Origin: Limisphaerales bacterium
Lineage (GTDB): Bacteria; Verrucomicrobiota; Verrucomicrobiia; Limisphaerales; UBA1100
Assembly: GCA_014382585.1 (NCBI GenBank)
Contig: JACNJL010000026.1
Location: 62,001 to 126,000 of the forward strand
Direction of reading: 5' to 3'
DNA: 64,000 bases
A program made the translations under genes and the position numbers. Positions 1 to 64,000 of this stretch are shown piece by piece. The notes below the pieces were generated by a model. The model did not search any database. It was not told the DNA's origin and saw only the letters and a list, made by a program, of their open reading frames with translations. Positions within the stretch are counted from its first letter, which is position 1. Every line of letters begins with the position of its first letter.

Positions 1-2772
1 TGCAACCCGTGGGGTCATCACTTTGATGACTTCGGCAACGCCTTCGTCACCGACGGCGCCGGCTTCCAAGGCATCAGCTACGCCATCCCCGGCGCGATGT
101 ATTTCACCTACGCCGGCGCGCGCCGCATCATGGACAGCATCAGCCCCGGCAACTATCCCAAGTTCGCCGGCCTCGAGATTCTCAACAGCCCGCACTTCCC
201 CAAATCATTCCGTGGCGCGGCCATCACCTGCGACTTCCGCGCGCACCGCATCGTCCGCTTCACTCTCAGCGAAAACGGCGCCGGCTTTGCCGCCAAACAC
301 GAAGGCGATTTCATCCGCAGCAGCGCCACCAGCTTCCGCCCCATCGATGTCAAGCAAGGCCCCGACGGTGCGCTGTACATCGCCGACTGGTCCAACCCGA
401 TTATCCAACACGGCGAAGTTGATTTCCGCGATCCCCGCCGCGACAAAGTACACGGCCGCATCTGGCGCGTCACCTTCAAGGACCGTCCCCTCGCCAAAAA
501 ACAAAATTTTAAAAAACAAAAAAACGAACAGCTCTTCAACACCCTTTTAACCGACAACCAATACGATCAGCGTCAGGCGCGACGAGTGTTGCAGGAAAGG
601 GGAAAGCAGATTTTGGGTGACCTTAATAAGTGGCTTGCCCGGCACGATGAAAGTGAAACCGCCCAGCTTGAAGCACTGTGGCTGCACGATTCAATCGGCG
701 TCGTGAACGCAACATTGCTGATGCTTACTTTAGAAGCAAACGACGGCCGTGTGCGTGCCGCCGCGATGCGCGTGCTTGGTCATTGGCGAGATCGATTGAA
801 CACCACCGAACTTCACGCCGCCGCTGGAATTCGCGATAAACATCCGCGTGTGCGGCTAGAGGCAATGCGGGTTTATGCGGAGTTGAAAAACTCCACTGTT
901 GCGCATCAATACGCCAAGTACGCATTGCAAGCGCTGGATCAGCCGGTGGATGGGTTTCTCGATTACAGTTTGTGGCTGACAATGAATGACCTCGCAGATC
1001 CGTTTGTGCGTGGGATGAAAAATGGCGCGCTCAACTTTAGCGATACCCGCGCGCACGCCGAATTTGCGTTGCGGGCTTTGGAAACGGAAAAAGCGGTTGC
1101 TCTCATTAGCAAACTTGTTCACCAGCGTAAACTGCCGCGCACCGGACAAGGCCCATTAATTGAATTGGTTGGAACCGCCGGAGGCGCAGGCGAATTGGCC
1201 ATTTTGTTCAGCCAACTCAAAAGCGGGGGCTTCGATGCCGCCGTGCACGCGCGGGTGCTTTCCGCTCTCGCCAATGCCGCCCGATTGCGCAATGCGCGGC
1301 CGAGCGGGGACTTGAATGGGTTGGACGAATTCATCGACGCGAAGGATGCCGGCACGCGTGATGCGGCCATTCGGCTCGCGGGCGCGTGGAAACAACAGTC
1401 GCAAGTGGCCAAGCTATTCGCGCTCGCCAAAGCTGGCAACAGCGCGGCCTTCGCCAGCCTCGGGCAAATTCGCGGCGGCAAAGCTACCTCCGCACTACTC
1501 GCATTGGCCGACGAGAAGCAACCGTTGCCGCTCCGGCAACAAGCCGCCCGCACGCTGGCGGTCATTAATCTGCGGGGTAATCTCCCGCAAGTGTTCGCCG
1601 TTTTGAACGCTACGAAAGACAGCCAACAAGCACTGGAACTTTGGCGCGTGTTGCTCCAGCAAAAAGGCGCGGGCGCCGCCTTGGCCGGGGGCGTGGCGGG
1701 CGCACAACTGCCCAAGCCAGTCGTCACCGCCGGCATCCGCGCCGCGCGTGAAGGCGGACGCAACGAAAAGGCGCTCGTCACCGCGCTCGCCCGTTCGCAA
1801 AATATGTCGCTGCTCACCAAGCAAATGACTCCCGCCGAGCTCAAAGCACTGGCCGCGCGCGCGATGAAAGAGGGCGACCCGTTTGCGGGTGAGAAAATAT
1901 ATCGCCGCACGGAATTGGCCTGCACGGTTTGCCACGCCATCGGCGGCGCGGGCGGCAAGGTGGGCCCGGACTTTACCTCGCTCGGTACCAGCGCGCAGCC
2001 CGATTACATCATCGAATCGCTGTGGTACCCGAACCGAAAAATTAAAGAGGGCTATCACACCACCGTGGTGGAAACCAAAGACAACCGCACCCTCGCCGGC
2101 GTGGTGGTGCGCGATGCCGGTGGCGAACTCGTGCTGCGCGACCTCGCCAACAAACTCGTCTCCATCCCCAAAAATCAAGTCCGCAAAAAAACCGCCGCCC
2201 CCGTTTCAATGATGACCCCCGGCCTCATTACCGGGCTCGCCGAGGACGAGCAACTGCATCTCTACCGATTCCTCTCTGAACTGGGCAAGGCCGGGCCCTT
2301 TGACGCCACCCAAACTGGTGTCGCCCGCACGTGGCGTTTGCTTCCCGGCACGCATCGCGTGGAGCAATACGGCATCAATAAAATCGTCGAGGCGGGTTTT
2401 GAAATGAAATGGTCCAATCACATTCTCGGTGCGGGCAATGGCGCGGGATGGAATATTCTGCCCGCCCGCGTCAATGGCGATTTGCCCGCCGCGGACATCG
2501 CGCAAACCGCCAGCGTCGGCCGCCACGTCGGGCTCGTTCACGTCTTCGCCGGCACAAAATTCGAAATGCAAAAAACCGGCAACGCAACTTTTACGCTCCC
2601 CAAAGGAATGAAAGCTCAGGCGTGGCTCGACGGCAAATCGCTGGGAACAGCCAGTCAATTCACCGCCAAAGTTGTGGCCGGTAACCACCGCTTTGTTCTC
2701 CGTCTCGATGCGAAAGCATTGCCGAACGTATTGCGGCTGGAATCAAAGGATGTTGTGTTTTTGAACGACTAA
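1..2772 (+). CDS. PVC-type membrane-bound dehydrogenase / heme-binding protein (5' partial)
   Basis: The reading frame is open from base 1, so the start lies outside the window. The N-terminal part (to about codon 160) looks like the end of the sugar-dehydrogenase-type beta-propeller of PVC dehydrogenases (GPDGALYIADWSNP). A long helical, HEAT-like region follows, then a c-type heme site CxxCH (CTVCH, codons 641-645) inside the domain known as PVC-type heme-binding, with GPDFTSLGT and YIIESLWYPNR motifs. A C-terminal beta-rich tail follows. In the family these are exported oxidoreductases of Planctomycetes and Verrucomicrobia; the substrate is not known. The stop overlaps the convergent next gene by 4 bases. 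Confidence 0.85.
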   Translation, partial: CNPWGHHFDDFGNAFVTDGAGFQGISYAIPGAMYFTYAGARRIMDSISPGNYPKFAGLEILNSPHFPKSFRGAAITCDFRAHRIVRFTLSENGAGFAAKHEGDFIRSSATSFRPIDVKQGPDGALYIADWSNPIIQHGEVDFRDPRRDKVHGRIWRVTFKDRPLAKKQNFKKQKNEQLFNTLLTDNQYDQRQARRVLQERGKQILGDLNKWLARHDESETAQLEALWLHDSIGVVNATLLMLTLEANDGRVRAAAMRVLGHWRDRLNTTELHAAAGIRDKHPRVRLEAMRVYAELKNSTVAHQYAKYALQALDQPVDGFLDYSLWLTMNDLADPFVRGMKNGALNFSDTRAHAEFALRALETEKAVALISKLVHQRKLPRTGQGPLIELVGTAGGAGELAILFSQLKSGGFDAAVHARVLSALANAARLRNARPSGDLNGLDEFIDAKDAGTRDAAIRLAGAWKQQSQVAKLFALAKAGNSAAFASLGQIRGGKATSALLALADEKQPLPLRQQAARTLAVINLRGNLPQVFAVLNATKDSQQALELWRVLLQQKGAGAALAGGVAGAQLPKPVVTAGIRAAREGGRNEKALVTALARSQNMSLLTKQMTPAELKALAARAMKEGDPFAGEKIYRRTELACTVCHAIGGAGGKVGPDFTSLGTSAQPDYIIESLWYPNRKIKEGYHTTVVETKDNRTLAGVVVRDAGGELVLRDLANKLVSIPKNQVRKKTAAPVSMMTPGLITGLAEDEQLHLYRFLSELGKAGPFDATQTGVARTWRLLPGTHRVEQYGINKIVEAGFEMKWSNHILGAGNGAGWNILPARVNGDLPAADIAQTASVGRHVGLVHVFAGTKFEMQKTGNATFTLPKGMKAQAWLDGKSLGTASQFTAKVVAGNHRFVLRLDAKALPNVLRLESKDVVFLND

Positions 2773-3887
2773 AGTTCAACCACGGAATTTTCCGCATGCG
2801 ATTTTAGGGCAGCTTGCCAGAGTTCGTGGCTGGCGATGGCTTCGTCCGGGGTGGCGCAGCCGAAGCGATCGTCCAATTCACCAGCTCTTTCAGATGCAAA
2901 GGCGGCCCACATTTGGAGGTTGAGGTCGGGGAAGCCGGCTTCGAAAATGCCGCCGGTGATGACGGGAAAGGCCATCACGTGGCCGAGGTCGATACGGGTC
3001 CAGCCGTCTTTTTCTTTTTCGTAAATGTGAATGGTGTTGGCGTCGCGAGTGTTGTAGCGCACGCCGCCATTGGTGCCGATGGCTTCGAAGTGCCACGAGT
3101 TGGTTTGGCCGGGGGCGAGGCGTTTTTGTTGGAGCCGCATTGGGATTGTTTGGCCGTCATTGCCGTCGATTTCCACATCGCAGTTGAGGGTGGCGTTGTC
3201 CCACGTGTCGCATTCGGTGGTGCCGCCTTGGCCGTCGGGGCGTTGGGGGAAACCTTTTTGGAGTTGGGCAAAGACGCGCTTGGGTTTCCAGCCGAGGCGG
3301 AAGGGGATGTGGACGGTGTGCATTCCGAGGTCGCCCATGACGCCGATTTCGCCGCAGGTTTTGGAGTGGCGTTTCCAGTTGGCGGGTTTGGCGGGGTCGA
3401 GATCGCTACTGTGCAAAAACCCTGAATGGATTTCCAGCACGCGACCGAGCGCGCCGGATTGGACGTAGTCGATGGCGCGTTGTGCGCCGGGGGCGAAGGG
3501 GAATTCCGAACTGCAGCGCACGAAGCGGCCGGAGGCATTTGCGGCATCGCGAATGCGGCGGGCAGCGGCGAGGTCGATGCCGAAGGGTTTTTCGGCGAGC
3601 AAATCTTTGCCAGCGGCGAGCACGTCGCAGTAAAGTGGCTCGTGCAGATGATGCGGCACGGCGACGTAAACGGCATCGACATTTTCGCTGGTGAGCAGTT
3701 CGTGATGATCGCGCGTGCGGAGTTGTACGGTGGGCACTTGGCCGAACCATTCGAGCAAATCCTCGCGGAGATCGCACACGGCGGTGAGCTCCGCACGCAC
3801 CGAGAAATTCTGCAGCGCAAACCACCGCCCAAAACAGGACGCCGCTTCGCGTCCCATCAGGCCGCCACCAATAATTCCGACTCGCAT
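2769..3887 (-). CDS. Gfo/Idh/MocA family NAD(P)-dependent oxidoreductase
   Basis: A 372-residue protein opening with a Rossmann dinucleotide-binding motif (VGIIGGGLMG). The family's EKP motif is present (LAEKPFGID), and the C-terminal alpha/beta domain typical of sugar or inositol dehydrogenases follows. Members oxidise or reduce sugars and cyclitols in the cytoplasm; the substrate cannot be read from sequence. There is no signal peptide, whereas many PVC members carry a Tat signal. It is convergent with the dehydrogenase before it, sharing 4 bases, so the two are not in one operon. The start ATG directly precedes the Rossmann strand, so little doubt remains about the N terminus. Confidence 0.9.
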   Translation of the reverse strand: MRVGIIGGGLMGREAASCFGRWFALQNFSVRAELTAVCDLREDLLEWFGQVPTVQLRTRDHHELLTSENVDAVYVAVPHHLHEPLYCDVLAAGKDLLAEKPFGIDLAAARRIRDAANASGRFVRCSSEFPFAPGAQRAIDYVQSGALGRVLEIHSGFLHSSDLDPAKPANWKRHSKTCGEIGVMGDLGMHTVHIPFRLGWKPKRVFAQLQKGFPQRPDGQGGTTECDTWDNATLNCDVEIDGNDGQTIPMRLQQKRLAPGQTNSWHFEAIGTNGGVRYNTRDANTIHIYEKEKDGWTRIDLGHVMAFPVITGGIFEAGFPDLNLQMWAAFASERAGELDDRFGCATPDEAIASHELWQAALKSHAENSVVEL

Positions 3888-3949
3888 CGGCTGAATTTAC
3901 AATTTACGTATGACGATTGGCGATTTTATTCGATGAAGGGAAATTGGAG

Positions 3950-4032
3950 TGCCCTTTCAGGGCACAATTGTACGGTGCGGTTTTCAGTGGGCGTTGCCCC
4001 CGGCTAAAATGGTTTTACCTTTCAGGTGAAAA
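3950..4032. repeat. Triple-hairpin dispersed-type repeat
   Basis: Three short palindromes sit in a row between two genes. TGCCCTTTCAGGGCA is at 3950-3964, GGGCGTTGCCC at 3989-3999, and TTTTACCT/AGGTGAAAA with a TTC loop at about 4013-4032. The first and last share the CCTTTCAGG core. The order (CCTTTCAGG head, GGGCGTTGCCC, CCTTTCAGG tail) suggests a non-coding mobile or REP-like element rather than a terminator. Only one copy is in this window, so dispersal is inferred. Confidence 0.5.
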
Positions 4033-4035
4033 ACC

Positions 4036-4842
4036 TCATCGGCCAATTGGCTTTAGCGCGGTATTGGAGACGTGGGCAGTGATGCCAGTTTCGCTTTGGA
4101 CGATGGAGTAGCTACCGTTTTTGCGTACCAACTTGATGCGTGTGCCGGGTTTGAACTGGCCTTCCGGCGGCCGCGCCTGTTGTGGGCCACCGAGATAATA
4201 GTGTGCGCCGCTGAGGCCGACGATGGTGTGGGTGAACTTCGCCGGGGCTTTGGCGTCCTTAATATTTTTTTCCACGCGCCGTTTGTAGACGGCCTCCATC
4301 ATCAAGATTTTGCGTTTGCCGGATACGTCGTACATATGAAACGTTTTGGTGTTGGCGTCTTTGATTTTCGTGACTTGCAGGTAGGTGACCACGCGCTTTT
4401 TCATCGGGTCATAAGCCTTGCCGGTCATGGTGTTGAGGCGCCCGTTCTTTTCGCAATGGCCTTCGGAATGGAGCATCACGCTGGCGACCGAATCGGTCCA
4501 GACACCGGTGTAGCGTTTTTTGTGTGCGTCGTAACCGAGCACGCCGTGGCCGGTGAATTTCATGCCAGCAAAGGTGCCGGTGAAATTGCTGATGAGCCAG
4601 AAGCCGCCGGGTTGTATCCGGGCAGTTTCCTCGCCGGTGCCATCCATCACCTGTCCGGGGGCGTGGTGCATTTTTAATTTCACATCCCAAGTGCCGGTCA
4701 TCATTTTCAAATGCTGATGGTGTTCGCCGGGTTTTTCCATTTCCGGCGGGGCCGGTTCCAAGGCGTGCAGCGTCGGCGTGATGAACAGCACAGCCTGCAA
4801 CGCCACGCACGCGAGAAGGGTTTTCAATGTGTGTGTTGACAT
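4036..4842 (-). CDS. Secreted DUF1579-type protein with SH3-like C terminus
   Basis: 268 residues. Residues 1-28 form a signal peptide (basic start, hydrophobic core, ALA-like end at LHAL). A DUF1579-like domain follows, recognised by HLKMMTGTWDVKLKM and the repeated beta strands W..SNFTG, GHGVLGYD, Y.GVWTDS. The C-terminal about 60 residues (PGTRIKLVRKNGSYSIVQSETG) look like a small SH3-like beta barrel. DUF1579 folds as a lipocalin-like barrel and its function is not established. Probably periplasmic. It stands alone, separated from the DUF4870 gene upstream by about 50 bases on the same strand. Confidence 0.7.
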   Translation of the reverse strand: MSTHTLKTLLACVALQAVLFITPTLHALEPAPPEMEKPGEHHQHLKMMTGTWDVKLKMHHAPGQVMDGTGEETARIQPGGFWLISNFTGTFAGMKFTGHGVLGYDAHKKRYTGVWTDSVASVMLHSEGHCEKNGRLNTMTGKAYDPMKKRVVTYLQVTKIKDANTKTFHMYDVSGKRKILMMEAVYKRRVEKNIKDAKAPAKFTHTIVGLSGAHYYLGGPQQARPPEGQFKPGTRIKLVRKNGSYSIVQSETGITAHVSNTALKPIGR

Positions 4843-4890
4843 ACCGCAACGCTACCGGCGTAGTTCTGCTCGCGCAAGCTTTGCACGGCG

Positions 4891-5265
4891 TTATTGCGGC
4901 AGGAATCGAATGGAAAGCGGGTACACCGCCAGCTCGCCTTTGGTGGCCTGATAAGCGGCGTGGATGATGAGGATGAGGTTCAGATATGCCCAAGCACGCA
5001 GACCAATATGGCCCAGCGTCGTTAATGGGTCAAAAGGGATTTGGGTGAGGATAAACAGCGCCACGAAATAAACCGTCATCGAGATTTGAAAATTCAATGC
5101 CGCGCGACCGTGTCGATCCACGCTTCGCGAGGCTTCTTTGCGGATGAACCAAACGATGAGCGGCCCGATGACGTTTGCCAAAGGAATGCCCACCACTAAA
5201 ACCAACGGCGACAGGTGGCAGAGCACCTCACCCGTTCGGCCTTGTTGTTCGGTTTGTTCCACCGC
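4891..5265 (-). CDS. DUF4870 (Tic20-like) small membrane protein
   Basis: About 124 residues from an internal GTG at 5265; the open frame extends to an ATG at 5319, but those 18 residues lie upstream of the conserved domain. Features are a short polar start, CHLSPLVLVVGIP, a helix, the DUF4870 hallmark D.HGRAALNFQISM and two further membrane helices. DUF4870 proteins are small polytopic membrane proteins of unknown role. Divergent from the following gene, with about 110 bases between the two starts. The exact start is uncertain. Confidence 0.75.
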   Translation of the reverse strand, partial: AVEQTEQQGRTGEVLCHLSPLVLVVGIPLANVIGPLIVWFIRKEASRSVDRHGRAALNFQISMTVYFVALFILTQIPFDPLTTLGHIGLRAWAYLNLILIIHAAYQATKGELAVYPLSIRFLPQ

Positions 5266-5360
5266 GCAGGTGTAGCCGCGCACTGTGCCAATGGCAAGCG
5301 CAACCGCGGCAGTGGGCAACGTGTGGTTGACTTTTCTGATAAAGAGCGTATCAAAATTCC

Positions 5361-5368
5361 AAGGAGGT
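5361..5368 (+). promoter_or_regulatory. Strong Shine-Dalgarno AAGGAGGT fixing the start at 5374
   Basis: AAGGAGGT lies 5 bases before the ATG at 5374. It is one of the few consensus ribosome binding sites in this window and decides against the longer open frame that begins at 5215. Confidence 0.85.
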
Positions 5369-5373
5369 TTGAT

Positions 5374-5673
5374 ATGAATAAAATTAGCAAATACCTAGTG
5401 GTGGGGTTGGCGGCGATTTTTCTGCTGACTGGAAAAGCAAATGCAAATCCGGCGGGTTCCGGAAAGTCCGTGCCCGCGATTGTGGCCGATGTGGTGGTGT
5501 GTCGGCCATTGGGCCTGTGCGCGCTGGTAGCGGGCAGCGCGTTTTATGTGGTGTCGTTGCCGTTCACCATTCCCGCGGGCGGGCAGGAGGATGCCAAACG
5601 CAACCTCGTGATGTACCCGTACCATTACACGTTTACCCGCCAATTGGGTGAGTTTCAAGATGAAGACTTATAA
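5374..5673 (+). CDS. Small exported or membrane protein (99 aa)
   Basis: Starts at ATG 5374 behind a consensus ribosome binding site. It has an N-terminal signal or membrane segment (residues 5-22), then VVCRPLGLCALVAGSAFYVVSLPF, which reads as a second membrane helix, and a polar tail ending YTFTRQLGEF. I associate this pattern (RPLG...VGS..FV.SLPF...P..YTF.R.LGEF) with short uncharacterised proteins of Proteobacteria and Verrucomicrobia; no function is known to me. It overlaps the downstream methyltransferase by 14 bases, so the two are probably co-translated. Confidence 0.8.
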   Translation: MNKISKYLVVGLAAIFLLTGKANANPAGSGKSVPAIVADVVVCRPLGLCALVAGSAFYVVSLPFTIPAGGQEDAKRNLVMYPYHYTFTRQLGEFQDEDL

Positions 5674-6427
5674 AATATTAATCCTAATCACCGGCCTCGC
5701 CGGGGCAGTCGTGGCGCAGGAAAACCCTCCTGCGCCCGCGCCATTTGGGCCGGTGACCTTGCCCAGCACCGATGCGCTGTATCAACAGCTGCTCAAACCC
5801 AATGTCGAAGGCATCGGCAAGTTTTATTTGGGTCGGCAGATTTCCCACGTGATGGGCCATCAAGCCGCGCGTTGGCTTGACCGCCCCGAGCGTGAGCGTG
5901 AGGAACATACCGCCGAGATGATCCGCAGCCTCAAACTGCAGCCGGGTGATCAAGTGGCCGATATCGGCGTGGGCACCGGCTACATCGCGCGCCACATGGC
6001 CAAGGTAATTGGCCCCAAAGGCGCCGTGCACGGCGTGGATATCCAGCCCGAGATGCTCGAACTGCTTGCCCAAAAAATGAAAGCCGCCGGCATCGCCAAT
6101 GTCAAAGGCGTGCTCGGTACCATCAGCGATCCCAAGCTGCCGCCAAATTCAATCGACCTTGCCATTATGGTTGATGTGTATCATGAGTTTTCTCATCCCT
6201 ACGAAATGATGGCCGGCATCGTGAATGGCCTCAAAATTGGTGGCCGCATCGCCTTTGTGGAATATCGCGGCGAAGACCCCAAAGTTCCCATCAAACGCCT
6301 CCACAAAATGACCGAAGCGCAGGTCAAAAAAGAAGCTGCCCTCTTCCCGCTCAAACACGTGGGCACTTATAAAAAACTCCCGTGGCAACACGTGGTGTTT
6401 TTTGAGAAGGTGAGCGCCACTAAATAG
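5660..6427 (+). CDS. Exported class I SAM-dependent methyltransferase
   Basis: 255 residues from ATG 5660, preceded by GGGTGAG; an ATG four codons earlier (5648) is also possible. The N terminus is a plausible signal peptide (KILILITGLAGAVVAQ). A Rossmann-like methyltransferase fold follows: motif I VADIGVGTGYIARHMA, the acidic strand-2 end HGVDIQPEML, and motif VYHEFSHPYEMM. A signal peptide on a SAM-dependent enzyme is odd because SAM is cytoplasmic, yet this arrangement recurs in annotated methyltransferases of environmental bacteria. The substrate is unknown. Coupled to the small exported protein upstream. Confidence 0.8.
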   Translation: MKTYKILILITGLAGAVVAQENPPAPAPFGPVTLPSTDALYQQLLKPNVEGIGKFYLGRQISHVMGHQAARWLDRPEREREEHTAEMIRSLKLQPGDQVADIGVGTGYIARHMAKVIGPKGAVHGVDIQPEMLELLAQKMKAAGIANVKGVLGTISDPKLPPNSIDLAIMVDVYHEFSHPYEMMAGIVNGLKIGGRIAFVEYRGEDPKVPIKRLHKMTEAQVKKEAALFPLKHVGTYKKLPWQHVVFFEKVSATK

Positions 6428-6430
6428 GTA

Positions 6431-6452
6431 GGGCGTGCTATCCGAGCGCGCC
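6431..6452. repeat. Dispersed repeat copy A (GGGCGTG..TCCGAGCGCGCC)
   Basis: 22 bases directly after the methyltransferase stop match 6836-6857 with differences only in the two bases after GGGCGTGC. The unit lies upstream of the DksA-like start. Confidence 0.6.
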
Positions 6453-6464
6453 TTATCCAAAATA

Positions 6465-6794
6465 ATGACGCCCGAACGCCTCAGCCATTTTCGCGAACGC
6501 CTGCTCGCGTTGGAAAAAGAAATCCAAGCCGACCTCGCCGTCAGTAAGGATGCCTCCGGCGTGGTGGAGCTGGACACCGCCATCGGCCGCCTCTCGCGGA
6601 TGGACGCCATGCAAAACCAGCAAATGGCCCTCGAACTGCGCCGTCGCCAAGAGCAACAACTCCAACGCATCACCAATGCCCTCAAGCGAATGAATCAAAA
6701 CCGCTACGGCTTCTGCGGCCGTTGCAAACAACCCATCGCCGAAGAACGGCTCGAAATTTCCCCCGACGTAGTAATGTGCGTCAAGTGCGCGTGA
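6465..6794 (+). CDS. DksA/TraR C4-type zinc-finger protein
   Basis: 109 residues from ATG 6465; an in-frame ATG or repeat-derived start at 6435 would only add repeat sequence. The N-terminal two thirds is a coiled-coil hairpin (RLLALEKEIQADL through LQRITNALKRM) and the C terminus holds a four-cysteine zinc finger, CGRC then CVKC, with the family spacing. DksA/TraR proteins insert the coiled coil into the RNA polymerase secondary channel. This one lacks the classical DxxDxA tip that I can see (it reads VVELDTAIGRL), so it may be a DksA-like regulator rather than true DksA. Confidence 0.85.
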   Translation: MTPERLSHFRERLLALEKEIQADLAVSKDASGVVELDTAIGRLSRMDAMQNQQMALELRRRQEQQLQRITNALKRMNQNRYGFCGRCKQPIAEERLEISPDVVMCVKCA

Positions 6795-6830
6795 GGGGAG
6801 GGGCGAGTTCCAACTCGTTTTTTACCACAG

Positions 6831-6893
6831 AGAGAGGGCGTGCACTCCGAGCGCGCCACGGCGGTTTCGGAGAAACCGCCCTACCAACCCTCT
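6831..6893. repeat. Dispersed repeat copy B with nested hairpin
   Basis: Contains the second GGGCGTGC..TCCGAGCGCGCC unit (6836-6857), a perfect hairpin GGCGGTTTC-GGA-GAAACCGCC (6860-6880), and outer arms CACAG...AGGG / CCCTCTGTG. It lies between the convergent dksA-like and enolase genes and could also act as a bidirectional terminator. Confidence 0.6.
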
Positions 6894-6903
6894 GTGAAGA
6901 AGA

Positions 6904-8314
<1,411 letters not shown>

Positions 8315-8322
8315 AAAAAAAT

Positions 8323-8619
8323 TCACACATAAATATCCAAACCGGATTTGAATGGCCCCACGCCTCGGTTGGCTTGGTGTTTGATGTAGGTGAGATCGGG
8401 ATGGCCGCGGTCGAGGAAAGGGCGTAGGCCGAGCACGGCGCTGTGGGTGGGGAATTGCGCGATGGGGCCGATGGGCTGGCGGTAGCCGAAGCGTTGATCC
8501 ATTGCGGCGGGGATCGCCTGCGCGTTCTCGCTGCCGGGAAAGCGCAAGGTACGATACGGCATCATCCGGAAGGCTTGGTAATTACCAATACCTCCGGCTA
8601 TGGAATTCAAGCCGGCCAT
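8323..8619 (-). CDS. Possible small hypothetical protein or gene remnant (98 aa)
   Basis: Between enolase and the symporter lies an open frame with G/C-rich third positions like the neighbouring genes, starting about 20 bases after the symporter stop. I recognise no family. The sequence (GYRQPIGPIAQFP, HPDLTYIKHQANRG) has no signal peptide or membrane segment. There is no ribosome binding site, and a stop codon lies 12 bases upstream of the ATG. It could be the tail of a decayed larger gene. Without it, the 8179-8639 gap holds only the inverted repeat. Confidence 0.35.
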   Translation of the reverse strand: MAGLNSIAGGIGNYQAFRMMPYRTLRFPGSENAQAIPAAMDQRFGYRQPIGPIAQFPTHSAVLGLRPFLDRGHPDLTYIKHQANRGVGPFKSGLDIYV

Positions 8620-8639
8620 GTTCAGTTGGTTTCAGCAAA

Positions 8640-9938
8640 CTAATCTACCGGAGGGGGATCCAGTTGATTTTCAGACGACGCGATGATGCAAGCCACCGTG
8701 GAATCTCCGGTGACGTTAACCACCGTGCGGCACATGTCAAGAATGCGGTCCACGCCGAGGATCAGCGCAATGCCTTCGCCGGGGACATTGATGGCTTCGA
8801 GAATCACAATGAGCATCACAATGCCCGCGCCCGGCACGGCGGCGGTGCCGATGGAGGCGAGCACCGCGGTGAACACAATGGTGACTTGCGCGGCCAACGT
8901 AAGCTCGATGCCGCTGGCTTGGGCAATGAACACGGCGGCCACGGCTTGGTACAGGGCGGTGCCGTCCATATTGATGGTGGCGCCGAGCGGCAGCACGAAT
9001 GAAGAAACTTCCTTGGAGGCGCCAAGATGTTCCTCCGCGCATTTCATCGTGACCGGCAAGGTGGCGCCGCTGCTGCTGGTGGAGAAGGCCAGCAACTGCG
9101 CCTGGCCGATGCCTCTGAAAAAATGTTTGATGGAAAGCGGCGTGAGGAGTTTGAGCAAACCGAGGTAAACAATGATCGCGTGCAGCGCGAGGCCGATGAC
9201 GACTGCGGCGCAATACCAACCGAGGGAGCCGAGCAGCGAAATAATTTGCGAAGGATCGTCCTTGGCCATCGTGTTGATGGTGTCGGCAATGAGCGCAAAC
9301 ACGCCGATGGGCGCCATCAGCATAATGAGGTGTACTACTTTGATGACGACCTCTTGCAGGCCGGCGAACACATCGTAAACGGGTTTTCGTTTTCGTTCCT
9401 CCACCAAAACCAGCGCCGCGCCAAAGAGCAAGCTGGCGAAGACCACCTGTAGCATGGCGCGGTTGTTGCCGGCGGCTTCGAGAAAATTGTCCGGAACCAT
9501 ATCCACTAACGGCTGGAGCGGCCCGCGCTTTTGAGTTTCAGCGGCGACATCACTGCGTTTGGCCACGTCGGATTTGTATTGTTCCTGAAGTTGAGCCCGC
9601 GTTTCTTGCGGTAATTTTTTGCCGGGATTGATGGTGTTGACGACAAGCAAGCCAATCGTCACCGCCACGGCGGTGGTGGCGAGGTACAGCCCGATGGTCT
9701 TGCCGCCCATCCGCGAAAGTTTTTTGAAATCAGAAAGCGACGCCACGCCGCATACCAGCGAGGCGAGCACCAGCGGCATCGCGATGAGCTTGAGGAGGTT
9801 GAGGAAAATTTTTCCGAAGGGGGCGATCCAGTCCGCCGTAAACCCGCCCCAGCCCCAGTGTGCCGCGCCAATGCCGTAGGCGGTGCCGAGCACGAGGCCG
9901 AGGATGATCTGCCAATGTAGTCGCTTGTACCAAGCCAT
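8640..9938 (-). CDS. Dicarboxylate/amino acid:cation symporter (DAACS family)
   Basis: 432 residues from ATG 9938 (MAWYKRLHWQIILGLVLG), preferred over a 25-residue polar extension starting at 10013. It is a polytopic inner-membrane transporter of the GltP/DctA type, taking up glutamate, aspartate or C4-dicarboxylates with Na+ or H+. It shows the serine-rich re-entrant loop SSSGATLPVTM and the helix-7 motif NMDGTALYQ, with the second hairpin SIGTAAVPGAGIVM. A cytoplasmic insert near residues 100-150 is charged and variable. Divergent from the aspartate-family operon, where a glutamate/aspartate importer would fit, but that link is only inference. Confidence 0.92.
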   Translation of the reverse strand: MAWYKRLHWQIILGLVLGTAYGIGAAHWGWGGFTADWIAPFGKIFLNLLKLIAMPLVLASLVCGVASLSDFKKLSRMGGKTIGLYLATTAVAVTIGLLVVNTINPGKKLPQETRAQLQEQYKSDVAKRSDVAAETQKRGPLQPLVDMVPDNFLEAAGNNRAMLQVVFASLLFGAALVLVEERKRKPVYDVFAGLQEVVIKVVHLIMLMAPIGVFALIADTINTMAKDDPSQIISLLGSLGWYCAAVVIGLALHAIIVYLGLLKLLTPLSIKHFFRGIGQAQLLAFSTSSSGATLPVTMKCAEEHLGASKEVSSFVLPLGATINMDGTALYQAVAAVFIAQASGIELTLAAQVTIVFTAVLASIGTAAVPGAGIVMLIVILEAINVPGEGIALILGVDRILDMCRTVVNVTGDSTVACIIASSENQLDPPPVD

Positions 9939-10046
9939 TCCGCGGGCAGTATGCGGGCGGGTGTGCCGCGGCGAAAGGGCAAAAATCTTGTTTAAAAAAG
10001 CATTTACGGGCAAGCTCCCGCGCCCTCAAGGGGTTTTAGAGACAAA

Positions 10047-11345
10047 ATGCGCACAGTGAATATAGGCATAATCGGCGGCGGCACCGTGGGTGGCGGCGTG
10101 GTGCAGGCATTGCGGCGTAATGGCGCGCTGATGGCGAGCCGCCTTGGCGTGCGCTTGCGCGTGGAACGCATCGCTGTGCGGAGCCGTTGCAAGAAGCGCG
10201 CGGTGAAGTTGCCGGCAAATTTATTGACGACCGATTGGCGCGAGATTGTTGAGGATCCAAAAATCGATTTGGTGGTGGAGTTAATGGGCGGCACGACGAC
10301 GGCAAAGGACGTGGTGCTCGCGGCCTTGCGCGCGGGCAAACCGGTGGTGACGGCGAACAAAGCGTTGCTGGCATTTCACGGCGAAAAACTTTTTGCGGCT
10401 TCGGAGAAGAGCGGCGCGAATCTTTATTACGAGGCCAGCGTGGCAGGCGGGATTCCGATCATCAAATTATTACGCGAAGGGCTCATCGGCAATCGCGTCA
10501 CCGAGCTGTACGGCATCCTCAATGGTACGTGCAATTTTATCCTCACGCAAATGCAGGAAGACGGAATGGGCTTCGACGAGGCGGTCGCCGATGCGCAGGC
10601 GCAAGGCTTCGCCGAGGCGGATCCCTCAACGGATGTGGATGGCCACGATGCGGCGCACAAGGTCGGCATTCTCGCTTCGCTCGCGCACGGGTTTTGGGTG
10701 AAGCCCAAGCGCGTGTACACCGAGGGCATCCGCCACGTGACGCCGCAGGATTTGGCGTTTGCCGATCAATTGGGCTATCGCATCAAACTGCTCGGCACGG
10801 TGAAAGCCGCCAAGGATGCGCCGGTGCAGGTGACGATGTATCCGGCGCTTGTCCCCAAAAATCACGTGCTCGCCAGTGTGGGTGGCGTGTACAATGCGAT
10901 TTATTTGAAAGGCGATGTCCTTGGCGACACTTTATATTACGGCCAAGGCGCGGGACAGGACGCCACGGCCAGCGCGGTGTTGGGCGACATCGCGGATGCG
11001 GCGTTGGATTTAAAGCACGATTCGCCCGAGCGCGTGCGCGCTTTCACGCCACACGAAGCCAATGGTGAGGTCGGCGCGATTGATGATGTGGTGAACAGTT
11101 ATTATTTGCGGCTCAATGTGTTGGACCGCCCCGGCGTGCTCAATCAAGTGGCGTCGACTTTAGCCAAAGCCAAAATCAGCATCGCGTCTGTCTTGCAACC
11201 GGAAGGGCAGGAAGGCAAAAATGTTTTGCTCGCGCTGATGCTGCATGCCGCGCCCGAGGCTTCGATGGCGAATGCGCTGAAAGCGATCCGGAAAATTTCC
11301 GCCGTGAAAAAACCCACGATGATTCGAGTAGAAAACTTTGATTAA
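10047..11345 (+). CDS. hom: Homoserine dehydrogenase
   Basis: 432 residues. It reduces aspartate semialdehyde to homoserine with NAD(P)H in the threonine/methionine branch. The N-terminal Rossmann motif is IGIIGGGTVGGGVV. NKALLA, the signature GILNGTCNFILTQM and AEADPSTDVDGHDAAHK mark the substrate domain, and a C-terminal ACT domain (about residues 350-430, RLNVLDRPGVLNQVA) suggests allosteric control by threonine or similar. It is the first gene of a tight four-gene operon; the next start follows the stop with no gap. Confidence 0.97.
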   Translation: MRTVNIGIIGGGTVGGGVVQALRRNGALMASRLGVRLRVERIAVRSRCKKRAVKLPANLLTTDWREIVEDPKIDLVVELMGGTTTAKDVVLAALRAGKPVVTANKALLAFHGEKLFAASEKSGANLYYEASVAGGIPIIKLLREGLIGNRVTELYGILNGTCNFILTQMQEDGMGFDEAVADAQAQGFAEADPSTDVDGHDAAHKVGILASLAHGFWVKPKRVYTEGIRHVTPQDLAFADQLGYRIKLLGTVKAAKDAPVQVTMYPALVPKNHVLASVGGVYNAIYLKGDVLGDTLYYGQGAGQDATASAVLGDIADAALDLKHDSPERVRAFTPHEANGEVGAIDDVVNSYYLRLNVLDRPGVLNQVASTLAKAKISIASVLQPEGQEGKNVLLALMLHAAPEASMANALKAIRKISAVKKPTMIRVENFD

Positions 11346-12428
11346 ATGAGCAGTGAACACAAAAACGCCGCCGGTTGGCGCGGCATCATTCAAGGCTATC
11401 GCGAGCATCTCGCGGTGGGGCTGGAAACGCCGATCATCAGTTTACATGAAGGCAATACGCCGCTCATTCGCGTGCCCAATTTTGTGGAGGCGATCGGCGG
11501 TGCGTTTGATTTATATCTGAAATACGAGGGGCTCAATCCCACCTCATCCTTCAAAGATCGCGGGATGACGATGGCCGTCACCAAAGCCAAGGCACGCGGC
11601 GTGCAGGTGGTCGCCTGCGCCAGCACGGGCAACACCAGCGCGAGCGCTGCCGCATATGCCGCGCGCGCGAAAATGAAATGCGTGGTGCTCATCCCCGAAA
11701 GCAAAATCGCCCGCGGCAAACTTGCCCAAGCGTTGATGTACGGGGCGACCACGCTGCAGATGCCCGGTAACTTTGATGACGCGCTGACGATCGTGCGCGA
11801 GCTGTGCGCCGATGGCGTGGTGGAATCGGTGAACAGCATCAACCCGCATCGGATCGAAGGGCAGAAAACGGCGGCGTTTGAAATCTGCGATGCGCTCGGC
11901 GACGCGCCGGATATGCACGTGCTGCCCGTGGGCAATGCCGGCAATATTTCGGCGTATTGGAAAGGCTACCGCGAATATGCCGACGCCGGAAAAAGCGACA
12001 CGCTGCCGCGTATGATGGGTTTTCAAGCCGCCGGTGCCGCGCCGTTTGTGGAGGACGTGTTTATCGATCACCCCGAAACCATCGCCAGCGCCATTCGCAT
12101 CGGCAAACCCGCCAACTGGCAACCGGCCAAGGCCGCGCTGCAATTTTCCGCCGGCGCGATTGACAAAGTCACCGACGAAGAAATTTTGACTGCGTACCAA
12201 ATGATCAGCGCGCAAGAGGGCATCTTCGTCGAGCCCGCTTCGGCGGCCGCGCTCGCGGGAATCATCAAACTCCAAAGTGCCAATAAAATCGCCGAAGGCA
12301 GCATCGTGGTGGCGACGATGACCGGCCACGGATTGAAAGATCCGGACACCGCTGTGGAGCACGCGAAGGTTAAAGCCACGACGGTGGAACCGAATTTGGA
12401 TGCGGTGAAAGCTGCGATTGGACTGTAA
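11346..12428 (+). CDS. thrC: Threonine synthase
   Basis: 360 residues, typical of the shorter class of threonine synthases. A PLP enzyme converting O-phosphohomoserine to threonine. The PLP lysine is K70 in NPTSSFKDRGM; phosphate and cofactor loops CASTGNTSASAAAYAA and VLPVGNAGNISAYWKG are present. The ATG abuts the TAA of hom (TAAATG), so translation is probably coupled. With hom and lysC it forms most of the aspartate-to-threonine route; asd and thrB are not in the window. Confidence 0.96.
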   Translation: MSSEHKNAAGWRGIIQGYREHLAVGLETPIISLHEGNTPLIRVPNFVEAIGGAFDLYLKYEGLNPTSSFKDRGMTMAVTKAKARGVQVVACASTGNTSASAAAYAARAKMKCVVLIPESKIARGKLAQALMYGATTLQMPGNFDDALTIVRELCADGVVESVNSINPHRIEGQKTAAFEICDALGDAPDMHVLPVGNAGNISAYWKGYREYADAGKSDTLPRMMGFQAAGAAPFVEDVFIDHPETIASAIRIGKPANWQPAKAALQFSAGAIDKVTDEEILTAYQMISAQEGIFVEPASAAALAGIIKLQSANKIAEGSIVVATMTGHGLKDPDTAVEHAKVKATTVEPNLDAVKAAIGL

Positions 12429-12430
12429 CG

Positions 12431-13663
12431 ATGGCTCTCATTGTTCAAAAATATGGCGGGACATCCGTTAAAGATACCGATCGGATCAAAAATGTTGCCG
12501 CGCGGGTTGGCACGTTTCGGCTTCGGGGGGATAAAGTGGTGACGGTTGTTTCGGCGATGGGCGGGGTGACGGATAATCTTGTGAAGATGGCGCGGGAAAT
12601 TAATCCGATGCCCAATAATCGCGAGATGGATATGCTGTTGGCGACCGGCGAGCAGACGACGATTTCGCTGTTGGCGATGGCGTTGCATTCACTGGATATG
12701 CCGGCGGTTTCGTTGACTGGCGCGCAAGCGGGCATCGTGACCGATGGGGTGCACTCGAAAGCAAAAATTCAAAACATCACGCCGGGTCAAGTGCACGCGA
12801 TGCTGGAAAAGGGAAAAGTGGTCATCGTGGCCGGGTTTCAGGGGCAGACGAGTGATGGGCGCATTACCACGCTGGGGCGCGGCGGGTCGGACTTGACGGC
12901 GATTGCTTTGGCTTCGGTGTTGAAAGCGGATTTGTGCCAAATTTATACGGATGTGGATGGCGTGTACACGGCGGACCCGCGGGTGGTGCCGAATGCGCGG
13001 AAGTTGGATGAGATTTCTTATGACGAAATGATGGAGCTGGCCAGCCTCGGCACAAAGGTGATGCAAAGTCGATCAGTGGAATTTGCCAAAAAGTTTAATG
13101 TAAAATTTGAAGTGCGCTCGAGCCTCAACAATAACCCGGGAACAATTGTGATGGAAGAAACTGACAGTATGGAAGCGGTGGTCGTGCGCGGCGTGTCGTT
13201 GGATAGCAATCAGGCGAAGATGACGGTGACGGCGGTGCCGGATAAACCGGGTCACGCGGCGCGGGTGTTCAGCGCGCTGGCGGAGGCGGCAGTGAATGTG
13301 GATATGATTGTGCAAAACGTCAGCCACGGCACGGCCACGCCGGCGACGGATATTTCCTTCACGGCCGATGCCTCGGATTTGCCACGCGCACGGCAGGTGA
13401 TCGCAGATCTCAAAGATGAAATCGGTTACGCCGATGTGGCAGGCGATGAGACGATCGCGAAAGTATCCGTGGTGGGCGTAGGAATGCGCACGCATCCGGG
13501 CGTGGCGGCGAAGGTGTTTGAAACGCTTGGTATTGCAAATATCAACATCGGAATGATTTCCACCAGCGAAATTAAAATCTCGGTGGTGGTGGAGGCCAGC
13601 CGAGGCGAGGAAGCAACGCGCGTGTTGCACGAGGCATTTTTTGGCGACGACAAGGAAGGTTGA
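12431..13663 (+). CDS. lysC: Aspartate kinase
   Basis: 410 residues. It phosphorylates aspartate, the committing step of the aspartate family. The kinase domain opens with VQKYGGTSVKDTDRI, followed by GRGGSDLTAIAL, DVDGVYTADPR and LGTKVMQSRSVEFA. The C-terminal regulatory part has two ACT domains (about residues 265-340 and 345-405), the usual site of lysine/threonine feedback. Two bases separate it from thrC and three from the next gene. Length is standard for the monofunctional enzyme. Confidence 0.97.
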   Translation: MALIVQKYGGTSVKDTDRIKNVAARVGTFRLRGDKVVTVVSAMGGVTDNLVKMAREINPMPNNREMDMLLATGEQTTISLLAMALHSLDMPAVSLTGAQAGIVTDGVHSKAKIQNITPGQVHAMLEKGKVVIVAGFQGQTSDGRITTLGRGGSDLTAIALASVLKADLCQIYTDVDGVYTADPRVVPNARKLDEISYDEMMELASLGTKVMQSRSVEFAKKFNVKFEVRSSLNNNPGTIVMEETDSMEAVVVRGVSLDSNQAKMTVTAVPDKPGHAARVFSALAEAAVNVDMIVQNVSHGTATPATDISFTADASDLPRARQVIADLKDEIGYADVAGDETIAKVSVVGVGMRTHPGVAAKVFETLGIANINIGMISTSEIKISVVVEASRGEEATRVLHEAFFGDDKEG

Positions 13664-13666
13664 ACA

Positions 13667-14716
13667 ATGACCGGTCCCATCAGCAAATTCATTCAGCGCC
13701 ACTACCGCCATTTCAACGCGGCTACGCTGGGGGACGCGGCGGAGGGTTACGCGCGGTTGCTGGAGGGCGGCGGCAAAATGTTTGTTACATTGGCCGGCGC
13801 AATGAGCACGGCGGAGTTGGGGTTGTCGCTGGCGGAGATGATTCGGCGCGACAAAGTGCACGGCATTTGCTGTACGGGCGCCAATCTTGAGGAGGATTTG
13901 TATAACCTTGTTGCGCACGATTTTTATGAGCGCGTGCCGCATTATCGCGACCTCACGCCGGCGGACGAACAGGCGTTACTTGACCGTCATCTCAATCGGG
14001 TTACCGACACCTGCATTCCCGAAGAGGAAGCCATGCGCCGCATTGAACACGCCGTGCTGGCGCTTTGGCAGGAGGCGCAGACGCAGGGTGAGCGGCATTT
14101 CCCGCACGAATACCTGTATCGCCTGCTCAACGAAGAGCGAGTGAAGGCGCATTACCAGATTGATCCGAGGGACTCCTGGTTGGTCGCTGCGGCGGAGAAG
14201 AATCTGCCGCTTTTTGTGCCCGGCTGGGAAGACTCCACGCTGGGCAACATGTTCGTGGGGCATTGTTTGGTCGGTGACCTGGATTTTAATGTCGTTCGTT
14301 CCGGCACAGAGTACATGGGGGCGTTGGCCGATTGGTATTTGCAAACCACCATGGGCCAGTCCGTGCGCGAGTGCGCCGAATCGCAGGCCGATACCGAAAC
14401 CCTGCCCGCCAAGGGCGGCCCTTGCGCAGCGCAGGAAAGCACCGTGGGGTTCTTTCAAATCGGCGGCGGCATTGCGGGCGATTTTCCGATTTGCGTGGTG
14501 CCGATGCTCCATCAAGATCTCAGCTTGGAATGCCCTTGCTGGGCGTACTTCTGCCAGATCAGCGATTCCACCACCAGTTACGGCAGCTATTCCGGCGCCG
14601 TGCCCAATGAGAAAATCACTTGGGGCAAGCTCGAGCCGAACACGCCCAAGTTTGTCATCGAAAGCGACGCCACCATCGTGGCTCCACTCATGTTCGCCCA
14701 CGTGCTGGGCTGGTAA
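13667..14716 (+). CDS. Deoxyhypusine-synthase-like protein (bacterial DHS family)
   Basis: 349 residues of the deoxyhypusine synthase fold. The NAD-binding regions FVTLAGAMSTAELG and ICCTGANLEEDLYN are clear, and the catalytic lysine equivalent is K321 in ITWGKLEPN, matching the WGK of eukaryotic enzymes. Bacteria have no eIF5A, and some bacterial members are reported to make homospermidine from spermidine, so a polyamine aminobutyl-transfer role is likely but unproven here. It is the last gene of the hom-thrC-lysC operon (3-base gap). Its 3' end overlaps the convergent membrane-protein gene by 29 bases. Confidence 0.85.
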   Translation: MTGPISKFIQRHYRHFNAATLGDAAEGYARLLEGGGKMFVTLAGAMSTAELGLSLAEMIRRDKVHGICCTGANLEEDLYNLVAHDFYERVPHYRDLTPADEQALLDRHLNRVTDTCIPEEEAMRRIEHAVLALWQEAQTQGERHFPHEYLYRLLNEERVKAHYQIDPRDSWLVAAAEKNLPLFVPGWEDSTLGNMFVGHCLVGDLDFNVVRSGTEYMGALADWYLQTTMGQSVRECAESQADTETLPAKGGPCAAQESTVGFFQIGGGIAGDFPICVVPMLHQDLSLECPCWAYFCQISDSTTSYGSYSGAVPNEKITWGKLEPNTPKFVIESDATIVAPLMFAHVLGW

Positions 14717-15203
14717 ACCACACCCACGCCAGGACGGCCAGAGCGACGATGCTCGGCCAGCGCACGTAATCAGGCGCAAAGACGATCGCGCCATTGATCA
14801 CCATGAAAAGCAGAAACCCGTGCAGTCCCCAGTTGAGGACGCGGCGGCGGCGCAGATAACTTTCTTCATCACTCCAAAGCCAGGCGGCATCGATGATCCA
14901 CGCGGCCAGAAATGCGTAGTTAAACCAAATACCATAGGGCGCAGACTGGCCGGTGAAGGCAAGGGCGCGTTCGTTGACACTTTGCACGGCGGCGGCATGG
15001 CTCCAGTCGTGTGCAAAATGAAACGCAGCGATCACGTGCCAGAAATAAAAATCGCAACCCATCGCCCACACCCAACGCGTGGCGGGAAAGCGCGGTCGCG
15101 CCCCGTGGGTTTGCAGTAGGAGAAAGGCGCCGAGGAAATAACAGGCCATCGCCAACCAGGCCGTGCCGCGCACTGCCAGGTCAGCAAAATCGGCCGAGGT
15201 CAT
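14688..15203 (-). CDS. Polytopic membrane protein of unknown function
   Basis: 171 residues with about four or five membrane helices (LAMACYFLGAFLLL; FYFWHVIAAFHFA; YGIWFNYAFLAAWIIDAAWLW; GLHGFLLFMVINGAIVF; WPSIVALAVLAWVWF). Histidines and tryptophans at helix ends are frequent, but I see no known cofactor motif. I do not recognise the family. It lies one base after the small helical gene upstream on the same strand, suggesting co-transcription, and its 3' end overlaps the deoxyhypusine-synthase-like gene. Confidence 0.75.
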   Translation of the reverse strand: MTSADFADLAVRGTAWLAMACYFLGAFLLLQTHGARPRFPATRWVWAMGCDFYFWHVIAAFHFAHDWSHAAAVQSVNERALAFTGQSAPYGIWFNYAFLAAWIIDAAWLWSDEESYLRRRRVLNWGLHGFLLFMVINGAIVFAPDYVRWPSIVALAVLAWVWFTSPARGRT

Positions 15204-15204
15204 A

Positions 15205-15432
15205 TCACAACTTCGTGGAGGTATCGGCGCCGGCGTCGCCGCGGCGTTCGAGCTTGATCACACGTTTCTTGATGATCTCCAGCTGCTTGGTCAGTTCGTA
15301 GCTGGCTTCGTAGAGGGCTTCCTGTGTTTCGGTATCGTCCAGTGAGGCGATGGTGGGATTGAGGTCCATCATTTCGAGGGCGATGGTTTTACAACTGGCT
15401 TTGATTTTCTCGCTGGCTTCGGGGCGGGTCAT
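15205..15432 (-). CDS. Small helical hypothetical protein (75 aa)
   Basis: 75 residues from ATG 15432; the frame is open further upstream but only through repeat sequence. Composition is charged and helical (EASEKIKASCKTIALEM; EASYELTKQLEIIKKRVIKLE), suggesting a short coiled coil. No family recognised. The stop is one base before the start of the membrane protein downstream, so they probably form a pair. Confidence 0.6.
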   Translation of the reverse strand: MTRPEASEKIKASCKTIALEMMDLNPTIASLDDTETQEALYEASYELTKQLEIIKKRVIKLERRGDAGADTSTKL

Positions 15433-15440
15433 AGGGGGAA

Positions 15441-15484
15441 TGTCCAACGTCCAATGCCCAATGTCCAAGCAAATCCAAAACCCC
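15441..15484. repeat. CCAATG-type dispersed repeat, left copy flanking the SDR gene
   Basis: An array of TCCAA/CCAATG words on the + strand. Its reverse complement is nearly identical to 16338-16382, with both sharing GGGGTTTTGGATTTGCTTGG. It supplies the apparent N-terminal extension of the small gene beside it, which is why that start was moved downstream. Confidence 0.7.
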
Positions 15485-15499
15485 AATCATCCATTGGGG
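15477..15499 (-). terminator. Rho-independent-type terminator after the SDR gene
   Basis: On the - strand, a 7-bp stem CCCCAAT/ATTGGGG with a 5-base loop is followed by TTTT, starting one base beyond the SDR stop. The stem overlaps the dispersed repeat, so the repeat may have been recruited as a terminator. Confidence 0.5.
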
Positions 15500-15500
15500 T

Positions 15501-16253
15501 TTAGTAGGTCGCTCGTCCGCCGGAAAGGTCAAATACGCCACCCGTGGTGAACGAGCAATCCTCGCTGGCGAGCCATGCGACCATTGCGGCGGCTTCGTCG
15601 ACTTCGCCGAACCGGCTCATCGGGATTTTGCTGAGCATATAGTCGATGTGCTCTTGGGTGCATTGTTCGAGGATCTCGGTTTGGATAACGGCGGGGGTGA
15701 TGCAGTTGACGCGGATGCCGTCGGTGGCGAGTTCTTTGCCGAGGCTTTTGGTGAGGGCGATGACGCCCGCCTTGGCGGCGCTGTAGGCGCTGGCGTTGGG
15801 GTTGCCTTCTTTGCCGGCGATAGAGGCGGTGTTGATGATGCGCCCGTAGCCGCGGTCGCGCATGTGCGGCACGACGGTTCGGCAGCAGAGAAACACGGCG
15901 TTGAGGTCCACATCGATGACGCGGCGAAATTCTTCGACGGGGTATTCCCAAGTAGGATAGTTGCCGCCTGCGATGCCGGCGTTGTTGCAGAGGATATCAA
16001 TGTGGCCGAGCGCGGCGATGGTGTTTTCGGTGGCGGCAACGACGGCGTCAGCATCGGTGAGCTCGACGGGTTGAGTTTCGACAGTGCCGTGTTCGGACAG
16101 CGATGCCTTGGCTTCAGCGGTGGCTTGGGGGTCGATGTCCCAAAGGCTGACGCGGGCGCCGGATTGGAGGAGTCGCCGGGCGATAGCATAGCCAATGCCG
16201 CGGGCGCCACCGGTGACGATGGCGTTTCGATTGGAAAGATCGATTTGGTTCAC
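15501..16253 (-). CDS. Short-chain dehydrogenase/reductase (SDR)
   Basis: 250 residues from GTG 16253 (VNQIDLSNRNAIVTGG), the length of classical SDRs; the ATG at 16295 lies in repeat sequence. It shows the cofactor motif TGGARGIG, NNAG at the end of strand 4, catalytic Ser in INTASIAG and YSAAKAG (YxxxK), and a C terminus ending in the typical DLSGG. An NAD(P)-dependent cytosolic oxidoreductase, resembling 3-oxoacyl-ACP or sugar-alcohol reductases; substrate unknown. The gene is bracketed by an inverted pair of dispersed repeats and has a terminator-like hairpin just after its stop. Confidence 0.92.
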   Translation of the reverse strand: MNQIDLSNRNAIVTGGARGIGYAIARRLLQSGARVSLWDIDPQATAEAKASLSEHGTVETQPVELTDADAVVAATENTIAALGHIDILCNNAGIAGGNYPTWEYPVEEFRRVIDVDLNAVFLCCRTVVPHMRDRGYGRIINTASIAGKEGNPNASAYSAAKAGVIALTKSLGKELATDGIRVNCITPAVIQTEILEQCTQEHIDYMLSKIPMSRFGEVDEAAAMVAWLASEDCSFTTGGVFDLSGGRATY

Positions 16254-16273
16254 GGGCGGAAGATAGTGGAAGG

Positions 16274-16383
16274 TAATCCAATGACCAATCCCCAAATCTC
16301 ACGGAATGATCAACCACCAACCCTCGAGCTTGGTTTTGGGGTTTTGGATTTGCTTGGACTTTGGGCGTTGGGCGTTGGATGTT
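16274..16383. repeat. CCAATG-type dispersed repeat, right copy between SDR and cutA
   Basis: The left arm CCAATGACCAATCCCCAAATC and right arm GGGGTTTTGGATTTGCTTGG...TTGGGCGTTGG form a long imperfect palindrome. The right half (16338-16382) is the inverted twin of 15441-15484. It fills the space between the divergent SDR and cutA starts, so it must contain or tolerate their promoters. Confidence 0.7.
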
Positions 16384-16389
16384 TCCCAA

Positions 16390-16716
16390 ATGCACCACAT
16401 TATTTTTACCACTGCGCCCGATCTTGAGGTGGCTCGTCGTTTGGCGCGGGACGTGATAGAAAACCGGCTGGCGGCGTGTGCGAATCTTGTGCCCGGTGTG
16501 GAATCGCATTATCGGTGGGAGGGCAAAGTGTGTAAGGAATCTGAGGTGTTAATGGTGCTCAAGACTACGGGGGAACAGTTGCCGGCGCTTGAGGCATTTG
16601 TCTTGGCGGAGCATCCATATGACACGCCGGAGTTTGTGGCGCAAACCATCGAAGCAGGTAGTGCGCGGTATTTGGATTGGATTTCCAGATGTGTCGGGCC
16701 GGAGGGCAACCTGTGA
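16390..16716 (+). CDS. cutA: CutA1 divalent-cation tolerance protein
   Basis: 108 residues from ATG 16390, the normal CutA size; an open frame from 16306 is just repeat. A ferredoxin-like trimeric protein, identified by HHIIFTTAPDLEVARRLARD, LAACANLVPGVESHYRWEGK and HPYDTPEFVAQTI. Named for copper tolerance in E. coli, but its real role remains unsettled. The start ATG is at the edge of the dispersed repeat. The next gene follows after 46 bases. Confidence 0.95.
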   Translation: MHHIIFTTAPDLEVARRLARDVIENRLAACANLVPGVESHYRWEGKVCKESEVLMVLKTTGEQLPALEAFVLAEHPYDTPEFVAQTIEAGSARYLDWISRCVGPEGNL

Positions 16717-16762
16717 ATGGCGCACTCTTGACACGTTCGGGCAGAGGGGTAGGGTTCCGCCG

Positions 16763-17725
16763 ATGAATGCTTTTAGACTTTGGATGGCGGTTTGCCTGTT
16801 ATTTAATCTCACCGCCCGCGCGGCGGAAAGCCAACCCATCAACGGTGTGCGCGCAGTGGTGGCCGGCAAGGTGATTACCCAAAGGGATATTATTTTGCGC
16901 GCGGGAAACGTCTACCGGTTAATTCGCGATGCCGACGGCCAACCGGTGAGAGATCTCGAACAGATTTTGACTGAGATGATTAATGAAGCGTTGTTTGTGC
17001 ACAGCATCAAGATTCACGAAAAATACAAAGTGCTGGCCGAACGGCCCGAGCGTGGTGAGGAATTGTTAAATCAGGAAGTTGCCAACATATACGAGAACGA
17101 ACGCGAGGCGATGGTGAACAAACTACGAGCTCAAGGCAAAACCGTAGAGCAACGCATGGCCGAATTGGTGGATGAAGAACTGCTGAGCATCGCGCAGAGT
17201 TTGGTGATTGATTCGGTTCAGGTTTCCCCCGGCGCGGTGGAGCAATACCTAAAAGATCACCCCGAGGAAGCCGGCAAAGGCGAAGCAGTGAAAGCGCATT
17301 GGGTAAGAATCCCAACCGACACCAAAGACATGAACGCCGCCAAAGCCGAAGCACTCGCCGCGGGCCTCAAGTCGGTGGCCGCCGTGGAAAAACTGGCTGA
17401 GCAATACAAGGAAGAAGACAAAGGATCGTTGGGCTGGATTTATGCAAACAAGAGTCAACCCCTGCCGCCGGGCGTCAGCCGCGACAATGCGAACGAGCTG
17501 ATTTCTTTCGGCGAAACCACGGGCCCCACCTCCGGCTCCTGGAAGGATAAAGCTTACTACTACCTAATCTACATTGAGCAATACGAAAAAGACCGGCAAG
17601 TGCCCGGCGAAGAATTGCGCCGCCGCGCCGAGCGACGGTTACTGGATGGGTTGCAAACCAAGGCACTGGAAAAATCAATCAAACGGCTCCGCGAGCAAAT
17701 TTCCTGGCGGCGGATCAATGAGTAG
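16763..17725 (+). CDS. SurA-like periplasmic chaperone / parvulin-type peptidyl-prolyl isomerase
   Basis: 320 residues from ATG 16763, with a signal peptide (FRLWMAVCLLFNLTARAAES). NGVRAVVAGKVITQRDI and ELINEALF-like helices match the SurA N-terminal domain; a parvulin-like segment lies around residues 170-280 (GSLGWIYANKSQPLP, LISFGETTGP), with a short helical tail. Predicted to help outer-membrane protein folding in the periplasm. The rotamase core is shorter than in E. coli SurA, so catalysis is uncertain. Ten bases before the first Sel1-repeat gene, hence likely one operon. Confidence 0.82.
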   Translation: MNAFRLWMAVCLLFNLTARAAESQPINGVRAVVAGKVITQRDIILRAGNVYRLIRDADGQPVRDLEQILTEMINEALFVHSIKIHEKYKVLAERPERGEELLNQEVANIYENEREAMVNKLRAQGKTVEQRMAELVDEELLSIAQSLVIDSVQVSPGAVEQYLKDHPEEAGKGEAVKAHWVRIPTDTKDMNAAKAEALAAGLKSVAAVEKLAEQYKEEDKGSLGWIYANKSQPLPPGVSRDNANELISFGETTGPTSGSWKDKAYYYLIYIEQYEKDRQVPGEELRRRAERRLLDGLQTKALEKSIKRLREQISWRRINE

Positions 17726-17735
17726 AGGGCAGTAA

Positions 17736-20078
17736 ATGAAACAGGTAATAGTTTTTTTCGGGCTGGTGTGTGCCGGAATAGTTTGGGGTGCAGAGGCTCC
17801 CGATCATGCCAAGCTGCAAGCCCGCGCGGCCAAAGGCGATGCGGCGTCGCAATTCGAATTGGCCCATGCGCTGTACTGGGCCAAGGGCGTCGACCGTGAT
17901 TTGGAAGCCTCCGCCAAATGGGCCAACCGCGCTGCCAAAGCCGGCAATGCCAAAGCTCAGTTTTTACATGCCACACAATTGTTTTTGGCTCACGGAGTTG
18001 AGGGGGACTCAAAGGCGGCGATTAAATTGCTGGTCCTAGCCGGCCCCGGCATCGAAAAAGCCGCGCTGCAGGGCGATGCCCATGCGCTCTATATCTCGGC
18101 GCAGCTTTATTTTCGGGGATGCAATTCAGTCAACCAATTTGAGGCGGACATTGTGCTGGCCCGTAAACGCCTCAAAATGTCGGCCGAGAAAGGGCATCTC
18201 GATGCGGTTTACCTGCTGGGATTGGATATATTTAATCAATACAAAAAATCACCGAAGGATCCCATCAATACCCCGAAACTGGCCGCCCAATGGTTTCTTC
18301 GCGCCGCGGAGTTGGGCCATCCATATGCCGCGGAAATATTGGGTGATCTGTTGTATTCGGATTTGATGGGCCCCCGCAAACCCAAGGAGGCGGCGCGTTG
18401 GCTCAAGCAGTCGGCGGAACTCGGTTTAGGAAAATCCCAGTTCCTTTATGCCCGTTTGTTGGAAAGTGGTGACTTGGGTGAGGCCAATCAACAATTGGCT
18501 TTGAAATGGTATCGCCGGGCAGCGATGCAGGGGCACAAAACTTCACAGGAAATTCTGGTTGAAAAATATTACCACGGAAAATCCGTGGAAAAAGATTTTG
18601 AGCAATCTTATATGTGGCTCACCCTTCTGGAACGACAGGGCAATTCTCCTCCCAATACACTCAAAATTAAACAAACCATCACCACCGAACTCACGGCGGA
18701 TCAGCAGCTGGCCGTACTGCAACGTGCCAATGCGTTAAAAATTCAACGCACTCCCGTGACTGAAAACAATTCGTTGGGCCTGATGGGCTGCTCAATCCGC
18801 ACGCAACTATCAATTCGGGAAGAATTATTTGAGTGGCGCATTGATAAAGGCGATGCCGGTGCGGCTTTGGTGTTGGGCATGGAATATTTAGACCGCGCGC
18901 AACAATTGACCCTTCGACATGGCCAATTGCAAAACGTGGCCGCTCAGATGGCGCGACAAGGCACAGAGGTCGCCCGACTCAAAGCACAGGAATTAATGCT
19001 TCGCGCGGCTCAAGATGAAACCGATGCCAACAAATTATATGCCGATTCAAGACGTCTGTTAACAATCGCCGCTGAGAACGATTTTGTGGATGCTCAACAT
19101 AATTTGGCCGCACTGTACTTATTAGGGATGGGCACCCCAAAAAACCCGGAATTGACGGCGAAATGGTACGAGCGAGCCGCAAAACAAATGGATGCCGAAG
19201 CCATGTCCAGACTGGCTGGATTGTACGTGGAAGGGGATTTTTTGAAAAAGAATCTTCCGCGCGCCTTTGAGTTGTATCAGGCATTAGCGGATACAGGAGA
19301 TGCGCCCGCCCAGAACAACCTTGCTACGATGTATTTGGAAGGCTCCGCAAGCGGGCAGGATTTGCCCAAGGCGGAAGAATATTTCCGAAAATCAGCGCGG
19401 CAGGGGCATAGTGAAGCCCAACAAAATCTCGGCACATTTTTGTTGCAAGGCCATTCGAAAAAGGGGATCGATTACGTTGAGTCGGTGAAGTGGTTCACAC
19501 TGGCGGCCCGACAGGGAAACGCCAGGGCACAAATTGCCTTGAGCGCCGCGTATCATTATGGCGATGGCGTTGCCAAAAAAGATTCACGGCTAGCCTATGA
19601 ATGGCTGCTCATTGCCGGTGAAGGATTTTTGAGAGAAGCTCAAAAAACCAAAACCCCTAACTATCTCAATGCAATCAGGATGAACCTCGAATTGGTTGCA
19701 CAGAAGAAACGTGAAGTGGCGGCGGGACTTTCCAGTAAAGAAATCGAAGCCGCTGGAGAACGGGCCAAAAAATTCGTGGCCATCAATCTGTATAATCCGA
19801 ATCAGACCGCAACGGGCGATCCCAAAGCTACGCTAGCCAAGGCTAATCAAGGCGATTCCGAGGCCCAATATCAGCTTGGCATGTTGCACCTCAAAGGACT
19901 CAATGGCCCGGCCGACTTGGTGCAGGCTTACAAATGGCTCACCCTGGCCAAGGATGCCGGCCATGCAACTGCCGGAGCGGAACTCGATACCCTCAGCCAA
20001 TCCATGAAGAACCCGCAAATTATCGCGGCTAAACGGCTTGCCCGAAAGTTTAAACCGGTGAAGCCGGAACAAAAATAA
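17736..20078 (+). CDS. Secreted Sel1-repeat (TPR-like) protein, 780 aa
   Basis: Signal peptide (QVIVFFGLVCAGIVWGAEA), then many 36-residue Sel1-like repeats with the pattern A..G...AQ..LA..Y..G.GV.KD...A..W...AA..G (for example GVDRDLEASAKWANRAAKAG and GMGTPKNPELTAKWYERAAKQ), running nearly to the C terminus. Two linker regions near residues 320-400 and 620-690 break the array. Sel1 repeats are protein-interaction scaffolds; the partner here is unknown, though the SurA-like gene before it and the second Sel1 gene after it suggest an envelope complex. The stop is 3 bases from the next start. Confidence 0.88.
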   Translation: MKQVIVFFGLVCAGIVWGAEAPDHAKLQARAAKGDAASQFELAHALYWAKGVDRDLEASAKWANRAAKAGNAKAQFLHATQLFLAHGVEGDSKAAIKLLVLAGPGIEKAALQGDAHALYISAQLYFRGCNSVNQFEADIVLARKRLKMSAEKGHLDAVYLLGLDIFNQYKKSPKDPINTPKLAAQWFLRAAELGHPYAAEILGDLLYSDLMGPRKPKEAARWLKQSAELGLGKSQFLYARLLESGDLGEANQQLALKWYRRAAMQGHKTSQEILVEKYYHGKSVEKDFEQSYMWLTLLERQGNSPPNTLKIKQTITTELTADQQLAVLQRANALKIQRTPVTENNSLGLMGCSIRTQLSIREELFEWRIDKGDAGAALVLGMEYLDRAQQLTLRHGQLQNVAAQMARQGTEVARLKAQELMLRAAQDETDANKLYADSRRLLTIAAENDFVDAQHNLAALYLLGMGTPKNPELTAKWYERAAKQMDAEAMSRLAGLYVEGDFLKKNLPRAFELYQALADTGDAPAQNNLATMYLEGSASGQDLPKAEEYFRKSARQGHSEAQQNLGTFLLQGHSKKGIDYVESVKWFTLAARQGNARAQIALSAAYHYGDGVAKKDSRLAYEWLLIAGEGFLREAQKTKTPNYLNAIRMNLELVAQKKREVAAGLSSKEIEAAGERAKKFVAINLYNPNQTATGDPKATLAKANQGDSEAQYQLGMLHLKGLNGPADLVQAYKWLTLAKDAGHATAGAELDTLSQSMKNPQIIAAKRLARKFKPVKPEQK

Positions 20079-20081
20079 TCG

Positions 20082-21548
20082 ATGCGCGCGGTCGGCCTTA
20101 TTCTGTTGTTGGCGCTGACGGCCGATCTGCCCGCGGCTGATCTTGCGGCCCTGCGCAAACAGGCTGCCGCCGGCGACGCCAAGGCTCAATATCAATTGGG
20201 CGAAATCTTACATGAAGCCCGGGTCGTGGCGCGCGATTTGGATGCCGCCCGCCGATGGACCACTCAAGCCGCCGATCAAGGTCATGCCCGGGCGCAGTAT
20301 CGGTTGGCTTCCATGCGACTGCTCGGCGAAGGTGGCACGCGCGATGCGCAGGCGGGGATGGCCCTTTTCAAAAAATGTTTACCCGCACTCACCCAAGAAG
20401 CTCAGGCCGGACAGGCCGATGCGCAAGGGAAGCTCGGCATTCTTTTTGCCCGCGGCGTGGGTGTGGAACAGGATGCCGACGCCGCGGCACAATGGTTTTT
20501 CAAAGCCGCGAAGCAGGGCAACATCAAGGCTCAGGCTGATTTGGCCAGTGCCTATCTCACCGGACAGGGAGTCGAGGCCAATCCCACCAAGGCGGGCGAA
20601 TGGTTTACCCGTGCCGCGCAGAAGGGATTTGGGCCGGCCATGATTCATCTTGCCGCGTTGGAATTACAGGGCCGCGGTCGGCGGCAAAATTTGAAGGTCG
20701 GCAAACAATGGCTAATGAAAGCCACCGCCGTGAAGCACCCCGGCGATGCCGAACGCGCGCGCACGTTGCTGGAGCGCTTGGCCAATCAGGCGCCGCGTCT
20801 GTTGCCCGATATGGATACCCTTCATGCCCGCGCCGACCAGGGCGGGATTGAGGCTCAAATTGAATTAGCCCGTCGCTACGAAACCGGTTCGGGTCTTCCG
20901 GTTGATTCCGCTCAAACGGTGAAGTGGTATCTTCGCGCCATCCGGTTGGGCTCGGCGGAGGCCGCGCATCGGCTGGGCGGCATGTTCGCGTTGGGGCGCG
21001 GGGTGAAAAAGGATCCTGCGCGGGCCGCACGGTTTTGGAATCTCTCCGCCCGTCTGGGCTATGCCGCCGCACAGATTGACTGGGGCGTGATGTGTGCAAA
21101 AGGCGAAGGCTCGCCGCGCAATCCGGCTCAAGCTTACTACTGGTTTATCGTTGCCCGTCGGCACGTGGACGATCCCAAGCAAATTGAAACCCTCGCCCAA
21201 CTGCAAACCCTCGCTTCCACCGAACTGACGCCGGACGAAGTGTTCGACATCCCGCAAGACGCAGCAAACTTCCTGGCGCCCAAAGCACTGACCCTGCGTA
21301 AGGCGATGGCGATGGCGGAGTACGGCGATGGTGCGGCGCAGTTTAAACTGGGTCAGGCATTGGCCGAAGGCACCGGATTGGAAAAAAATGTGGCGGAGGC
21401 CTTCGTCTGGTTTTCATTGGCCGCAAAACAAAAAGTAAACGCTGCCGGCAAGGCGCGGGATGCGCTGAAACTTTCGGAAAAAGAAAAGGCGATTGCGGAG
21501 AAAAAAATAAAATCCTTTAAGCCACTGCCCCCCCCGAAGGCGAACTAG
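20082..21548 (+). CDS. Secreted Sel1-repeat protein, 488 aa
   Basis: Short signal peptide (AVGLILLLALTADLPAAD) followed by about ten Sel1-like repeats (GDAKAQYQLGEILHEA, GVEANPTKAGEWFTRAAQKG, GRGVKKDPARAARFWNLSARLG, GTGLEKNVAEAFVWFSLAAKQ). It is clearly a paralogue of the gene before it, sharing the exported N terminus and the final DA/K-rich tail, so a tandem duplication is likely. Predicted periplasmic scaffold. It is convergent with the kinase gene; the stops are about 8 bases apart. Confidence 0.88.
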   Translation: MRAVGLILLLALTADLPAADLAALRKQAAAGDAKAQYQLGEILHEARVVARDLDAARRWTTQAADQGHARAQYRLASMRLLGEGGTRDAQAGMALFKKCLPALTQEAQAGQADAQGKLGILFARGVGVEQDADAAAQWFFKAAKQGNIKAQADLASAYLTGQGVEANPTKAGEWFTRAAQKGFGPAMIHLAALELQGRGRRQNLKVGKQWLMKATAVKHPGDAERARTLLERLANQAPRLLPDMDTLHARADQGGIEAQIELARRYETGSGLPVDSAQTVKWYLRAIRLGSAEAAHRLGGMFALGRGVKKDPARAARFWNLSARLGYAAAQIDWGVMCAKGEGSPRNPAQAYYWFIVARRHVDDPKQIETLAQLQTLASTELTPDEVFDIPQDAANFLAPKALTLRKAMAMAEYGDGAAQFKLGQALAEGTGLEKNVAEAFVWFSLAAKQKVNAAGKARDALKLSEKEKAIAEKKIKSFKPLPPPKAN

Positions 21549-21555
21549 CGGTGGA

Positions 21556-24006
21556 CTAGCGCTTCGTGGCCAGTCGGCGAGTACGGAAGAATTGTTCCAC
21601 GGTTTCCATCTTCGATGCGTCCGCGTCAAAATGATACGAAAGGCGTTTGAGCCTGGGCAGGTTGCGCAGGAAATCAATCTCCCCGTGCTCGCGCGGCAGT
21701 ACCAACACCTCCAGATTGGTGCACTGAGAAAGCACTGTGAGGTCGCGCAGTTGTTCGCAGCCATCGAGGCGCAGTTCCCTGATTGGCAATCCGGCCAGCG
21801 GCTTGAGGTCCGTCACCGGCGTGCGGTCTAAATGCAGTGTGCGCAGCGGCATGTCTTTGAGTGGTGCGAGTGAGTTTACTTGCGTGCCGCTGAGGTGCAG
21901 GTACACCAGCGGCGTACCCGTCAGCGGATTCAAATCATCCACTGGTGCGAAGGCGATGGTGAGCGATTGCAGCGGCAACCCCGCGAGTGGGGTGAGGTCG
22001 TCCACTGCCGTGTAGGCGAGGTACAGCTCATGCAGCGGCATCCCTTTCACCGGACGGAGATCGTTCACGCGCGTACGCCACAGGTTAAGCGAGCTGATTG
22101 GCAGTCCCGCAAACGGCTTGAGGTCACGGGTTTGGGTGCCGGAAAGATTGATCCTCAAATATCCAAACGCATCCCGCTGCAAACGTCCGGAAAGGCCGAT
22201 CTGTTTCATTGCGGCGACCCCGCGTTGCCAGACGGCAAGCTTCTCGCGTTCCATCAACGCAGCCGTGTGGCGGGCATCGGGGCCGAGGCGTTGATGGGTT
22301 TGCCATTGGTGCACACGGCTCATCGCGTGCAGGGGCAGGGCGCCCTTGTTGAATTGATTGAAATCACGAATCAACTCCTGGCTGAGCTTTAGCGCACGCG
22401 CACCGAAAGGATGCGGCTCGTTCATCGATTTTAATACCGCCGCGGCCTCGGCCGGTTGCATGAGGGCGAGGTGTACGCGGGCGAGGCGATGGGTGTGGGC
22501 GGGTTGGGGGTCCAACTCGTGCGCCAATCGGGCGGTGGCCAGTGCGCCGGGGAAGTTGCCCTGCGCGATAAGGTCGCCCGCTTGCTTGTGGCAAATCGGT
22601 GCGGTGCGCTGGAGGCGGGCGGCATCTTCGCTGCGATGATGTTGATGGCGTAAATGTTGCCAACCCACCGCGACCCCGAGCAGCACGATGATGCTGGCGG
22701 CAGCGGCAAGCGGCCCGTTGCGGCGGATGGACAGGCGGAATTGGCGCAATCGCCCGGCGTGTTCGGCGCTGGGAGCGTAGCCCGATTGCCATGCGGCCAC
22801 GTCGCGTTGCAGGGCTTCTACGGCGGGGTAACGCTTTGCGGCATCGCGTTGCAGCGCCTCCATTGCCACGGCGGCCAATGCTTCGGGCACGCTGCGCTCG
22901 GGGCAGTGGACGAGTACGGCGGCGTTAGGTTGGTCGGCGAGTTTGGTGAGGGGAGTGATTTGGCCAGCCTTGACTTTTTCCAACACCTCGGGCCCGCCGC
23001 TGGTGAAGGGCGGGCGCAGGGCAAGGATGTGGTATAGGATTGCGCCAAGCGAATAGATGTCGGTGCGTTGGTTGATCGCTTCGAGCCGGCCTTCGGCTTG
23101 CTCGGGGGCCATGAAGCCCGGGGTGCCCATGACGGTTCCATAGCGGGTGCCTTCGTTTTCGCCGGAAGGCGGCATGGGCTCTTCGGCCTGGTTGATAATC
23201 TTGGCAAGGCCCCAGTCCATCACGAAGACTTCGCCGTACTCGCCGAGCATAATGTTGGCGGGCTTGAGGTCGCGATGGATGATGCCTTTGGCGTGAGCGT
23301 AGGCAACGGCATCACAAATTTTTTGGTAAATCCGCAGCAGCTGATGGAGGGGATAACGGTCGACCACATTGGATTGCCCTTGGCGCAAGCCGTTGAGCAC
23401 GTCTTTGAGGGTGGTGCCGCGGACGTATTTCATCGCGTAATAGTTTTGGCCGGCGGCGTCCACGCCGAGGTCGTGGATGGGGACGATGTGCGGATGGTCA
23501 AGCCGCCCAAGGACAAGCGCTTCCTGGGTGAAGCGCCGCGCGAGGCTGGCGGAGGCAGCGACCTCGGGGGTCATTAGTTTAAGCGCCACGTGGCGTTGGA
23601 GTTGGCGGTCGTGCGCAAGATGGATTTCGCCCATACCGCCCTTGGCGAGATGGCGGACCCGTTCGTAGCGATGGGGCAGGGCGGCGGGGGGCGTGTCGGC
23701 GGCAGGGATTGCGTGAAGGGTGACGACAATTTTGCCGATGGAAAAGGATTGGCCGGGCTGGATGGTAACGGGGCCGGCGATTTGGCGGCCATCGATGAGC
23801 GTGCCGAATTTTCCGCCGGTGTCTTCGAGCAGGCAGCGGTCGGGGGTTATAGTGAGATTGGCGTGTTGGCGGGAAACCTCCGGGCTGTCGAGCGTAATGG
23901 GGCACGCGGGATCGCGGCCGATTGGGAATTCGCCCGGGACGAGGTCATACGAGACCAGCAACTGACCGCCCTTATGGGCTACCAGTTTAATAATGGCAGT
24001 TGGCAC
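21556..24006 (-). CDS. FHA - Ser/Thr protein kinase - leucine-rich-repeat fusion protein
   Basis: 816 residues from GTG 24006, chosen for its strong ribosome binding site. Domains in order: FHA (residues about 8-95, IGRDPACP...SRQHANL), a PASTA-less Hanks kinase (about 113-400; glycine loop LAKGGMGEI, Lys143, HRDLKPAN, DWG at 264-266 in place of DFG, APE), one membrane helix (432-449), a helical TPR-like stretch, then about seven leucine-rich repeats of 23 residues (D.KPLAGLP...L.L..T.V). The FHA and kinase are cytoplasmic and the LRR should be outside. The DWG motif is common in planctomycete/verrucomicrobial kinases. Likely an envelope sensor; ligand unknown. Confidence 0.92.
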   Translation of the reverse strand: MPTAIIKLVAHKGGQLLVSYDLVPGEFPIGRDPACPITLDSPEVSRQHANLTITPDRCLLEDTGGKFGTLIDGRQIAGPVTIQPGQSFSIGKIVVTLHAIPAADTPPAALPHRYERVRHLAKGGMGEIHLAHDRQLQRHVALKLMTPEVAASASLARRFTQEALVLGRLDHPHIVPIHDLGVDAAGQNYYAMKYVRGTTLKDVLNGLRQGQSNVVDRYPLHQLLRIYQKICDAVAYAHAKGIIHRDLKPANIMLGEYGEVFVMDWGLAKIINQAEEPMPPSGENEGTRYGTVMGTPGFMAPEQAEGRLEAINQRTDIYSLGAILYHILALRPPFTSGGPEVLEKVKAGQITPLTKLADQPNAAVLVHCPERSVPEALAAVAMEALQRDAAKRYPAVEALQRDVAAWQSGYAPSAEHAGRLRQFRLSIRRNGPLAAAASIIVLLGVAVGWQHLRHQHHRSEDAARLQRTAPICHKQAGDLIAQGNFPGALATARLAHELDPQPAHTHRLARVHLALMQPAEAAAVLKSMNEPHPFGARALKLSQELIRDFNQFNKGALPLHAMSRVHQWQTHQRLGPDARHTAALMEREKLAVWQRGVAAMKQIGLSGRLQRDAFGYLRINLSGTQTRDLKPFAGLPISSLNLWRTRVNDLRPVKGMPLHELYLAYTAVDDLTPLAGLPLQSLTIAFAPVDDLNPLTGTPLVYLHLSGTQVNSLAPLKDMPLRTLHLDRTPVTDLKPLAGLPIRELRLDGCEQLRDLTVLSQCTNLEVLVLPREHGEIDFLRNLPRLKRLSYHFDADASKMETVEQFFRTRRLATKR

Positions 24007-24009
24007 AGT

Positions 24010-24017
24010 TCCTCCTT
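24010..24017 (-). promoter_or_regulatory. Shine-Dalgarno deciding the GTG start of the kinase gene
   Basis: On the - strand, GGAGGAACT precedes GTG 24006. It supports the GTG over the ATG 57 bases upstream. Confidence 0.75.
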
Positions 24018-24091
24018 GCCGCCACACCGTGACGGGAGTGCAGGCTGCCTGAAAAACGGCCAAAAATCAAGCCGCAAGACAGGGGGACGGC

Positions 24092-25945
24092 GTGGTTGGG
24101 CTTGCAATCAGGCTTGGTTTTCCTATGATGCGCGCCCGTTTATCCCGACTTATGCGGCAGATACCATTAATTGCATTTAATGCCTTCATGGAGTTGATAC
24201 GGCAGCCTGTCTTTTTGCTGTTGTTTACCCTATCCGTGATTGTGTGTTTGTTGCTGGCGGCGACTCCGTATTTTGGTTTTGGCGGAACGGGCATTGACGT
24301 TGTTAATTTCGATGTAAAAATGGTGAAGGACGGCGCGCTGACGGTGATGCTGATTTCGGGTCTGTTCGCTGCGGTCATTTGTGCGTCGACTTCATTGGCG
24401 AAGGAAATTTCCTCGGGCACAGCCATGGTGGTGCTTTCCAAGCCGGTGGGCCGCATGCATTTTGTGGTGGGCAAATTTCTTGGCGTGGCCGGCGCGCTGA
24501 CCGTGGGCACTTATCTGAATCTCCTCGCCGTATTGCTGGCCAGCCGCATGGGCTATGATGCCTACGGGAATCCGGATATTGTCGGGGTACTCACCATTCT
24601 CGGTTTCATGGCGTTGGCTTATGTTGCTGCGGGCTTTTTGAATTATTTTTTACGCAAACCCTTTGTGCCCACCTGCGTGACGTTATTGGTGGTGTTGCTC
24701 ACCCTTGGGTTTCTCACCGTGTGTGCGATGGATAAACAACGGGCTTGGTGGGTGGTGGATTCCGGCGAGGATATGAACGCGGGATTTATGGACATTTGGG
24801 TATTCACAGACGCAGCCGGCACCGATTCCCGCGGGGAAGCGTTGGGTGCAGAAGAGAAAGACGAGTTTGCCGCCGGTGTGGATTGGGGTATAATTCAGCT
24901 CAGCCTGCTCATCCTCTTTGCCTTGTGGTTACTCTCGGCGCTTGCGTTGTTATGTTCTACTCGACTTTCGTGGCTACCAACGATGTCCATCTGTTCAGGG
25001 GTATTTTTAGTGGGGCTGATGTCTGATTATTTATTGGGCCGCACGGCGGAAGGCGGGGGAATGATCCATTCCGGCGAATATGTAATTTGGAATCCACCAG
25101 GAAATCAGGCCGGCACGCATTCAGTGTTCAGGCTCAAGCCGCGCGGGATCCGGCGATTGGCGGGTATGGAATTCCTTGTGAAAATGAATGTAAATGGTCC
25201 CGCCACACCCAAAGACAAGCAGCTGGTCGATGGGGTGTTGACGCTGGATGTGACCACGGATGACGGCCAGATTAAGATCGAGTACGAAGAGCTCAAGACG
25301 AAGTTGGATGGGGTGCTGAAACTCCGTTGGAACGAGCCGCTGGAGCGCAAAATGATTCAAATTGGCCGGTTATTGTTGCCCGGAGAATTCCCCGGAAATT
25401 CGATGGAACTCAAACTGGCCGGTGAAATTCGCGAGGAAATCAACAACCGAAGCGCCGAATTAGAGCAAGATGAGGCGAAAAAAGACCTGCTGATTGAGTT
25501 TCGCATTCTGGATGATCAGGTGACGACTGAAGTGGTGCCCGGCCATTTAGCCCTGTGGATTATGCCTGAACACGGCACCCTCACCAAACTGGATGCCTCG
25601 GTGGATGAGGAAGTGACCGTGGCTCGGGGTGCTGTATGGGCGAAAATCCTTTACGTTTTAGTGCCAAACTGGCAGCTTTTTTGGCTCTCAGATTCTGTGG
25701 GCGTGGAAGCTGAAGAGTTATCCAGCCGCCGCGATTTGGAAGCGGCCAAGGTTGAGGCCGGCAAAACTGGCGATCGGGTGGACATGACCCAGAACGTAAA
25801 AGTTCAGAAACGGGCAGACATTAGTTACCGCGAAGGTCAGGTGCCTTGGAAGTACATTTTAACCTCACTAATATATGTGGTGGTTTATGTTGGCGTGATG
25901 CTTTCGGGTGCGCTGATGTTGTTTGAGAATCGAGAATTAGCCTGA
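24092..25945 (+). CDS. ABC-2-type permease with large extracytoplasmic domain (first gene of SPFH/P-ATPase/ABC cluster)
   Basis: Up to 617 residues. GTG 24092 has AGGGGG just upstream, but ATGs at 24125, 24128 and 24152 are possible and the last gives the usual permease N terminus (MRQIPLIAFNAFMELIRQP). About six helices lie in the first 290 residues, including the ABC-2 hallmark LAKEISSGTAMVVLSKPVGR. A roughly 250-residue soluble, probably exported domain follows, and a final helix lies near the C terminus (WKYILTSLIYVVVYVGVML). It is one half of a probable heterodimeric transporter with the permease at 33393; the ATPase is at 32170. The gap to the next gene is 1 base. Substrate unknown. Confidence 0.85.
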   Translation: MVGLAIRLGFPMMRARLSRLMRQIPLIAFNAFMELIRQPVFLLLFTLSVIVCLLLAATPYFGFGGTGIDVVNFDVKMVKDGALTVMLISGLFAAVICASTSLAKEISSGTAMVVLSKPVGRMHFVVGKFLGVAGALTVGTYLNLLAVLLASRMGYDAYGNPDIVGVLTILGFMALAYVAAGFLNYFLRKPFVPTCVTLLVVLLTLGFLTVCAMDKQRAWWVVDSGEDMNAGFMDIWVFTDAAGTDSRGEALGAEEKDEFAAGVDWGIIQLSLLILFALWLLSALALLCSTRLSWLPTMSICSGVFLVGLMSDYLLGRTAEGGGMIHSGEYVIWNPPGNQAGTHSVFRLKPRGIRRLAGMEFLVKMNVNGPATPKDKQLVDGVLTLDVTTDDGQIKIEYEELKTKLDGVLKLRWNEPLERKMIQIGRLLLPGEFPGNSMELKLAGEIREEINNRSAELEQDEAKKDLLIEFRILDDQVTTEVVPGHLALWIMPEHGTLTKLDASVDEEVTVARGAVWAKILYVLVPNWQLFWLSDSVGVEAEELSSRRDLEAAKVEAGKTGDRVDMTQNVKVQKRADISYREGQVPWKYILTSLIYVVVYVGVMLSGALMLFENRELA

Positions 25946-25946
25946 C

Positions 25947-27959
25947 ATGGAAAAAATCAACAAAACCGGCGGACTGTGGAATGTGGCCATCAGCATTGGA
26001 GCGGCGGCGCTCGCGGGCATTGTGGCTTGGAAAACCAATTCCACCACGGCGCTCGCGGTTTCCTTTTTTCTGGGGCTGTGTTTGCTGGTGAGTTTGGTGG
26101 GGCTGTTGCACATGGATCTCACGGACCGCGAGGGAATGGAGACGCTGGAAATGGACGCCATCAAAGCCGGTCGAGGCGGCGATGCGTTGTTTGAGCAGGG
26201 CGAAGTGTTACCCGCCAAGCGGTCACGCGAACAATTTGAGCGATGGTTTGTGCCGGTCATCTCTGTGGTGATGTTGGGGTTGCAGCTTGGGGGGGCGTAC
26301 TACCTCGGTTTCCACAAAATTTCCGGAATCTTGGAGGGGATGAAAACAGATGCCACGCCGATTCTGGTGGAATCGCGTTATTTAGGTTTGGCAGGAGCGG
26401 CATTATTAGCGGTGATCCTCTTCATGCGCGGACAATTTGCCTCAAACCTGGCGCGCCTGCAGCGTGATCGGCTGTTACAACCGGCATCCGATTTTATCCT
26501 GTTTTCAGCCTACCTGCTCATTGCGTTGGCGGCGGTATTGGCGGTGAGTTTCAAGGAGCAACGGGTGGATCTTTGGGTGGGAATTGTGATGACCTGCCTG
26601 TTGGTTGGCATAGCGCTGGAGAATTTGCTGAGCATGATCTTCGAGGTTTACCGCCCGCGCGTGTCCGGGCGGCAGGGGCGATTGCTGTATCGGAGCCGTT
26701 TAATCGGGTTGATTGCCAAACCGGAAAACCTCTTCACCACCGCGGGCAAAGTGCTCGACTATCAGTTTGGCTTCAAAGTTTCAGAAACCTGGGGCTACCA
26801 GTTTTTGCGTGAACGGTTGGGCGTGCTGATCGGGATTCAAATTATTATATTTTGGCTGTCCACCAGCGTGGTCACCATCGGGCCATCCGAGCGTGGGCGT
26901 TTGCAAAACCTGATGTCCGGCAACCAAACCTCGCAGTGGCTGGGTTCGGGGATCCATTTTAAATTGCCCTGGCCATTTGCCGAAGTAGAGCGGTTTCACC
27001 CCAATCAGGTTCACAGTTTTTATGTCGGCTTGGAGGCAGATGACGATCCGGATGTGGTGAAACGGGCGCGTATTTGGCTCAAGCCCAGCGGGAAAAATTA
27101 CGACAGCGAGCTGAACGGAAATCAAAACGGCGTGGGCAAAGGGAAAATTTATTTCCCCACCGGCAGCGGAAAAGCAGGCGTATCGGAAAATCTCATCGTC
27201 CCCAGCATTCCGGTTCACTATCGGATTTATGGGTCCTCAGAGACTGATCGCAAAGGATTGGAAGATGGTTGGCTCCGGTATTCCGATCCGGAAGCGGTGA
27301 TCAAGGAATTGGCGCACCGTGTGGTGTCGCGCTATTTCATCAGCAAAGATATGAAAACTCTGATGCGCACCGGCCGCAATCAGGCGATGGATGACGTTAA
27401 AAAAGAATTGCAGATGTTGACTGATGCCCGCGGGCTTGGCGTGGAAATCCTGTACGTGGGCATGGCCGATTTGCGACCGCCGGCCGAATCCCCCATCCAA
27501 ATGGCGGGCATGAAAGAAGACAAAAGCGCGGGTCCGAATAAGAAAGAAACCATGAGTCCGACTCCCGTGGCTGCAGTATTTGAACGGGCCATCATGGCGA
27601 ACATCACACAGGAAACCGGCAAGGCACTCGCTCGTAATGCCGCGCGCCGGGAAGAATCCATGCAAACCAATGAGGTGCAGACGATCATCAATACCGCCAT
27701 TAGCGATGCCACCGTGAAACTGAAAGTGGCCCAGTCTCGATTGGAATTAAGTCGGCAACAAAATGAACCCTTCCGGCGCGCACCGCGGTTGTTTTCTCTT
27801 TGGCTATACACCCGCTCAGTGAAACGTTCACTGGTTGACACCCGGAAATATATTGTGGCCGTAAAAAATGCGGACATATCAGCCGACATCGATCTTAAGG
27901 AGCTCACACGGCGCGGCATGCTGGATGTGAAAGTGCCGCCCGCCGGAGACAAAAAATAA
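25947..27959 (+). CDS. SPFH/band-7 protein fused to a polytopic membrane domain (HflK-like)
   Basis: 670 residues. The first about 320 hold six or seven membrane helices, unlike HflK/HflC, which have one. The last helix (LGVLIGIQIIIFWLST) leads into an SPFH domain beginning TIGPSERGRLQNLM and LGSGIHFKLPWPFAEVERF, the classical band-7 opening. A long helical tail (about 530-610) follows. There is a roughly 40-residue insert in the SPFH core (GKNYDSELNGNQNG). No protease or NfeD partner is nearby. Position between an ABC permease and two single-helix SPFH genes suggests all three assemble together. Function unknown. Confidence 0.85.
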   Translation: MEKINKTGGLWNVAISIGAAALAGIVAWKTNSTTALAVSFFLGLCLLVSLVGLLHMDLTDREGMETLEMDAIKAGRGGDALFEQGEVLPAKRSREQFERWFVPVISVVMLGLQLGGAYYLGFHKISGILEGMKTDATPILVESRYLGLAGAALLAVILFMRGQFASNLARLQRDRLLQPASDFILFSAYLLIALAAVLAVSFKEQRVDLWVGIVMTCLLVGIALENLLSMIFEVYRPRVSGRQGRLLYRSRLIGLIAKPENLFTTAGKVLDYQFGFKVSETWGYQFLRERLGVLIGIQIIIFWLSTSVVTIGPSERGRLQNLMSGNQTSQWLGSGIHFKLPWPFAEVERFHPNQVHSFYVGLEADDDPDVVKRARIWLKPSGKNYDSELNGNQNGVGKGKIYFPTGSGKAGVSENLIVPSIPVHYRIYGSSETDRKGLEDGWLRYSDPEAVIKELAHRVVSRYFISKDMKTLMRTGRNQAMDDVKKELQMLTDARGLGVEILYVGMADLRPPAESPIQMAGMKEDKSAGPNKKETMSPTPVAAVFERAIMANITQETGKALARNAARREESMQTNEVQTIINTAISDATVKLKVAQSRLELSRQQNEPFRRAPRLFSLWLYTRSVKRSLVDTRKYIVAVKNADISADIDLKELTRRGMLDVKVPPAGDKK

Positions 27960-27974
27960 CCCAGGAATTACACT

Positions 27975-28949
27975 ATGAAAAAAACCGTAAACATAATCAT
28001 CTTTGCGTTGCTGCTGCTGATCTTCGGCTCGTACATATTCACCTTTCAAGTGCGACAGGATCAGGTGGTGTTCGTGGAAACCTTTGGCAAACGTGCCGAT
28101 GCCATACAGGAACCCGGCCTGAGATTTCGTTGGCCCTGGCCCATTCAGGAGGTTTACACCTTTGACCGCCGCATCCATTTGCTCACCACCCAATACGGCC
28201 AAATCAGTACCGGCGACAGCAGCCTAGTGGTGCAGCCCTACCTCGGTTGGCGCATTCAGGATAACCCCAAGACCTTCATTGAAAAAGCGAAAGGCAGTTC
28301 CGCTGCCGCCCGCCGCGCTTCTGCCGAAGCCTATTTGCGACAGGCCCTCGAAGGAGCGGTGACCTCGGTGTTTGGTGACAAAGAAAACCTAATCGTCACC
28401 ACCGAATCACTTCATGAAGGAGAACGGGCAGCACAAGGGAAGCAACACACCTTCGGGAAATTGGAAGCGGCAATTCTGAGCAACGTGAAACCCAAGGCCG
28501 AAGCATTTGGAATTGAGCTACGGTTTGTGGGCATTCGCCGGGTTGGGATCACTGAACACAGTGTTCAAGTGACGTTAAATTCCATGGTTACTCAATGGGA
28601 CGATGAGGCCGCCACGAACATGAAAAAGGCTCAAGACGAAGCCCAGCGAATTCGAACGGAAGCCGCGAACAAACGAACGAGCGCGCTCAAAGAGGCCCGG
28701 GCAAAAGCCGACATCATCGCAGCCAATGCAAGCGCTGATGAAGCAAAGATTTTTTCTGAATTGGAAGAAAAAGATGCGGATTTAGCCGCCTTTCTCATCG
28801 AGCTCAATGCAATGGAATCGGTTTTGAAAAAGGAAACCACTCTCTTCCTCGATGAGAATTTCCCATTCCTGCAACCGTTGCGCGGGAATTTTTTGATGAA
28901 GGAAACCAAGCTCCCCGATAATACGCAGACTGAGTCTGCCCCTGAATGA
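27975..28949 (+). CDS. SPFH/band-7 protein (HflC-like)
   Basis: 324 residues. A single N-terminal membrane helix (NIIIFALLLLIFGSYIF), then the SPFH domain (VRQDQVVFVETFGKR, EPGLRFRWPWPIQEVYTFDRR), then a C-terminal helical stretch rich in Ala, Glu and Lys (about residues 215-285) as in HflC and other stomatin-like proteins. Membrane-anchored with the SPFH domain outside or inside depending on topology; HflC is periplasmic. Its stop overlaps the next SPFH gene by 4 bases (ATGA), so the two are likely made in equal amounts, as HflK and HflC are. Confidence 0.92.
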   Translation: MKKTVNIIIFALLLLIFGSYIFTFQVRQDQVVFVETFGKRADAIQEPGLRFRWPWPIQEVYTFDRRIHLLTTQYGQISTGDSSLVVQPYLGWRIQDNPKTFIEKAKGSSAAARRASAEAYLRQALEGAVTSVFGDKENLIVTTESLHEGERAAQGKQHTFGKLEAAILSNVKPKAEAFGIELRFVGIRRVGITEHSVQVTLNSMVTQWDDEAATNMKKAQDEAQRIRTEAANKRTSALKEARAKADIIAANASADEAKIFSELEEKDADLAAFLIELNAMESVLKKETTLFLDENFPFLQPLRGNFLMKETKLPDNTQTESAPE

Positions 28950-30142
28950 TGAGCGATTCGGACGAAAAAAACAAAGATTTGGTCGACCACGACTTGGGGC
29001 ATGAAGCCGGGTCGCGGGCGATGGATCAGGCGCTGCAAAGCAGCTTCACCATCCTGAAGCTAGTGATTGCGGTGCTGGTGGTTTATCTGATTTTTTCCAA
29101 TACCTCCACGGTGGAAGGAAAGAAAGAAGGCGTAATCATCCTGCGCTTTGGTAAAGCGCGTGAAGCCTCCTCCAAAGATGTGTTCGAATCGGGGATCCGA
29201 TTTGCCCTACCTTATCCGTTGGAGGAACGGGTGGCCATCGAACGGGAACGTCCGATCACCACAAAGTTTTTCAAATACTCACCGGTGGGCCGCATTGAGA
29301 TCGGTGATGATTTGGATAACCATCCGTTGAACGCTGAAAAAGATGGCTACGTGTTAACCCGCGATGGACGGATTCTGCATTTGGAGGCCACCTTGAATTT
29401 TGAAATCGAAGATCCAAAAGCATTTGCCTTTAATTTTGCCCAGCCCGAGAAAGTGTTAACCACCGCGTTCGAAAGTGCCATCACCCATGCGGCCTTTGAA
29501 GTGAGAATGGAAGAGCTTCAGTCCCAGCTTCAGCTTTTCACTGAAGACGTGAAGAACCGGACGAAGGAACTGGCCAAGCAATACGGATTAGGGGTGAAAA
29601 TCAACGGAGTTTACATTCGACAGGCGGATGTGGAGTTGCCGTTTATGATTCGGACCGCATATAAAGGGATGAACAGTTCCCTGAAAAATGCAGGTGATAT
29701 TATTCAACAGGAAAAAAACAAAGCCCGCCAAACGGTTGATGCCATTATGGGCGACGAAAACAGCACCAACCCCACCGGTGAAGTGGCCGTCGTTCTGAGC
29801 AAAGCCAAGGGGCAGGCCGTCAGCACCATGCGGGAAGCGGAGGCATTGCGTCAGCGGTTTTACAGTATTTACGGCGGGGAAGAAGAAGGCGCCCCGGTGC
29901 GCTCGATCGAGGAGCGGAGGCACGGGATGCACCGGCTTTATTTTGAAGTATTCGACCGGCTCATGACGGAGTCGGATCTGAAAATTTATGTGATTTCTAA
30001 TCGCAGCGGGCCCCGGCAAAAAGTGCATCTACTCATTAACCCCAAACCGCCCGAGCCGAAGAAATCACCTTACGATAATTTAAGTGGACAACAGGGGCCT
30101 CCCGGAGGTGGACCGCCACCCACGCCGCCGGCCGGCCAATAA
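28946..30142 (+). CDS. SPFH/band-7 protein (HflK-like) with proline-rich tail
   Basis: 398 residues. A charged N terminus, one membrane helix (ILKLVIAVLVVYLIFSN), then an SPFH domain (KKEGVIILRFGKA, GIRFALPYPLEERVAIERER) followed by a helical coiled-coil-like part (QQEKNKARQTVDAIM). The last about 30 residues are rich in Pro/Gly (KPPEPKKSPY...GPPGGGPPPTPP). This is the HflK-type partner of the gene before it, started by an ATGA overlap. The family forms oligomeric cages on the membrane; no FtsH gene is adjacent. Gap of 18 bases to the P-type ATPase. Confidence 0.92.
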   Translation: MMSDSDEKNKDLVDHDLGHEAGSRAMDQALQSSFTILKLVIAVLVVYLIFSNTSTVEGKKEGVIILRFGKAREASSKDVFESGIRFALPYPLEERVAIERERPITTKFFKYSPVGRIEIGDDLDNHPLNAEKDGYVLTRDGRILHLEATLNFEIEDPKAFAFNFAQPEKVLTTAFESAITHAAFEVRMEELQSQLQLFTEDVKNRTKELAKQYGLGVKINGVYIRQADVELPFMIRTAYKGMNSSLKNAGDIIQQEKNKARQTVDAIMGDENSTNPTGEVAVVLSKAKGQAVSTMREAEALRQRFYSIYGGEEEGAPVRSIEERRHGMHRLYFEVFDRLMTESDLKIYVISNRSGPRQKVHLLINPKPPEPKKSPYDNLSGQQGPPGGGPPPTPPAGQ

Positions 30143-30160
30143 ATATTTTTTGCCAAACCC

Positions 30161-32155
30161 ATGCAGGACACCGAACAACTTGAAACGGCGGAGAACGCCA
30201 AAGTCAAACAGGCCGCCACCACGGTGAAATATATTTTCGTCGGCATCCTGTTCGTCATCAATGGCTTTATTGCTGATTGGTTTCTCGGATCGGAATCCAG
30301 CGTGGGTGACCTGAGCGCCATGATCGGTGCGTTCATTCTTGGCATTCGCATCTTTCGCACCACCATACATGATTTGCGGCAAGGACTGCTCACCACCAAT
30401 GAGCTGGTGGCCATCGCGGTGTTGGCAACGTTTTCATCGGGCGAATATCACGCCGCCGGGCTCGTGGCATTTTTCATGTTGCTCGGTGAAATGATTGAGA
30501 GCCGAACCGCTTCCGGGGCCAAGGAAGCTATTCGCCGATTGATGAAGCTGACGCCCACCCGAGCCATTCGGATCGTGGATGGCGTTGAGGAAGAAGTGGC
30601 GGCGGTGGACCTCGCCGTGGGCGATCGCATCCGCGTGCGGCCGGGCGACAATGTGCCTGCGGATGGTGAGATTCTTCTGGGCACCGGATCGATCAATCAA
30701 GCCAACATCACCGGTGAATCGCTGCCGGTGGATAAGCAACCCGGCGACAATGTTTTTCAGGGCACGATCAATCTGGACGGGATGTTGGAAGTCAACGTCA
30801 CCAAAGTCGGGGAGCAAACGGAATTTGGCCGGGTGCGCGAATTGATTTTACAGGCGGCGCAATCCAAGACGCAGCTGATGAAAATTGTGGATCAGTACAT
30901 GGGATTTTACACGCCGTTGGTGTTGGTCATTGGCGCGTTGGTTTGGGCCTTCACGCAGGATTTGAACCGCGTGATCTCTGTGTTCATTGTGTCCAGCCCC
31001 GTGGCTTTTATCCTCGCCACTCCCACTGCGATGGTGGCTGCGGTGGCCACTGCGTCGCGTTTGGGGATTCTCATCAAGCAGGTGAGTGATATTGAATTAG
31101 CTGCGAAGATCAACGCGTTTGTATTTGATAAAACCGGCACCATCACCACAGGCACCCTGACGGTGAGTCGTTTGGCTCCGGTGGAAGGGGTAACCCGCGC
31201 CGAGTTGTTACTGGCAACCGCGACGGCGGAACAATACAGCAATCACCCCACCGCAAAAGCGATTGGGAAACTGGCAGCGGAAGCGGGGTTGAAGCTCTCT
31301 GATCCAAAAGATTTTAAGGAAATCGCCGGTAAAGGCGTGCAGGCCACAGTGGACGGTGCCAAGATTTTGGTGGGCCGGGAAATGTGGCTCAACGAAATTG
31401 GCGTGACCGGTGATCTCACCGGCTCGGTAGATATTGATGAAGCCGCCGGATACAGTTTGGTGTTTGTTAGTCGCAACGGGGAATTCATCGGCTGGGTGGG
31501 GATGACCGATGAGATCCGCACTGAGGCGGCCGAGTCGCTGTCGGAATTGCGGCATGAAGGTGTGCGCCGCCTTGCGATTGTCTCCGGTGACCGTACGCCG
31601 GTGGCCGAGCGTGTGGCCGCCGAGGTGGGCTGCGAAGAGGTGCGCGCGGAATGTTTGCCCGGCCAAAAAGTGGAATACGTTCAGGATATCCGATCCAAGG
31701 GTTACAAGGTTGCCTTCGTGGGTGATGGCGTGAACGATGCCCCCGCGCTCAAGGCAGGCGATATCGGCATCGCTATGGGCGCAGCTGGCAGTGATGTGGC
31801 CATTCAAAGTGCCACCATCGCGCTGATGAATAATGATCTGCGGCGTCTTCCCTTTTTAGTGCATCTCTCCCGGATGACACGCAGCGTGATTAACCAGAAT
31901 TTTATTTTTGGAATTCTGTTTGTCATCATCGGGCTGGTTCTGGCCACGTTGAGTTACATCACTCCGGTGAAGGCAGCCATGTTGAATGTGGCCGGCTCGT
32001 TGATCGTGGTATTCAATAGTGCCCGACTGGTTCGTGAAGGTGAGGAATTTGATCCGTTTGAAGAAGGGCGCGAGTCCGAGCCCGAGGCTAAGGATTCAGA
32101 ACCGGCCGAGATCGAAATTGGGGCAGAGCCCAAATTGGCAGTGGAGACGGACTAA
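30161..32155 (+). CDS. P1B-like heavy-metal P-type ATPase with SPV in place of CPC
   Basis: 664 residues. Actuator motif TGES (184-187), phosphorylated Asp323 in DKTGTIT, HP motif (H362-P363) typical of P1B pumps and GDGVND (521-526) are all intact, so ATP-driven transport is credible. The helix-6 metal motif, CPC or similar in family members, is S279-P280-V281 (VSSPVAFILATPTA). Only two cysteines occur in the whole protein, both in the cytoplasmic domain. There is no N-terminal HMA or His-rich domain, and the C-terminal helix has NVAGS where other P1B pumps have a metal-ligand motif. The substrate is therefore unclear. Within the SPFH/ABC cluster. Confidence 0.88.
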   Translation: MQDTEQLETAENAKVKQAATTVKYIFVGILFVINGFIADWFLGSESSVGDLSAMIGAFILGIRIFRTTIHDLRQGLLTTNELVAIAVLATFSSGEYHAAGLVAFFMLLGEMIESRTASGAKEAIRRLMKLTPTRAIRIVDGVEEEVAAVDLAVGDRIRVRPGDNVPADGEILLGTGSINQANITGESLPVDKQPGDNVFQGTINLDGMLEVNVTKVGEQTEFGRVRELILQAAQSKTQLMKIVDQYMGFYTPLVLVIGALVWAFTQDLNRVISVFIVSSPVAFILATPTAMVAAVATASRLGILIKQVSDIELAAKINAFVFDKTGTITTGTLTVSRLAPVEGVTRAELLLATATAEQYSNHPTAKAIGKLAAEAGLKLSDPKDFKEIAGKGVQATVDGAKILVGREMWLNEIGVTGDLTGSVDIDEAAGYSLVFVSRNGEFIGWVGMTDEIRTEAAESLSELRHEGVRRLAIVSGDRTPVAERVAAEVGCEEVRAECLPGQKVEYVQDIRSKGYKVAFVGDGVNDAPALKAGDIGIAMGAAGSDVAIQSATIALMNNDLRRLPFLVHLSRMTRSVINQNFIFGILFVIIGLVLATLSYITPVKAAMLNVAGSLIVVFNSARLVREGEEFDPFEEGRESEPEAKDSEPAEIEIGAEPKLAVETD

Positions 32156-32169
32156 TTTGATTCCCGCTT

Positions 32170-33369
32170 ATGGTTGAAACACAAACACAAGATACATCGC
32201 GCGAAACCGAAGGCGGGGCGATCGTACGGGTTGACAATTTGGTCAAAGTATTTCGCGATTTCTGGGGACGGCCCAAAGCGCGCGCGGTAAATGGGGTGAA
32301 CTTCGAGGTGCGCACCGGCGAGGTTTTCGGCTTGCTGGGCCCTAATGGCTCGGGGAAATCCACCACCATCAAAATGATGCTCGGCCTGCTCAATCCGACC
32401 AAGGGATTCATCGACATTTTTGGCCAAAGCCCGCGTGATGTGAAAACGAAAGAACGGATCGGGTATCTGCCGGAGGAATCGTATCTTTACAAGTATTTGA
32501 ATTCAACTGAGACGCTGGATTTTTTTGGCGGTTTGTTTGCGCTGGATTCCAAAGAGAAAAAAATCCGATCAGAACAATTGTTGGACATGGTGGGACTCAC
32601 CGCCACGCAAATGCGGACAGTGGGTGAGTTTTCCAAAGGTATGCAGCGCCGGATCGGGTTGGCTCAAGCGTTGATCAACGATCCTGATCTGGTGATTCTC
32701 GATGAACCCACCAGTGGTTTGGATCCGGTGGGTTGCCGGGAAATTAAGGATCTCATTCTCAACCTCAAAGCGCGGGGGAAGACGGTTATCCTGTCCAGTC
32801 ATCTGCTCGCTGACGTGGAGGATGTGTGCGATCGCGCAGTGATTTATTATGGCGGCAAAATTCAACAGTACGGAACGCTGGAGGAATTGCTGACCGAACG
32901 CGACACCATTCGCTTCACGCTTCCTGCGTTGTCCGAGAAAGCCCAGCAGGAAGTCATGAACGTCCTTGGTAAACACGTGGCCAAAGATCAGGTGCGCGTG
33001 GAAAACCCGACTCAAAACCTGGAAAGCTTTTTCCTGAACGTGGTGGAAAATGCTATCGCGAAGGACGAGGGGACCTCCGGCTCCACGGCGGGTAATGAGG
33101 TGGCTGAATTTTTGCGGGCGGATGATCCGTTGCCCACGCAGGCAGACAAGATGCTTGAGCGGCTTGCCGAAAAGGAATCCGCCAAAACCGTCCCCACCCC
33201 GGCTGAGCCCGTGCCGGAGAAGCCAAAAGTGGACACCGCTAAACTTGATTCCCTCTCCGGTGACGAGACTAAGAAAGAGCTCGTCAAACGGGATTCAGGA
33301 AAAACTAAACAATCACAATCCCTCGACGAGGCCGATGACAAACTCTCCGGTCTGCTCGGCGGCGATTGA
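32170..33369 (+). CDS. ABC transporter ATP-binding protein (ABC-2 type) with long C-terminal tail
   Basis: 399 residues. Walker A GPNGSGKST (around 57), signature FSKGMQRR (around 154), Walker B LVILDEPTSGLD and the H-loop SSHLL are complete. The nucleotide-binding domain ends near residue 250; the rest is a charged tail (KSAKTVPTPAEPVPEKPK..., many Lys/Asp), much longer than usual and probably unstructured. It should power the two ABC-2 permeases encoded before and after the SPFH/P-ATPase genes. Gap of 14 bases to the ATPase and 23 to the next permease. Confidence 0.93.
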   Translation: MVETQTQDTSRETEGGAIVRVDNLVKVFRDFWGRPKARAVNGVNFEVRTGEVFGLLGPNGSGKSTTIKMMLGLLNPTKGFIDIFGQSPRDVKTKERIGYLPEESYLYKYLNSTETLDFFGGLFALDSKEKKIRSEQLLDMVGLTATQMRTVGEFSKGMQRRIGLAQALINDPDLVILDEPTSGLDPVGCREIKDLILNLKARGKTVILSSHLLADVEDVCDRAVIYYGGKIQQYGTLEELLTERDTIRFTLPALSEKAQQEVMNVLGKHVAKDQVRVENPTQNLESFFLNVVENAIAKDEGTSGSTAGNEVAEFLRADDPLPTQADKMLERLAEKESAKTVPTPAEPVPEKPKVDTAKLDSLSGDETKKELVKRDSGKTKQSQSLDEADDKLSGLLGGD

Positions 33370-33392
33370 TTCAACCTCGCCGACTTTGCACG

Positions 33393-35300
33393 ATGGACTT
33401 CAACCCCATTGAACACAGTTATTTAATGAGTTGGACCCGCGTTGCGTTGAGTGGCATGTTGCTGCTTGTCATCTGCGGCGGTATCGTGTGGGGTATTTTA
33501 GATTGTCGCGTTCGACACGTTGCCATGCTTACGTGGAAAACGGCGGTTCGCCTTCGTTTTATTTGGGTGATGATCATTCTTCTGTTGCTCGCTGTGGGCG
33601 GGCTGCCGGCTGTTTTGCGAGATGACGGCTCGGCCAAGGGCATGGCGCAAATCATCCTCACCTACACCCTGAGCATGACCACCGGCATTTTGGGGCTCTC
33701 CACGTTGTGGCTGGCGGTGGGCAGTATGGCGTCGGATATTGGCGGATGCCAAATGCAGATGATAGTCACCAAACCCATCGCTCGCTGGCAAATCTGGCTG
33801 GGCAAATGGCTGGGCATCATGGGCCTAAACCTCGTCCTGTTAGGTTTGGCGGGAACGGTGGTGTACGCGATGGTGGAATACCGCGCGCGTGTGCTGACCA
33901 GTTCCCAATACGAACGGCTCAAAGATCGGACTGATGATGAAATTAAACAGGATGTCACCAAGGCATTGAGGGAAAACCGGGTTCGGGTTGAAGAGGTGTT
34001 TGTGCTTCAGGAAGAGAAACGCCAATTAAAGTTGGACGACAATCAAAGACCGATATTTCAGCCGATGGGTGCGCTTAAGCAATTGTTGGCGGGTTTGCCG
34101 GAGCGTGAACTGCGAACGCAAGTGCTGGTCGCCCGGGCTCCGCTGGAATTGGTGGATGTAAAAATAATGGAGCGGAGCGGGAACAGTATGAATTCCAGTT
34201 CGTATAAAGACTGGAGGAAACTGCAGCGGGAAAATGATGAGCGAGTGGAATTAGCCAAAGCCCTAATGGAGGTTCAGGCGATGGCCCGGGCCGAGCAGGA
34301 TCGCCGGGCAAATAAGGGGGGCGCTTTCGAGAATGTGGAGATTCCCCAGTCGCTGCCCTTTGATATTCAGCGGCAAATTCAAGACAGGGTGCGCATGGGA
34401 TACCTGATCAGCTCACAAGTGATGCGGCCGGAAACCGCAAGGCAGTTTATCTTCCAAAAACCAAGGGGAGGGTTTGACGAAGACAGCGGGTTGGTTCTGA
34501 GATTTCAACTGTTGGATACTCGTATGAATTTCAAAGGGGATCGTCAATATCGTACCGTAGTGGGGTATGGGCCTTCAATCGATCAACCCGGCATTGAAAT
34601 TGTGGGAAGCTATATTGCGCGAACCCAAATCGAGGAGGCGATGCTGGCCAAGGGATTTCGCCTTGGAGAAAATGGTGAACGCGAAGAGGTCAGCGTTTTT
34701 GGTGAGGATGGTAAATTGTATGTGAATGTGATGAATGCGGAAATTCCGCAACCGGAACAGGAATATATGGCCGCGCTGAAACTGCCATTTCTGAATGAAA
34801 CCACCGGCGAGCTGGATCCTCGCGGCGTGGAGGTGATGTATTATGAGGGCGGATTTTTCAAAAATTACCTGCGCGCATTGGCTGTGGTATTTGCCTGGCT
34901 GGGTGCGTTGGCCGCGCTGGGGCTCATGGCCGCAAGCTTTATGTCCCTCCCTATGGCGGTGTTTGCCTGCACAGGAATCCTGCTCATTTCCTTTTGCACC
35001 GGATTGCTGAAAGACGTGGTGAAAGATGATACCATTATGCAGACCTATACCGACGGAGTGCACGACACTTCTGTGGTGGATATTTTTGCAATCAATTCAT
35101 TTAAGGTGATGGTGGCAGTGATCTCACCAGTAAAGGATTACTCACCGATTGGAGATCTCACCGAAGGCCGGGCCATCACTTGGGGGCAACTGGGCCGGGC
35201 CTATAGTTATATTTGGGGCGTAACGGGCCTCTTGATTTCCGGGCTCGGGATGCTAATCTTAACCCGCCGCCAACTGGCCATTACCGATACTACCGAATGA
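33393..35300 (+). CDS. ABC-2-type permease with large soluble domain (second permease)
   Basis: 635 residues from ATG 33393; a TTG nine codons upstream, overlapping the ATPase stop, is an alternative. Helices lie near 25-45, 55-75, 90-115 and 150-170, with the ABC-2-like motif IGGCQMQMIVTKPIARWQIWLGKWLG. A roughly 350-residue charged domain follows, then three or four C-terminal helices. The overall plan mirrors the permease at 24092, suggesting an ancient duplication and a heterodimer. It ends in an ATGA overlap with the next gene. Confidence 0.85.
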   Translation: MDFNPIEHSYLMSWTRVALSGMLLLVICGGIVWGILDCRVRHVAMLTWKTAVRLRFIWVMIILLLLAVGGLPAVLRDDGSAKGMAQIILTYTLSMTTGILGLSTLWLAVGSMASDIGGCQMQMIVTKPIARWQIWLGKWLGIMGLNLVLLGLAGTVVYAMVEYRARVLTSSQYERLKDRTDDEIKQDVTKALRENRVRVEEVFVLQEEKRQLKLDDNQRPIFQPMGALKQLLAGLPERELRTQVLVARAPLELVDVKIMERSGNSMNSSSYKDWRKLQRENDERVELAKALMEVQAMARAEQDRRANKGGAFENVEIPQSLPFDIQRQIQDRVRMGYLISSQVMRPETARQFIFQKPRGGFDEDSGLVLRFQLLDTRMNFKGDRQYRTVVGYGPSIDQPGIEIVGSYIARTQIEEAMLAKGFRLGENGEREEVSVFGEDGKLYVNVMNAEIPQPEQEYMAALKLPFLNETTGELDPRGVEVMYYEGGFFKNYLRALAVVFAWLGALAALGLMAASFMSLPMAVFACTGILLISFCTGLLKDVVKDDTIMQTYTDGVHDTSVVDIFAINSFKVMVAVISPVKDYSPIGDLTEGRAITWGQLGRAYSYIWGVTGLLISGLGMLILTRRQLAITDTTE

Positions 35301-36961
35301 CCGCACGCCGCGCCAATACCGTTGATAGCCTGCCCAAGCCCGCCTTGGCCGGGCTCATCGTGTTGTTGTTGGCATTGACGTTTGTTGTTCAAGGCCGGCT
35401 GAACGAGCAACGGGCCGAGCTGAGTCATAACTATCTCGAACCCTTGCAGAATGCCCCGCCCTTGCTGGTGCTTGCCACTCAGGCGTTGAGCGGGTTTCGC
35501 GGAATCATCTCCTCCTACCTTTGGCTGCGCGCAAACGAAGCCCAGCTGGAAAAACGGTATCAGGAACAAATGCAACTTTCCCAATGGGTCTCCCAACTTC
35601 AGCCCAATGTCCCCACGGTGTGGGCCAATCGTTCCTGGAACATGGCTTACAATATCTCGGTGAAACATCCCGATGGCGAAACCCGCTGGATATACGTGCA
35701 GGAGGGCATTCGGTTATTACGCGATGAAGGCATCCGTTACTGTCCGCAGGAGCCAATCATCTACCACGAGTTGGCCTGGATTTTCCAACACAAGGTTGGG
35801 CATAACATGGATGACCACCATCGTTTATATAAACGGCAATGGATGAACAACATGACCGCGGTACTGTGGGCCACACCCGAGGATGCCCGCAATTCCAATG
35901 GCGTCCCCAACTTTGATGAGCTAATCGACCCGCCCAATGACGAAGTGGCTGCGCGCGTGAAAGTGTTGCGCAAAAAATATCGGCTGGATCCGCGCGAAAT
36001 CAAAGCGGTGGCCATTAAGTACGGCAGATCCAAGCTTCCCAACGGCAAGATCGTGAACGCCTTGGACTGGCGGATTCCTGAAACACATTCCATTTACTGG
36101 GCTCACCTCGGCCTCAAACGCTGTTCGCATAATCCATCCCGCGAGAAGGCGTTACGAAAGCTCGAGCGCATCATTTATCAATCGATGATGTATGCCTTCG
36201 AGCGCGGCAAGTTGAACTGGAACCCAATTGACAATCAGTACGAATTTCAGAATGTCACCGGCCCTGGAGGTTCCACCCGGAATATGATGAACATCAGCGC
36301 CAGTTGGAGCACTATTCCCAATTTGGACATCACCACAAAAGCTCATGAGGCTTATCAGGAGATGATCAAGCAGGCGCAGGAGACGCGCGGTGAGGATATT
36401 TCCAGCACCTTCGGAACGGCGCATTTTAATTTTTTGCGCCGCGCCGCCAACTGGTTCTACTACTACAACCGCGAAGAAGAAGCCCGCTATTGGCTGACAG
36501 TTTGCGCCAAGCTTTATCCGGGCAAAGTCCGGTTCTACCCCGGTTTTGATTTTGAGAATGACACGATAAACATGGATGAGTTTATCCGTTACAAGCTGGA
36601 GGAAGACGTGAAGCGAGGCAACTTCGACAAAACACAGGCCCTCTTCACCGGCTTACTGATTCGCCACTTTACCTTGCTGGGTGAAGGCGATGCGGAAGAG
36701 GCTGACTCCGCCTTGGGAATGGCCAAAGAAGTGGTGGACCGCTATAATGCGCGATTTGCTAATGCCAAAGGCGGTCGAGTCTCCTTGCCTCCGTTTGAAG
36801 TCATTCGGATTCTACGGATGCGCGCCTTTCTCCTGGAAGAAAGTAAAGTGCGCGCAGCCATGCTGCGGACTGCCGTTGGGTTAGCCGAAGGCGAAATGCC
36901 CGAGGTGCCCACACCTCCGCCATCGCCGGGCCCCCAACCCCAACCCGGTCCCGGCCAGTAA
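35297..36961 (+). CDS. Membrane-anchored helical (TPR-like) protein of unknown function
   Basis: 554 residues from ATG 35297, which overlaps the preceding stop (ATGA). One membrane helix (LAGLIVLLLALTFVVQG) near the N terminus, then a long helical, TPR-like region (ANRSWNMAYNISV, EPIIYHELAWIFQHK, HWAHLGLKRC-like), and a Pro-rich tail ending PQPQPGPGQ. I do not recognise a named family. It closes the SPFH/P-ATPase/ABC cluster and is translationally coupled to the second permease, so it is probably an envelope partner of that complex. The Pro-rich end resembles the tail of the third SPFH protein. Confidence 0.75.
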   Translation: MTARRANTVDSLPKPALAGLIVLLLALTFVVQGRLNEQRAELSHNYLEPLQNAPPLLVLATQALSGFRGIISSYLWLRANEAQLEKRYQEQMQLSQWVSQLQPNVPTVWANRSWNMAYNISVKHPDGETRWIYVQEGIRLLRDEGIRYCPQEPIIYHELAWIFQHKVGHNMDDHHRLYKRQWMNNMTAVLWATPEDARNSNGVPNFDELIDPPNDEVAARVKVLRKKYRLDPREIKAVAIKYGRSKLPNGKIVNALDWRIPETHSIYWAHLGLKRCSHNPSREKALRKLERIIYQSMMYAFERGKLNWNPIDNQYEFQNVTGPGGSTRNMMNISASWSTIPNLDITTKAHEAYQEMIKQAQETRGEDISSTFGTAHFNFLRRAANWFYYYNREEEARYWLTVCAKLYPGKVRFYPGFDFENDTINMDEFIRYKLEEDVKRGNFDKTQALFTGLLIRHFTLLGEGDAEEADSALGMAKEVVDRYNARFANAKGGRVSLPPFEVIRILRMRAFLLEESKVRAAMLRTAVGLAEGEMPEVPTPPPSPGPQPQPGPGQ

Positions 36962-37006
36962 TAATCCCGGCTTGCCCCGGCGCGATTGGTGAACCACCTT
37001 TTCCCT

Positions 37007-38629
37007 ATGCGGATTGTTCAACTCATTTCCTGCTTCGCCGTCCTTTGCGCGGGATGCGGGAAGGCGGATGAAACCAACAAAGGCTCGGGGGGAGGTCAGC
37101 CGATTGATAAGAGCAAACAGGTACTTCGGCTCGGCAATTCATCGGAACCGGAAGGACTGGACCCGCAAATCGTTACCGGTGTGCCGGAGCATTTCATTCT
37201 GGCTGCGTTATTGGAAGGGTTGCTGAGCGAAAACCCCAAGACCCTTGCGCCTGAGCCGGGAGTGGCCGAGCGGTGGGAAATATCCGAGGACGGCCGCGAA
37301 TACACCTTCCACTTTCGCGCAAATGCAAAATGGACCAATGGCGATACGGTGAAAGCCAGCGACTTTGCATACTCATACGAGCGGATGCTCACCCCGGAAA
37401 TGGCCACCAAGTACGGCTACATGCTGCATGTGCTGAAAAATGCCAAGGCGTTTAACGAGGGCACATTGAAAGATTTTTCCAAAGTTGGCGTAAAGGCGGT
37501 GGATGACCGTACGCTTGTGCTTACGTTGGAGGAGTCCACTCCATATTTTCTCCAGCTCATCAATCATTACTCGTGGTATCCGGTACACCCGCCCACCATC
37601 GAGAAGTTTGGTGGCATGACCCAGCGCGATTCTCAATGGACCCAGCCCAAAAATTACGTGGGCAACGGCAGCTTTCGCCTCAAGGAATGGAAGCTCAACG
37701 AGCACATTCTTGTTGAGAAAAACCCCCGCTACTGGGACGCGGACAAGGTCCGGCTGGAGAAGATTTATTTTCTACCCATCTCTAGTGCCGAGACTGAAGA
37801 AAAAATGTTTCGGGATGGCCAGTTGCACGTTACCCAGACCATTCCACTCACCCGCATTGAGCATTACCAAAAAGAGGAGCCGCAAGTGCTGCGTGTGGAT
37901 CCGTACCTCGGCACCTATTTTTATCGAGTGAATGTGAATCACAAAGCGTTGAAGGACAAACGCGTTCGACAGGCACTGGCGATGTCCATCAATCGCTATG
38001 AGATAACCCGCTTCGTGATGAAGGCCGGTCAGATTCCTGCTTATTATATGACGCCGCCCGACACTGCCGGCTACACATCGAAGACCAAGTTCACCTTTGA
38101 TCCTGACCGCGCGCGCCAGTTGCTGGCCGAGGCGGGCTATCCCAATGGCCGAGGCTTCCCCAAGATTGATATTTACTACAACACCAGCGAAGCCCACAAA
38201 CAAGTTGCCGAAGCGCTCCAGCAAATGTGGAAGAAAACCCTCAATATTGACATTGGGTTATTTAATCAGGAATGGAAAGTGTACTTGGACACCGTTAACA
38301 AAATTAAGTACGACGTGGCCCGCGCCGGATGGATTGGAGATTATAATGACCCCAACACCTTCCTCGATATGTGGCTCACTGGCGGCGGCAACAACCAAAC
38401 TGGCTGGTCCAATGCCCGCTACGACCGGCTGATCAATGAAGCCGGACAGAGCAGCGATTCCACAGCGCGCTTCGAGAAATTTCAGAGGGCAGAGGCCATC
38501 CTGCTCGACGAAATGCCGGTCATCCCCATTTATTTTTATGTGAGCCTGTCCCTCGTGAAACCCAACGTGCGCGGCTGGCACCCGAACATCCTTGATCATC
38601 ACCCCTACAAATACATCTATCTCGAGTAG
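37007..38629 (+). CDS. oppA: Oligopeptide ABC transporter substrate-binding lipoprotein (OppA-like)
   Basis: 540 residues from ATG 37007. Lipoprotein signal with Cys18 after VLCAG (MRIVQLISCFAVLCAGC). The extracytoplasmic solute-binding family 5 fold is shown by LRLGNSSEPEGLDPQ, AERWEISEDGREYTFHFR, NPRYWDADKVRLEKIYF and the C-terminal WHPNILDHHPYKYIYL. It binds peptides for import. 45 bases after the SPFH/ABC cluster and 9 before oppB; whether it shares a transcript with the cluster cannot be told from sequence. Confidence 0.95.
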   Translation: MRIVQLISCFAVLCAGCGKADETNKGSGGGQPIDKSKQVLRLGNSSEPEGLDPQIVTGVPEHFILAALLEGLLSENPKTLAPEPGVAERWEISEDGREYTFHFRANAKWTNGDTVKASDFAYSYERMLTPEMATKYGYMLHVLKNAKAFNEGTLKDFSKVGVKAVDDRTLVLTLEESTPYFLQLINHYSWYPVHPPTIEKFGGMTQRDSQWTQPKNYVGNGSFRLKEWKLNEHILVEKNPRYWDADKVRLEKIYFLPISSAETEEKMFRDGQLHVTQTIPLTRIEHYQKEEPQVLRVDPYLGTYFYRVNVNHKALKDKRVRQALAMSINRYEITRFVMKAGQIPAYYMTPPDTAGYTSKTKFTFDPDRARQLLAEAGYPNGRGFPKIDIYYNTSEAHKQVAEALQQMWKKTLNIDIGLFNQEWKVYLDTVNKIKYDVARAGWIGDYNDPNTFLDMWLTGGGNNQTGWSNARYDRLINEAGQSSDSTARFEKFQRAEAILLDEMPVIPIYFYVSLSLVKPNVRGWHPNILDHHPYKYIYLE

Positions 38630-38638
38630 CTGCGTGCA

Positions 38639-39805
38639 ATGATCCGGTATCTTTTCAAGCGGCTTATTATTTTTGTCCCGGTTCTCTGGGTCATTGCCAC
38701 CATAACCTTTTTTATGGTTCGAATGGCGCCGGGCGATCCGTTCAGCGATGAAAAGGAAATGACCGAGGAAGTGCGCGATCGCATCAAGGCCTACTATGGG
38801 TTGGATCAGCCGCTTGGAAAACAATACCTCATTTATCTTGGCATAATGGCCAAGGAGGTGAGTAAGCATCGGGTGACCTTTGCGACTGGTGAAAATGCTA
38901 AGGAATACCGGCGCGAGGATGTGAACGCCACCCTCCGCGTCACGGTCTCCGGCGTGGTCAAGACCGTGCAGGGCGACAGCCAATGGCTGACCCGGCCTTT
39001 GGATCAAAACGCCACTTCCGGCGTGCGCGAGGTGGAGGTGTTTCGCCGGGAACGCTCCGGTTTATTGCAGGGCGATCTCGGCCCATCCTTCAAGCACAAG
39101 GGCAAGAGTGTGAACGACATCATCCGCGAATCATTTCCCAAGAGTCTGGAGCTGGGCCTTTACTCGATGGCTATCGCGCTGTTGTTGGGCATCACCGCCG
39201 GTGCCATTGCGGCATTGAAACAAAACACCATCCTCGATTACGCCCCCATGTCGTTCGCGATGGTGGGCATTTGCCTGCCCACATTCGTGATGGGCCCGCT
39301 GCTGGTACTGGTTTTTGGCCTCTGGCTGGAATGGTTCCCCGTAGCCGGCTGGTCGGCTTGGGGCGCCGAAGGCTTTTTCCCCGAGGGCTGGCCCGGCGAC
39401 CGCGTATTGCCGTCCTGCACGTTGGGGTTTTTCTACGCCGCCATGGTGGCTCGGCTCACCCGCGGCGGTATGCTCGAGACGCTTAGTCAGGATTTCATCA
39501 AGACCGCCCGTGCCAAGGGTCTCACCGAAACGCGTGTGGTGGTAAAGCACGCCTTGCGCGGCGGGTTGCTGCCTACCGTCAGTTTTCTCGGGCCCGCCTT
39601 CGCTGGGATTATCAGCGGCTCGTTTGTCATTGAAACCATCTTCCAAATCCCCGGACTTGGACGACATTTCATCGAGGCGGCGACTAACCGCGATTACACC
39701 CTCGTGCTCGGAACCGTGCTGTTTTACGCCACGCTTATTTTAATGCTCAACCTCATTGTCGACATTCTCCAAGCCTGGCTCAACCCCCGCATCCGAACCC
39801 AATGA
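38639..39805 (+). CDS. oppB: Oligopeptide ABC transporter permease (OppB-like)
   Basis: 388 residues, about 80 longer than E. coli OppB. The N-terminal helix (FKRLIIFVPVLWVIATITFFMVRMAPGDPF) and the C-terminal binding-protein-dependent permease domain with the EAA loop (KTARAKGLTETRVVVKHALRGGLLP) are standard. The extra residues form an exported loop of about 70 after the first helix (RVTFATGENAKEYRREDVNATL...). It overlaps oppC by 4 bases (ATGA). The loop is shared in size class with the insert in OppC and may dock the binding protein. Confidence 0.93.
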   Translation: MIRYLFKRLIIFVPVLWVIATITFFMVRMAPGDPFSDEKEMTEEVRDRIKAYYGLDQPLGKQYLIYLGIMAKEVSKHRVTFATGENAKEYRREDVNATLRVTVSGVVKTVQGDSQWLTRPLDQNATSGVREVEVFRRERSGLLQGDLGPSFKHKGKSVNDIIRESFPKSLELGLYSMAIALLLGITAGAIAALKQNTILDYAPMSFAMVGICLPTFVMGPLLVLVFGLWLEWFPVAGWSAWGAEGFFPEGWPGDRVLPSCTLGFFYAAMVARLTRGGMLETLSQDFIKTARAKGLTETRVVVKHALRGGLLPTVSFLGPAFAGIISGSFVIETIFQIPGLGRHFIEAATNRDYTLVLGTVLFYATLILMLNLIVDILQAWLNPRIRTQ

Positions 39806-40797
39806 AACGCGACCGCCTAGCTGATGTTAATCTTGACGAAGGCAGTTCCCTTTGGAAGGACGCCCGGCGCCGTTTGTTTCAAAACAAGATGGCAGTGTTC
39901 GGATTGTGCGTTTTTTCGTTGATCACACTGCTCAGTTTCGTGGGCCCCTCGCTGCTGCCATACGATCACGAGAGCATCGATTTGCCCTTCCAAGCGCGGC
40001 CGCCTTTATCGGAAAAGCACCCCTTCGTTTGCCCAAACCATGAATACGTGCATCTTTATTCCGAAGATGAAAACTGTTATGTCTGCAACACGCCGCTGGA
40101 ACCGGCTGCCACCCAACCCGCCCGCCACCTGATGGGTACCGACAAGTTGGGCCGCGACCTTTGCGCCGCAGTGCTGCGAGGCGGCCGCGTGTCGCTGGCC
40201 GTTGGCTTCATGGCCACGGCAGTGTCACTGGTCATCGGTGTCATCTGGGGCGCGGTGGCCGGTTACTTTGGCGGGCGTGTGGATCAGTTTTTGATGCGCA
40301 TTGTAGATGTCCTTTATGCGTTGCCCTTTCTCATTTTCGTCGTGCTGCTGATGGTTATGTTCGGGCGCAACTTCCTGCTGCTCTTTTTCGCCATTGGCTT
40401 TGTCGAATGGCTGACTATGTCGCGCATTGTTCGCGCGCAGGTAATGGCGTTGAAAAATCAGGAGTTTGTCGAGGCCTCCGTGGCGCTTGGCTATGGTCGG
40501 GCGCGGATTATTTTCCGCCATCTGTTCCCCAACCTGCTTGGGCCGGTGATTATTTATACCACGCTAACCGTGCCAGCGGTGATGCTGCTTGAATCGGTGC
40601 TCAGCTTCCTTGGGCTAGGCGTGCAGGCGCCGGACACTTCCTGGGGCGTGCTCATCAAACAGGGCGCCGAGGGTATGGAGGATTACCCGTGGTTGCTGCT
40701 TTTCCCGGCTGCTTTTTTCTCGCTCACACTTTTTAGCCTAAACTTTATTGGCGATGGACTGCGTGATGCGTTGGATCCTAAATCATCGAAGGATTGA
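39802..40797 (+). CDS. oppC: Oligopeptide ABC transporter permease (OppC-like) with zinc-ribbon-like insert
   Basis: 331 residues. Typical OppC-type architecture: N-terminal helix, exported loop, then the permease domain with EAA loop (FVEASVALGYGRARIIFRHLFPN). Inside the first loop is an insert containing Cys77-Pro-Asn-His80 and Cys92-x-x-Cys95, which would form a rubredoxin- or zinc-ribbon-like knuckle, exposed outside the cytoplasm. MGTDKLGRDL follows as in other OppC. Overlaps oppB; the ABC gene starts two bases after its stop. Confidence 0.93.
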   Translation: MKRDRLADVNLDEGSSLWKDARRRLFQNKMAVFGLCVFSLITLLSFVGPSLLPYDHESIDLPFQARPPLSEKHPFVCPNHEYVHLYSEDENCYVCNTPLEPAATQPARHLMGTDKLGRDLCAAVLRGGRVSLAVGFMATAVSLVIGVIWGAVAGYFGGRVDQFLMRIVDVLYALPFLIFVVLLMVMFGRNFLLLFFAIGFVEWLTMSRIVRAQVMALKNQEFVEASVALGYGRARIIFRHLFPNLLGPVIIYTTLTVPAVMLLESVLSFLGLGVQAPDTSWGVLIKQGAEGMEDYPWLLLFPAAFFSLTLFSLNFIGDGLRDALDPKSSKD

Positions 40798-40798
40798 T

Positions 40799-42544
<1,746 letters not shown>

Positions 42545-42546
42545 TT

Positions 42547-42570
42547 TTTTGTCGGCATATGCCGACAAAA
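42547..42570. repeat. Perfect 24-bp palindrome between opp operon and secG
   Basis: The sequence TTTTGTCGGC-ATAT-GCCGACAAAA reads the same on both strands. It lies just after the fused ABC ATPase stop and between convergent genes. The hairpin is preceded rather than followed by a T run on both strands, so it fits poorly with an intrinsic terminator; an operator or a repeat remnant are alternatives. Confidence 0.7.
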
Positions 42571-42626
42571 GGGATGCTCTTTTCACACAAGTCTCAGCAC
42601 TTTGAGCTATTGCCCAAGCGCTAGTT

Positions 42627-43130
42627 TTAGTCTTCTTTACCCTCTAACGGTGTTGGCGCGGTTTCGGGGGTGGAAGGGGCAGGCTGGTTGGTGGAAGGGG
42701 CAGGCTGGTTGGTGGAAGGGGCAGGCTGGTTGGTGGAAGGGGCAGGCTGATTGGTGGAAGGGACAGGCTGATTGGTGGAAGGGACAGGCTGATTGGTGGA
42801 AGGGACACCGCCTAATCCGTTGCCCGGTCGGGCGGGTTGTTCTGTGTTGGCTTTATTATTACCTGTTTTCGCAGTGCCGGTTGTTTCGCCGTCGCGTTTG
42901 TTCATGTAGGATAGCACGAGGCAGAGTACGAGGAACAGGATGGTGCAATATTTGGTAAGTTGGGTGAGTACGTTGCCGGCGCCGGCGCCAAAGAGGGCGT
43001 CGGTGGTGCCGCCACCAAAGGCTGTGCCGAGACCGGCTTCTTTTTTGGGCAGTTGCACGAGCACCAGCAGGATGAGAAATAGGCTGATTAAAAACAGGAT
43101 GATCGTGAGGGCAAGATTTAGAATTTCCAT
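42627..43130 (-). CDS. secG: Preprotein translocase subunit SecG with repetitive tail
   Basis: 167 residues. Residues 1-75 are SecG: two membrane helices (LALTIILFLISLFLILLVLVQ and CTILFLVLCLVLSY) flanking the conserved GLGTAFGGG loop. The remaining 90 residues are a low-complexity cytoplasmic tail, with six PSTNQP(V/A) heptads encoded by exact or near-exact 21-bp repeats. SecG assists the SecYEG channel; the tail has no known role. Part of pgk-tpiA-secG, a common gene order, with 9 bases between tpiA and secG. Confidence 0.93.
   Translation of the reverse strand: MEILNLALTIILFLISLFLILLVLVQLPKKEAGLGTAFGGGTTDALFGAGAGNVLTQLTKYCTILFLVLCLVLSYMNKRDGETTGTAKTGNNKANTEQPARPGNGLGGVPSTNQPVPSTNQPVPSTNQPAPSTNQPAPSTNQPAPSTNQPAPSTPETAPTPLEGKED
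42671..42806 (-). repeat. 21-bp tandem repeats in the secG tail
   Basis: Six 21-base units from 42671 to 42796 plus a partial seventh, differing at a few positions; the + strand unit begins TGGAAGGGG. Each codes for PSTNQPV or PSTNQPA in secG. Slippage would change the tail in steps of seven residues without frameshift. Confidence 0.9.
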
Positions 43131-43139
43131 TGGGTTTCC

Positions 43140-43895
43140 TTAATTGAGTGTGTTGGTAATGATTTCAATAAAACTTTTGGCTTCCAATGATGCTCCGCCG
43201 ACGAGGGCGCCGTCCACATCGGGTTGGCTCATTAATTCGCGCGCGTTGTCGGGCTTCACGCTGCCACCGTACTGAATCCGCACTTCGGCGGACACGCTCG
43301 CGGGCAACTGGCCGCGGATGAACGCGTGCGCGGCTTGCGCCTGTTCGGTGGTGGCTGTTTTGCCGGTGCCGATCGCCCACACGGGCTCGTAAGCGATGAT
43401 GGTGTCGCGCAATTGGTCATCCGTCAATCCGGTAAGGCTGCCGCGAATTTGTTCGCCCACCACTTCCTCAGTTTGATTGCCCTCGCGTTGGGCGAGCGTT
43501 TCGCCCACGCAAACAATCGGCTTAAGTCCGGCGGCGAGCGCGGCTTTGGCCTTGGCGTTTACGAGCGCGTCGCTTTCCTTTTGGATCGCGCGCCGTTCGG
43601 AGTGGCCGAGGATGACAAAGTGCACCAGCAACTCGCGCAGCATCCCGGCGGCAATCTCGCCGGTGAACGCGCCGAAATCCTGCTCGCTCATATTTTGTGC
43701 ACCAAGGCGGATGCGAGTTTCGCGAATCCCCGCCGACACTCGCTCCAACGCGGTGAACGGCGGGCACAACACCACGTCCACTTCTGTTTGATTGGCGAGT
43801 TCGAGCTTGAGGGCCTCCACTAGTTCCGTGGCTTCGGCCACGGTTTTGTTCATCTTCCAGTTTCCGGCAACGATTAATTTTCGATCTTTGTTCAT
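43140..43895 (-). CDS. tpiA: Triosephosphate isomerase
   Basis: 251 residues. Interconverts DHAP and GAP in glycolysis. Catalytic residues are visible in NWKMNKT (Lys), LGHSERR (His) and AYEPVWAIGTGKTA (Glu); the phosphate loop is YGGSVKPDNA. Normal size. It sits between pgk (9 bases upstream on the - strand) and secG (9 bases downstream), so a single transcript is likely. Confidence 0.98.
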   Translation of the reverse strand: MNKDRKLIVAGNWKMNKTVAEATELVEALKLELANQTEVDVVLCPPFTALERVSAGIRETRIRLGAQNMSEQDFGAFTGEIAAGMLRELLVHFVILGHSERRAIQKESDALVNAKAKAALAAGLKPIVCVGETLAQREGNQTEEVVGEQIRGSLTGLTDDQLRDTIIAYEPVWAIGTGKTATTEQAQAAHAFIRGQLPASVSAEVRIQYGGSVKPDNARELMSQPDVDGALVGGASLEAKSFIEIITNTLN

Positions 43896-43904
43896 TCGAT
43901 TAAA

Positions 43905-45125
43905 TTATTGTTCAGAGAGCGCGGCTACGCCGGGCAATTCGTTGCCCTCAAGAAATTCAAGGCTCGCGCCGCCGCCGGTGCTCATAAAAGTGACTTGTTC
44001 GGCCAATCCGTTTTGGTTCAACGCCTTCACGCTGTCGCCCCCGCCGATGATGCTGACAGCCCCCGCGCCCGTGGCGCCCGCCACGGCGACAGCCACAGCC
44101 ATCGTGCCTTTGGCAAATCGCGCGTCCTCAAAAATGCCCATCGGACCGTTCCATAAAATTGTCTTTGCGCCAGTGATGGCCTCGGCATAGCGTGCAGCGG
44201 TGGCGGGGCCAATGTCCACGCCCTCGCGTCCATCGGGAATGTCTTCGGAGCTGTTTACCTCGGGGTCGGCCCATTTGCCGTCATTCATTTGGGAAATTAA
44301 ATTATCGGTCGGCAATAAAAATTCAACGCCACGGGCGGCGGCTTTGTCCAGCGCGGCTTGGGCGATATCGACTTTATCCGGTTCCACCAGCGAATCGCCC
44401 ACAGATTTGCCGAGCGCGAGTTTGAAGGTGTAGGCCATTGCGCCGCCAATCAGAATGGTGTCGGCCTTTTCAATTAAGCGATCGATGACTTTGATTTTAT
44501 CGGACACCTTTGCGCCGCCGAGAATGACGACGAAAGGCTTGTCCGGCGTTTTCAGTTCTTCGCCAAGAAATTTCAACTCGCGTTCCATCAACAATCCCGC
44601 TGCGCATTGGCCGCCGCGGGCGGTGATGACTTCCGCGATGCCCGCCGTGCTGGCGTGCGCTCGATGTGCTGCACCGAAGGCATCGTTCACAAACACATCG
44701 GCATTGGCCGCAAGTTGTTCGGCGAAGTCCGGTTTATTTGCTTCCTCGCAGGCGTGGTAGCGGACATTTTCGAGCAACAGGATTTCGCCGTCCTGCAAAT
44801 TGTTCACCGCCGAAGAGGCGGCTTCGCCCACACAATCGTCAACGAAGGCCACGGGTTGGCCGATCAATTCGGCAAGTTTGTTGGCCACCGGACGGAGGCT
44901 CATCGATGCCACGCGCTCGCCTTTGGGCCGGCCAAGATGCGCGGCGAGGATGATGCGCGCGCCTTTTTCGGTGAGCAATCGAAGCGTGGGCAGCGTGGCG
45001 CGGATTCGTGTGTCATCATTGATCACCATTGTGCCGCCGGTTTCCTCCATCGGCACATTATAGTCCACGCGTGTAAACACGCGTTTTCCCTTTAAATTTA
45101 AGTTATTAATCGTCAATTTCGCCAT
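43905..45125 (-). CDS. pgk: Phosphoglycerate kinase
   Basis: 406 residues from ATG 45125, giving AKLTINNLNLKGKRVFTRVDYNVPME; a TTG eight codons upstream is not needed. Transfers phosphate between 1,3-bisphosphoglycerate and ADP. HLGRPKGER, GGAKVSDKIKV and the C-terminal GGGDS nucleotide region are present. First gene of pgk-tpiA-secG. The upstream noncoding stretch (45126-45254) holds only a weak hairpin belonging to the convergent-side rluD terminator. Confidence 0.98.
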   Translation of the reverse strand: MAKLTINNLNLKGKRVFTRVDYNVPMEETGGTMVINDDTRIRATLPTLRLLTEKGARIILAAHLGRPKGERVASMSLRPVANKLAELIGQPVAFVDDCVGEAASSAVNNLQDGEILLLENVRYHACEEANKPDFAEQLAANADVFVNDAFGAAHRAHASTAGIAEVITARGGQCAAGLLMERELKFLGEELKTPDKPFVVILGGAKVSDKIKVIDRLIEKADTILIGGAMAYTFKLALGKSVGDSLVEPDKVDIAQAALDKAAARGVEFLLPTDNLISQMNDGKWADPEVNSSEDIPDGREGVDIGPATAARYAEAITGAKTILWNGPMGIFEDARFAKGTMAVAVAVAGATGAGAVSIIGGGDSVKALNQNGLAEQVTFMSTGGGASLEFLEGNELPGVAALSEQ

Positions 45126-45219
45126 AAGCGGGCGCGGAGCATAGACCAAGCAAGCGCCCGATAAAAGCAGAAAAACAGCGGTTTTCGCGCATTTTTAACG
45201 AACTTGAAGGTGATGCCAA

Positions 45220-45246
45220 AACTGGGTGGGAGCTTCGCCCTCCCGA
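45220..45246 (-). terminator. Possible terminator hairpin after rluD
   Basis: A short inverted repeat GGGAG...CTCCC lies about 10 bases after the rluD stop on the - strand, followed by CACCCAGTTTT. The stem is short and the T run weak, so this is only a candidate. Confidence 0.3.
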
Positions 45247-45254
45247 GAGTTGCA

Positions 45255-46193
45255 CTACTCTGCGCGCAGCAAGTCCAAGGCTATTTGGAAATCGTCCGGC
45301 AAGGGCGCTTCGAGCGTGAGGCGTTTACCGCTGGCGGGATGATCAAAGCTGAGCGTGAAGGCGTGGAGCAGTTGGCGCGGGGCGGTGTAGCTGGTGGCTT
45401 GGGTGAAGGCGCGGGTGGGGCGGCCGCCGTAGACGGCATCGCCCACCACGGGGCAGCCGAGGTGCTGTAGGTGCACGCGGATTTGGTGGGTGCGTCCGGT
45501 GTGCAGGGTGGCTTCGATCAGTGCGGATTTATTTAAGAGTTCGAGTACTCGAAAATCTGTGTGCGCATCGCGGCCATTGGGGGTGATGGCGATTTTTTTG
45601 CGATGCACCGGATGGCGTGCGAGGGGTTCTTTCACAGTGTGCTTTGGTTTGGACGGTTGGCCGCACACCAGGGCGTGATAAATTTTGGTGGTTGTGCGGT
45701 CGGCAAACTGTGCGGAGAGTGCGAGGTGCGCGTCGTCGTTCTTGGCCACCACGAGGCAGCCGCTGGTGTCTTTATCCAGCCGATGCACAATGCCCGGCCG
45801 CGCCACACCGCCAATGCCGCTGAGCTGACCGGCGCAATGGTGCAGCAGCGCGTTCACCAACGTGTTGCTTTCGTGGCCGGCGGCGGGATGCACGACGATG
45901 CCTGCGCGTTTGTTGAGCACCAGCAAATGGTCATCCTCAAAAAGAATGTCCAACGGGATGTCTTCGGGTATCGCCTCAGAGGGGATCGCTTCGGGCCATT
46001 CAATGGTGATCGCCTCGCCCGCCCGCGGGTGGTGCGTGGCTTTGGTCGGTTGGTCGTCCACGCGCACGTTGCCGTTTTCGATGAGGCGCTGGAAGGTGCC
46101 ACGCGAGGTTTCGGGGAAATGCCCCTGCAAAAACTTGTCCAGCCGCGCCTTGGGTTGCGATTCCTCGACGCGCAGTGTCTCGCGTCGGCTCAT
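45255..46193 (-). CDS. rluD: Large-subunit rRNA pseudouridine synthase (RluD-type)
   Basis: 312 residues from ATG 46193, which overlaps the lgt stop (ATGA). An N-terminal S4 RNA-binding domain (RLDKFLQGHFPETSRGTFQRLIENGNVRVD) and the pseudouridine synthase core with the catalytic motif HRLDKDTSGCLVVAKN. The YHALVCG and TLHTGRTHQIRVHL motifs also fit. It modifies uridines in 23S rRNA; the exact position (RluD versus RluA/C) is not proved by sequence alone. Confidence 0.93.
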   Translation of the reverse strand: MSRRETLRVEESQPKARLDKFLQGHFPETSRGTFQRLIENGNVRVDDQPTKATHHPRAGEAITIEWPEAIPSEAIPEDIPLDILFEDDHLLVLNKRAGIVVHPAAGHESNTLVNALLHHCAGQLSGIGGVARPGIVHRLDKDTSGCLVVAKNDDAHLALSAQFADRTTTKIYHALVCGQPSKPKHTVKEPLARHPVHRKKIAITPNGRDAHTDFRVLELLNKSALIEATLHTGRTHQIRVHLQHLGCPVVGDAVYGGRPTRAFTQATSYTAPRQLLHAFTLSFDHPASGKRLTLEAPLPDDFQIALDLLRAE

Positions 46194-46945
46194 ACCTCTT
46201 TCACGGGGCGATCTTTCAGCTTGGCCCACAAAATGCCTCCGGCGACGAGCAAGCCGATACTGATGAGTTGGCCAGGAGGTAATTCGCCCAGAGTGTTGCC
46301 ACGGGGATCGTCCCTTAAAAATTCTATTCCAAATCGAATGACTGCGTAGCCCATTAAATATGCGGCAAAGATTTGTCCGTCGAATTTGCGTTTGCGAAAT
46401 AGCAACGCCAGCCCCGCGAACAGGGCGAAGTTCAAAAGCGATTCATAAATCTGTGTGGGATGAACGTGGCCGGGGTGGGTGGGGTGACCCTCGGGGAACG
46501 TCACCGCCCACGGCAAGGCGCAGGTTTTTCCATAACAACAGCCGGTCATAAAACAGCCCAACCGCCCGAAGGCGTGGCCCAGCGCGATGCTTGGCGCGAG
46601 GGCATCGAACGTGGCCCACACGGGCATTTTTTTCACGCGCGTGAAAATGATGATGGCGATGCTCGCGCCAATGAGCGCTCCGTGGAACACCAAGCCGGAG
46701 CGTTGGAAGAGCAATTCCTTGAGCGGCTTGCCGCTGTCGCCTTCGTTGATGACGTACAGCAGCTTGGCGCCGGCGATGCCGCAAATGAAAATCCACAGCA
46801 CGAGGTTGGAGAGATCCTCCGCGTTGAGGCCGATCTTCATTCCGCGCCGCCCAGCCGTCCACAGCCCCAGCATAAATCCCGAGGCCAGCAAAATGCCGTA
46901 CCAATGAACCGTTAACCCGCTAATTTGAAATGCAACCGGATGCAC
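46190..46945 (-). CDS. lgt: Prolipoprotein diacylglyceryl transferase
   Basis: About 251 residues from GTG 46945 (VHPVAFQISGLTVHWYG); the frame stays open to ATG 46996 and the start is not certain. An inner-membrane enzyme adding diacylglycerol to the lipobox cysteine. The signature region GRLGCFMTGCCYGKTC and HPTQIYESL match the family; five or more helices follow. Two Cys pairs in the signature region are a variant seen in some phyla. Coupled to rluD by ATGA and divergent from glnD. Confidence 0.93.
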   Translation of the reverse strand: MHPVAFQISGLTVHWYGILLASGFMLGLWTAGRRGMKIGLNAEDLSNLVLWIFICGIAGAKLLYVINEGDSGKPLKELLFQRSGLVFHGALIGASIAIIIFTRVKKMPVWATFDALAPSIALGHAFGRLGCFMTGCCYGKTCALPWAVTFPEGHPTHPGHVHPTQIYESLLNFALFAGLALLFRKRKFDGQIFAAYLMGYAVIRFGIEFLRDDPRGNTLGELPPGQLISIGLLVAGGILWAKLKDRPVKEV

Positions 46946-47041
46946 GCGGCACGTTAATCCGCGCGGCAGTCCGGAGCAAGCTTGGCTTGTTTGCACCTGA
47001 ATAAACTGTATGCGCGGGCGGTTTTGGGGTAATCACGCCGC

Positions 47042-49807
47042 GTGTCGAATTTGATTAAAGAGGTGGAGGCGCACGCGGCGGAGCGGTTGGTGTTGGCGGA
47101 AGGTCAAACGCCGGCGGCGGAGTTGGCGCGTTACAAGCGGTTTCTCAAGGACGAGGCGGCGCGGCTCAAGAAGTTGCATCGCGGCGGGGGCCTTGGGCGT
47201 GAGGTGTGCCGCGCGCGGGCGGCAGTGATCGACGCGCTCATCCGGCATTTGCTCGATACGGCGATTGGGCTTGCGCCATTGGGAAAATTCAAAACCCCGC
47301 CGTCCATCGCCGTGGTGGCCATCGGCGGGTATGGCCGCGCGGAACTGAATCCGCAGAGCGACATCGATATTCTTTTTCTGTGTGACGACCGTTTGTTGGC
47401 CAAGCCGAAGCCGGAGGAGTTTTTGCAGAGTGTCACGGACACGGTGCTGTACACGTTGTGGGATGTGGGCTTGAAGATTGGTCATTCGGTGCGGCGCGTG
47501 CGCGATTGCGTGGAGGAGGCGAACAAGGATATGCAAAGCAAAACGGCGCTGATCGAATCGCGCCGTGTGGCCGGCGATGCATCGCTGTTTGAAAAAATGG
47601 AGCGCACGGTGCACGCCAAATGCGTGAAGCCGCACGTGGAACATTACATCGCCGCGCGGCTGGAGGATCAAGCGGCGCGGCGTGCCAAGCATGGCAACGC
47701 GGTGACGATGCAGGAGCCGAATATCAAAAATGGCTGCGGCAGTCTGCGCGATTATCAAAATCTGCATTGGATGATGCACTTCCGCGAGGGGTTCCGGATG
47801 ATGGAAGATTTGGAGGCGCGCAAGGTGGTGACCAAAGCCGAGGCGGAACGGCTGGAGGCGGCGTATTCTTTTTTGCTGCGCGCGCGCAATGAGCTGCATT
47901 ATCAGATGGATCGTCCCGTGGAGGTGCTCACCAAAGCCGTTCAGCCGAAGGTGGCGTGGCAGTTGGGCTACACGAACCGCTCGCCCGCCAAGCGCTTGGA
48001 GGCATTTATGGGGGATTATTACAAGCATGCGCGCCACATTGATCTCACCGTGCGGGCCATCGAACAACGTCTCGCGCTGGTGCCGCGTCCGGCGTGGCAA
48101 CAGGCGTTCGGGCGTTGGGTGAGTGGCCGCAAGGAACAGGTGATCGATGGGTTTACGATTGAGGATGGCGCGATCAATACGAAAAACCGCCGCGTGTTTC
48201 GCGATCAACCGCGCAAACTGATGCGCGTTTTTTTGCTGATGCAACGCCATAGCTTGCGGTTGCATCCGGATCTCGCGCAGATTATTCGCCAACAAGTGTG
48301 GCTGGTGGATCGCGCCTTTCGCGAGGACCCGCACGTGCACGAGACCTTTCTGGAAATCCTCAATCACCCCGGCGCGGTCGGCCGCATTCTGCGTCGGATG
48401 CACGAGCTGGATTTGTTGGGCAAATTCCTGCCGGAGTTTGGCCGACTGACGTGCCTGGTGCAGCACGAGTTTTATCATCAATACACCGTGGACGAGCACA
48501 CCCTCGTGTGCCTCGAAAAACTCGATGGCTTGTGGGAGGAAACGTGGCCGGACTACCGCCGCTACCACGAAGTGTTTGAGGAAATTGATCGGCCTTCCAC
48601 GCTGTACCTCGCGCTGTTGCTGCACGACTCGGGCAAGGGCATCGAGAGCGATCGCCACGAACGCGAAGGCGCGCGTGTGGCCGAGCACGTGGCCGATCGC
48701 CTCGGCCTCGATGAAGCCGCTGCCGATAGTTTGCAGCTCATCATTCGGCATCATCTCACCATGGTGCAAGTGGCGCAGCGGCGCGATTTGGAAGACCCGC
48801 AGGTCATCAGGCAATTCGCCGAGGAAATGGAGACGGAAGAAAATCTGAACCTGCTGATGCTGCACACGCTGGCCGATTCGCTGGGCACGAGCGATGATTT
48901 GTGGAATGGGTTCAAGGATACTTCGCAGTGGAGTTTGTTTTGGAAAACACGCGCGCTCTTCCGCGAAGGCCCTGTTGCGGTGCGTGCGGAAGAAGAGGAA
49001 CGCGCCGAAATTGAGGCTGAAGTCACCAAATTGATTGGCAACAAAGTGCCGCGCGAGGAAATCACCGCGCACTTTGAGCAATTGCCAATGCGTTACTTTC
49101 GCGCCTTGCCGGCTGATGAAATCGCCGAGGACATCGGGTTGGTCAACGAATTCATCCGACTGCAAATTGCCTTTGACGATCGAATGCTCGAGCCCGCCGT
49201 GGAATGGCAGCGCGACCGCGACCGTGGCTATGCCGTTGCCAGCATTTGCACGTGGGATCGCTCCGGGCTATTCAGCCGCATCACCGGCGTACTCGCACAA
49301 TGCGGCTTAAATATTTTAAGCGCGCAGATTTTTACGCGCGGCGATTCGATGGTGCTCGATCACTTTCATCTTACTGACGCCCGCACCGGCCAGTTGCCCA
49401 CCGGCGAACAACGCGCGCAATTTACCGAGCACCTCAAACCCGCCCTCGCCGCGCACGAGGACCCCGATCTCGATCTCGCGGCCCTTCCCGATTCCGGCAT
49501 CGAATACACCTCGCTCACCGGCGAACGCATTCCCACCGAAATCCATTTTGACAACCGTTCCAGCGCACGCTTCACCGTGCTCGATCTCGAAGCCGAGGAC
49601 CACGTGGGCCTCCTCTATGCCGTTACGCATACGCTAAACGCCCTCGGCCTCACCATCGAGCTTGCCCGCATTAACACCGAAAAAGGCGGTGCCAACGATA
49701 GCTTTTATCTCACTGACATCGATGGCGAAAAAGTAGAAGAAGAAAGCCGCCAACAATTCATCGCCACAATGCTCCGCCACGTCATCGCCGCGCTGCACGA
49801 GGCGTAA
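47042..49807 (+). CDS. glnD: [Protein-PII] uridylyltransferase / uridylyl-removing enzyme
   Basis: 921 residues, starting with GTG. Nucleotidyltransferase motif GGYGRAELNPQSDIDIL (residues 95-111, metal Asps 107 and 109), a middle helical domain, an HD domain (HD at 528-529, LLHDSGKG) and two C-terminal ACT domains (about 710-785 and 850-921). It senses glutamine and modifies PII protein. Strongly conserved arrangement for bacterial nitrogen control. GlnB and glutamine synthetase genes are not in the window. Confidence 0.97.
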   Translation: MSNLIKEVEAHAAERLVLAEGQTPAAELARYKRFLKDEAARLKKLHRGGGLGREVCRARAAVIDALIRHLLDTAIGLAPLGKFKTPPSIAVVAIGGYGRAELNPQSDIDILFLCDDRLLAKPKPEEFLQSVTDTVLYTLWDVGLKIGHSVRRVRDCVEEANKDMQSKTALIESRRVAGDASLFEKMERTVHAKCVKPHVEHYIAARLEDQAARRAKHGNAVTMQEPNIKNGCGSLRDYQNLHWMMHFREGFRMMEDLEARKVVTKAEAERLEAAYSFLLRARNELHYQMDRPVEVLTKAVQPKVAWQLGYTNRSPAKRLEAFMGDYYKHARHIDLTVRAIEQRLALVPRPAWQQAFGRWVSGRKEQVIDGFTIEDGAINTKNRRVFRDQPRKLMRVFLLMQRHSLRLHPDLAQIIRQQVWLVDRAFREDPHVHETFLEILNHPGAVGRILRRMHELDLLGKFLPEFGRLTCLVQHEFYHQYTVDEHTLVCLEKLDGLWEETWPDYRRYHEVFEEIDRPSTLYLALLLHDSGKGIESDRHEREGARVAEHVADRLGLDEAAADSLQLIIRHHLTMVQVAQRRDLEDPQVIRQFAEEMETEENLNLLMLHTLADSLGTSDDLWNGFKDTSQWSLFWKTRALFREGPVAVRAEEEERAEIEAEVTKLIGNKVPREEITAHFEQLPMRYFRALPADEIAEDIGLVNEFIRLQIAFDDRMLEPAVEWQRDRDRGYAVASICTWDRSGLFSRITGVLAQCGLNILSAQIFTRGDSMVLDHFHLTDARTGQLPTGEQRAQFTEHLKPALAAHEDPDLDLAALPDSGIEYTSLTGERIPTEIHFDNRSSARFTVLDLEAEDHVGLLYAVTHTLNALGLTIELARINTEKGGANDSFYLTDIDGEKVEEESRQQFIATMLRHVIAALHEA

Positions 49808-49879
49808 AAATACATGTTGACAACAACCGTTTGAATGTCAGATTTGAACAGTTCTGACTAACTATGAAAAAAGTTTAAA

Positions 49880-50974
49880 ATGAAAACCAACATTCCCCTG
49901 TTACTGTCAGTCATTTTCACCCTATTAACGTACTCGGTGCGCTCAGGTGTTCATACATACATTGAAGAATTTGACCTTATTACCGGAGAAGGTTTCTATG
50001 AAGAAACTGGGTACGATGAAGACTATGGTTATTATGAAAAAATCAGCACGTTCGATGATTCGGGGCACTTCGAAGAAATGGGATATTCCGAGGAGTCAGG
50101 ATTTTATGAAGAACACGGATGCGTTGTAGAAGATGGGCTTTGTGAGATCAATGGTCTGTCAGAGTCATGTGGTTCTTATCATGAGGAGTGGGTTAGCAAT
50201 AAATTAGATCTACTTGACTTCAATGAGTTGGCGGATCAAGTTTTATTACAGGTCTGGGACGGAAAAAAATCTTTTGTGTCGAATGACGTGATGTTGGAGA
50301 TGGAGGAACATCAAGTGGATGAGGGTGAGGGCGAAAAATGGACTTCAAGTGAGTCCTCTGTGGTTGATTTACTAGACTTCCATGAATTGGATATGATGAG
50401 TCTTTTGTTTAAGGAAACACTTGATGTTCCATGGATATGGATGCCTCAACCTTTTTTTAATAACCAGCCACTGAATAAAGTACGAGGACTATCTGATGAT
50501 AAAATCAACATATGGTTCCATAGGGACGAGGGGGAAATACTTTTTTGGGTTGAAATTGTTGATGTGGATGGCAAAGTAGTCGGGTATACAGCGTGGCAGC
50601 TGGCTCTCTCCGGCGAGTATGTACATGATGTCACCATAAATGTAACTGACGTGGAAGGTGGCGCGGCGAGGACATTGTTCACAAAGAAAGTGAGGCGGAT
50701 GTTTGCGTGGGATTTCCAAATACAATCAGAACGAGGAATTGAAAAGGATAAATGGTATCGCTACACAGCTATGAATAATGGTTTGGTGCCGCTTGAAGAC
50801 ACAGTTGGTGATTTAAATAATTATACGCGCAAAATCCCCATTTATAAACGCACGAACTTAATAGGTGGAATTGTTCCTGAGGGTTGCGGCCCGTATAAGG
50901 TGGAAATAAATTATATATTGAGTATTGTGATTGGAAGTTTAAATTGGTTTGGGAGGAGGCACGAAGACTTGTGA
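49880..50974 (+). CDS. A+T-rich secreted orphan protein with degenerate 12-residue repeats
   Basis: 364 residues. Signal peptide (IPLLLSVIFTLLTYSVRSG), then six degenerate 12-residue repeats at about residues 36-104 with the pattern G-[FYH]-[YF]-E-E-x-G-Y (GFYEETGYDED, GHFEEMGYSEE, GFYEEHGCVVED), then two copies of an LLDF.EL motif. The rest is beta-rich. Base composition is clearly A+T-richer than neighbours and codons end in A or T, a sign of recent acquisition. No family recognised. GTGA-overlaps the next gene. Confidence 0.75.
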   Translation: MKTNIPLLLSVIFTLLTYSVRSGVHTYIEEFDLITGEGFYEETGYDEDYGYYEKISTFDDSGHFEEMGYSEESGFYEEHGCVVEDGLCEINGLSESCGSYHEEWVSNKLDLLDFNELADQVLLQVWDGKKSFVSNDVMLEMEEHQVDEGEGEKWTSSESSVVDLLDFHELDMMSLLFKETLDVPWIWMPQPFFNNQPLNKVRGLSDDKINIWFHRDEGEILFWVEIVDVDGKVVGYTAWQLALSGEYVHDVTINVTDVEGGAARTLFTKKVRRMFAWDFQIQSERGIEKDKWYRYTAMNNGLVPLEDTVGDLNNYTRKIPIYKRTNLIGGIVPEGCGPYKVEINYILSIVIGSLNWFGRRHEDL

Positions 50975-51387
50975 ATCAGTTAAAATTCGATCGATTGTTT
51001 TGCTTTGTGGTGGCCTTGATAGCTGTTGGCTGCCAAGGCGTTGTTGAAGAAGGAAAGGTGTGGGGGTACACTAGGGCAGAATGGCACTTGGCTGCTGAGA
51101 AACGTTGCAACGCTCGGATTATGAATTTCTTGGGTGCTGTGAACGGGGTTATGAGAAAGGATAATTTGATTTTGATTCGGAAGCATCCCGATTTCAACGA
51201 TGATCAAATTTACTTTTATGGGAAACAGTTGACACTTGAGGAAAAGAAATTGTTTCGTCAAACGTCTGCGCGTAGCGCAAAACAGTTGAAGGACATCGGC
51301 CACCCTTTTTGGGACGAGATTGAGAAGGTGTTGGACAAAGCACTCGGAAAAGAAAGTAGGGACTTTAACCCTCAAACAACGCCATAG
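50971..51387 (+). CDS. Small lipoprotein, A+T-rich, partner of the preceding orphan
   Basis: 138 residues from GTG 50971, overlapping the preceding stop (GTGA), with GGAGGAGG about 12 bases upstream. A lipobox is present (VALIAVGC, Cys21), so it is probably an envelope lipoprotein. The remainder is polar and helical (TRAEWHLAAEKRCN, LTLEEKKLFRQTSARSAKQL). No family recognised. It shares the A+T-rich composition of its neighbour. Its 3' end overlaps the convergent acpS by 23 bases. Confidence 0.7.
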   Translation: MNQLKFDRLFCFVVALIAVGCQGVVEEGKVWGYTRAEWHLAAEKRCNARIMNFLGAVNGVMRKDNLILIRKHPDFNDDQIYFYGKQLTLEEKKLFRQTSARSAKQLKDIGHPFWDEIEKVLDKALGKESRDFNPQTTP

Positions 51388-51742
51388 CCGCTGCTTGGCC
51401 GCCGTTGTGGCTGAGGCTGACGTGGACGCTTTTGCCGCCTTGTTCGAGTAATAGAATTTTTCCGCGACCGTGCAATTTCACCGTCGGGCGGCCTTTGGGT
51501 TGATGGACGATTTCGATGTCGTGCCAGCCGAGTTGTGCGCCGATGCCGGTGCCGAAGGCTTTGCTGATCGCTTCCTTGCCGGCGAAGCGCGCGGCGATGC
51601 ATTGGGCGGGGTCGCCTTGCGAGAGGCAATATTTAATTTCCTCCTCGCGCAGCACGCGATTCAAAAACCGTTTGCGCCAGCGCTTGCAAATTTCGCGGAT
51701 GCGCTCCACTTCCACGATGTCGATGCCGGTCCCAAAAATCAT
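51365..51742 (-). CDS. acpS: Holo-[acyl-carrier-protein] synthase
   Basis: 125 residues, typical of AcpS. It transfers 4'-phosphopantetheine from CoA to ACP. Metal and substrate motifs GTGIDIVEVERI and RFAGKEAISKAFG are intact; the last strand SVHVSLSHNGGQAAA also matches. It starts inside pdxJ (ATGA overlap), a widespread pdxJ-acpS pair. Confidence 0.96.
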   Translation of the reverse strand: MIFGTGIDIVEVERIREICKRWRKRFLNRVLREEEIKYCLSQGDPAQCIAARFAGKEAISKAFGTGIGAQLGWHDIEIVHQPKGRPTVKLHGRGKILLLEQGGKSVHVSLSHNGGQAAAMALFEG

Positions 51743-52488
51743 CCGCGATAGCCTTTCATCAGCTGCAACATTTCCTTCACCGCTCGCGGCAAGCCCACGC
51801 TCACGGCGTGGCTGATGATGCAGTGGCCGATGTTCAACTCTTCCAAATGGGGCACGGCGTGGAGTGTGCTGAGGTTGTCGTAATTAATTCCGTGCCCCGC
51901 ATTCACGCGCAGGCCGAGGCTGTGCGCGTGCTCGGCGGCGGCGATGAGGCGATTGAGTTCCCGCTGGCGGGCGCGGGCATTGCCGAAGTGCTCGGCAAAC
52001 TGGCCGGTGTGCAGCTCGATAAACTGCGCGCCCGAACGCGCGGAGGCGTCCACTTGTTTGGCATCGGGATTGATAAATAAACTGACTTCAATGTTGGCCT
52101 TCGCCATTTTTTTGCAAGTGCGCTTCAGCGCGGGTAATTGGCCGGCCACATCGAGCCCGCCTTCGGTGGTGATCTCCTCGCGTTTTTCGGGGACGAGACA
52201 GACGATTTCCGGTTTGGTACGCAGGGCGATGCGGACCATCTCGGCGGTGTTGGCCATTTCGAAATTGAACCGCACGCTCACCGCTTTGCGCAGCGCGGCG
52301 ATGTCGGCATCCAAAATGTGGCGGCGATCCTCGCGCAAATGCGCGGTGATGCCGTGCGCGCCCGCGGCCTCGGCGGCGATGGCGGCGTCCACCGGCGAAG
52401 GCTCGCCGCGCTTTTGCCCACTTTGCCCTCGATAACGCGCCTCGCGCAGCGTCGCGACGTGGTCGATGTTGACTCCCAACTTAAGCAT
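51739..52488 (-). CDS. pdxJ: Pyridoxine 5'-phosphate synthase
   Basis: 249 residues. Condenses 3-amino-2-oxopropyl phosphate and deoxyxylulose 5-phosphate to PNP in the DXP-dependent vitamin B6 route. The signature KLGVNIDHVATLREARYRG opens the TIM barrel; GAHGITAHLREDRRHI, FELHTGQ-like IELHTGQFAEHF and GHGINYDN follow. Leads the pdxJ-acpS pair and is divergent from comEC with about 60 bases between starts. Confidence 0.97.
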   Translation of the reverse strand: MLKLGVNIDHVATLREARYRGQSGQKRGEPSPVDAAIAAEAAGAHGITAHLREDRRHILDADIAALRKAVSVRFNFEMANTAEMVRIALRTKPEIVCLVPEKREEITTEGGLDVAGQLPALKRTCKKMAKANIEVSLFINPDAKQVDASARSGAQFIELHTGQFAEHFGNARARQRELNRLIAAAEHAHSLGLRVNAGHGINYDNLSTLHAVPHLEELNIGHCIISHAVSVGLPRAVKEMLQLMKGYRG

Positions 52489-52550
52489 CGGGACACGCTA
52501 CGCAAATTCCCCCGCCTTGCCAACTCCGCGGTGTGTGTTAAAAATTCGAT

Positions 52551-55043
52551 GTGAAATTTCCAATGCTCATCATCGCCGCATTGTTGATGGCGGGGGTGTT
52601 GTTGGGCGATTGGATCGAAATATCGCCGGCAATCATTTTGGCGATGGCGTTGCCGGCAACGGGCGTGGGATTGGCTGCCGTGTGGCTCGGCCAACGCTGC
52701 GATGGGGCGGTGTCGCAACGAGTAGGATTTTCTAATGACCGCCTCAGGATGGTTTCCGGCATAGCCGATGTCGTGCGGCAAGTGGCGTTGATTGCCACGA
52801 TTGTGTTGGTGGGTTGGGCCAATTACATACGGCAAACTGCGCCTATTTCACCGAATGATCTGCGGCATCTCATTCCGGAAGAGGGCGCGATTGTCACGCT
52901 GCGCGGCAAGTTGGTGGCCACGCCGGAACGCCGTCACGCGGGCGTGGTGGAGCGCACCTCACTGCGCATCCGCGCCGAGAGCATTACACGCCGCGGTCAA
53001 AGCCAACCCGCCCATGGCACGGTGATGGTGACGACCACGAATCAGCTGGGCGAAGATTTTTATGCCGGGCAATTCGTGGAGGTCGATGGCGTGCTCATCC
53101 AACCCGAGCACGCGAAAGCGCCGGGATTGTACGACCGCCGCGAAAGTCTGCGGCGGCGTGGCATTTATTTTGAACTGAATACGGACAAACTCACGCGCTG
53201 GAAACTCATCCCGCAAAGCTCATCGCCGCGCCCTCCATTGGCCGATCGCTTTCGTGCGTGGGCGCGGCACAATCTCAGTCGAGGACAACCGGAGCAAGAC
53301 GAAGCGCTGGAGTTGCTGTGGGCGATGAGTCTCGGCTGGCGCACGGCACTCACGGGCGAAGTGGCTGCGCCGTTTATGCGATCGGGCACGATGCATTTTT
53401 TTGCAATCAGCGGATTGCACATCGGATTGGTGGCGGGAATTTTCGTGGTGCTGCTGCGGGTGCTGCGTGTGCCGCGTGCGTGGGTGGGGGTCGTGGCGAT
53501 TCCGTTGCTGTGGTTTTACACCGCGGCCACCGGCTGGCAACCCTCCGCCGTGCGGGCGACGGTGATGATGACGCTCATCCTTGCGGCGTGGTCGCTTAAA
53601 CGGCCCGTCAATATTTTGAACTCGCTCGGGATGGCGGCGTTTCTGATTTTGTTGTGGGATCCGCAACAACTGTTCCGTGCGAGCTTTCAATTGTCTTTCG
53701 CTGTGGTCTTCAGCCTTGCGTTGGTGATGCCGCCCATCGTGGAACGACTGCAAGCAGGCGTGCGGCCGGATCTATTTTTGCCGCGCGAACTTTGGCCGCG
53801 CTGGCGGCGGTGGATTTTGGAACCGTCGTATTGGTTGGTGGGGGCAATCGCGGTTTCCTTTTGCGCGTGGCTCGCGTCGTTGCCGCTCATTGCGCATTAT
53901 TTTCATTTGGTTAACCCCGTGGCATTGCTGGCGAATGTGCCGGTGGTGGCGTGCGGCACTTTGGCGTTGGCGAGTTGTATGGGGAGTTTTATTTGCGGCG
54001 GTTGGCTGGAGCCGCTGACGATTTTGTTTAATCACTCGGCGTGGTTTTTTATGAACTGCATGATGGCCATCAGCCAATGGACTTCCGATCTCCCCGGTGC
54101 GTGGCAATATGTGCGCGCGCCTGCGCCGTGGATGATGGCCGGCTGGTACGCGGTGCTTTTCGGCGTGGGCACGGGCTGGTTTTTGAAACCCGCTGTGCGT
54201 CGCTGGGCCTTGGGTGGCGGCGGCGTGTTTGTGGTTTTGTTGTTGGCGCGTTGGCAATTTGATCAACAGGAAGTGCGGATCACGATGCTTCCGGAAGGGC
54301 CGATGATTCACGTGGAGGCTAACGCGCATACATCCGGTTTGCTGATCGATACCGGCAACGCGATGGCCGTGGAATATACCGTGCAGCGTCATTTGCAAGC
54401 GCGCGGTGTGGATGCCCTACAGGCTGTGGCGCTCACGCACGGCATCGGCCATCACATAGGCGGCTTTACTCATTTGCTGGCTGCGCAGCCGCTGGAGCGC
54501 GTGTCCTTGAGCCACGCCAAATCATCCTCCAGATTTCATAAAACCGTACTGGCGGAATTGGCGCAACACGAGGGATTGAAACGCACCGTATCCGCTGGCG
54601 ACTCTATCGGCCGGTGGACAGTGTTGCATCCGGCGAAAGGTGATGATTTTGCCCGCAGCACCGATGATGCGATGGTTTTGCGCGGCGAGTTTCACGGAGT
54701 GCGCGTGCTCCTCCTTTCCGATGTGGGCCCGGATGGCTGCCAAGCCATGCTGGCCCGCGATGCTGATTTGCGCGCGGACATCGTGGTCGTGGCCATCCCC
54801 AGCTATGGCGAACCACTGAATACCGGTTTGCTGCGCCTCATCGATCCGAAAGTGATTATTGTTCACGACAGCAAATACCCCATCGCCGAACGTGCTTCAG
54901 CCGAGTTGCTCAAACGCCTAGGTGAAAGTGGTGTCGAAGTGTTTTCTGTGCGGCGACAAAAAGGGATTTGCCTTTCCATCGCTCGAGGTGATTGGTGTTT
55001 GAAAAACTCGAACGGTGTGTTGTGGCGTAGCCGTGAGTATTAG
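52551..55043 (+). CDS. comEC: ComEC/Rec2 family DNA-uptake channel protein
   Basis: 830 residues from GTG 52551; ATG 52563 is close. Architecture: N-terminal helices, an OB-fold-like DUF4131 region (LRGKLVATPERRHAGVV), the Competence domain with many helices (MHFFAISGLHIGLVAGIFVV), and a C-terminal metallo-beta-lactamase-like domain from about 590. Its metal motif reads THGIGHHIGG (about residue 629) where family members usually have [ST]HxHxDHxGG, so nuclease activity may be lost. ComEC moves single-stranded DNA across the inner membrane during transformation. Confidence 0.92.
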   Translation: MKFPMLIIAALLMAGVLLGDWIEISPAIILAMALPATGVGLAAVWLGQRCDGAVSQRVGFSNDRLRMVSGIADVVRQVALIATIVLVGWANYIRQTAPISPNDLRHLIPEEGAIVTLRGKLVATPERRHAGVVERTSLRIRAESITRRGQSQPAHGTVMVTTTNQLGEDFYAGQFVEVDGVLIQPEHAKAPGLYDRRESLRRRGIYFELNTDKLTRWKLIPQSSSPRPPLADRFRAWARHNLSRGQPEQDEALELLWAMSLGWRTALTGEVAAPFMRSGTMHFFAISGLHIGLVAGIFVVLLRVLRVPRAWVGVVAIPLLWFYTAATGWQPSAVRATVMMTLILAAWSLKRPVNILNSLGMAAFLILLWDPQQLFRASFQLSFAVVFSLALVMPPIVERLQAGVRPDLFLPRELWPRWRRWILEPSYWLVGAIAVSFCAWLASLPLIAHYFHLVNPVALLANVPVVACGTLALASCMGSFICGGWLEPLTILFNHSAWFFMNCMMAISQWTSDLPGAWQYVRAPAPWMMAGWYAVLFGVGTGWFLKPAVRRWALGGGGVFVVLLLARWQFDQQEVRITMLPEGPMIHVEANAHTSGLLIDTGNAMAVEYTVQRHLQARGVDALQAVALTHGIGHHIGGFTHLLAAQPLERVSLSHAKSSSRFHKTVLAELAQHEGLKRTVSAGDSIGRWTVLHPAKGDDFARSTDDAMVLRGEFHGVRVLLLSDVGPDGCQAMLARDADLRADIVVVAIPSYGEPLNTGLLRLIDPKVIIVHDSKYPIAERASAELLKRLGESGVEVFSVRRQKGICLSIARGDWCLKNSNGVLWRSREY

Positions 55044-55050
55044 CGGGGAT

Positions 55051-56664
55051 TCATTCGCCTGTCGGGCGCACAAAACAGCCAAGCCCAATGCAGCCTAGTC
55101 CGTTTAGTAACAGAAACGCCGTTGCCAAAACGGAGAGCGCCTCGGCGTTGCGGTTGTTTAGAATGACAGAGCCGGCTTCGGAGCCGGGGCGGATGTCGAA
55201 GCAGATCATTTGTTGGTCATTGCGGACGTAAAGCCGACCGTTGGCGAGGGCGGGGTTGTTCCAAGTTTTGCCGGGGAGGGCGGGGAGGCGGGCGATTTGT
55301 TGATGGGATTCGGGGGTGGCCTTGACGAGGGCGAGGTCGCCGTTTTCGCATTGGATGATGAGGTGGCCTTGGGCGAGCAAAAGCTGGCCGTGGCCGTAGT
55401 TGTCACCGCGCCATTGTTTTTCTCCGGTTTGGGCGTTGAGACAGACGAGGTACGCGGCGTTGTCGCCGCCGCCATCGTCGAGGCCATAAAGGTGGCCTTC
55501 GTGTAGCACGGAACTGGTGAATTTGTTTTTCAGGTGTTTATTTTCCCATACGAGTTTGGCGGAAAAGGTGTCGCCGGTTTTTTCAATTTCGATGAGGCCG
55601 CAGCCAGTGCCGTAGCCGGCGCTGATGAAAACGTGTGTGTCATCGATCACAACGGGTTGGGCGATGTTGTTGTCGTAGCTCACGGTCCATTTTACGGTCC
55701 ACAAAATTTCGCCGTCCTCAAGTGAGAGCCCTTGGATCGCGCGGCCGGCGCAGAGCAGGATTTGTTCGCGTCCGCCGAGCGTGGTGGTGATGGGCGACAT
55801 GTACGCTTGTTTTTCAGCGGCGGAACGCCACAAGACTTCGCCGGTCATTTTGTCCAACGCAAACACGGTGTGCTTGGCTGATCCCGCGCGGGCGCCGGCG
55901 GTGATGATCAGTTTTTCGCCAGCCACCCACGGCGAAGCGCACGTGCCGAAGGGGAGGTTGCGCGTGCCGAAGGCGTCGTAAATGTTTTTGTGCCAAATTA
56001 CTTTGCCGGTGTCGGCGGCGAGACAATGGAGTTGGCCTTCGGCACCGAGTGTGTAGAGGCGATCGTCATCCCACGTGGGTGTGGAGCGCGGGCCTACGCC
56101 ACCCATTGCGGATGTGTCGTTAAATTTTCCAGCGTACGTGTGCCGCCAGAGTCCACGGCCGTCGGTGAGGTTGTAGCAGGTGACCACTTCGCCTTCGGCC
56201 CATTGCTCGAGGGTGAAGAGACGGCCGCGGGCGAGGGTCATCGAGGCGTGGCCGCCCCCGACCGGGGTGGTCCACGCGGACTTCGGCGGGGCGGTGTCCC
56301 AATCGGTTCGGATGGTGGGCCCGTTGTAAACGCCATCGCGCCGCGCGCCACGATAGCCCGGCCAATGGGCGGGGTCATCGGAGTTGGGTTTACGATCAGA
56401 ATAATTCCAATCTGCATCGCCGGGTGCGGCCAGCACCCAACGGAGATCGCCGGGCAAGCCGCGTCCATCCCAGTCCACACGCGTCCAGCCGGCCTTGGTC
56501 ATTAGCAAAATTCCGAGAATGAATTGGACGAGCATGAAGATGAGCAGCATCACAGTCTTGCCTCCGCGCCACGGGAGGCGATGCCGCCACAACAGCCAAA
56601 TGGCCAGCGGCGGGCAAAGGTAGCTGGCAAGGCGCGGGGAGACAGGCGGCTCGGTGTTGCTCAT
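55051..56664 (-). CDS. Membrane-anchored PQQ-like beta-propeller protein
   Basis: 537 residues from ATG 56664. Two N-terminal hydrophobic segments (ASYLCPPLAIWLLWR and VMLLIFMLVQFILGILLM), then a beta-propeller of the outer-membrane-assembly/PQQ type with repeats such as DGRGLWRHTY, DTGKVIWHKN, MTGEVLWRS, EDGEILWTV and QTGEKQWRG, and a hydrophobic segment near the C terminus (VLATAFLLLNGLGCIGLGC). PVC bacteria have many of these and their ligands are mostly unknown. There is no CxxCH, so not a quinohemoprotein. Divergent from the DUF2071 gene. Confidence 0.85.
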   Translation of the reverse strand: MSNTEPPVSPRLASYLCPPLAIWLLWRHRLPWRGGKTVMLLIFMLVQFILGILLMTKAGWTRVDWDGRGLPGDLRWVLAAPGDADWNYSDRKPNSDDPAHWPGYRGARRDGVYNGPTIRTDWDTAPPKSAWTTPVGGGHASMTLARGRLFTLEQWAEGEVVTCYNLTDGRGLWRHTYAGKFNDTSAMGGVGPRSTPTWDDDRLYTLGAEGQLHCLAADTGKVIWHKNIYDAFGTRNLPFGTCASPWVAGEKLIITAGARAGSAKHTVFALDKMTGEVLWRSAAEKQAYMSPITTTLGGREQILLCAGRAIQGLSLEDGEILWTVKWTVSYDNNIAQPVVIDDTHVFISAGYGTGCGLIEIEKTGDTFSAKLVWENKHLKNKFTSSVLHEGHLYGLDDGGGDNAAYLVCLNAQTGEKQWRGDNYGHGQLLLAQGHLIIQCENGDLALVKATPESHQQIARLPALPGKTWNNPALANGRLYVRNDQQMICFDIRPGSEAGSVILNNRNAEALSVLATAFLLLNGLGCIGLGCFVRPTGE

Positions 56665-56738
56665 GGGCGGAGTGTATCCGTGTTGTCGCCGAGGGCAAAC
56701 GTTTTGGCAAAGGTGCACGCTGTGTTTATACTGTACCC

Positions 56739-57434
56739 GTGCCTGATTCATTTCTCACCGCGGCGTGGCGCGACTTGATACTGTTCAACTGGCGCGTGGA
56801 TTCGGCGTTGCTGGCGCCGCATGTGCCGGCGGGCACGGAACTGGATCCGAGGGAAGACGAGCATTGGGTGAGTCTGGTGGGCTTTCGTTTTTTGGATCTG
56901 GCAGTGAAAGGGGTGCCGGCGATCGGGCACCGGAATTTTCCGGAAATAAACTTACGGTTTTATGTACGCCGCGAGGTGAAAGGGGAACTGCGCCGTGGAG
57001 TGGTGTTTCTGCGTGAACTCACACCGCGTCGGCTGGTCGAGTGGGTGGCTCGCGCGGTGTATAATGAACCGTACGAAACGCTGCCTCTGCGCGCCTTGGT
57101 TGAGGGCCGGCGCACTGGTTACGAATTGGAACTGGACGGTGCCCGCCAGCAAATGGCGGTGGATGCCGCGGGTGATTGGCGCGGGCCGGAGGCAATGGAG
57201 GAGTTTTTCATCGAACATTACTGGGGGTATAATCGGCAAACCGACGGTGGCTCGATGGAGTACGAGGTGACGCATCCCACTTGGAAGGTTCGTTCCGTGG
57301 AGTTGGCGCGATTCGACTTGGATGTGCTGGCGATTTACGGCCCGGAATGGGCCGAGGCACTGGCGGGTGAACCGGATTCGGTGATGAATGCGGATGGGTC
57401 AAAGGTGGCGGTGTTTTCAGGGACAATGATCTAA
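56739..57434 (+). CDS. DUF2071 (YqjF-like) protein
   Basis: 231 residues, starting GTG 56739. Matches DUF2071: AAWRDLILFNWRVDSALLAPHVPAG, VSLVGFRFLD, NFPEINLRFYVRRE, VVFLRELTPRRLVEWVARAVYNEPYE and HYWGYN. An alpha/beta fold of unknown function found in many phyla; no catalytic residues are established. The TAA directly abuts a CCACAGAG repeat. Confidence 0.9.
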   Translation: MPDSFLTAAWRDLILFNWRVDSALLAPHVPAGTELDPREDEHWVSLVGFRFLDLAVKGVPAIGHRNFPEINLRFYVRREVKGELRRGVVFLRELTPRRLVEWVARAVYNEPYETLPLRALVEGRRTGYELELDGARQQMAVDAAGDWRGPEAMEEFFIEHYWGYNRQTDGGSMEYEVTHPTWKVRSVELARFDLDVLAIYGPEWAEALAGEPDSVMNADGSKVAVFSGTMI

Positions 57435-57500
57435 CCACAGAGGCACCGAGAGCACAGAATTTTCAAGAGACTTTCTCTGTATCCTCTTTGACTCTGTGGT
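57434..57500. repeat. CCACAGAG...CTCTGTGG dispersed inverted repeat
   Basis: ACCACAGAGGCACCGAGAGC on the left and ACTCTGTGGT on the right form outer arms with internal CAGAG/CTCTG words. It lies between convergent DUF2071 and DUF1501 genes. The outer arms resemble those of 6831-6893. Confidence 0.6.
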
Positions 57501-57507
57501 GAAAGGG

Positions 57508-58944
57508 TTACCCAACAATCTCTTTCACAACGCGGGCGGGGCGATCATTGGTGAGTTTTTGGGATTGGCCGCCGTGGTGGTAGGTGAGTTGGGTGTGGTC
57601 GAGGCCGAATTGGTGCAGAAGGGTGGCTTGGTAATCGTTGGCGGTGACCTTATCGACGGCGGCGCGGTGGCCGACTTCGTCGGTTTCACCATAGATGGTG
57701 CCGGGCTTGAAGCCGCCGCCGGCGAGCCAGGTGCTGAAGCCTTGGCCATTGTGGTCGCGGCCGGGTTTGCTGCGGGATTGCACCACCGGCAGCCGACCGA
57801 TCTCACCACCCCAATGGACGACGGTGCTGTCGAGCAGGCCGCGTTGTTTTAAATCGGTGACCAGCGCAGCGGCGGGTTGATCGGTGCGGCGGCAAATGGA
57901 CGGCAGACCGGCGTGGATGTTTTCGTGGTTATCCCACGGCTGGCCGTTGAGGAAGAGCTGCACGAAACGCACGCCGCGTTCGACGAGCCGTCGGGCGATG
58001 AGGCAGCGGGTGCCGTATTCCTTCGTTTCGTTTTGATCGATGCCGTACAACTTTCGGGTGGCCTCGCTTTCCCCACTGATATCGAGCGCTTCCTTGGCGG
58101 CGGTCTGCATGCGGGCGGCCAGCTCGAAGCTGGCGATGCGTGACTCGAGGGCGTCTTCGCCGGGCAACGCCTGGGTTTGATCGGCATTGAGGTCGCTGAG
58201 AAATTGCAGAAAATTTTCCTGTGGCGCACCAAGCAGATGGCCGGGGGCGTCGAGGTTAAAAATGCGCGGTTCCTTGGCGCGCAGGACGGTGCCCTGATAA
58301 AGGCTGGGCAGCCAACCGTTGCTCCAGTTGTGATTGCCATCGACCGGTTTGCCGCCCGGATCCTTGAGCACCATGTAGGCGGGCAGCTCGTCGTTTTCGC
58401 TGCCGAGCCCGTAGGTGAGCCAAGCGCCGAGGCTGGGGCGGCCGGTGATGCCCGGGATGCCGGCGTTGATGTAACGGATGGAAACCTCGTGGCCGTTGTG
58501 GCCGGTGTGCATGCTTCGGATCATGCAGAGATCGTCGGCGATCTTTGCGGTGTGCGGCAGCAGTTCGCTGAAGTCCATACCACATTGGCCGTGCTTCTTG
58601 AATTGCCAGGGGCTGCCGAAGAGCTTGCGGCTGGCTTCGTTAGCAAAGCTGTAATGGACGCTGCCGCCGTATTCCATACCGTTGCAACGCTGCAGCTCGG
58701 GCTTGGGGTCCGTGAGGTCCATGTGGCTCGGGCCGCCGTGCATGAAGAGGGAAATCATCGCCTTGGCCCGGGGCGCAAAGTGCGGTTGCTTGGGCTTCAG
58801 ATCAAACCGACGCTGGGCGCGCGGGATGTCCTTGGGCGTGCCGAGCAGTTTCTCACGCTGCAACAACCACGCCAACGCCAGACTGCCAATGCCCATGGTG
58901 TTGCGGGCAAGGAATTGGCGGCGAGTGTGGGCGAGGTCGTTCAT
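57508..58944 (-). CDS. DUF1501 family protein (first paralogue)
   Basis: 478 residues from ATG 58944. A twin-arginine-like leader (TRRQFLARNTMGIGSLALAWLL) is followed by the DUF1501 alkaline-phosphatase-like fold: FMHGGPSHMDLTDPKP near the start, SIRYINAGIPG, CLIARRLVERGVRFVQLF, HWGGEIGRLPV and GRDHNGQGFS, where the last motifs would ligate metal. DUF1501 proteins are exported and co-occur with DUF1553 proteins in PVC genomes; their substrate is not established. Its sequence is about half identical to the neighbouring paralogue by eye. Located downstream of it, same strand. Confidence 0.93.
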   Translation of the reverse strand: MNDLAHTRRQFLARNTMGIGSLALAWLLQREKLLGTPKDIPRAQRRFDLKPKQPHFAPRAKAMISLFMHGGPSHMDLTDPKPELQRCNGMEYGGSVHYSFANEASRKLFGSPWQFKKHGQCGMDFSELLPHTAKIADDLCMIRSMHTGHNGHEVSIRYINAGIPGITGRPSLGAWLTYGLGSENDELPAYMVLKDPGGKPVDGNHNWSNGWLPSLYQGTVLRAKEPRIFNLDAPGHLLGAPQENFLQFLSDLNADQTQALPGEDALESRIASFELAARMQTAAKEALDISGESEATRKLYGIDQNETKEYGTRCLIARRLVERGVRFVQLFLNGQPWDNHENIHAGLPSICRRTDQPAAALVTDLKQRGLLDSTVVHWGGEIGRLPVVQSRSKPGRDHNGQGFSTWLAGGGFKPGTIYGETDEVGHRAAVDKVTANDYQATLLHQFGLDHTQLTYHHGGQSQKLTNDRPARVVKEIVG

Positions 58945-58950
58945 GATGGG

Positions 58951-59038
58951 TGAATGTCCAAGGACCAATGATCAATGACCAAGAAATATCCAATGACCCC
59001 TGACACAAACTTGGGGATTGGGTTTTGGGTATTGGTCA
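58951..59038. repeat. CCAATG/TTGG-type dispersed repeat between the DUF1501 genes
   Basis: Left words CCAAGGACCAATGATCAATG and CCAATGACCCC, right words GGGATTGGGTTTTGGGTATT. An imperfect palindrome reaching the stop of the upstream paralogue. Same word set as the repeats at 15441, 16274 and 60492. Confidence 0.65.
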
Positions 59039-60466
59039 TTACGCCAGTATCTCCTTCACGATTTTGCCCGGTTGGCCGTCGGTCAGGGTTTGTTCTTGGC
59101 CGGCGCGTTTGTAGGTGAGCTGTTCGTGGTTGAGGCCGAACAGGTGCAGGAGGGTGGCGTGGTAATCGTAATGGTTGACTGTATCCTGCACAGCGCGGTG
59201 GCCCCATTCGTCGGTGGCGCCGTGGATGTGTCCGGGCTTGAAGCCGCCGCCGGCGAGCCACATGGAAAAGCCGTAGGTGTTGTGGTCGCGGCCGGGACTT
59301 TTCTCGTTTTGCACCACGGGTAGGCGCCCCATTTCGCCGCCCCAATGGACGACTGTGCTGTCGAGCAGCCCGCGGCCCTTGAGATCTTTGATGAGCGCGG
59401 CGATGGGCCGATCGATTTTCTTGCAGGACGCGGGCAGGGCGTTGGTGATGTTACCGTGGTGATCCCAGTATTGGTTCTTGGTGAACACCTGCACGAACCG
59501 CACGCCGGCCTCCACCAATCGTCGGGCGATCAGGCAGCGCGTACCGAAATCTTTGGTGGCCGGATCATCGATACCGTACAGCTGCTTGGTGGCCTCGCTT
59601 TCGCCGGAGATATCCATGACCTCCGCCGCGGCAGTCTGCATGCGGGCCGCCAGCTCGAAGCTGGCAATGCGTGCCTCGAGGTCCAGTTCGCCGCCAGAGG
59701 GGTCGCCATTCAGTTCGCTAAGGAATTCCAGAAAATTTTCCTGTGGCTTGCCGCGCAGGGCGGGCGGCGGATCGAGATTGAGAATGCGCGGTTCGCGGGC
59801 GCGGACGACTGTGCCTTGGTACAGGCTGGGCAGCCAGCCGGGCGACCAGTTCAACACGCCCAGCACGGGGATGTTCACCGGATCGCGCAGTACCATGTAG
59901 GCGGGCAGGTTTTGGTTTTCCGTGCCGAGCCCGTAGGTGAGCCAGCTGCCGAGCGACGGTCGGCCGTCGGTGGTGCGGCCGCTGTTCATCGCGTGGATGG
60001 ACTGACCGTGATTGTTCACGCCGGTGTGCATGCTGCGAATGAGGCAGAGCTCATCAGCCACCTCGCCAAAGCCGGGTACGAGTTCGCTGAAGTCCATGCC
60101 GCATTGGCCGTGTTGCTTGAACTTCCATTTACTGGCGAGCACCTTGCTGCTCGCCTGAGCGGCGTTGTCGTACTTGATCTTCTCCGGGAAATCGCGCCCG
60201 TCCCACTCATCGAGCTGGGGCTTAGGATCGCAAATATCCATCTGGCTCGGGCCGCCTTGCATGAAGCAGGAAATCATCGCCTTGGCGCGCGGAGCGTGAT
60301 GCGGTTGCTTGGGCAATAAGGTATGCGCGGCGGATCCCAGATCCGGCTTCACCGGTTTGGCCAGCAGCCCCTCGCGCTGTAACAGCCACGTCAACGCCAC
60401 GCCCCCGATCCCCATCGCATTCTGCGCGAGGAAATGTCGGCGGGTGGATGGGGAGGGAGAGGTCAT
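59039..60466 (-). CDS. DUF1501 family protein (second paralogue)
   Basis: 475 residues from ATG 60466; the open frame above it is only repeat. Twin-arginine-like leader (TRRHFLAQNAMGIGGVALTWLL). DUF1501 features: FMQGGPSQMDICDPKP, CLIARRLVEAGVRFVQVF, HWGGEMGRLPV and GRDHNTYGFSMWLAGGGFKPG. Directly downstream of the DUF1549/DUF1553 gene on the same strand; the pairing is the usual PVC one. It is closest in this window to the DUF1501 gene after it, so a local duplication is likely. Confidence 0.94.
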   Translation of the reverse strand: MTSPSPSTRRHFLAQNAMGIGGVALTWLLQREGLLAKPVKPDLGSAAHTLLPKQPHHAPRAKAMISCFMQGGPSQMDICDPKPQLDEWDGRDFPEKIKYDNAAQASSKVLASKWKFKQHGQCGMDFSELVPGFGEVADELCLIRSMHTGVNNHGQSIHAMNSGRTTDGRPSLGSWLTYGLGTENQNLPAYMVLRDPVNIPVLGVLNWSPGWLPSLYQGTVVRAREPRILNLDPPPALRGKPQENFLEFLSELNGDPSGGELDLEARIASFELAARMQTAAAEVMDISGESEATKQLYGIDDPATKDFGTRCLIARRLVEAGVRFVQVFTKNQYWDHHGNITNALPASCKKIDRPIAALIKDLKGRGLLDSTVVHWGGEMGRLPVVQNEKSPGRDHNTYGFSMWLAGGGFKPGHIHGATDEWGHRAVQDTVNHYDYHATLLHLFGLNHEQLTYKRAGQEQTLTDGQPGKIVKEILA

Positions 60467-60491
60467 GGGTGATTTGGGGTTGCGGGGGAAA

Positions 60492-60597
60492 TGTCCAAGG
60501 ACCAAGGGCCAAGGCCCAAGGAATTCACAATCACCAAGGCCCAAATTTGGGAATTGGTCATTCCTTGGTTCTTGGTCATTGGGCAATGGGTCATTTC
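60492..60597. repeat. CCAAGG/TTGGTCATT-type dispersed repeat
   Basis: A palindromic array of CCAAGGACCAAGGGCCAAGG and TTGGTCATTCCTTGGTTCTT words between the DUF1553 and DUF1501 genes. It belongs to the same family as the repeat at 58951 and, more distantly, the pair around the SDR. Confidence 0.65.
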
Positions 60598-60601
60598 AAC
60601 A

Positions 60602-63268
60602 TCATTCCACATACACAAAATTATTTGCACTCATCAGCGCCTGGCAATAGTTGGCCAGCGCGGTGAGTTCCGGGGTTTTGTCTTTGCGCTCCTTGAACAC
60701 GGCGGTTTGGCGGTGGACAAATTCGCGCGACTTGGAGAGCTGCTCGGGCGTGGCGGCGCGGCCGAAGGCATGGTGCCAGCCGCCGGTGAGCTGGGCATCG
60801 AGATCGTCCTTGGCGGCGGCCTGCAAACGCTCGGCCATGGCGCGGCTTTGGCTGATGACAAAGGCGTTGTTCATGAAGATCAATGCTTGCGGCGCCACGG
60901 TAGAGACGGGGCGCTTGGCGCAGTTGGGCTCCATGGCGGGCGCGTCGAAGGCTTCAAGGAAGGAGAGCTTGCGCGTGCGGCGCACTTGTACGTAGAGGCT
61001 GCGGCGATGTTGCGCGCCTTGAAGATCGACCGCCTTGCCGGGCTTGCGTTCGCCGTCGAGGTTTTCCTTGCCGATGATGAACTGGCCGACCTCATCCTCC
61101 ATCACCGGCACGGGCTTGCCGCCTAGGCGCAGACTGATCTGGCCGCTGAGTGCCAGCATCGCATCCCGAATGGTCTCGGCTTCCATGCGGCGGACGTTCA
61201 TGCGGCCGAGCAGACGGTTGTCCGGATCGATGGCATCCTGCTTGGCGGTGCGGCGGGAAACCTGTTGGTAGGCTTGGCTGGTCATGATGAGTTTGTGCAG
61301 TCGCTTGAGGCGCCAGCCGTGTTGCATGAAATCAGCGGCGAGCCAGTCGAGCAGCTCAGGGTGGCTGGGCAGTTCGCCCAATCGGCCAAAATCGCCGGGC
61401 GTATCGACGATGCCTCGGCCGAAGTGATGCAGCCAAAAGCGGTTCACCAAAACGCGCGCGGTGAGCGGATGTTTGCCGCTGGTGAGATGCTGAGCAAAGG
61501 CCGTGCGGCGGCCGGTGGAGGGCAGGGCGGGATTATTTTCGGCAAAGCTGGGCGCGGACACGACGGTGAGGCCGGCGGGGGGCACGGCGTCTTTGGGTTG
61601 ATCGTGGTTGCCACGGAAAAACACGTGCGTGGTTGGCGGCGTGCCGGCCGGCTCGGTGAGTGCGCGGATGAAAGGCTCCTCCGGCTTGGTGGCGCGGATG
61701 TCGCTCGCCTTTTTGGCCATCGCATCGAGCACCTTCTTGCTGAGGGCCTCCTTGAAAAACTGGATGCGTTTATCAATGCGCTTCAATTCGGCGGCCGCCT
61801 TCTCGTCATCTTTTTTATCGGCAAACTTTTTCCGCTCAGTGTTGAGCTTGCTGATTTCGCCGTTGTATTCGCGGTCGTAGAGATACAGCGAACCGGCGCT
61901 GATCTGCCGCACGCTCGGGTATTTTTTTAGAATGGCATTCTGCGGGTCGGTGCGTTTCTTGGAGCGATAGGCTTCGCGCAGTTCGGCGCGATCCTTCTCT
62001 GGCACAGCCTCGAGTTTCCATGTGAGCGTGCGCTCGATGAAGAACTCAACCTTCTTTTGGCGCTCGGCATCCGCCTTCTTGGCCTCAGCCTCGATCTCGG
62101 CGGCCTTGTTGCGGTCGGCATCGGTGTAGAGCGTGATGCGGCGGCTGTTGGGGACGCGCCAACTCTTGGGGTTAAGGCCCGGCTCGAAGATGGCGCGCAG
62201 TTGGTAGTAATCTTTTTGCGGGATCGGATCGTAACGATGGTCGTGGCATTGCGCGCAGCCGACGGTGAGGCCCATGAGCGAGCTGGACACAATCTTGAGG
62301 GTCTCGGCCATCACCTGATTGCGGGCGTCATTATTGTTGGCCGTGCCCGTGCCGTCCGGCGCCATGCGGAGGTAGCCGGTGGCGGTGAGCTTGTCGATTT
62401 GGTCAGGCTGCAGCTCGGTATGCGGCGGCTTCACCATCTCGTCACCGGCGAGTTGTTCGTGAATAAACTGGTCCCACGGCAAATCCTTGTTGAAGGCGTT
62501 GACGACATAATCGCGATAACGCCAGGCCCACGCGCGTTCGGTGTCTTTCTCGTTGTACCCCTCCGAGTCGGCATAGCCCGCCACATCCAGCCAATGCCGG
62601 CCCCAGCGCACGCCGTACTGCGGCGAGGAGAGCAGGCGATCGATCAGCTTGGCGTAGGCGTCGGGCGATGGGTCGGCAATGAAATTTTTGGTTTCCTCCG
62701 GTGTGGGCGGCAGACCGGTAAGATCCACGGTGGCGCGGCGGATCAACGTGGCCTTGTCCGCGGCAGCGGAGAAGCTCAAGCCCTCCGCGTGCAGGCGTCG
62801 CAGTAGAAACGCATCGACCGGATGTTTCGCGCCCTCGGGCACCTTGGGATTTTGAATCGGCTGAAATGCCCAGAAGCTGCGTTCTTCCGCCGTGATACCC
62901 ACGGCATCGGGATCCCCCGGCTCCGGTCGCGCCGTCTTGGCGCCTTGGGCAATCCATTCGCGGATCAGGGCGATCTCTTCGGCTGCCAGCTTCGCCTTTT
63001 CCTTCGGCATCTTGCCGGACTGAACCATCTGGAACAGCCGGCTTTCCTCCGGCTTGCCTTCGACGATGGCGGGCCCGTGCTCGCCGCCTTCCAGCAACAA
63101 CCGTCGCAACCGCACATCGAGGTCGCCGCGTTCCCGCCCGTCTTCCCCGTGGCAATGGAAACAATGCGCCTTGAGAATCGGCCGGATGTCTTTTTCAAAA
63201 AACACTGGTCCCGCCGCGTGTGTTACGCCTGTGCCGAGAATTAATATTGCAATGATGGCCCTCATCAA
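60602..63268 (-). CDS. Planctomycete-type cytochrome C - DUF1549 - DUF1553 protein
   Basis: 888 residues, ATG 63268 (or the next codon). Signal peptide (AIIAILILGTGVTHA), PSC1 heme domain with CFHCH (36-40), then DUF1549 (LTGLPPTPEETKNF, WGRHWLDVAGYADSEGY, with a second CxxCH at GCAQCHDHRYDP), a long charged helical linker, and DUF1553 (ARVLVNRFWLHHFGRGIV, PGDFGRLGELPSHPELLDWLA). In PVC bacteria this fusion accompanies DUF1501 proteins, likely in an exported catabolic or redox complex; substrate unknown. It heads the - strand module and is divergent from the ceramidase-like gene. Confidence 0.95.
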   Translation of the reverse strand: MMRAIIAILILGTGVTHAAGPVFFEKDIRPILKAHCFHCHGEDGRERGDLDVRLRRLLLEGGEHGPAIVEGKPEESRLFQMVQSGKMPKEKAKLAAEEIALIREWIAQGAKTARPEPGDPDAVGITAEERSFWAFQPIQNPKVPEGAKHPVDAFLLRRLHAEGLSFSAAADKATLIRRATVDLTGLPPTPEETKNFIADPSPDAYAKLIDRLLSSPQYGVRWGRHWLDVAGYADSEGYNEKDTERAWAWRYRDYVVNAFNKDLPWDQFIHEQLAGDEMVKPPHTELQPDQIDKLTATGYLRMAPDGTGTANNNDARNQVMAETLKIVSSSLMGLTVGCAQCHDHRYDPIPQKDYYQLRAIFEPGLNPKSWRVPNSRRITLYTDADRNKAAEIEAEAKKADAERQKKVEFFIERTLTWKLEAVPEKDRAELREAYRSKKRTDPQNAILKKYPSVRQISAGSLYLYDREYNGEISKLNTERKKFADKKDDEKAAAELKRIDKRIQFFKEALSKKVLDAMAKKASDIRATKPEEPFIRALTEPAGTPPTTHVFFRGNHDQPKDAVPPAGLTVVSAPSFAENNPALPSTGRRTAFAQHLTSGKHPLTARVLVNRFWLHHFGRGIVDTPGDFGRLGELPSHPELLDWLAADFMQHGWRLKRLHKLIMTSQAYQQVSRRTAKQDAIDPDNRLLGRMNVRRMEAETIRDAMLALSGQISLRLGGKPVPVMEDEVGQFIIGKENLDGERKPGKAVDLQGAQHRRSLYVQVRRTRKLSFLEAFDAPAMEPNCAKRPVSTVAPQALIFMNNAFVISQSRAMAERLQAAAKDDLDAQLTGGWHHAFGRAATPEQLSKSREFVHRQTAVFKERKDKTPELTALANYCQALMSANNFVYVE

Positions 63269-63375
63269 TCTGCGGTTTTGACTCTAAACAATGCGGGCGC
63301 ATTCGGCAAGGTTCTGAAATAAACGGTTGAATTTTAGAATGGACAACGGTGAGGGAGCGTTGGATTTTTATCCGG

Positions 63376-64000
63376 ATGAAATCGCGCATATTGTTCCTTG
63401 TGTCGCTGTGTGTTTTCCAGACAATTTCCGCTGCACCCACATGGAAGGCCGCCGTGGCCAAGGCGGTGATCACGCCGGATAAGCCATTGTGGATGGCTGG
63501 TTACGCTTCGCGTAAATCCGGTGCGGAGGGGAAGTTGCAGGATCTTTTTGCCAAGGCATTGATGGTGGAGGATCCCTCAGGGGAACGGATGGTCATCGTC
63601 ACGCTGGATCTCATTGGTGTGCCGCGGCCGTTTCGGTTGGCGATGGAAAAGGCGGCGCTCGCAAAGTTCAAGTTGCCGACGTCGCATTTGTTACTCAACG
63701 CTTCGCACACGCACAGCGGTCCAATGATTCGTGTCGTGCGGCCCATTGGCAAAGGTGCACTCATCCGGCCGGCGACGGCTTCTTACGATAACATTCCCGC
63801 CGCCCAACAAGCCCGGCGCGTGGCGGAGACGCTCGCGTATATGGAAGAGCTGCAAACCACGGTGCTCGGGCTTGTCGGCGATTGCATAAAAAACCCTCAA
63901 CCCGTGAAACTTGCTTATAGTCATGCGCGGTGCGGGTTTGCGATGAATCGGCGCTTGCCGGTGAAAGACGGTTTTCGCAACAGCCCAAATCCCGCCGGCC
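63376..64000 (+). CDS. Neutral/alkaline ceramidase-like hydrolase (3' partial)
   Basis: Open to the window edge with no stop, so 208 codons are visible. Signal peptide (RILFLVSLCVFQTISA), then AVAKAVITPDKPLWMAGYASR and the metal-binding NASHTHSGP, both hallmarks of the N-terminal domain of neutral/non-lysosomal ceramidases. PVC bacteria have many such genes; their real substrates are often not ceramides. ATG 63376 is chosen because the signal peptide follows it directly. Confidence 0.85.
   Translation, partial: MKSRILFLVSLCVFQTISAAPTWKAAVAKAVITPDKPLWMAGYASRKSGAEGKLQDLFAKALMVEDPSGERMVIVTLDLIGVPRPFRLAMEKAALAKFKLPTSHLLLNASHTHSGPMIRVVRPIGKGALIRPATASYDNIPAAQQARRVAETLAYMEELQTTVLGLVGDCIKNPQPVKLAYSHARCGFAMNRRLPVKDGFRNSPNPAG

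Follow-up and report, generated by a model that had tools for sequence, protein, structure and literature searches.

SPFH proteins form rings that are believed to scaffold or enclose membrane machines, although, besides FtsH, few well-established clients are known; HflK, a member of the group, has one anchor helix. The window, a 64,000-nucleotide stretch of DNA from a Limisphaerales bacterium, contains a gene in which a polytopic membrane domain precedes an SPFH domain. The locus raises the question of what this membrane domain is and which membrane machine the resulting protein would serve.

Anatomy of the fusion gene

The sequence-only reading had left room for an assembly join, or for a fusion confined to this genome. 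Full-length relatives at 86% and 83% identity are present in other assemblies (L031 and L034), and matches were obtained in 153 of the 387 Verrucomicrobiota genomes (E ≤ 1e-5, some of the matches being partial), ruling out an assembly join and confirming that the fusion is real and conserved across the phylum. Its distribution was surveyed in genomes of this phylum and in plasmid records. The features of the gene and its neighbors are collected in Table 1.

Table 1. Features of the fusion gene and the genes around it (positions in the window)
Feature	Position	Strand	Remarks
ABC-2-type permease ORF, first of the run	24092..25945	+	PF12679, E 1.5e-8
Fusion gene, predicted CDF fold and SPFH	25947..27959	+	670 aa, ATG start, no internal stop
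Membrane domain, residues 1-240	25947..26666	+	six helices, predicted CDF (YiiP/ZnT) transmembrane fold, site A residues missing
Loop after helix 6, residues 233-282	26643..26792	+	conserved YRPR...YxSR...LDYQFGFKVSETW, predicted cytoplasmic
Seventh helix, residues 282-305	26790..26861	+	occupies the position of the single HflK anchor
SPFH domain, residues 308-514	26868..27488	+	predicted periplasmic
Codon 381	27087..27089	+	Ser in the window; His in 97% of 67 CPC-pump rows
Codon 510	27474..27476	+	Arg in the window; His in 97% of 67 CPC-pump rows
Long C-terminal helices, residues 541-629	27567..27833	+	AF2 model
HflC-like SPFH gene	27975..28949	+	324 aa
HflK-like SPFH gene	28946..30142	+	398 aa
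P1B-type ATPase	30161..32155	+	664 aa
Pump residues 279-281	30995..31003	+	Ser-Pro-Val; Cys-Pro-Cys in 67/77 aligned pumps (window among the 77)
Pump residue 609	31985..31987	+	Asn; His in 99% of CPC pumps
ABC ATPase	32170..33369	+	best NCBIfam matches DrrA and GldA, both under cut-off
Permease-like protein	33366..35300	+	hydrophobic ends, large soluble middle; GldF E 1.3e-4, under cut-off
Conserved protein, one hydrophobic segment	35213..36961	+	no Pfam match

Hydropathy gives six N-terminal hydrophobic segments and one more directly before the SPFH domain, and the AF2 model of the 670-residue protein (101 aligned sequences; mean pLDDT 82.4, pTM 0.64) places helices at residues 2 to 30, 33 to 75, 89 to 133, 144 to 172, 178 to 200, and 206 to 235, followed, after a loop with two short helices, by residues 282 to 305 and then by the SPFH fold. 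Taken together, they indicate that the membrane part consists of 6 + 1 helices over approximately 305 residues, so that the polytopic domain recognized earlier ahead of the SPFH domain stands. The lysine and arginine (K+R) content of the loops places the N terminus and the loop of residues 230 to 288 inside and the SPFH domain outside, K+R being higher on the presumed inner side in all 101 rows (density, 0.156 versus 0.092). The longest invariant stretch, DYQFGF, is located in the cytoplasmic loop.

The SPFH part is divergent in the window copy, but clear in two relatives and in the fold. The window copy scores 19.9 bits against Band_7 (cut-off, 23.6 bits) and E 1.4e-9 against TIGR01933 (hflK), under the equivalog cut-off of that model; the two Verrucomicrobiota relatives that were scanned lie above the Band_7 gathering threshold (E 3.7e-19 and 1.3e-10; 42.0 and 69.9 bits). 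In Foldseek, the top match of the full model is HflK/C (9cz2, E 5e-11), and in VIA the SPFH fold with the long helix matches 7vhq_E at a Z of 14.5, the overall RMSD being 18.2, with the long helices placed differently. Because it has seven helices rather than a single N-terminal anchor, the fusion protein is not filed as an ordinary HflK. The accessible portion of Hinderhofer 2009 contains no polytopic SPFH subfamily (PMC2636767).

The gene module and its most constant partner

The fusion gene begins 1 bp after the upstream permease gene and ends 15 bp before the HflC-like gene, and 4-bp overlaps join the HflC-like/HflK-like pair and the ABC ATPase/permease pair; the last ORF of the run probably starts, as judged by eye, at the ATG at 35297, overlapping the stop of the permease gene. 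The two ordinary SPFH genes that had been read beside the fusion gene are indeed present on the same strand, and they score as HflC-like and HflK-like, under the equivalog cut-offs. Gene content was counted in 80 named-contig loci and 20 phylum-wide loci, using in each count only loci with enough flank. Downstream of the fusion gene in the named-contig loci, the HflC-like gene is found in 71/71, the HflK-like gene in 68/68, and the P1B pump in 59/59, compared with 47/52 for the ABC ATPase, 47/51 for the second permease, and 44/47 for the last protein; the upstream permease precedes the fusion gene in 55/56. The corresponding phylum-wide values are 20/20, 19/19, and 18/19 for the core genes (the pump gene is missing from the L128 locus), 12/17 for the ABC ATPase, 3/5 for the second permease, and 5/17 for the upstream permease, although at L129 and L130 its place is taken by a permease-like ORF that went unscored. 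The core module, composed of the fusion, HflC-like, HflK-like, and P1B ATPase genes, is near-invariant. Leaving the SPFH genes aside, its most constant member is the P1B ATPase, the ABC genes being less constant.

Relatives of the module are also found on plasmids of Pseudomonadota. A tblastn search against plasmids returned 9 records, or 10 with the Paraburkholderia relative as the query, and six records were inspected, four annotated and two without annotation. All four annotated plasmids (Paraburkholderia, Rhizobium, Burkholderia, and Klebsiella) carry all four core genes in an identical order, annotated as HflK, HflC/SPFH, SPFH, and a cation or heavy-metal P-type ATPase, and the Paraburkholderia module adjoins zinc ABC uptake genes. 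When compared with the profile of the Verrucomicrobiota domains, six Pseudomonadota N-terminal domains matched at 97.2% (E 3.9e-11).

The main alternative to a cage around the adjoining pump, which is the reading favored below, is that the three SPFH proteins constitute an HflK/HflC complex for FtsH and that the pump lies beside them incidentally. The HflC-like and HflK-like scores of the two neighbors would suit such a complex, the genome has one FtsH gene, and its other three SPFH proteins are all under the HflK/HflC cut-offs too. However, that FtsH gene is located on another contig, the pump is adjacent at nearly every locus counted and on the four annotated plasmids, and a separate HflK/HflC locus is retained in Pseudomonas aeruginosa, according to the accessible portion of PMC13086221; we consider the FtsH alternative improbable.

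The sequence-only reading had instead suggested that the fusion protein could be a hub between SPFH cages and the permeases. In the named-contig loci, the high counts of the upstream permease, ABC ATPase, and second permease are in favor of a polytopic domain that links the cage with ABC permeases and not with the P1B pump. In contrast, the four annotated plasmid modules differ from that of the window in having no such ABC genes listed, and the upstream permease is scored in few of the phylum-wide loci, L129 and L130 having the unscored ORF mentioned above. The idea of a hub for the permeases needs amending, the P1B ATPase being the more constant partner (59/59 and 18/19, versus 47/52 and 12/17 for the ABC ATPase), and we regard a tie to the permeases as quite unlikely. 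A cage around the pump remains the favored reading.

A predicted CDF fold ahead of the SPFH domain

The predicted fold of residues 1 to 240 is that of the CDF zinc-transporter membrane domain. In VIA-align, this part of the full model superposes on YiiP (8f6k_B) with a Z of 19.9 and an RMSD of 2.5 over 200 residues, and further CDF rows include ZnT3 (Z 17.4), ZnT1 (Z 17.2), SLC30A10 (Z 15.7), ZnT7, and ZnT8; the absence of a family from the VIA list does not in itself exclude it. In Foldseek, the first CDF row of the full model is YiiP (8f6h_B), at rank 28 with an E of 7.6e-4. The N-terminal domain of an ortholog (L028), 21% identical to that of the window, was folded alone with a pLDDT of 89.7, and CDF proteins occupy every one of ranks 1 to 24 in its structure comparison (best Z 16.7, with an RMSD of 3.3 over 204 residues); the first non-CDF fold is EspB at a Z of 9.0, about that of the lowest CDF rows (Z 9.3), and the Foldseek E for the CDF match of this domain alone is weak (0.028). 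At the sequence level, a profile of 101 N-terminal domains matched 39 CDF ORFs (from 42 loci) at 90.5%, with an E of 1.4e-6 for that comparison, and the match is colinear across all six helices; six control families reached at most 1.3%, and the reversed profile 0.4%.

Other comparisons by sequence gave low or mixed results. A profile comparison with a set of two CDF sequences, chosen by an overly narrow motif, gave 0.6%, and the six Pseudomonadota domains gave 0.7% when compared with CDF directly. PF01545 was matched by 7 of the 101 domains (best E 2.3e-4), unrelated families being matched too, one of them at 8.5e-6. A PDB profile search with the N-domain alignment returned no CDF (top row VPH2, E 0.001), and the membrane domain has no Pfam or NCBIfam match above cut-off; weak matches to SMR_qac, CbtB, XK-related, and Claudin were judged to be noise.

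In an alternative account, the CDF likeness arises by chance among six-helix bundles, and the domain is an anchor of a generic kind that has nothing to do with metal. The scattered Pfam support and the weak Foldseek E for the domain alone are in favor of this account, and helical bundles can reach a Z of 13 to 14 by common arrangement. Nevertheless, the best values for the full model and for the ortholog domain are higher than this, ranks 1 to 24 of the latter are all CDF, the profile match is colinear with clean controls and a clean reversed profile, and the neighborhood is that of a metal pump. Chance likeness is, in our view, distinctly improbable.

Across the family, the zinc site is gone: at the five aligned positions of CDF site A (TM2 and TM5), D/E/H/C residues are present in 0, 1, 3, 2, and 2 of the 101 rows. 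An active CDF-type transporter working beside the pump would agree with the predicted fold and with the lack of any CDF gene in the window genome at E ≤ 1e-10, but it is very unlikely given these site A counts and given that Glu225 in helix 6, invariant in 107/107 rows of a wider alignment, is the sole charged residue more than 60% conserved within the assigned helix spans. A match of the first 320 residues to an unrelated transporter family, which the sequence-only reading would have held against itself, has been found in part only: the domain has a predicted transporter fold, but its metal site is dead and its setting is that of a metal pump. No CDF-SPFH fusion was described in the literature searched on SPFH/HflK and cation diffusion facilitator, a search with subscription papers mostly outside its reach, and what we believe to be new here is the predicted CDF-type fold of the polytopic domain in front of SPFH.

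Metal ligands, the putative pump cage, and known systems

The pump of the window matches TIGR01525 with an E of 1.6e-159, and its sequence contains the P-type catalytic motifs TGES, DKTGT, HP, and GDGVND. In the metal-site helix, the CPX or XPC motif is missing and SPV is found instead; this motif is called essential for transport in the accessible portion of a review (PMC8456098). The count of 77 aligned pumps in Table 1 left out 18 short loci among L002 to L030 that repeat longer ones, as well as rows with X or outside the set lengths, and so does not contain L034 and L037, both of which are included in the histidine count that follows. In 9/9 rows with SPV (7) or CPV (2) pumps, His381 and His510 of the fusion protein are both missing. 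Lost along with them are His609 of the pump and, in the HflK-like protein, His85, a residue found in 86% of CPC rows.

The SPV and CPV rows fall in two clades that are separated in the pump tree. In this tree, the module pumps of both phyla also group separately from seven further P1B pumps found in relatives; the program flagged long branches meeting at that point, and the tree is relied on only for the separation of the SPV clade from L129/L130. When the columns of the four core proteins that reach 85% conservation or more among CPC rows are counted, the losses shared by both clades comprise 4 of 7 His/Cys columns (CPC left out) versus 10 of 413 others (Fisher p 2.6e-5); since columns and rows are not independent, this p value serves as a guide, and about 36 loci without a readable pump enter the SPFH columns only. 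Three loci without a readable pump also lack both histidines (listed tallies: T/R twice, S/R once, and N/R once). Exceptions to the joint loss are L044 and L051, which lack both histidines and yet keep CPC; L119, whose pump has VPA and whose two histidines are kept; and L065 and L088, which lack His609 and keep both histidines. The joint loss rests on two clades, which are few for a claim of co-loss. Further pump loci comprise nine with SPV from the same genus or family (L185 to L191, L204, and L206) and three with CPC from the same family (L192 to L194).

The clade of the window is not decaying, and its genes remain under purifying selection: between the window and L031, the pump has a dN of 0.058 and a dS of 0.92 (dN/dS approximately 0.06), and the fusion gene has a dN of 0.091 and a dS of 1.0.

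For a dead CDF-SPFH fusion that nearly always adjoins the pump and loses metal ligands largely in step with it, the best explanation is a docking role in a cage built around the pump, and we consider it fairly probable that an SPFH cage surrounds the P1B pump and is docked to it by the dead CDF domain. The fusion protein would be a third SPFH subunit, polytopic in form, within a membrane module that has the P1B-type ATPase as its fixed partner; its six N-terminal helices would constitute a membrane domain of the CDF type (YiiP/ZnT) in which the metal site is dead, joined by the conserved cytoplasmic loop and the seventh helix to a periplasmic SPFH domain of the HflK type. The three SPFH proteins may assemble into a hetero-cage in the periplasm, in the manner of HflK/HflC around FtsH, and the dead CDF domain, in the membrane inside the ring or at its rim, would dock the ATPase. 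Complex formation, enclosure of the pump, the metal, and the direction of its transport are inferred. His381 and His510, on the periplasmic side, may handle the metal transported by the pump, and the ancestral job is most likely the handling of zinc or copper, by analogy with the hmtA cluster of Pseudomonas. In the window lineage, where pump ligands and histidines were lost together while the machine was kept, the machine probably has a different substrate now or has taken on a regulatory role.

A more specific version is offered tentatively, and we think it on balance doubtful: the cage would be dedicated to the metal pump, with the dead zinc-transporter domain as its docking piece and the cage histidines as a periplasmic relay, and the window lineage would have removed both sites together, leaving a conserved cage-bound P1B ATPase that is unable to move soft metals and has either a new substrate or a role as an ATP-driven regulator.

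The near-constant position of the fusion gene next to that of a metal pump suggests that scaffolds of the ring-forming kind can be assembled around such a pump and can coevolve with it. The fused transporter-fold domain offers a physical reason, and the near-invariant linkage with the joint ligand loss a genetic reason, for expecting P1B metal pumps among the clients of SPFH proteins. The window lineage supplies a natural experiment, with the same machine under selection without its metal ligands.

CDF transporters have a cytoplasmic ferredoxin-like C-terminal domain. With YiiP/ZnT proteins (PF01545), the fusion protein shares the predicted membrane fold and the colinear profile; it differs in lacking the site A ligands and in continuing after helix 6, in the model, with the loop, the seventh helix, and SPFH instead of the ferredoxin-like domain. 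With the Escherichia coli HflK/HflC cage around FtsH, it shares the SPFH fold and a long C-terminal helix; however, it has six extra helices ahead of the helix at the anchor position, and its gene neighbors that of a P1B pump and not that of FtsH. The plasmid modules keep Trp377, His381, His510, and Glu225 in 4/4 checked and have CPC pumps in the four that were read (L131 to L134), unlike the SPV pump of the window; their fusion proteins have a full-length identity of 18 to 19%, and the Klebsiella protein has one hydrophobic segment fewer, counted from the annotated start.

The hmtA cluster of P. aeruginosa resembles the window in its published layout, with a P1B ATPase gene placed after three SPFH genes. 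PaFlo5 to PaFlo7 of PA14 are presumably PA2437 to PA2439. As given in the accessible portions of the papers cited here, PA2434 to PA2439 encode HflK-, HflC-, and HflC-family proteins and the zinc/copper importer HmtA and are upregulated in a znuA mutant (PMC4542158); the SPFH genes are PA2439, which comes first, PA2438, and PA2437, and the P1B ATPase is PA2435 (PMC4542158, PMC8531726). In those same portions, PA2439 is not described as polytopic or CDF-like, and PA2436 and PA2434 are uncharacterized (PMC4542158, PMC8531726). Zinc control of hmtA is disputed: the PA2439 promoter is bound by Zur in vitro and hmtA mRNA does not fall upon zinc addition (both PMC8531726), a review treats hmtA as an exception to Zur binding (PMC10393844), and proteomics under zinc depletion found HmtA, PA2438, and PA2439 raised (PMC11761036), each as reported in the text available. 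In the accessible portion of PMC13086221, biofilm formation by PA14 without PaFlo5 to PaFlo7 was lower by approximately 20%, and this strain showed attenuation in an insect model; growth was compared in rich media. HmtA is reviewed, in the excerpts available, as an importer of zinc and copper (PMC8456098, PMC10393844). A cage around a P1B pump would offer a reason for this importer to share its cluster with three SPFH genes.

A P1B ATPase lacking soft-metal ligands

The P1B ATPase encoded in the operon has lost both the Cys-Pro-Cys motif and the conserved histidine of a late helix, and it remains under strong purifying selection despite these losses, with its catalytic motifs retained. Judging from its sequence, it is a P1B pump without soft-metal ligands. 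No CDF transporter was found at E<=1e-10 in a whole-genome search of the window's own genome, and the ATPase, used as a query against the same genome, matched only itself at E<=1e-20; taken together, these two results suggest that the usual metal exporters may be missing from this organism.

Features of the operon and its flank
Feature	Position	Strand	Remarks
Putative FHA/Ser-Thr kinase/leucine-rich-repeat gene	21556-24063	(-)	Translation judged by eye
Cys-Pro-Cys position in P1B ATPase	30995-31003		Motif lost; sequence comparison
Conserved late-helix His position in P1B ATPase	31985-31987		His lost; sequence comparison
Conserved last gene of the run	35213-36961		Present in 44/47 loci with enough flank

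The last gene of the run

The product of the last gene had no match in a Pfam scan. Its true start is probably the ATG at 35297, which overlaps the stop codon of the preceding permease-like gene.

Genes flanking the operon

The putative kinase gene is divergent from the operon and lies about 28 bp from its start, and a kinase-like gene occupies the same place in relatives L031-L034 and L036-L039. Two mutually adjacent genes at 17736-21548 encode putative Sel1-type repeat proteins (translations judged by eye). At locus L128, from one genome, the place after the three SPFH genes is taken not by the P1B pump but by a gene whose product is similar, at 28% identity, to that of the kinase-like gene in the window.
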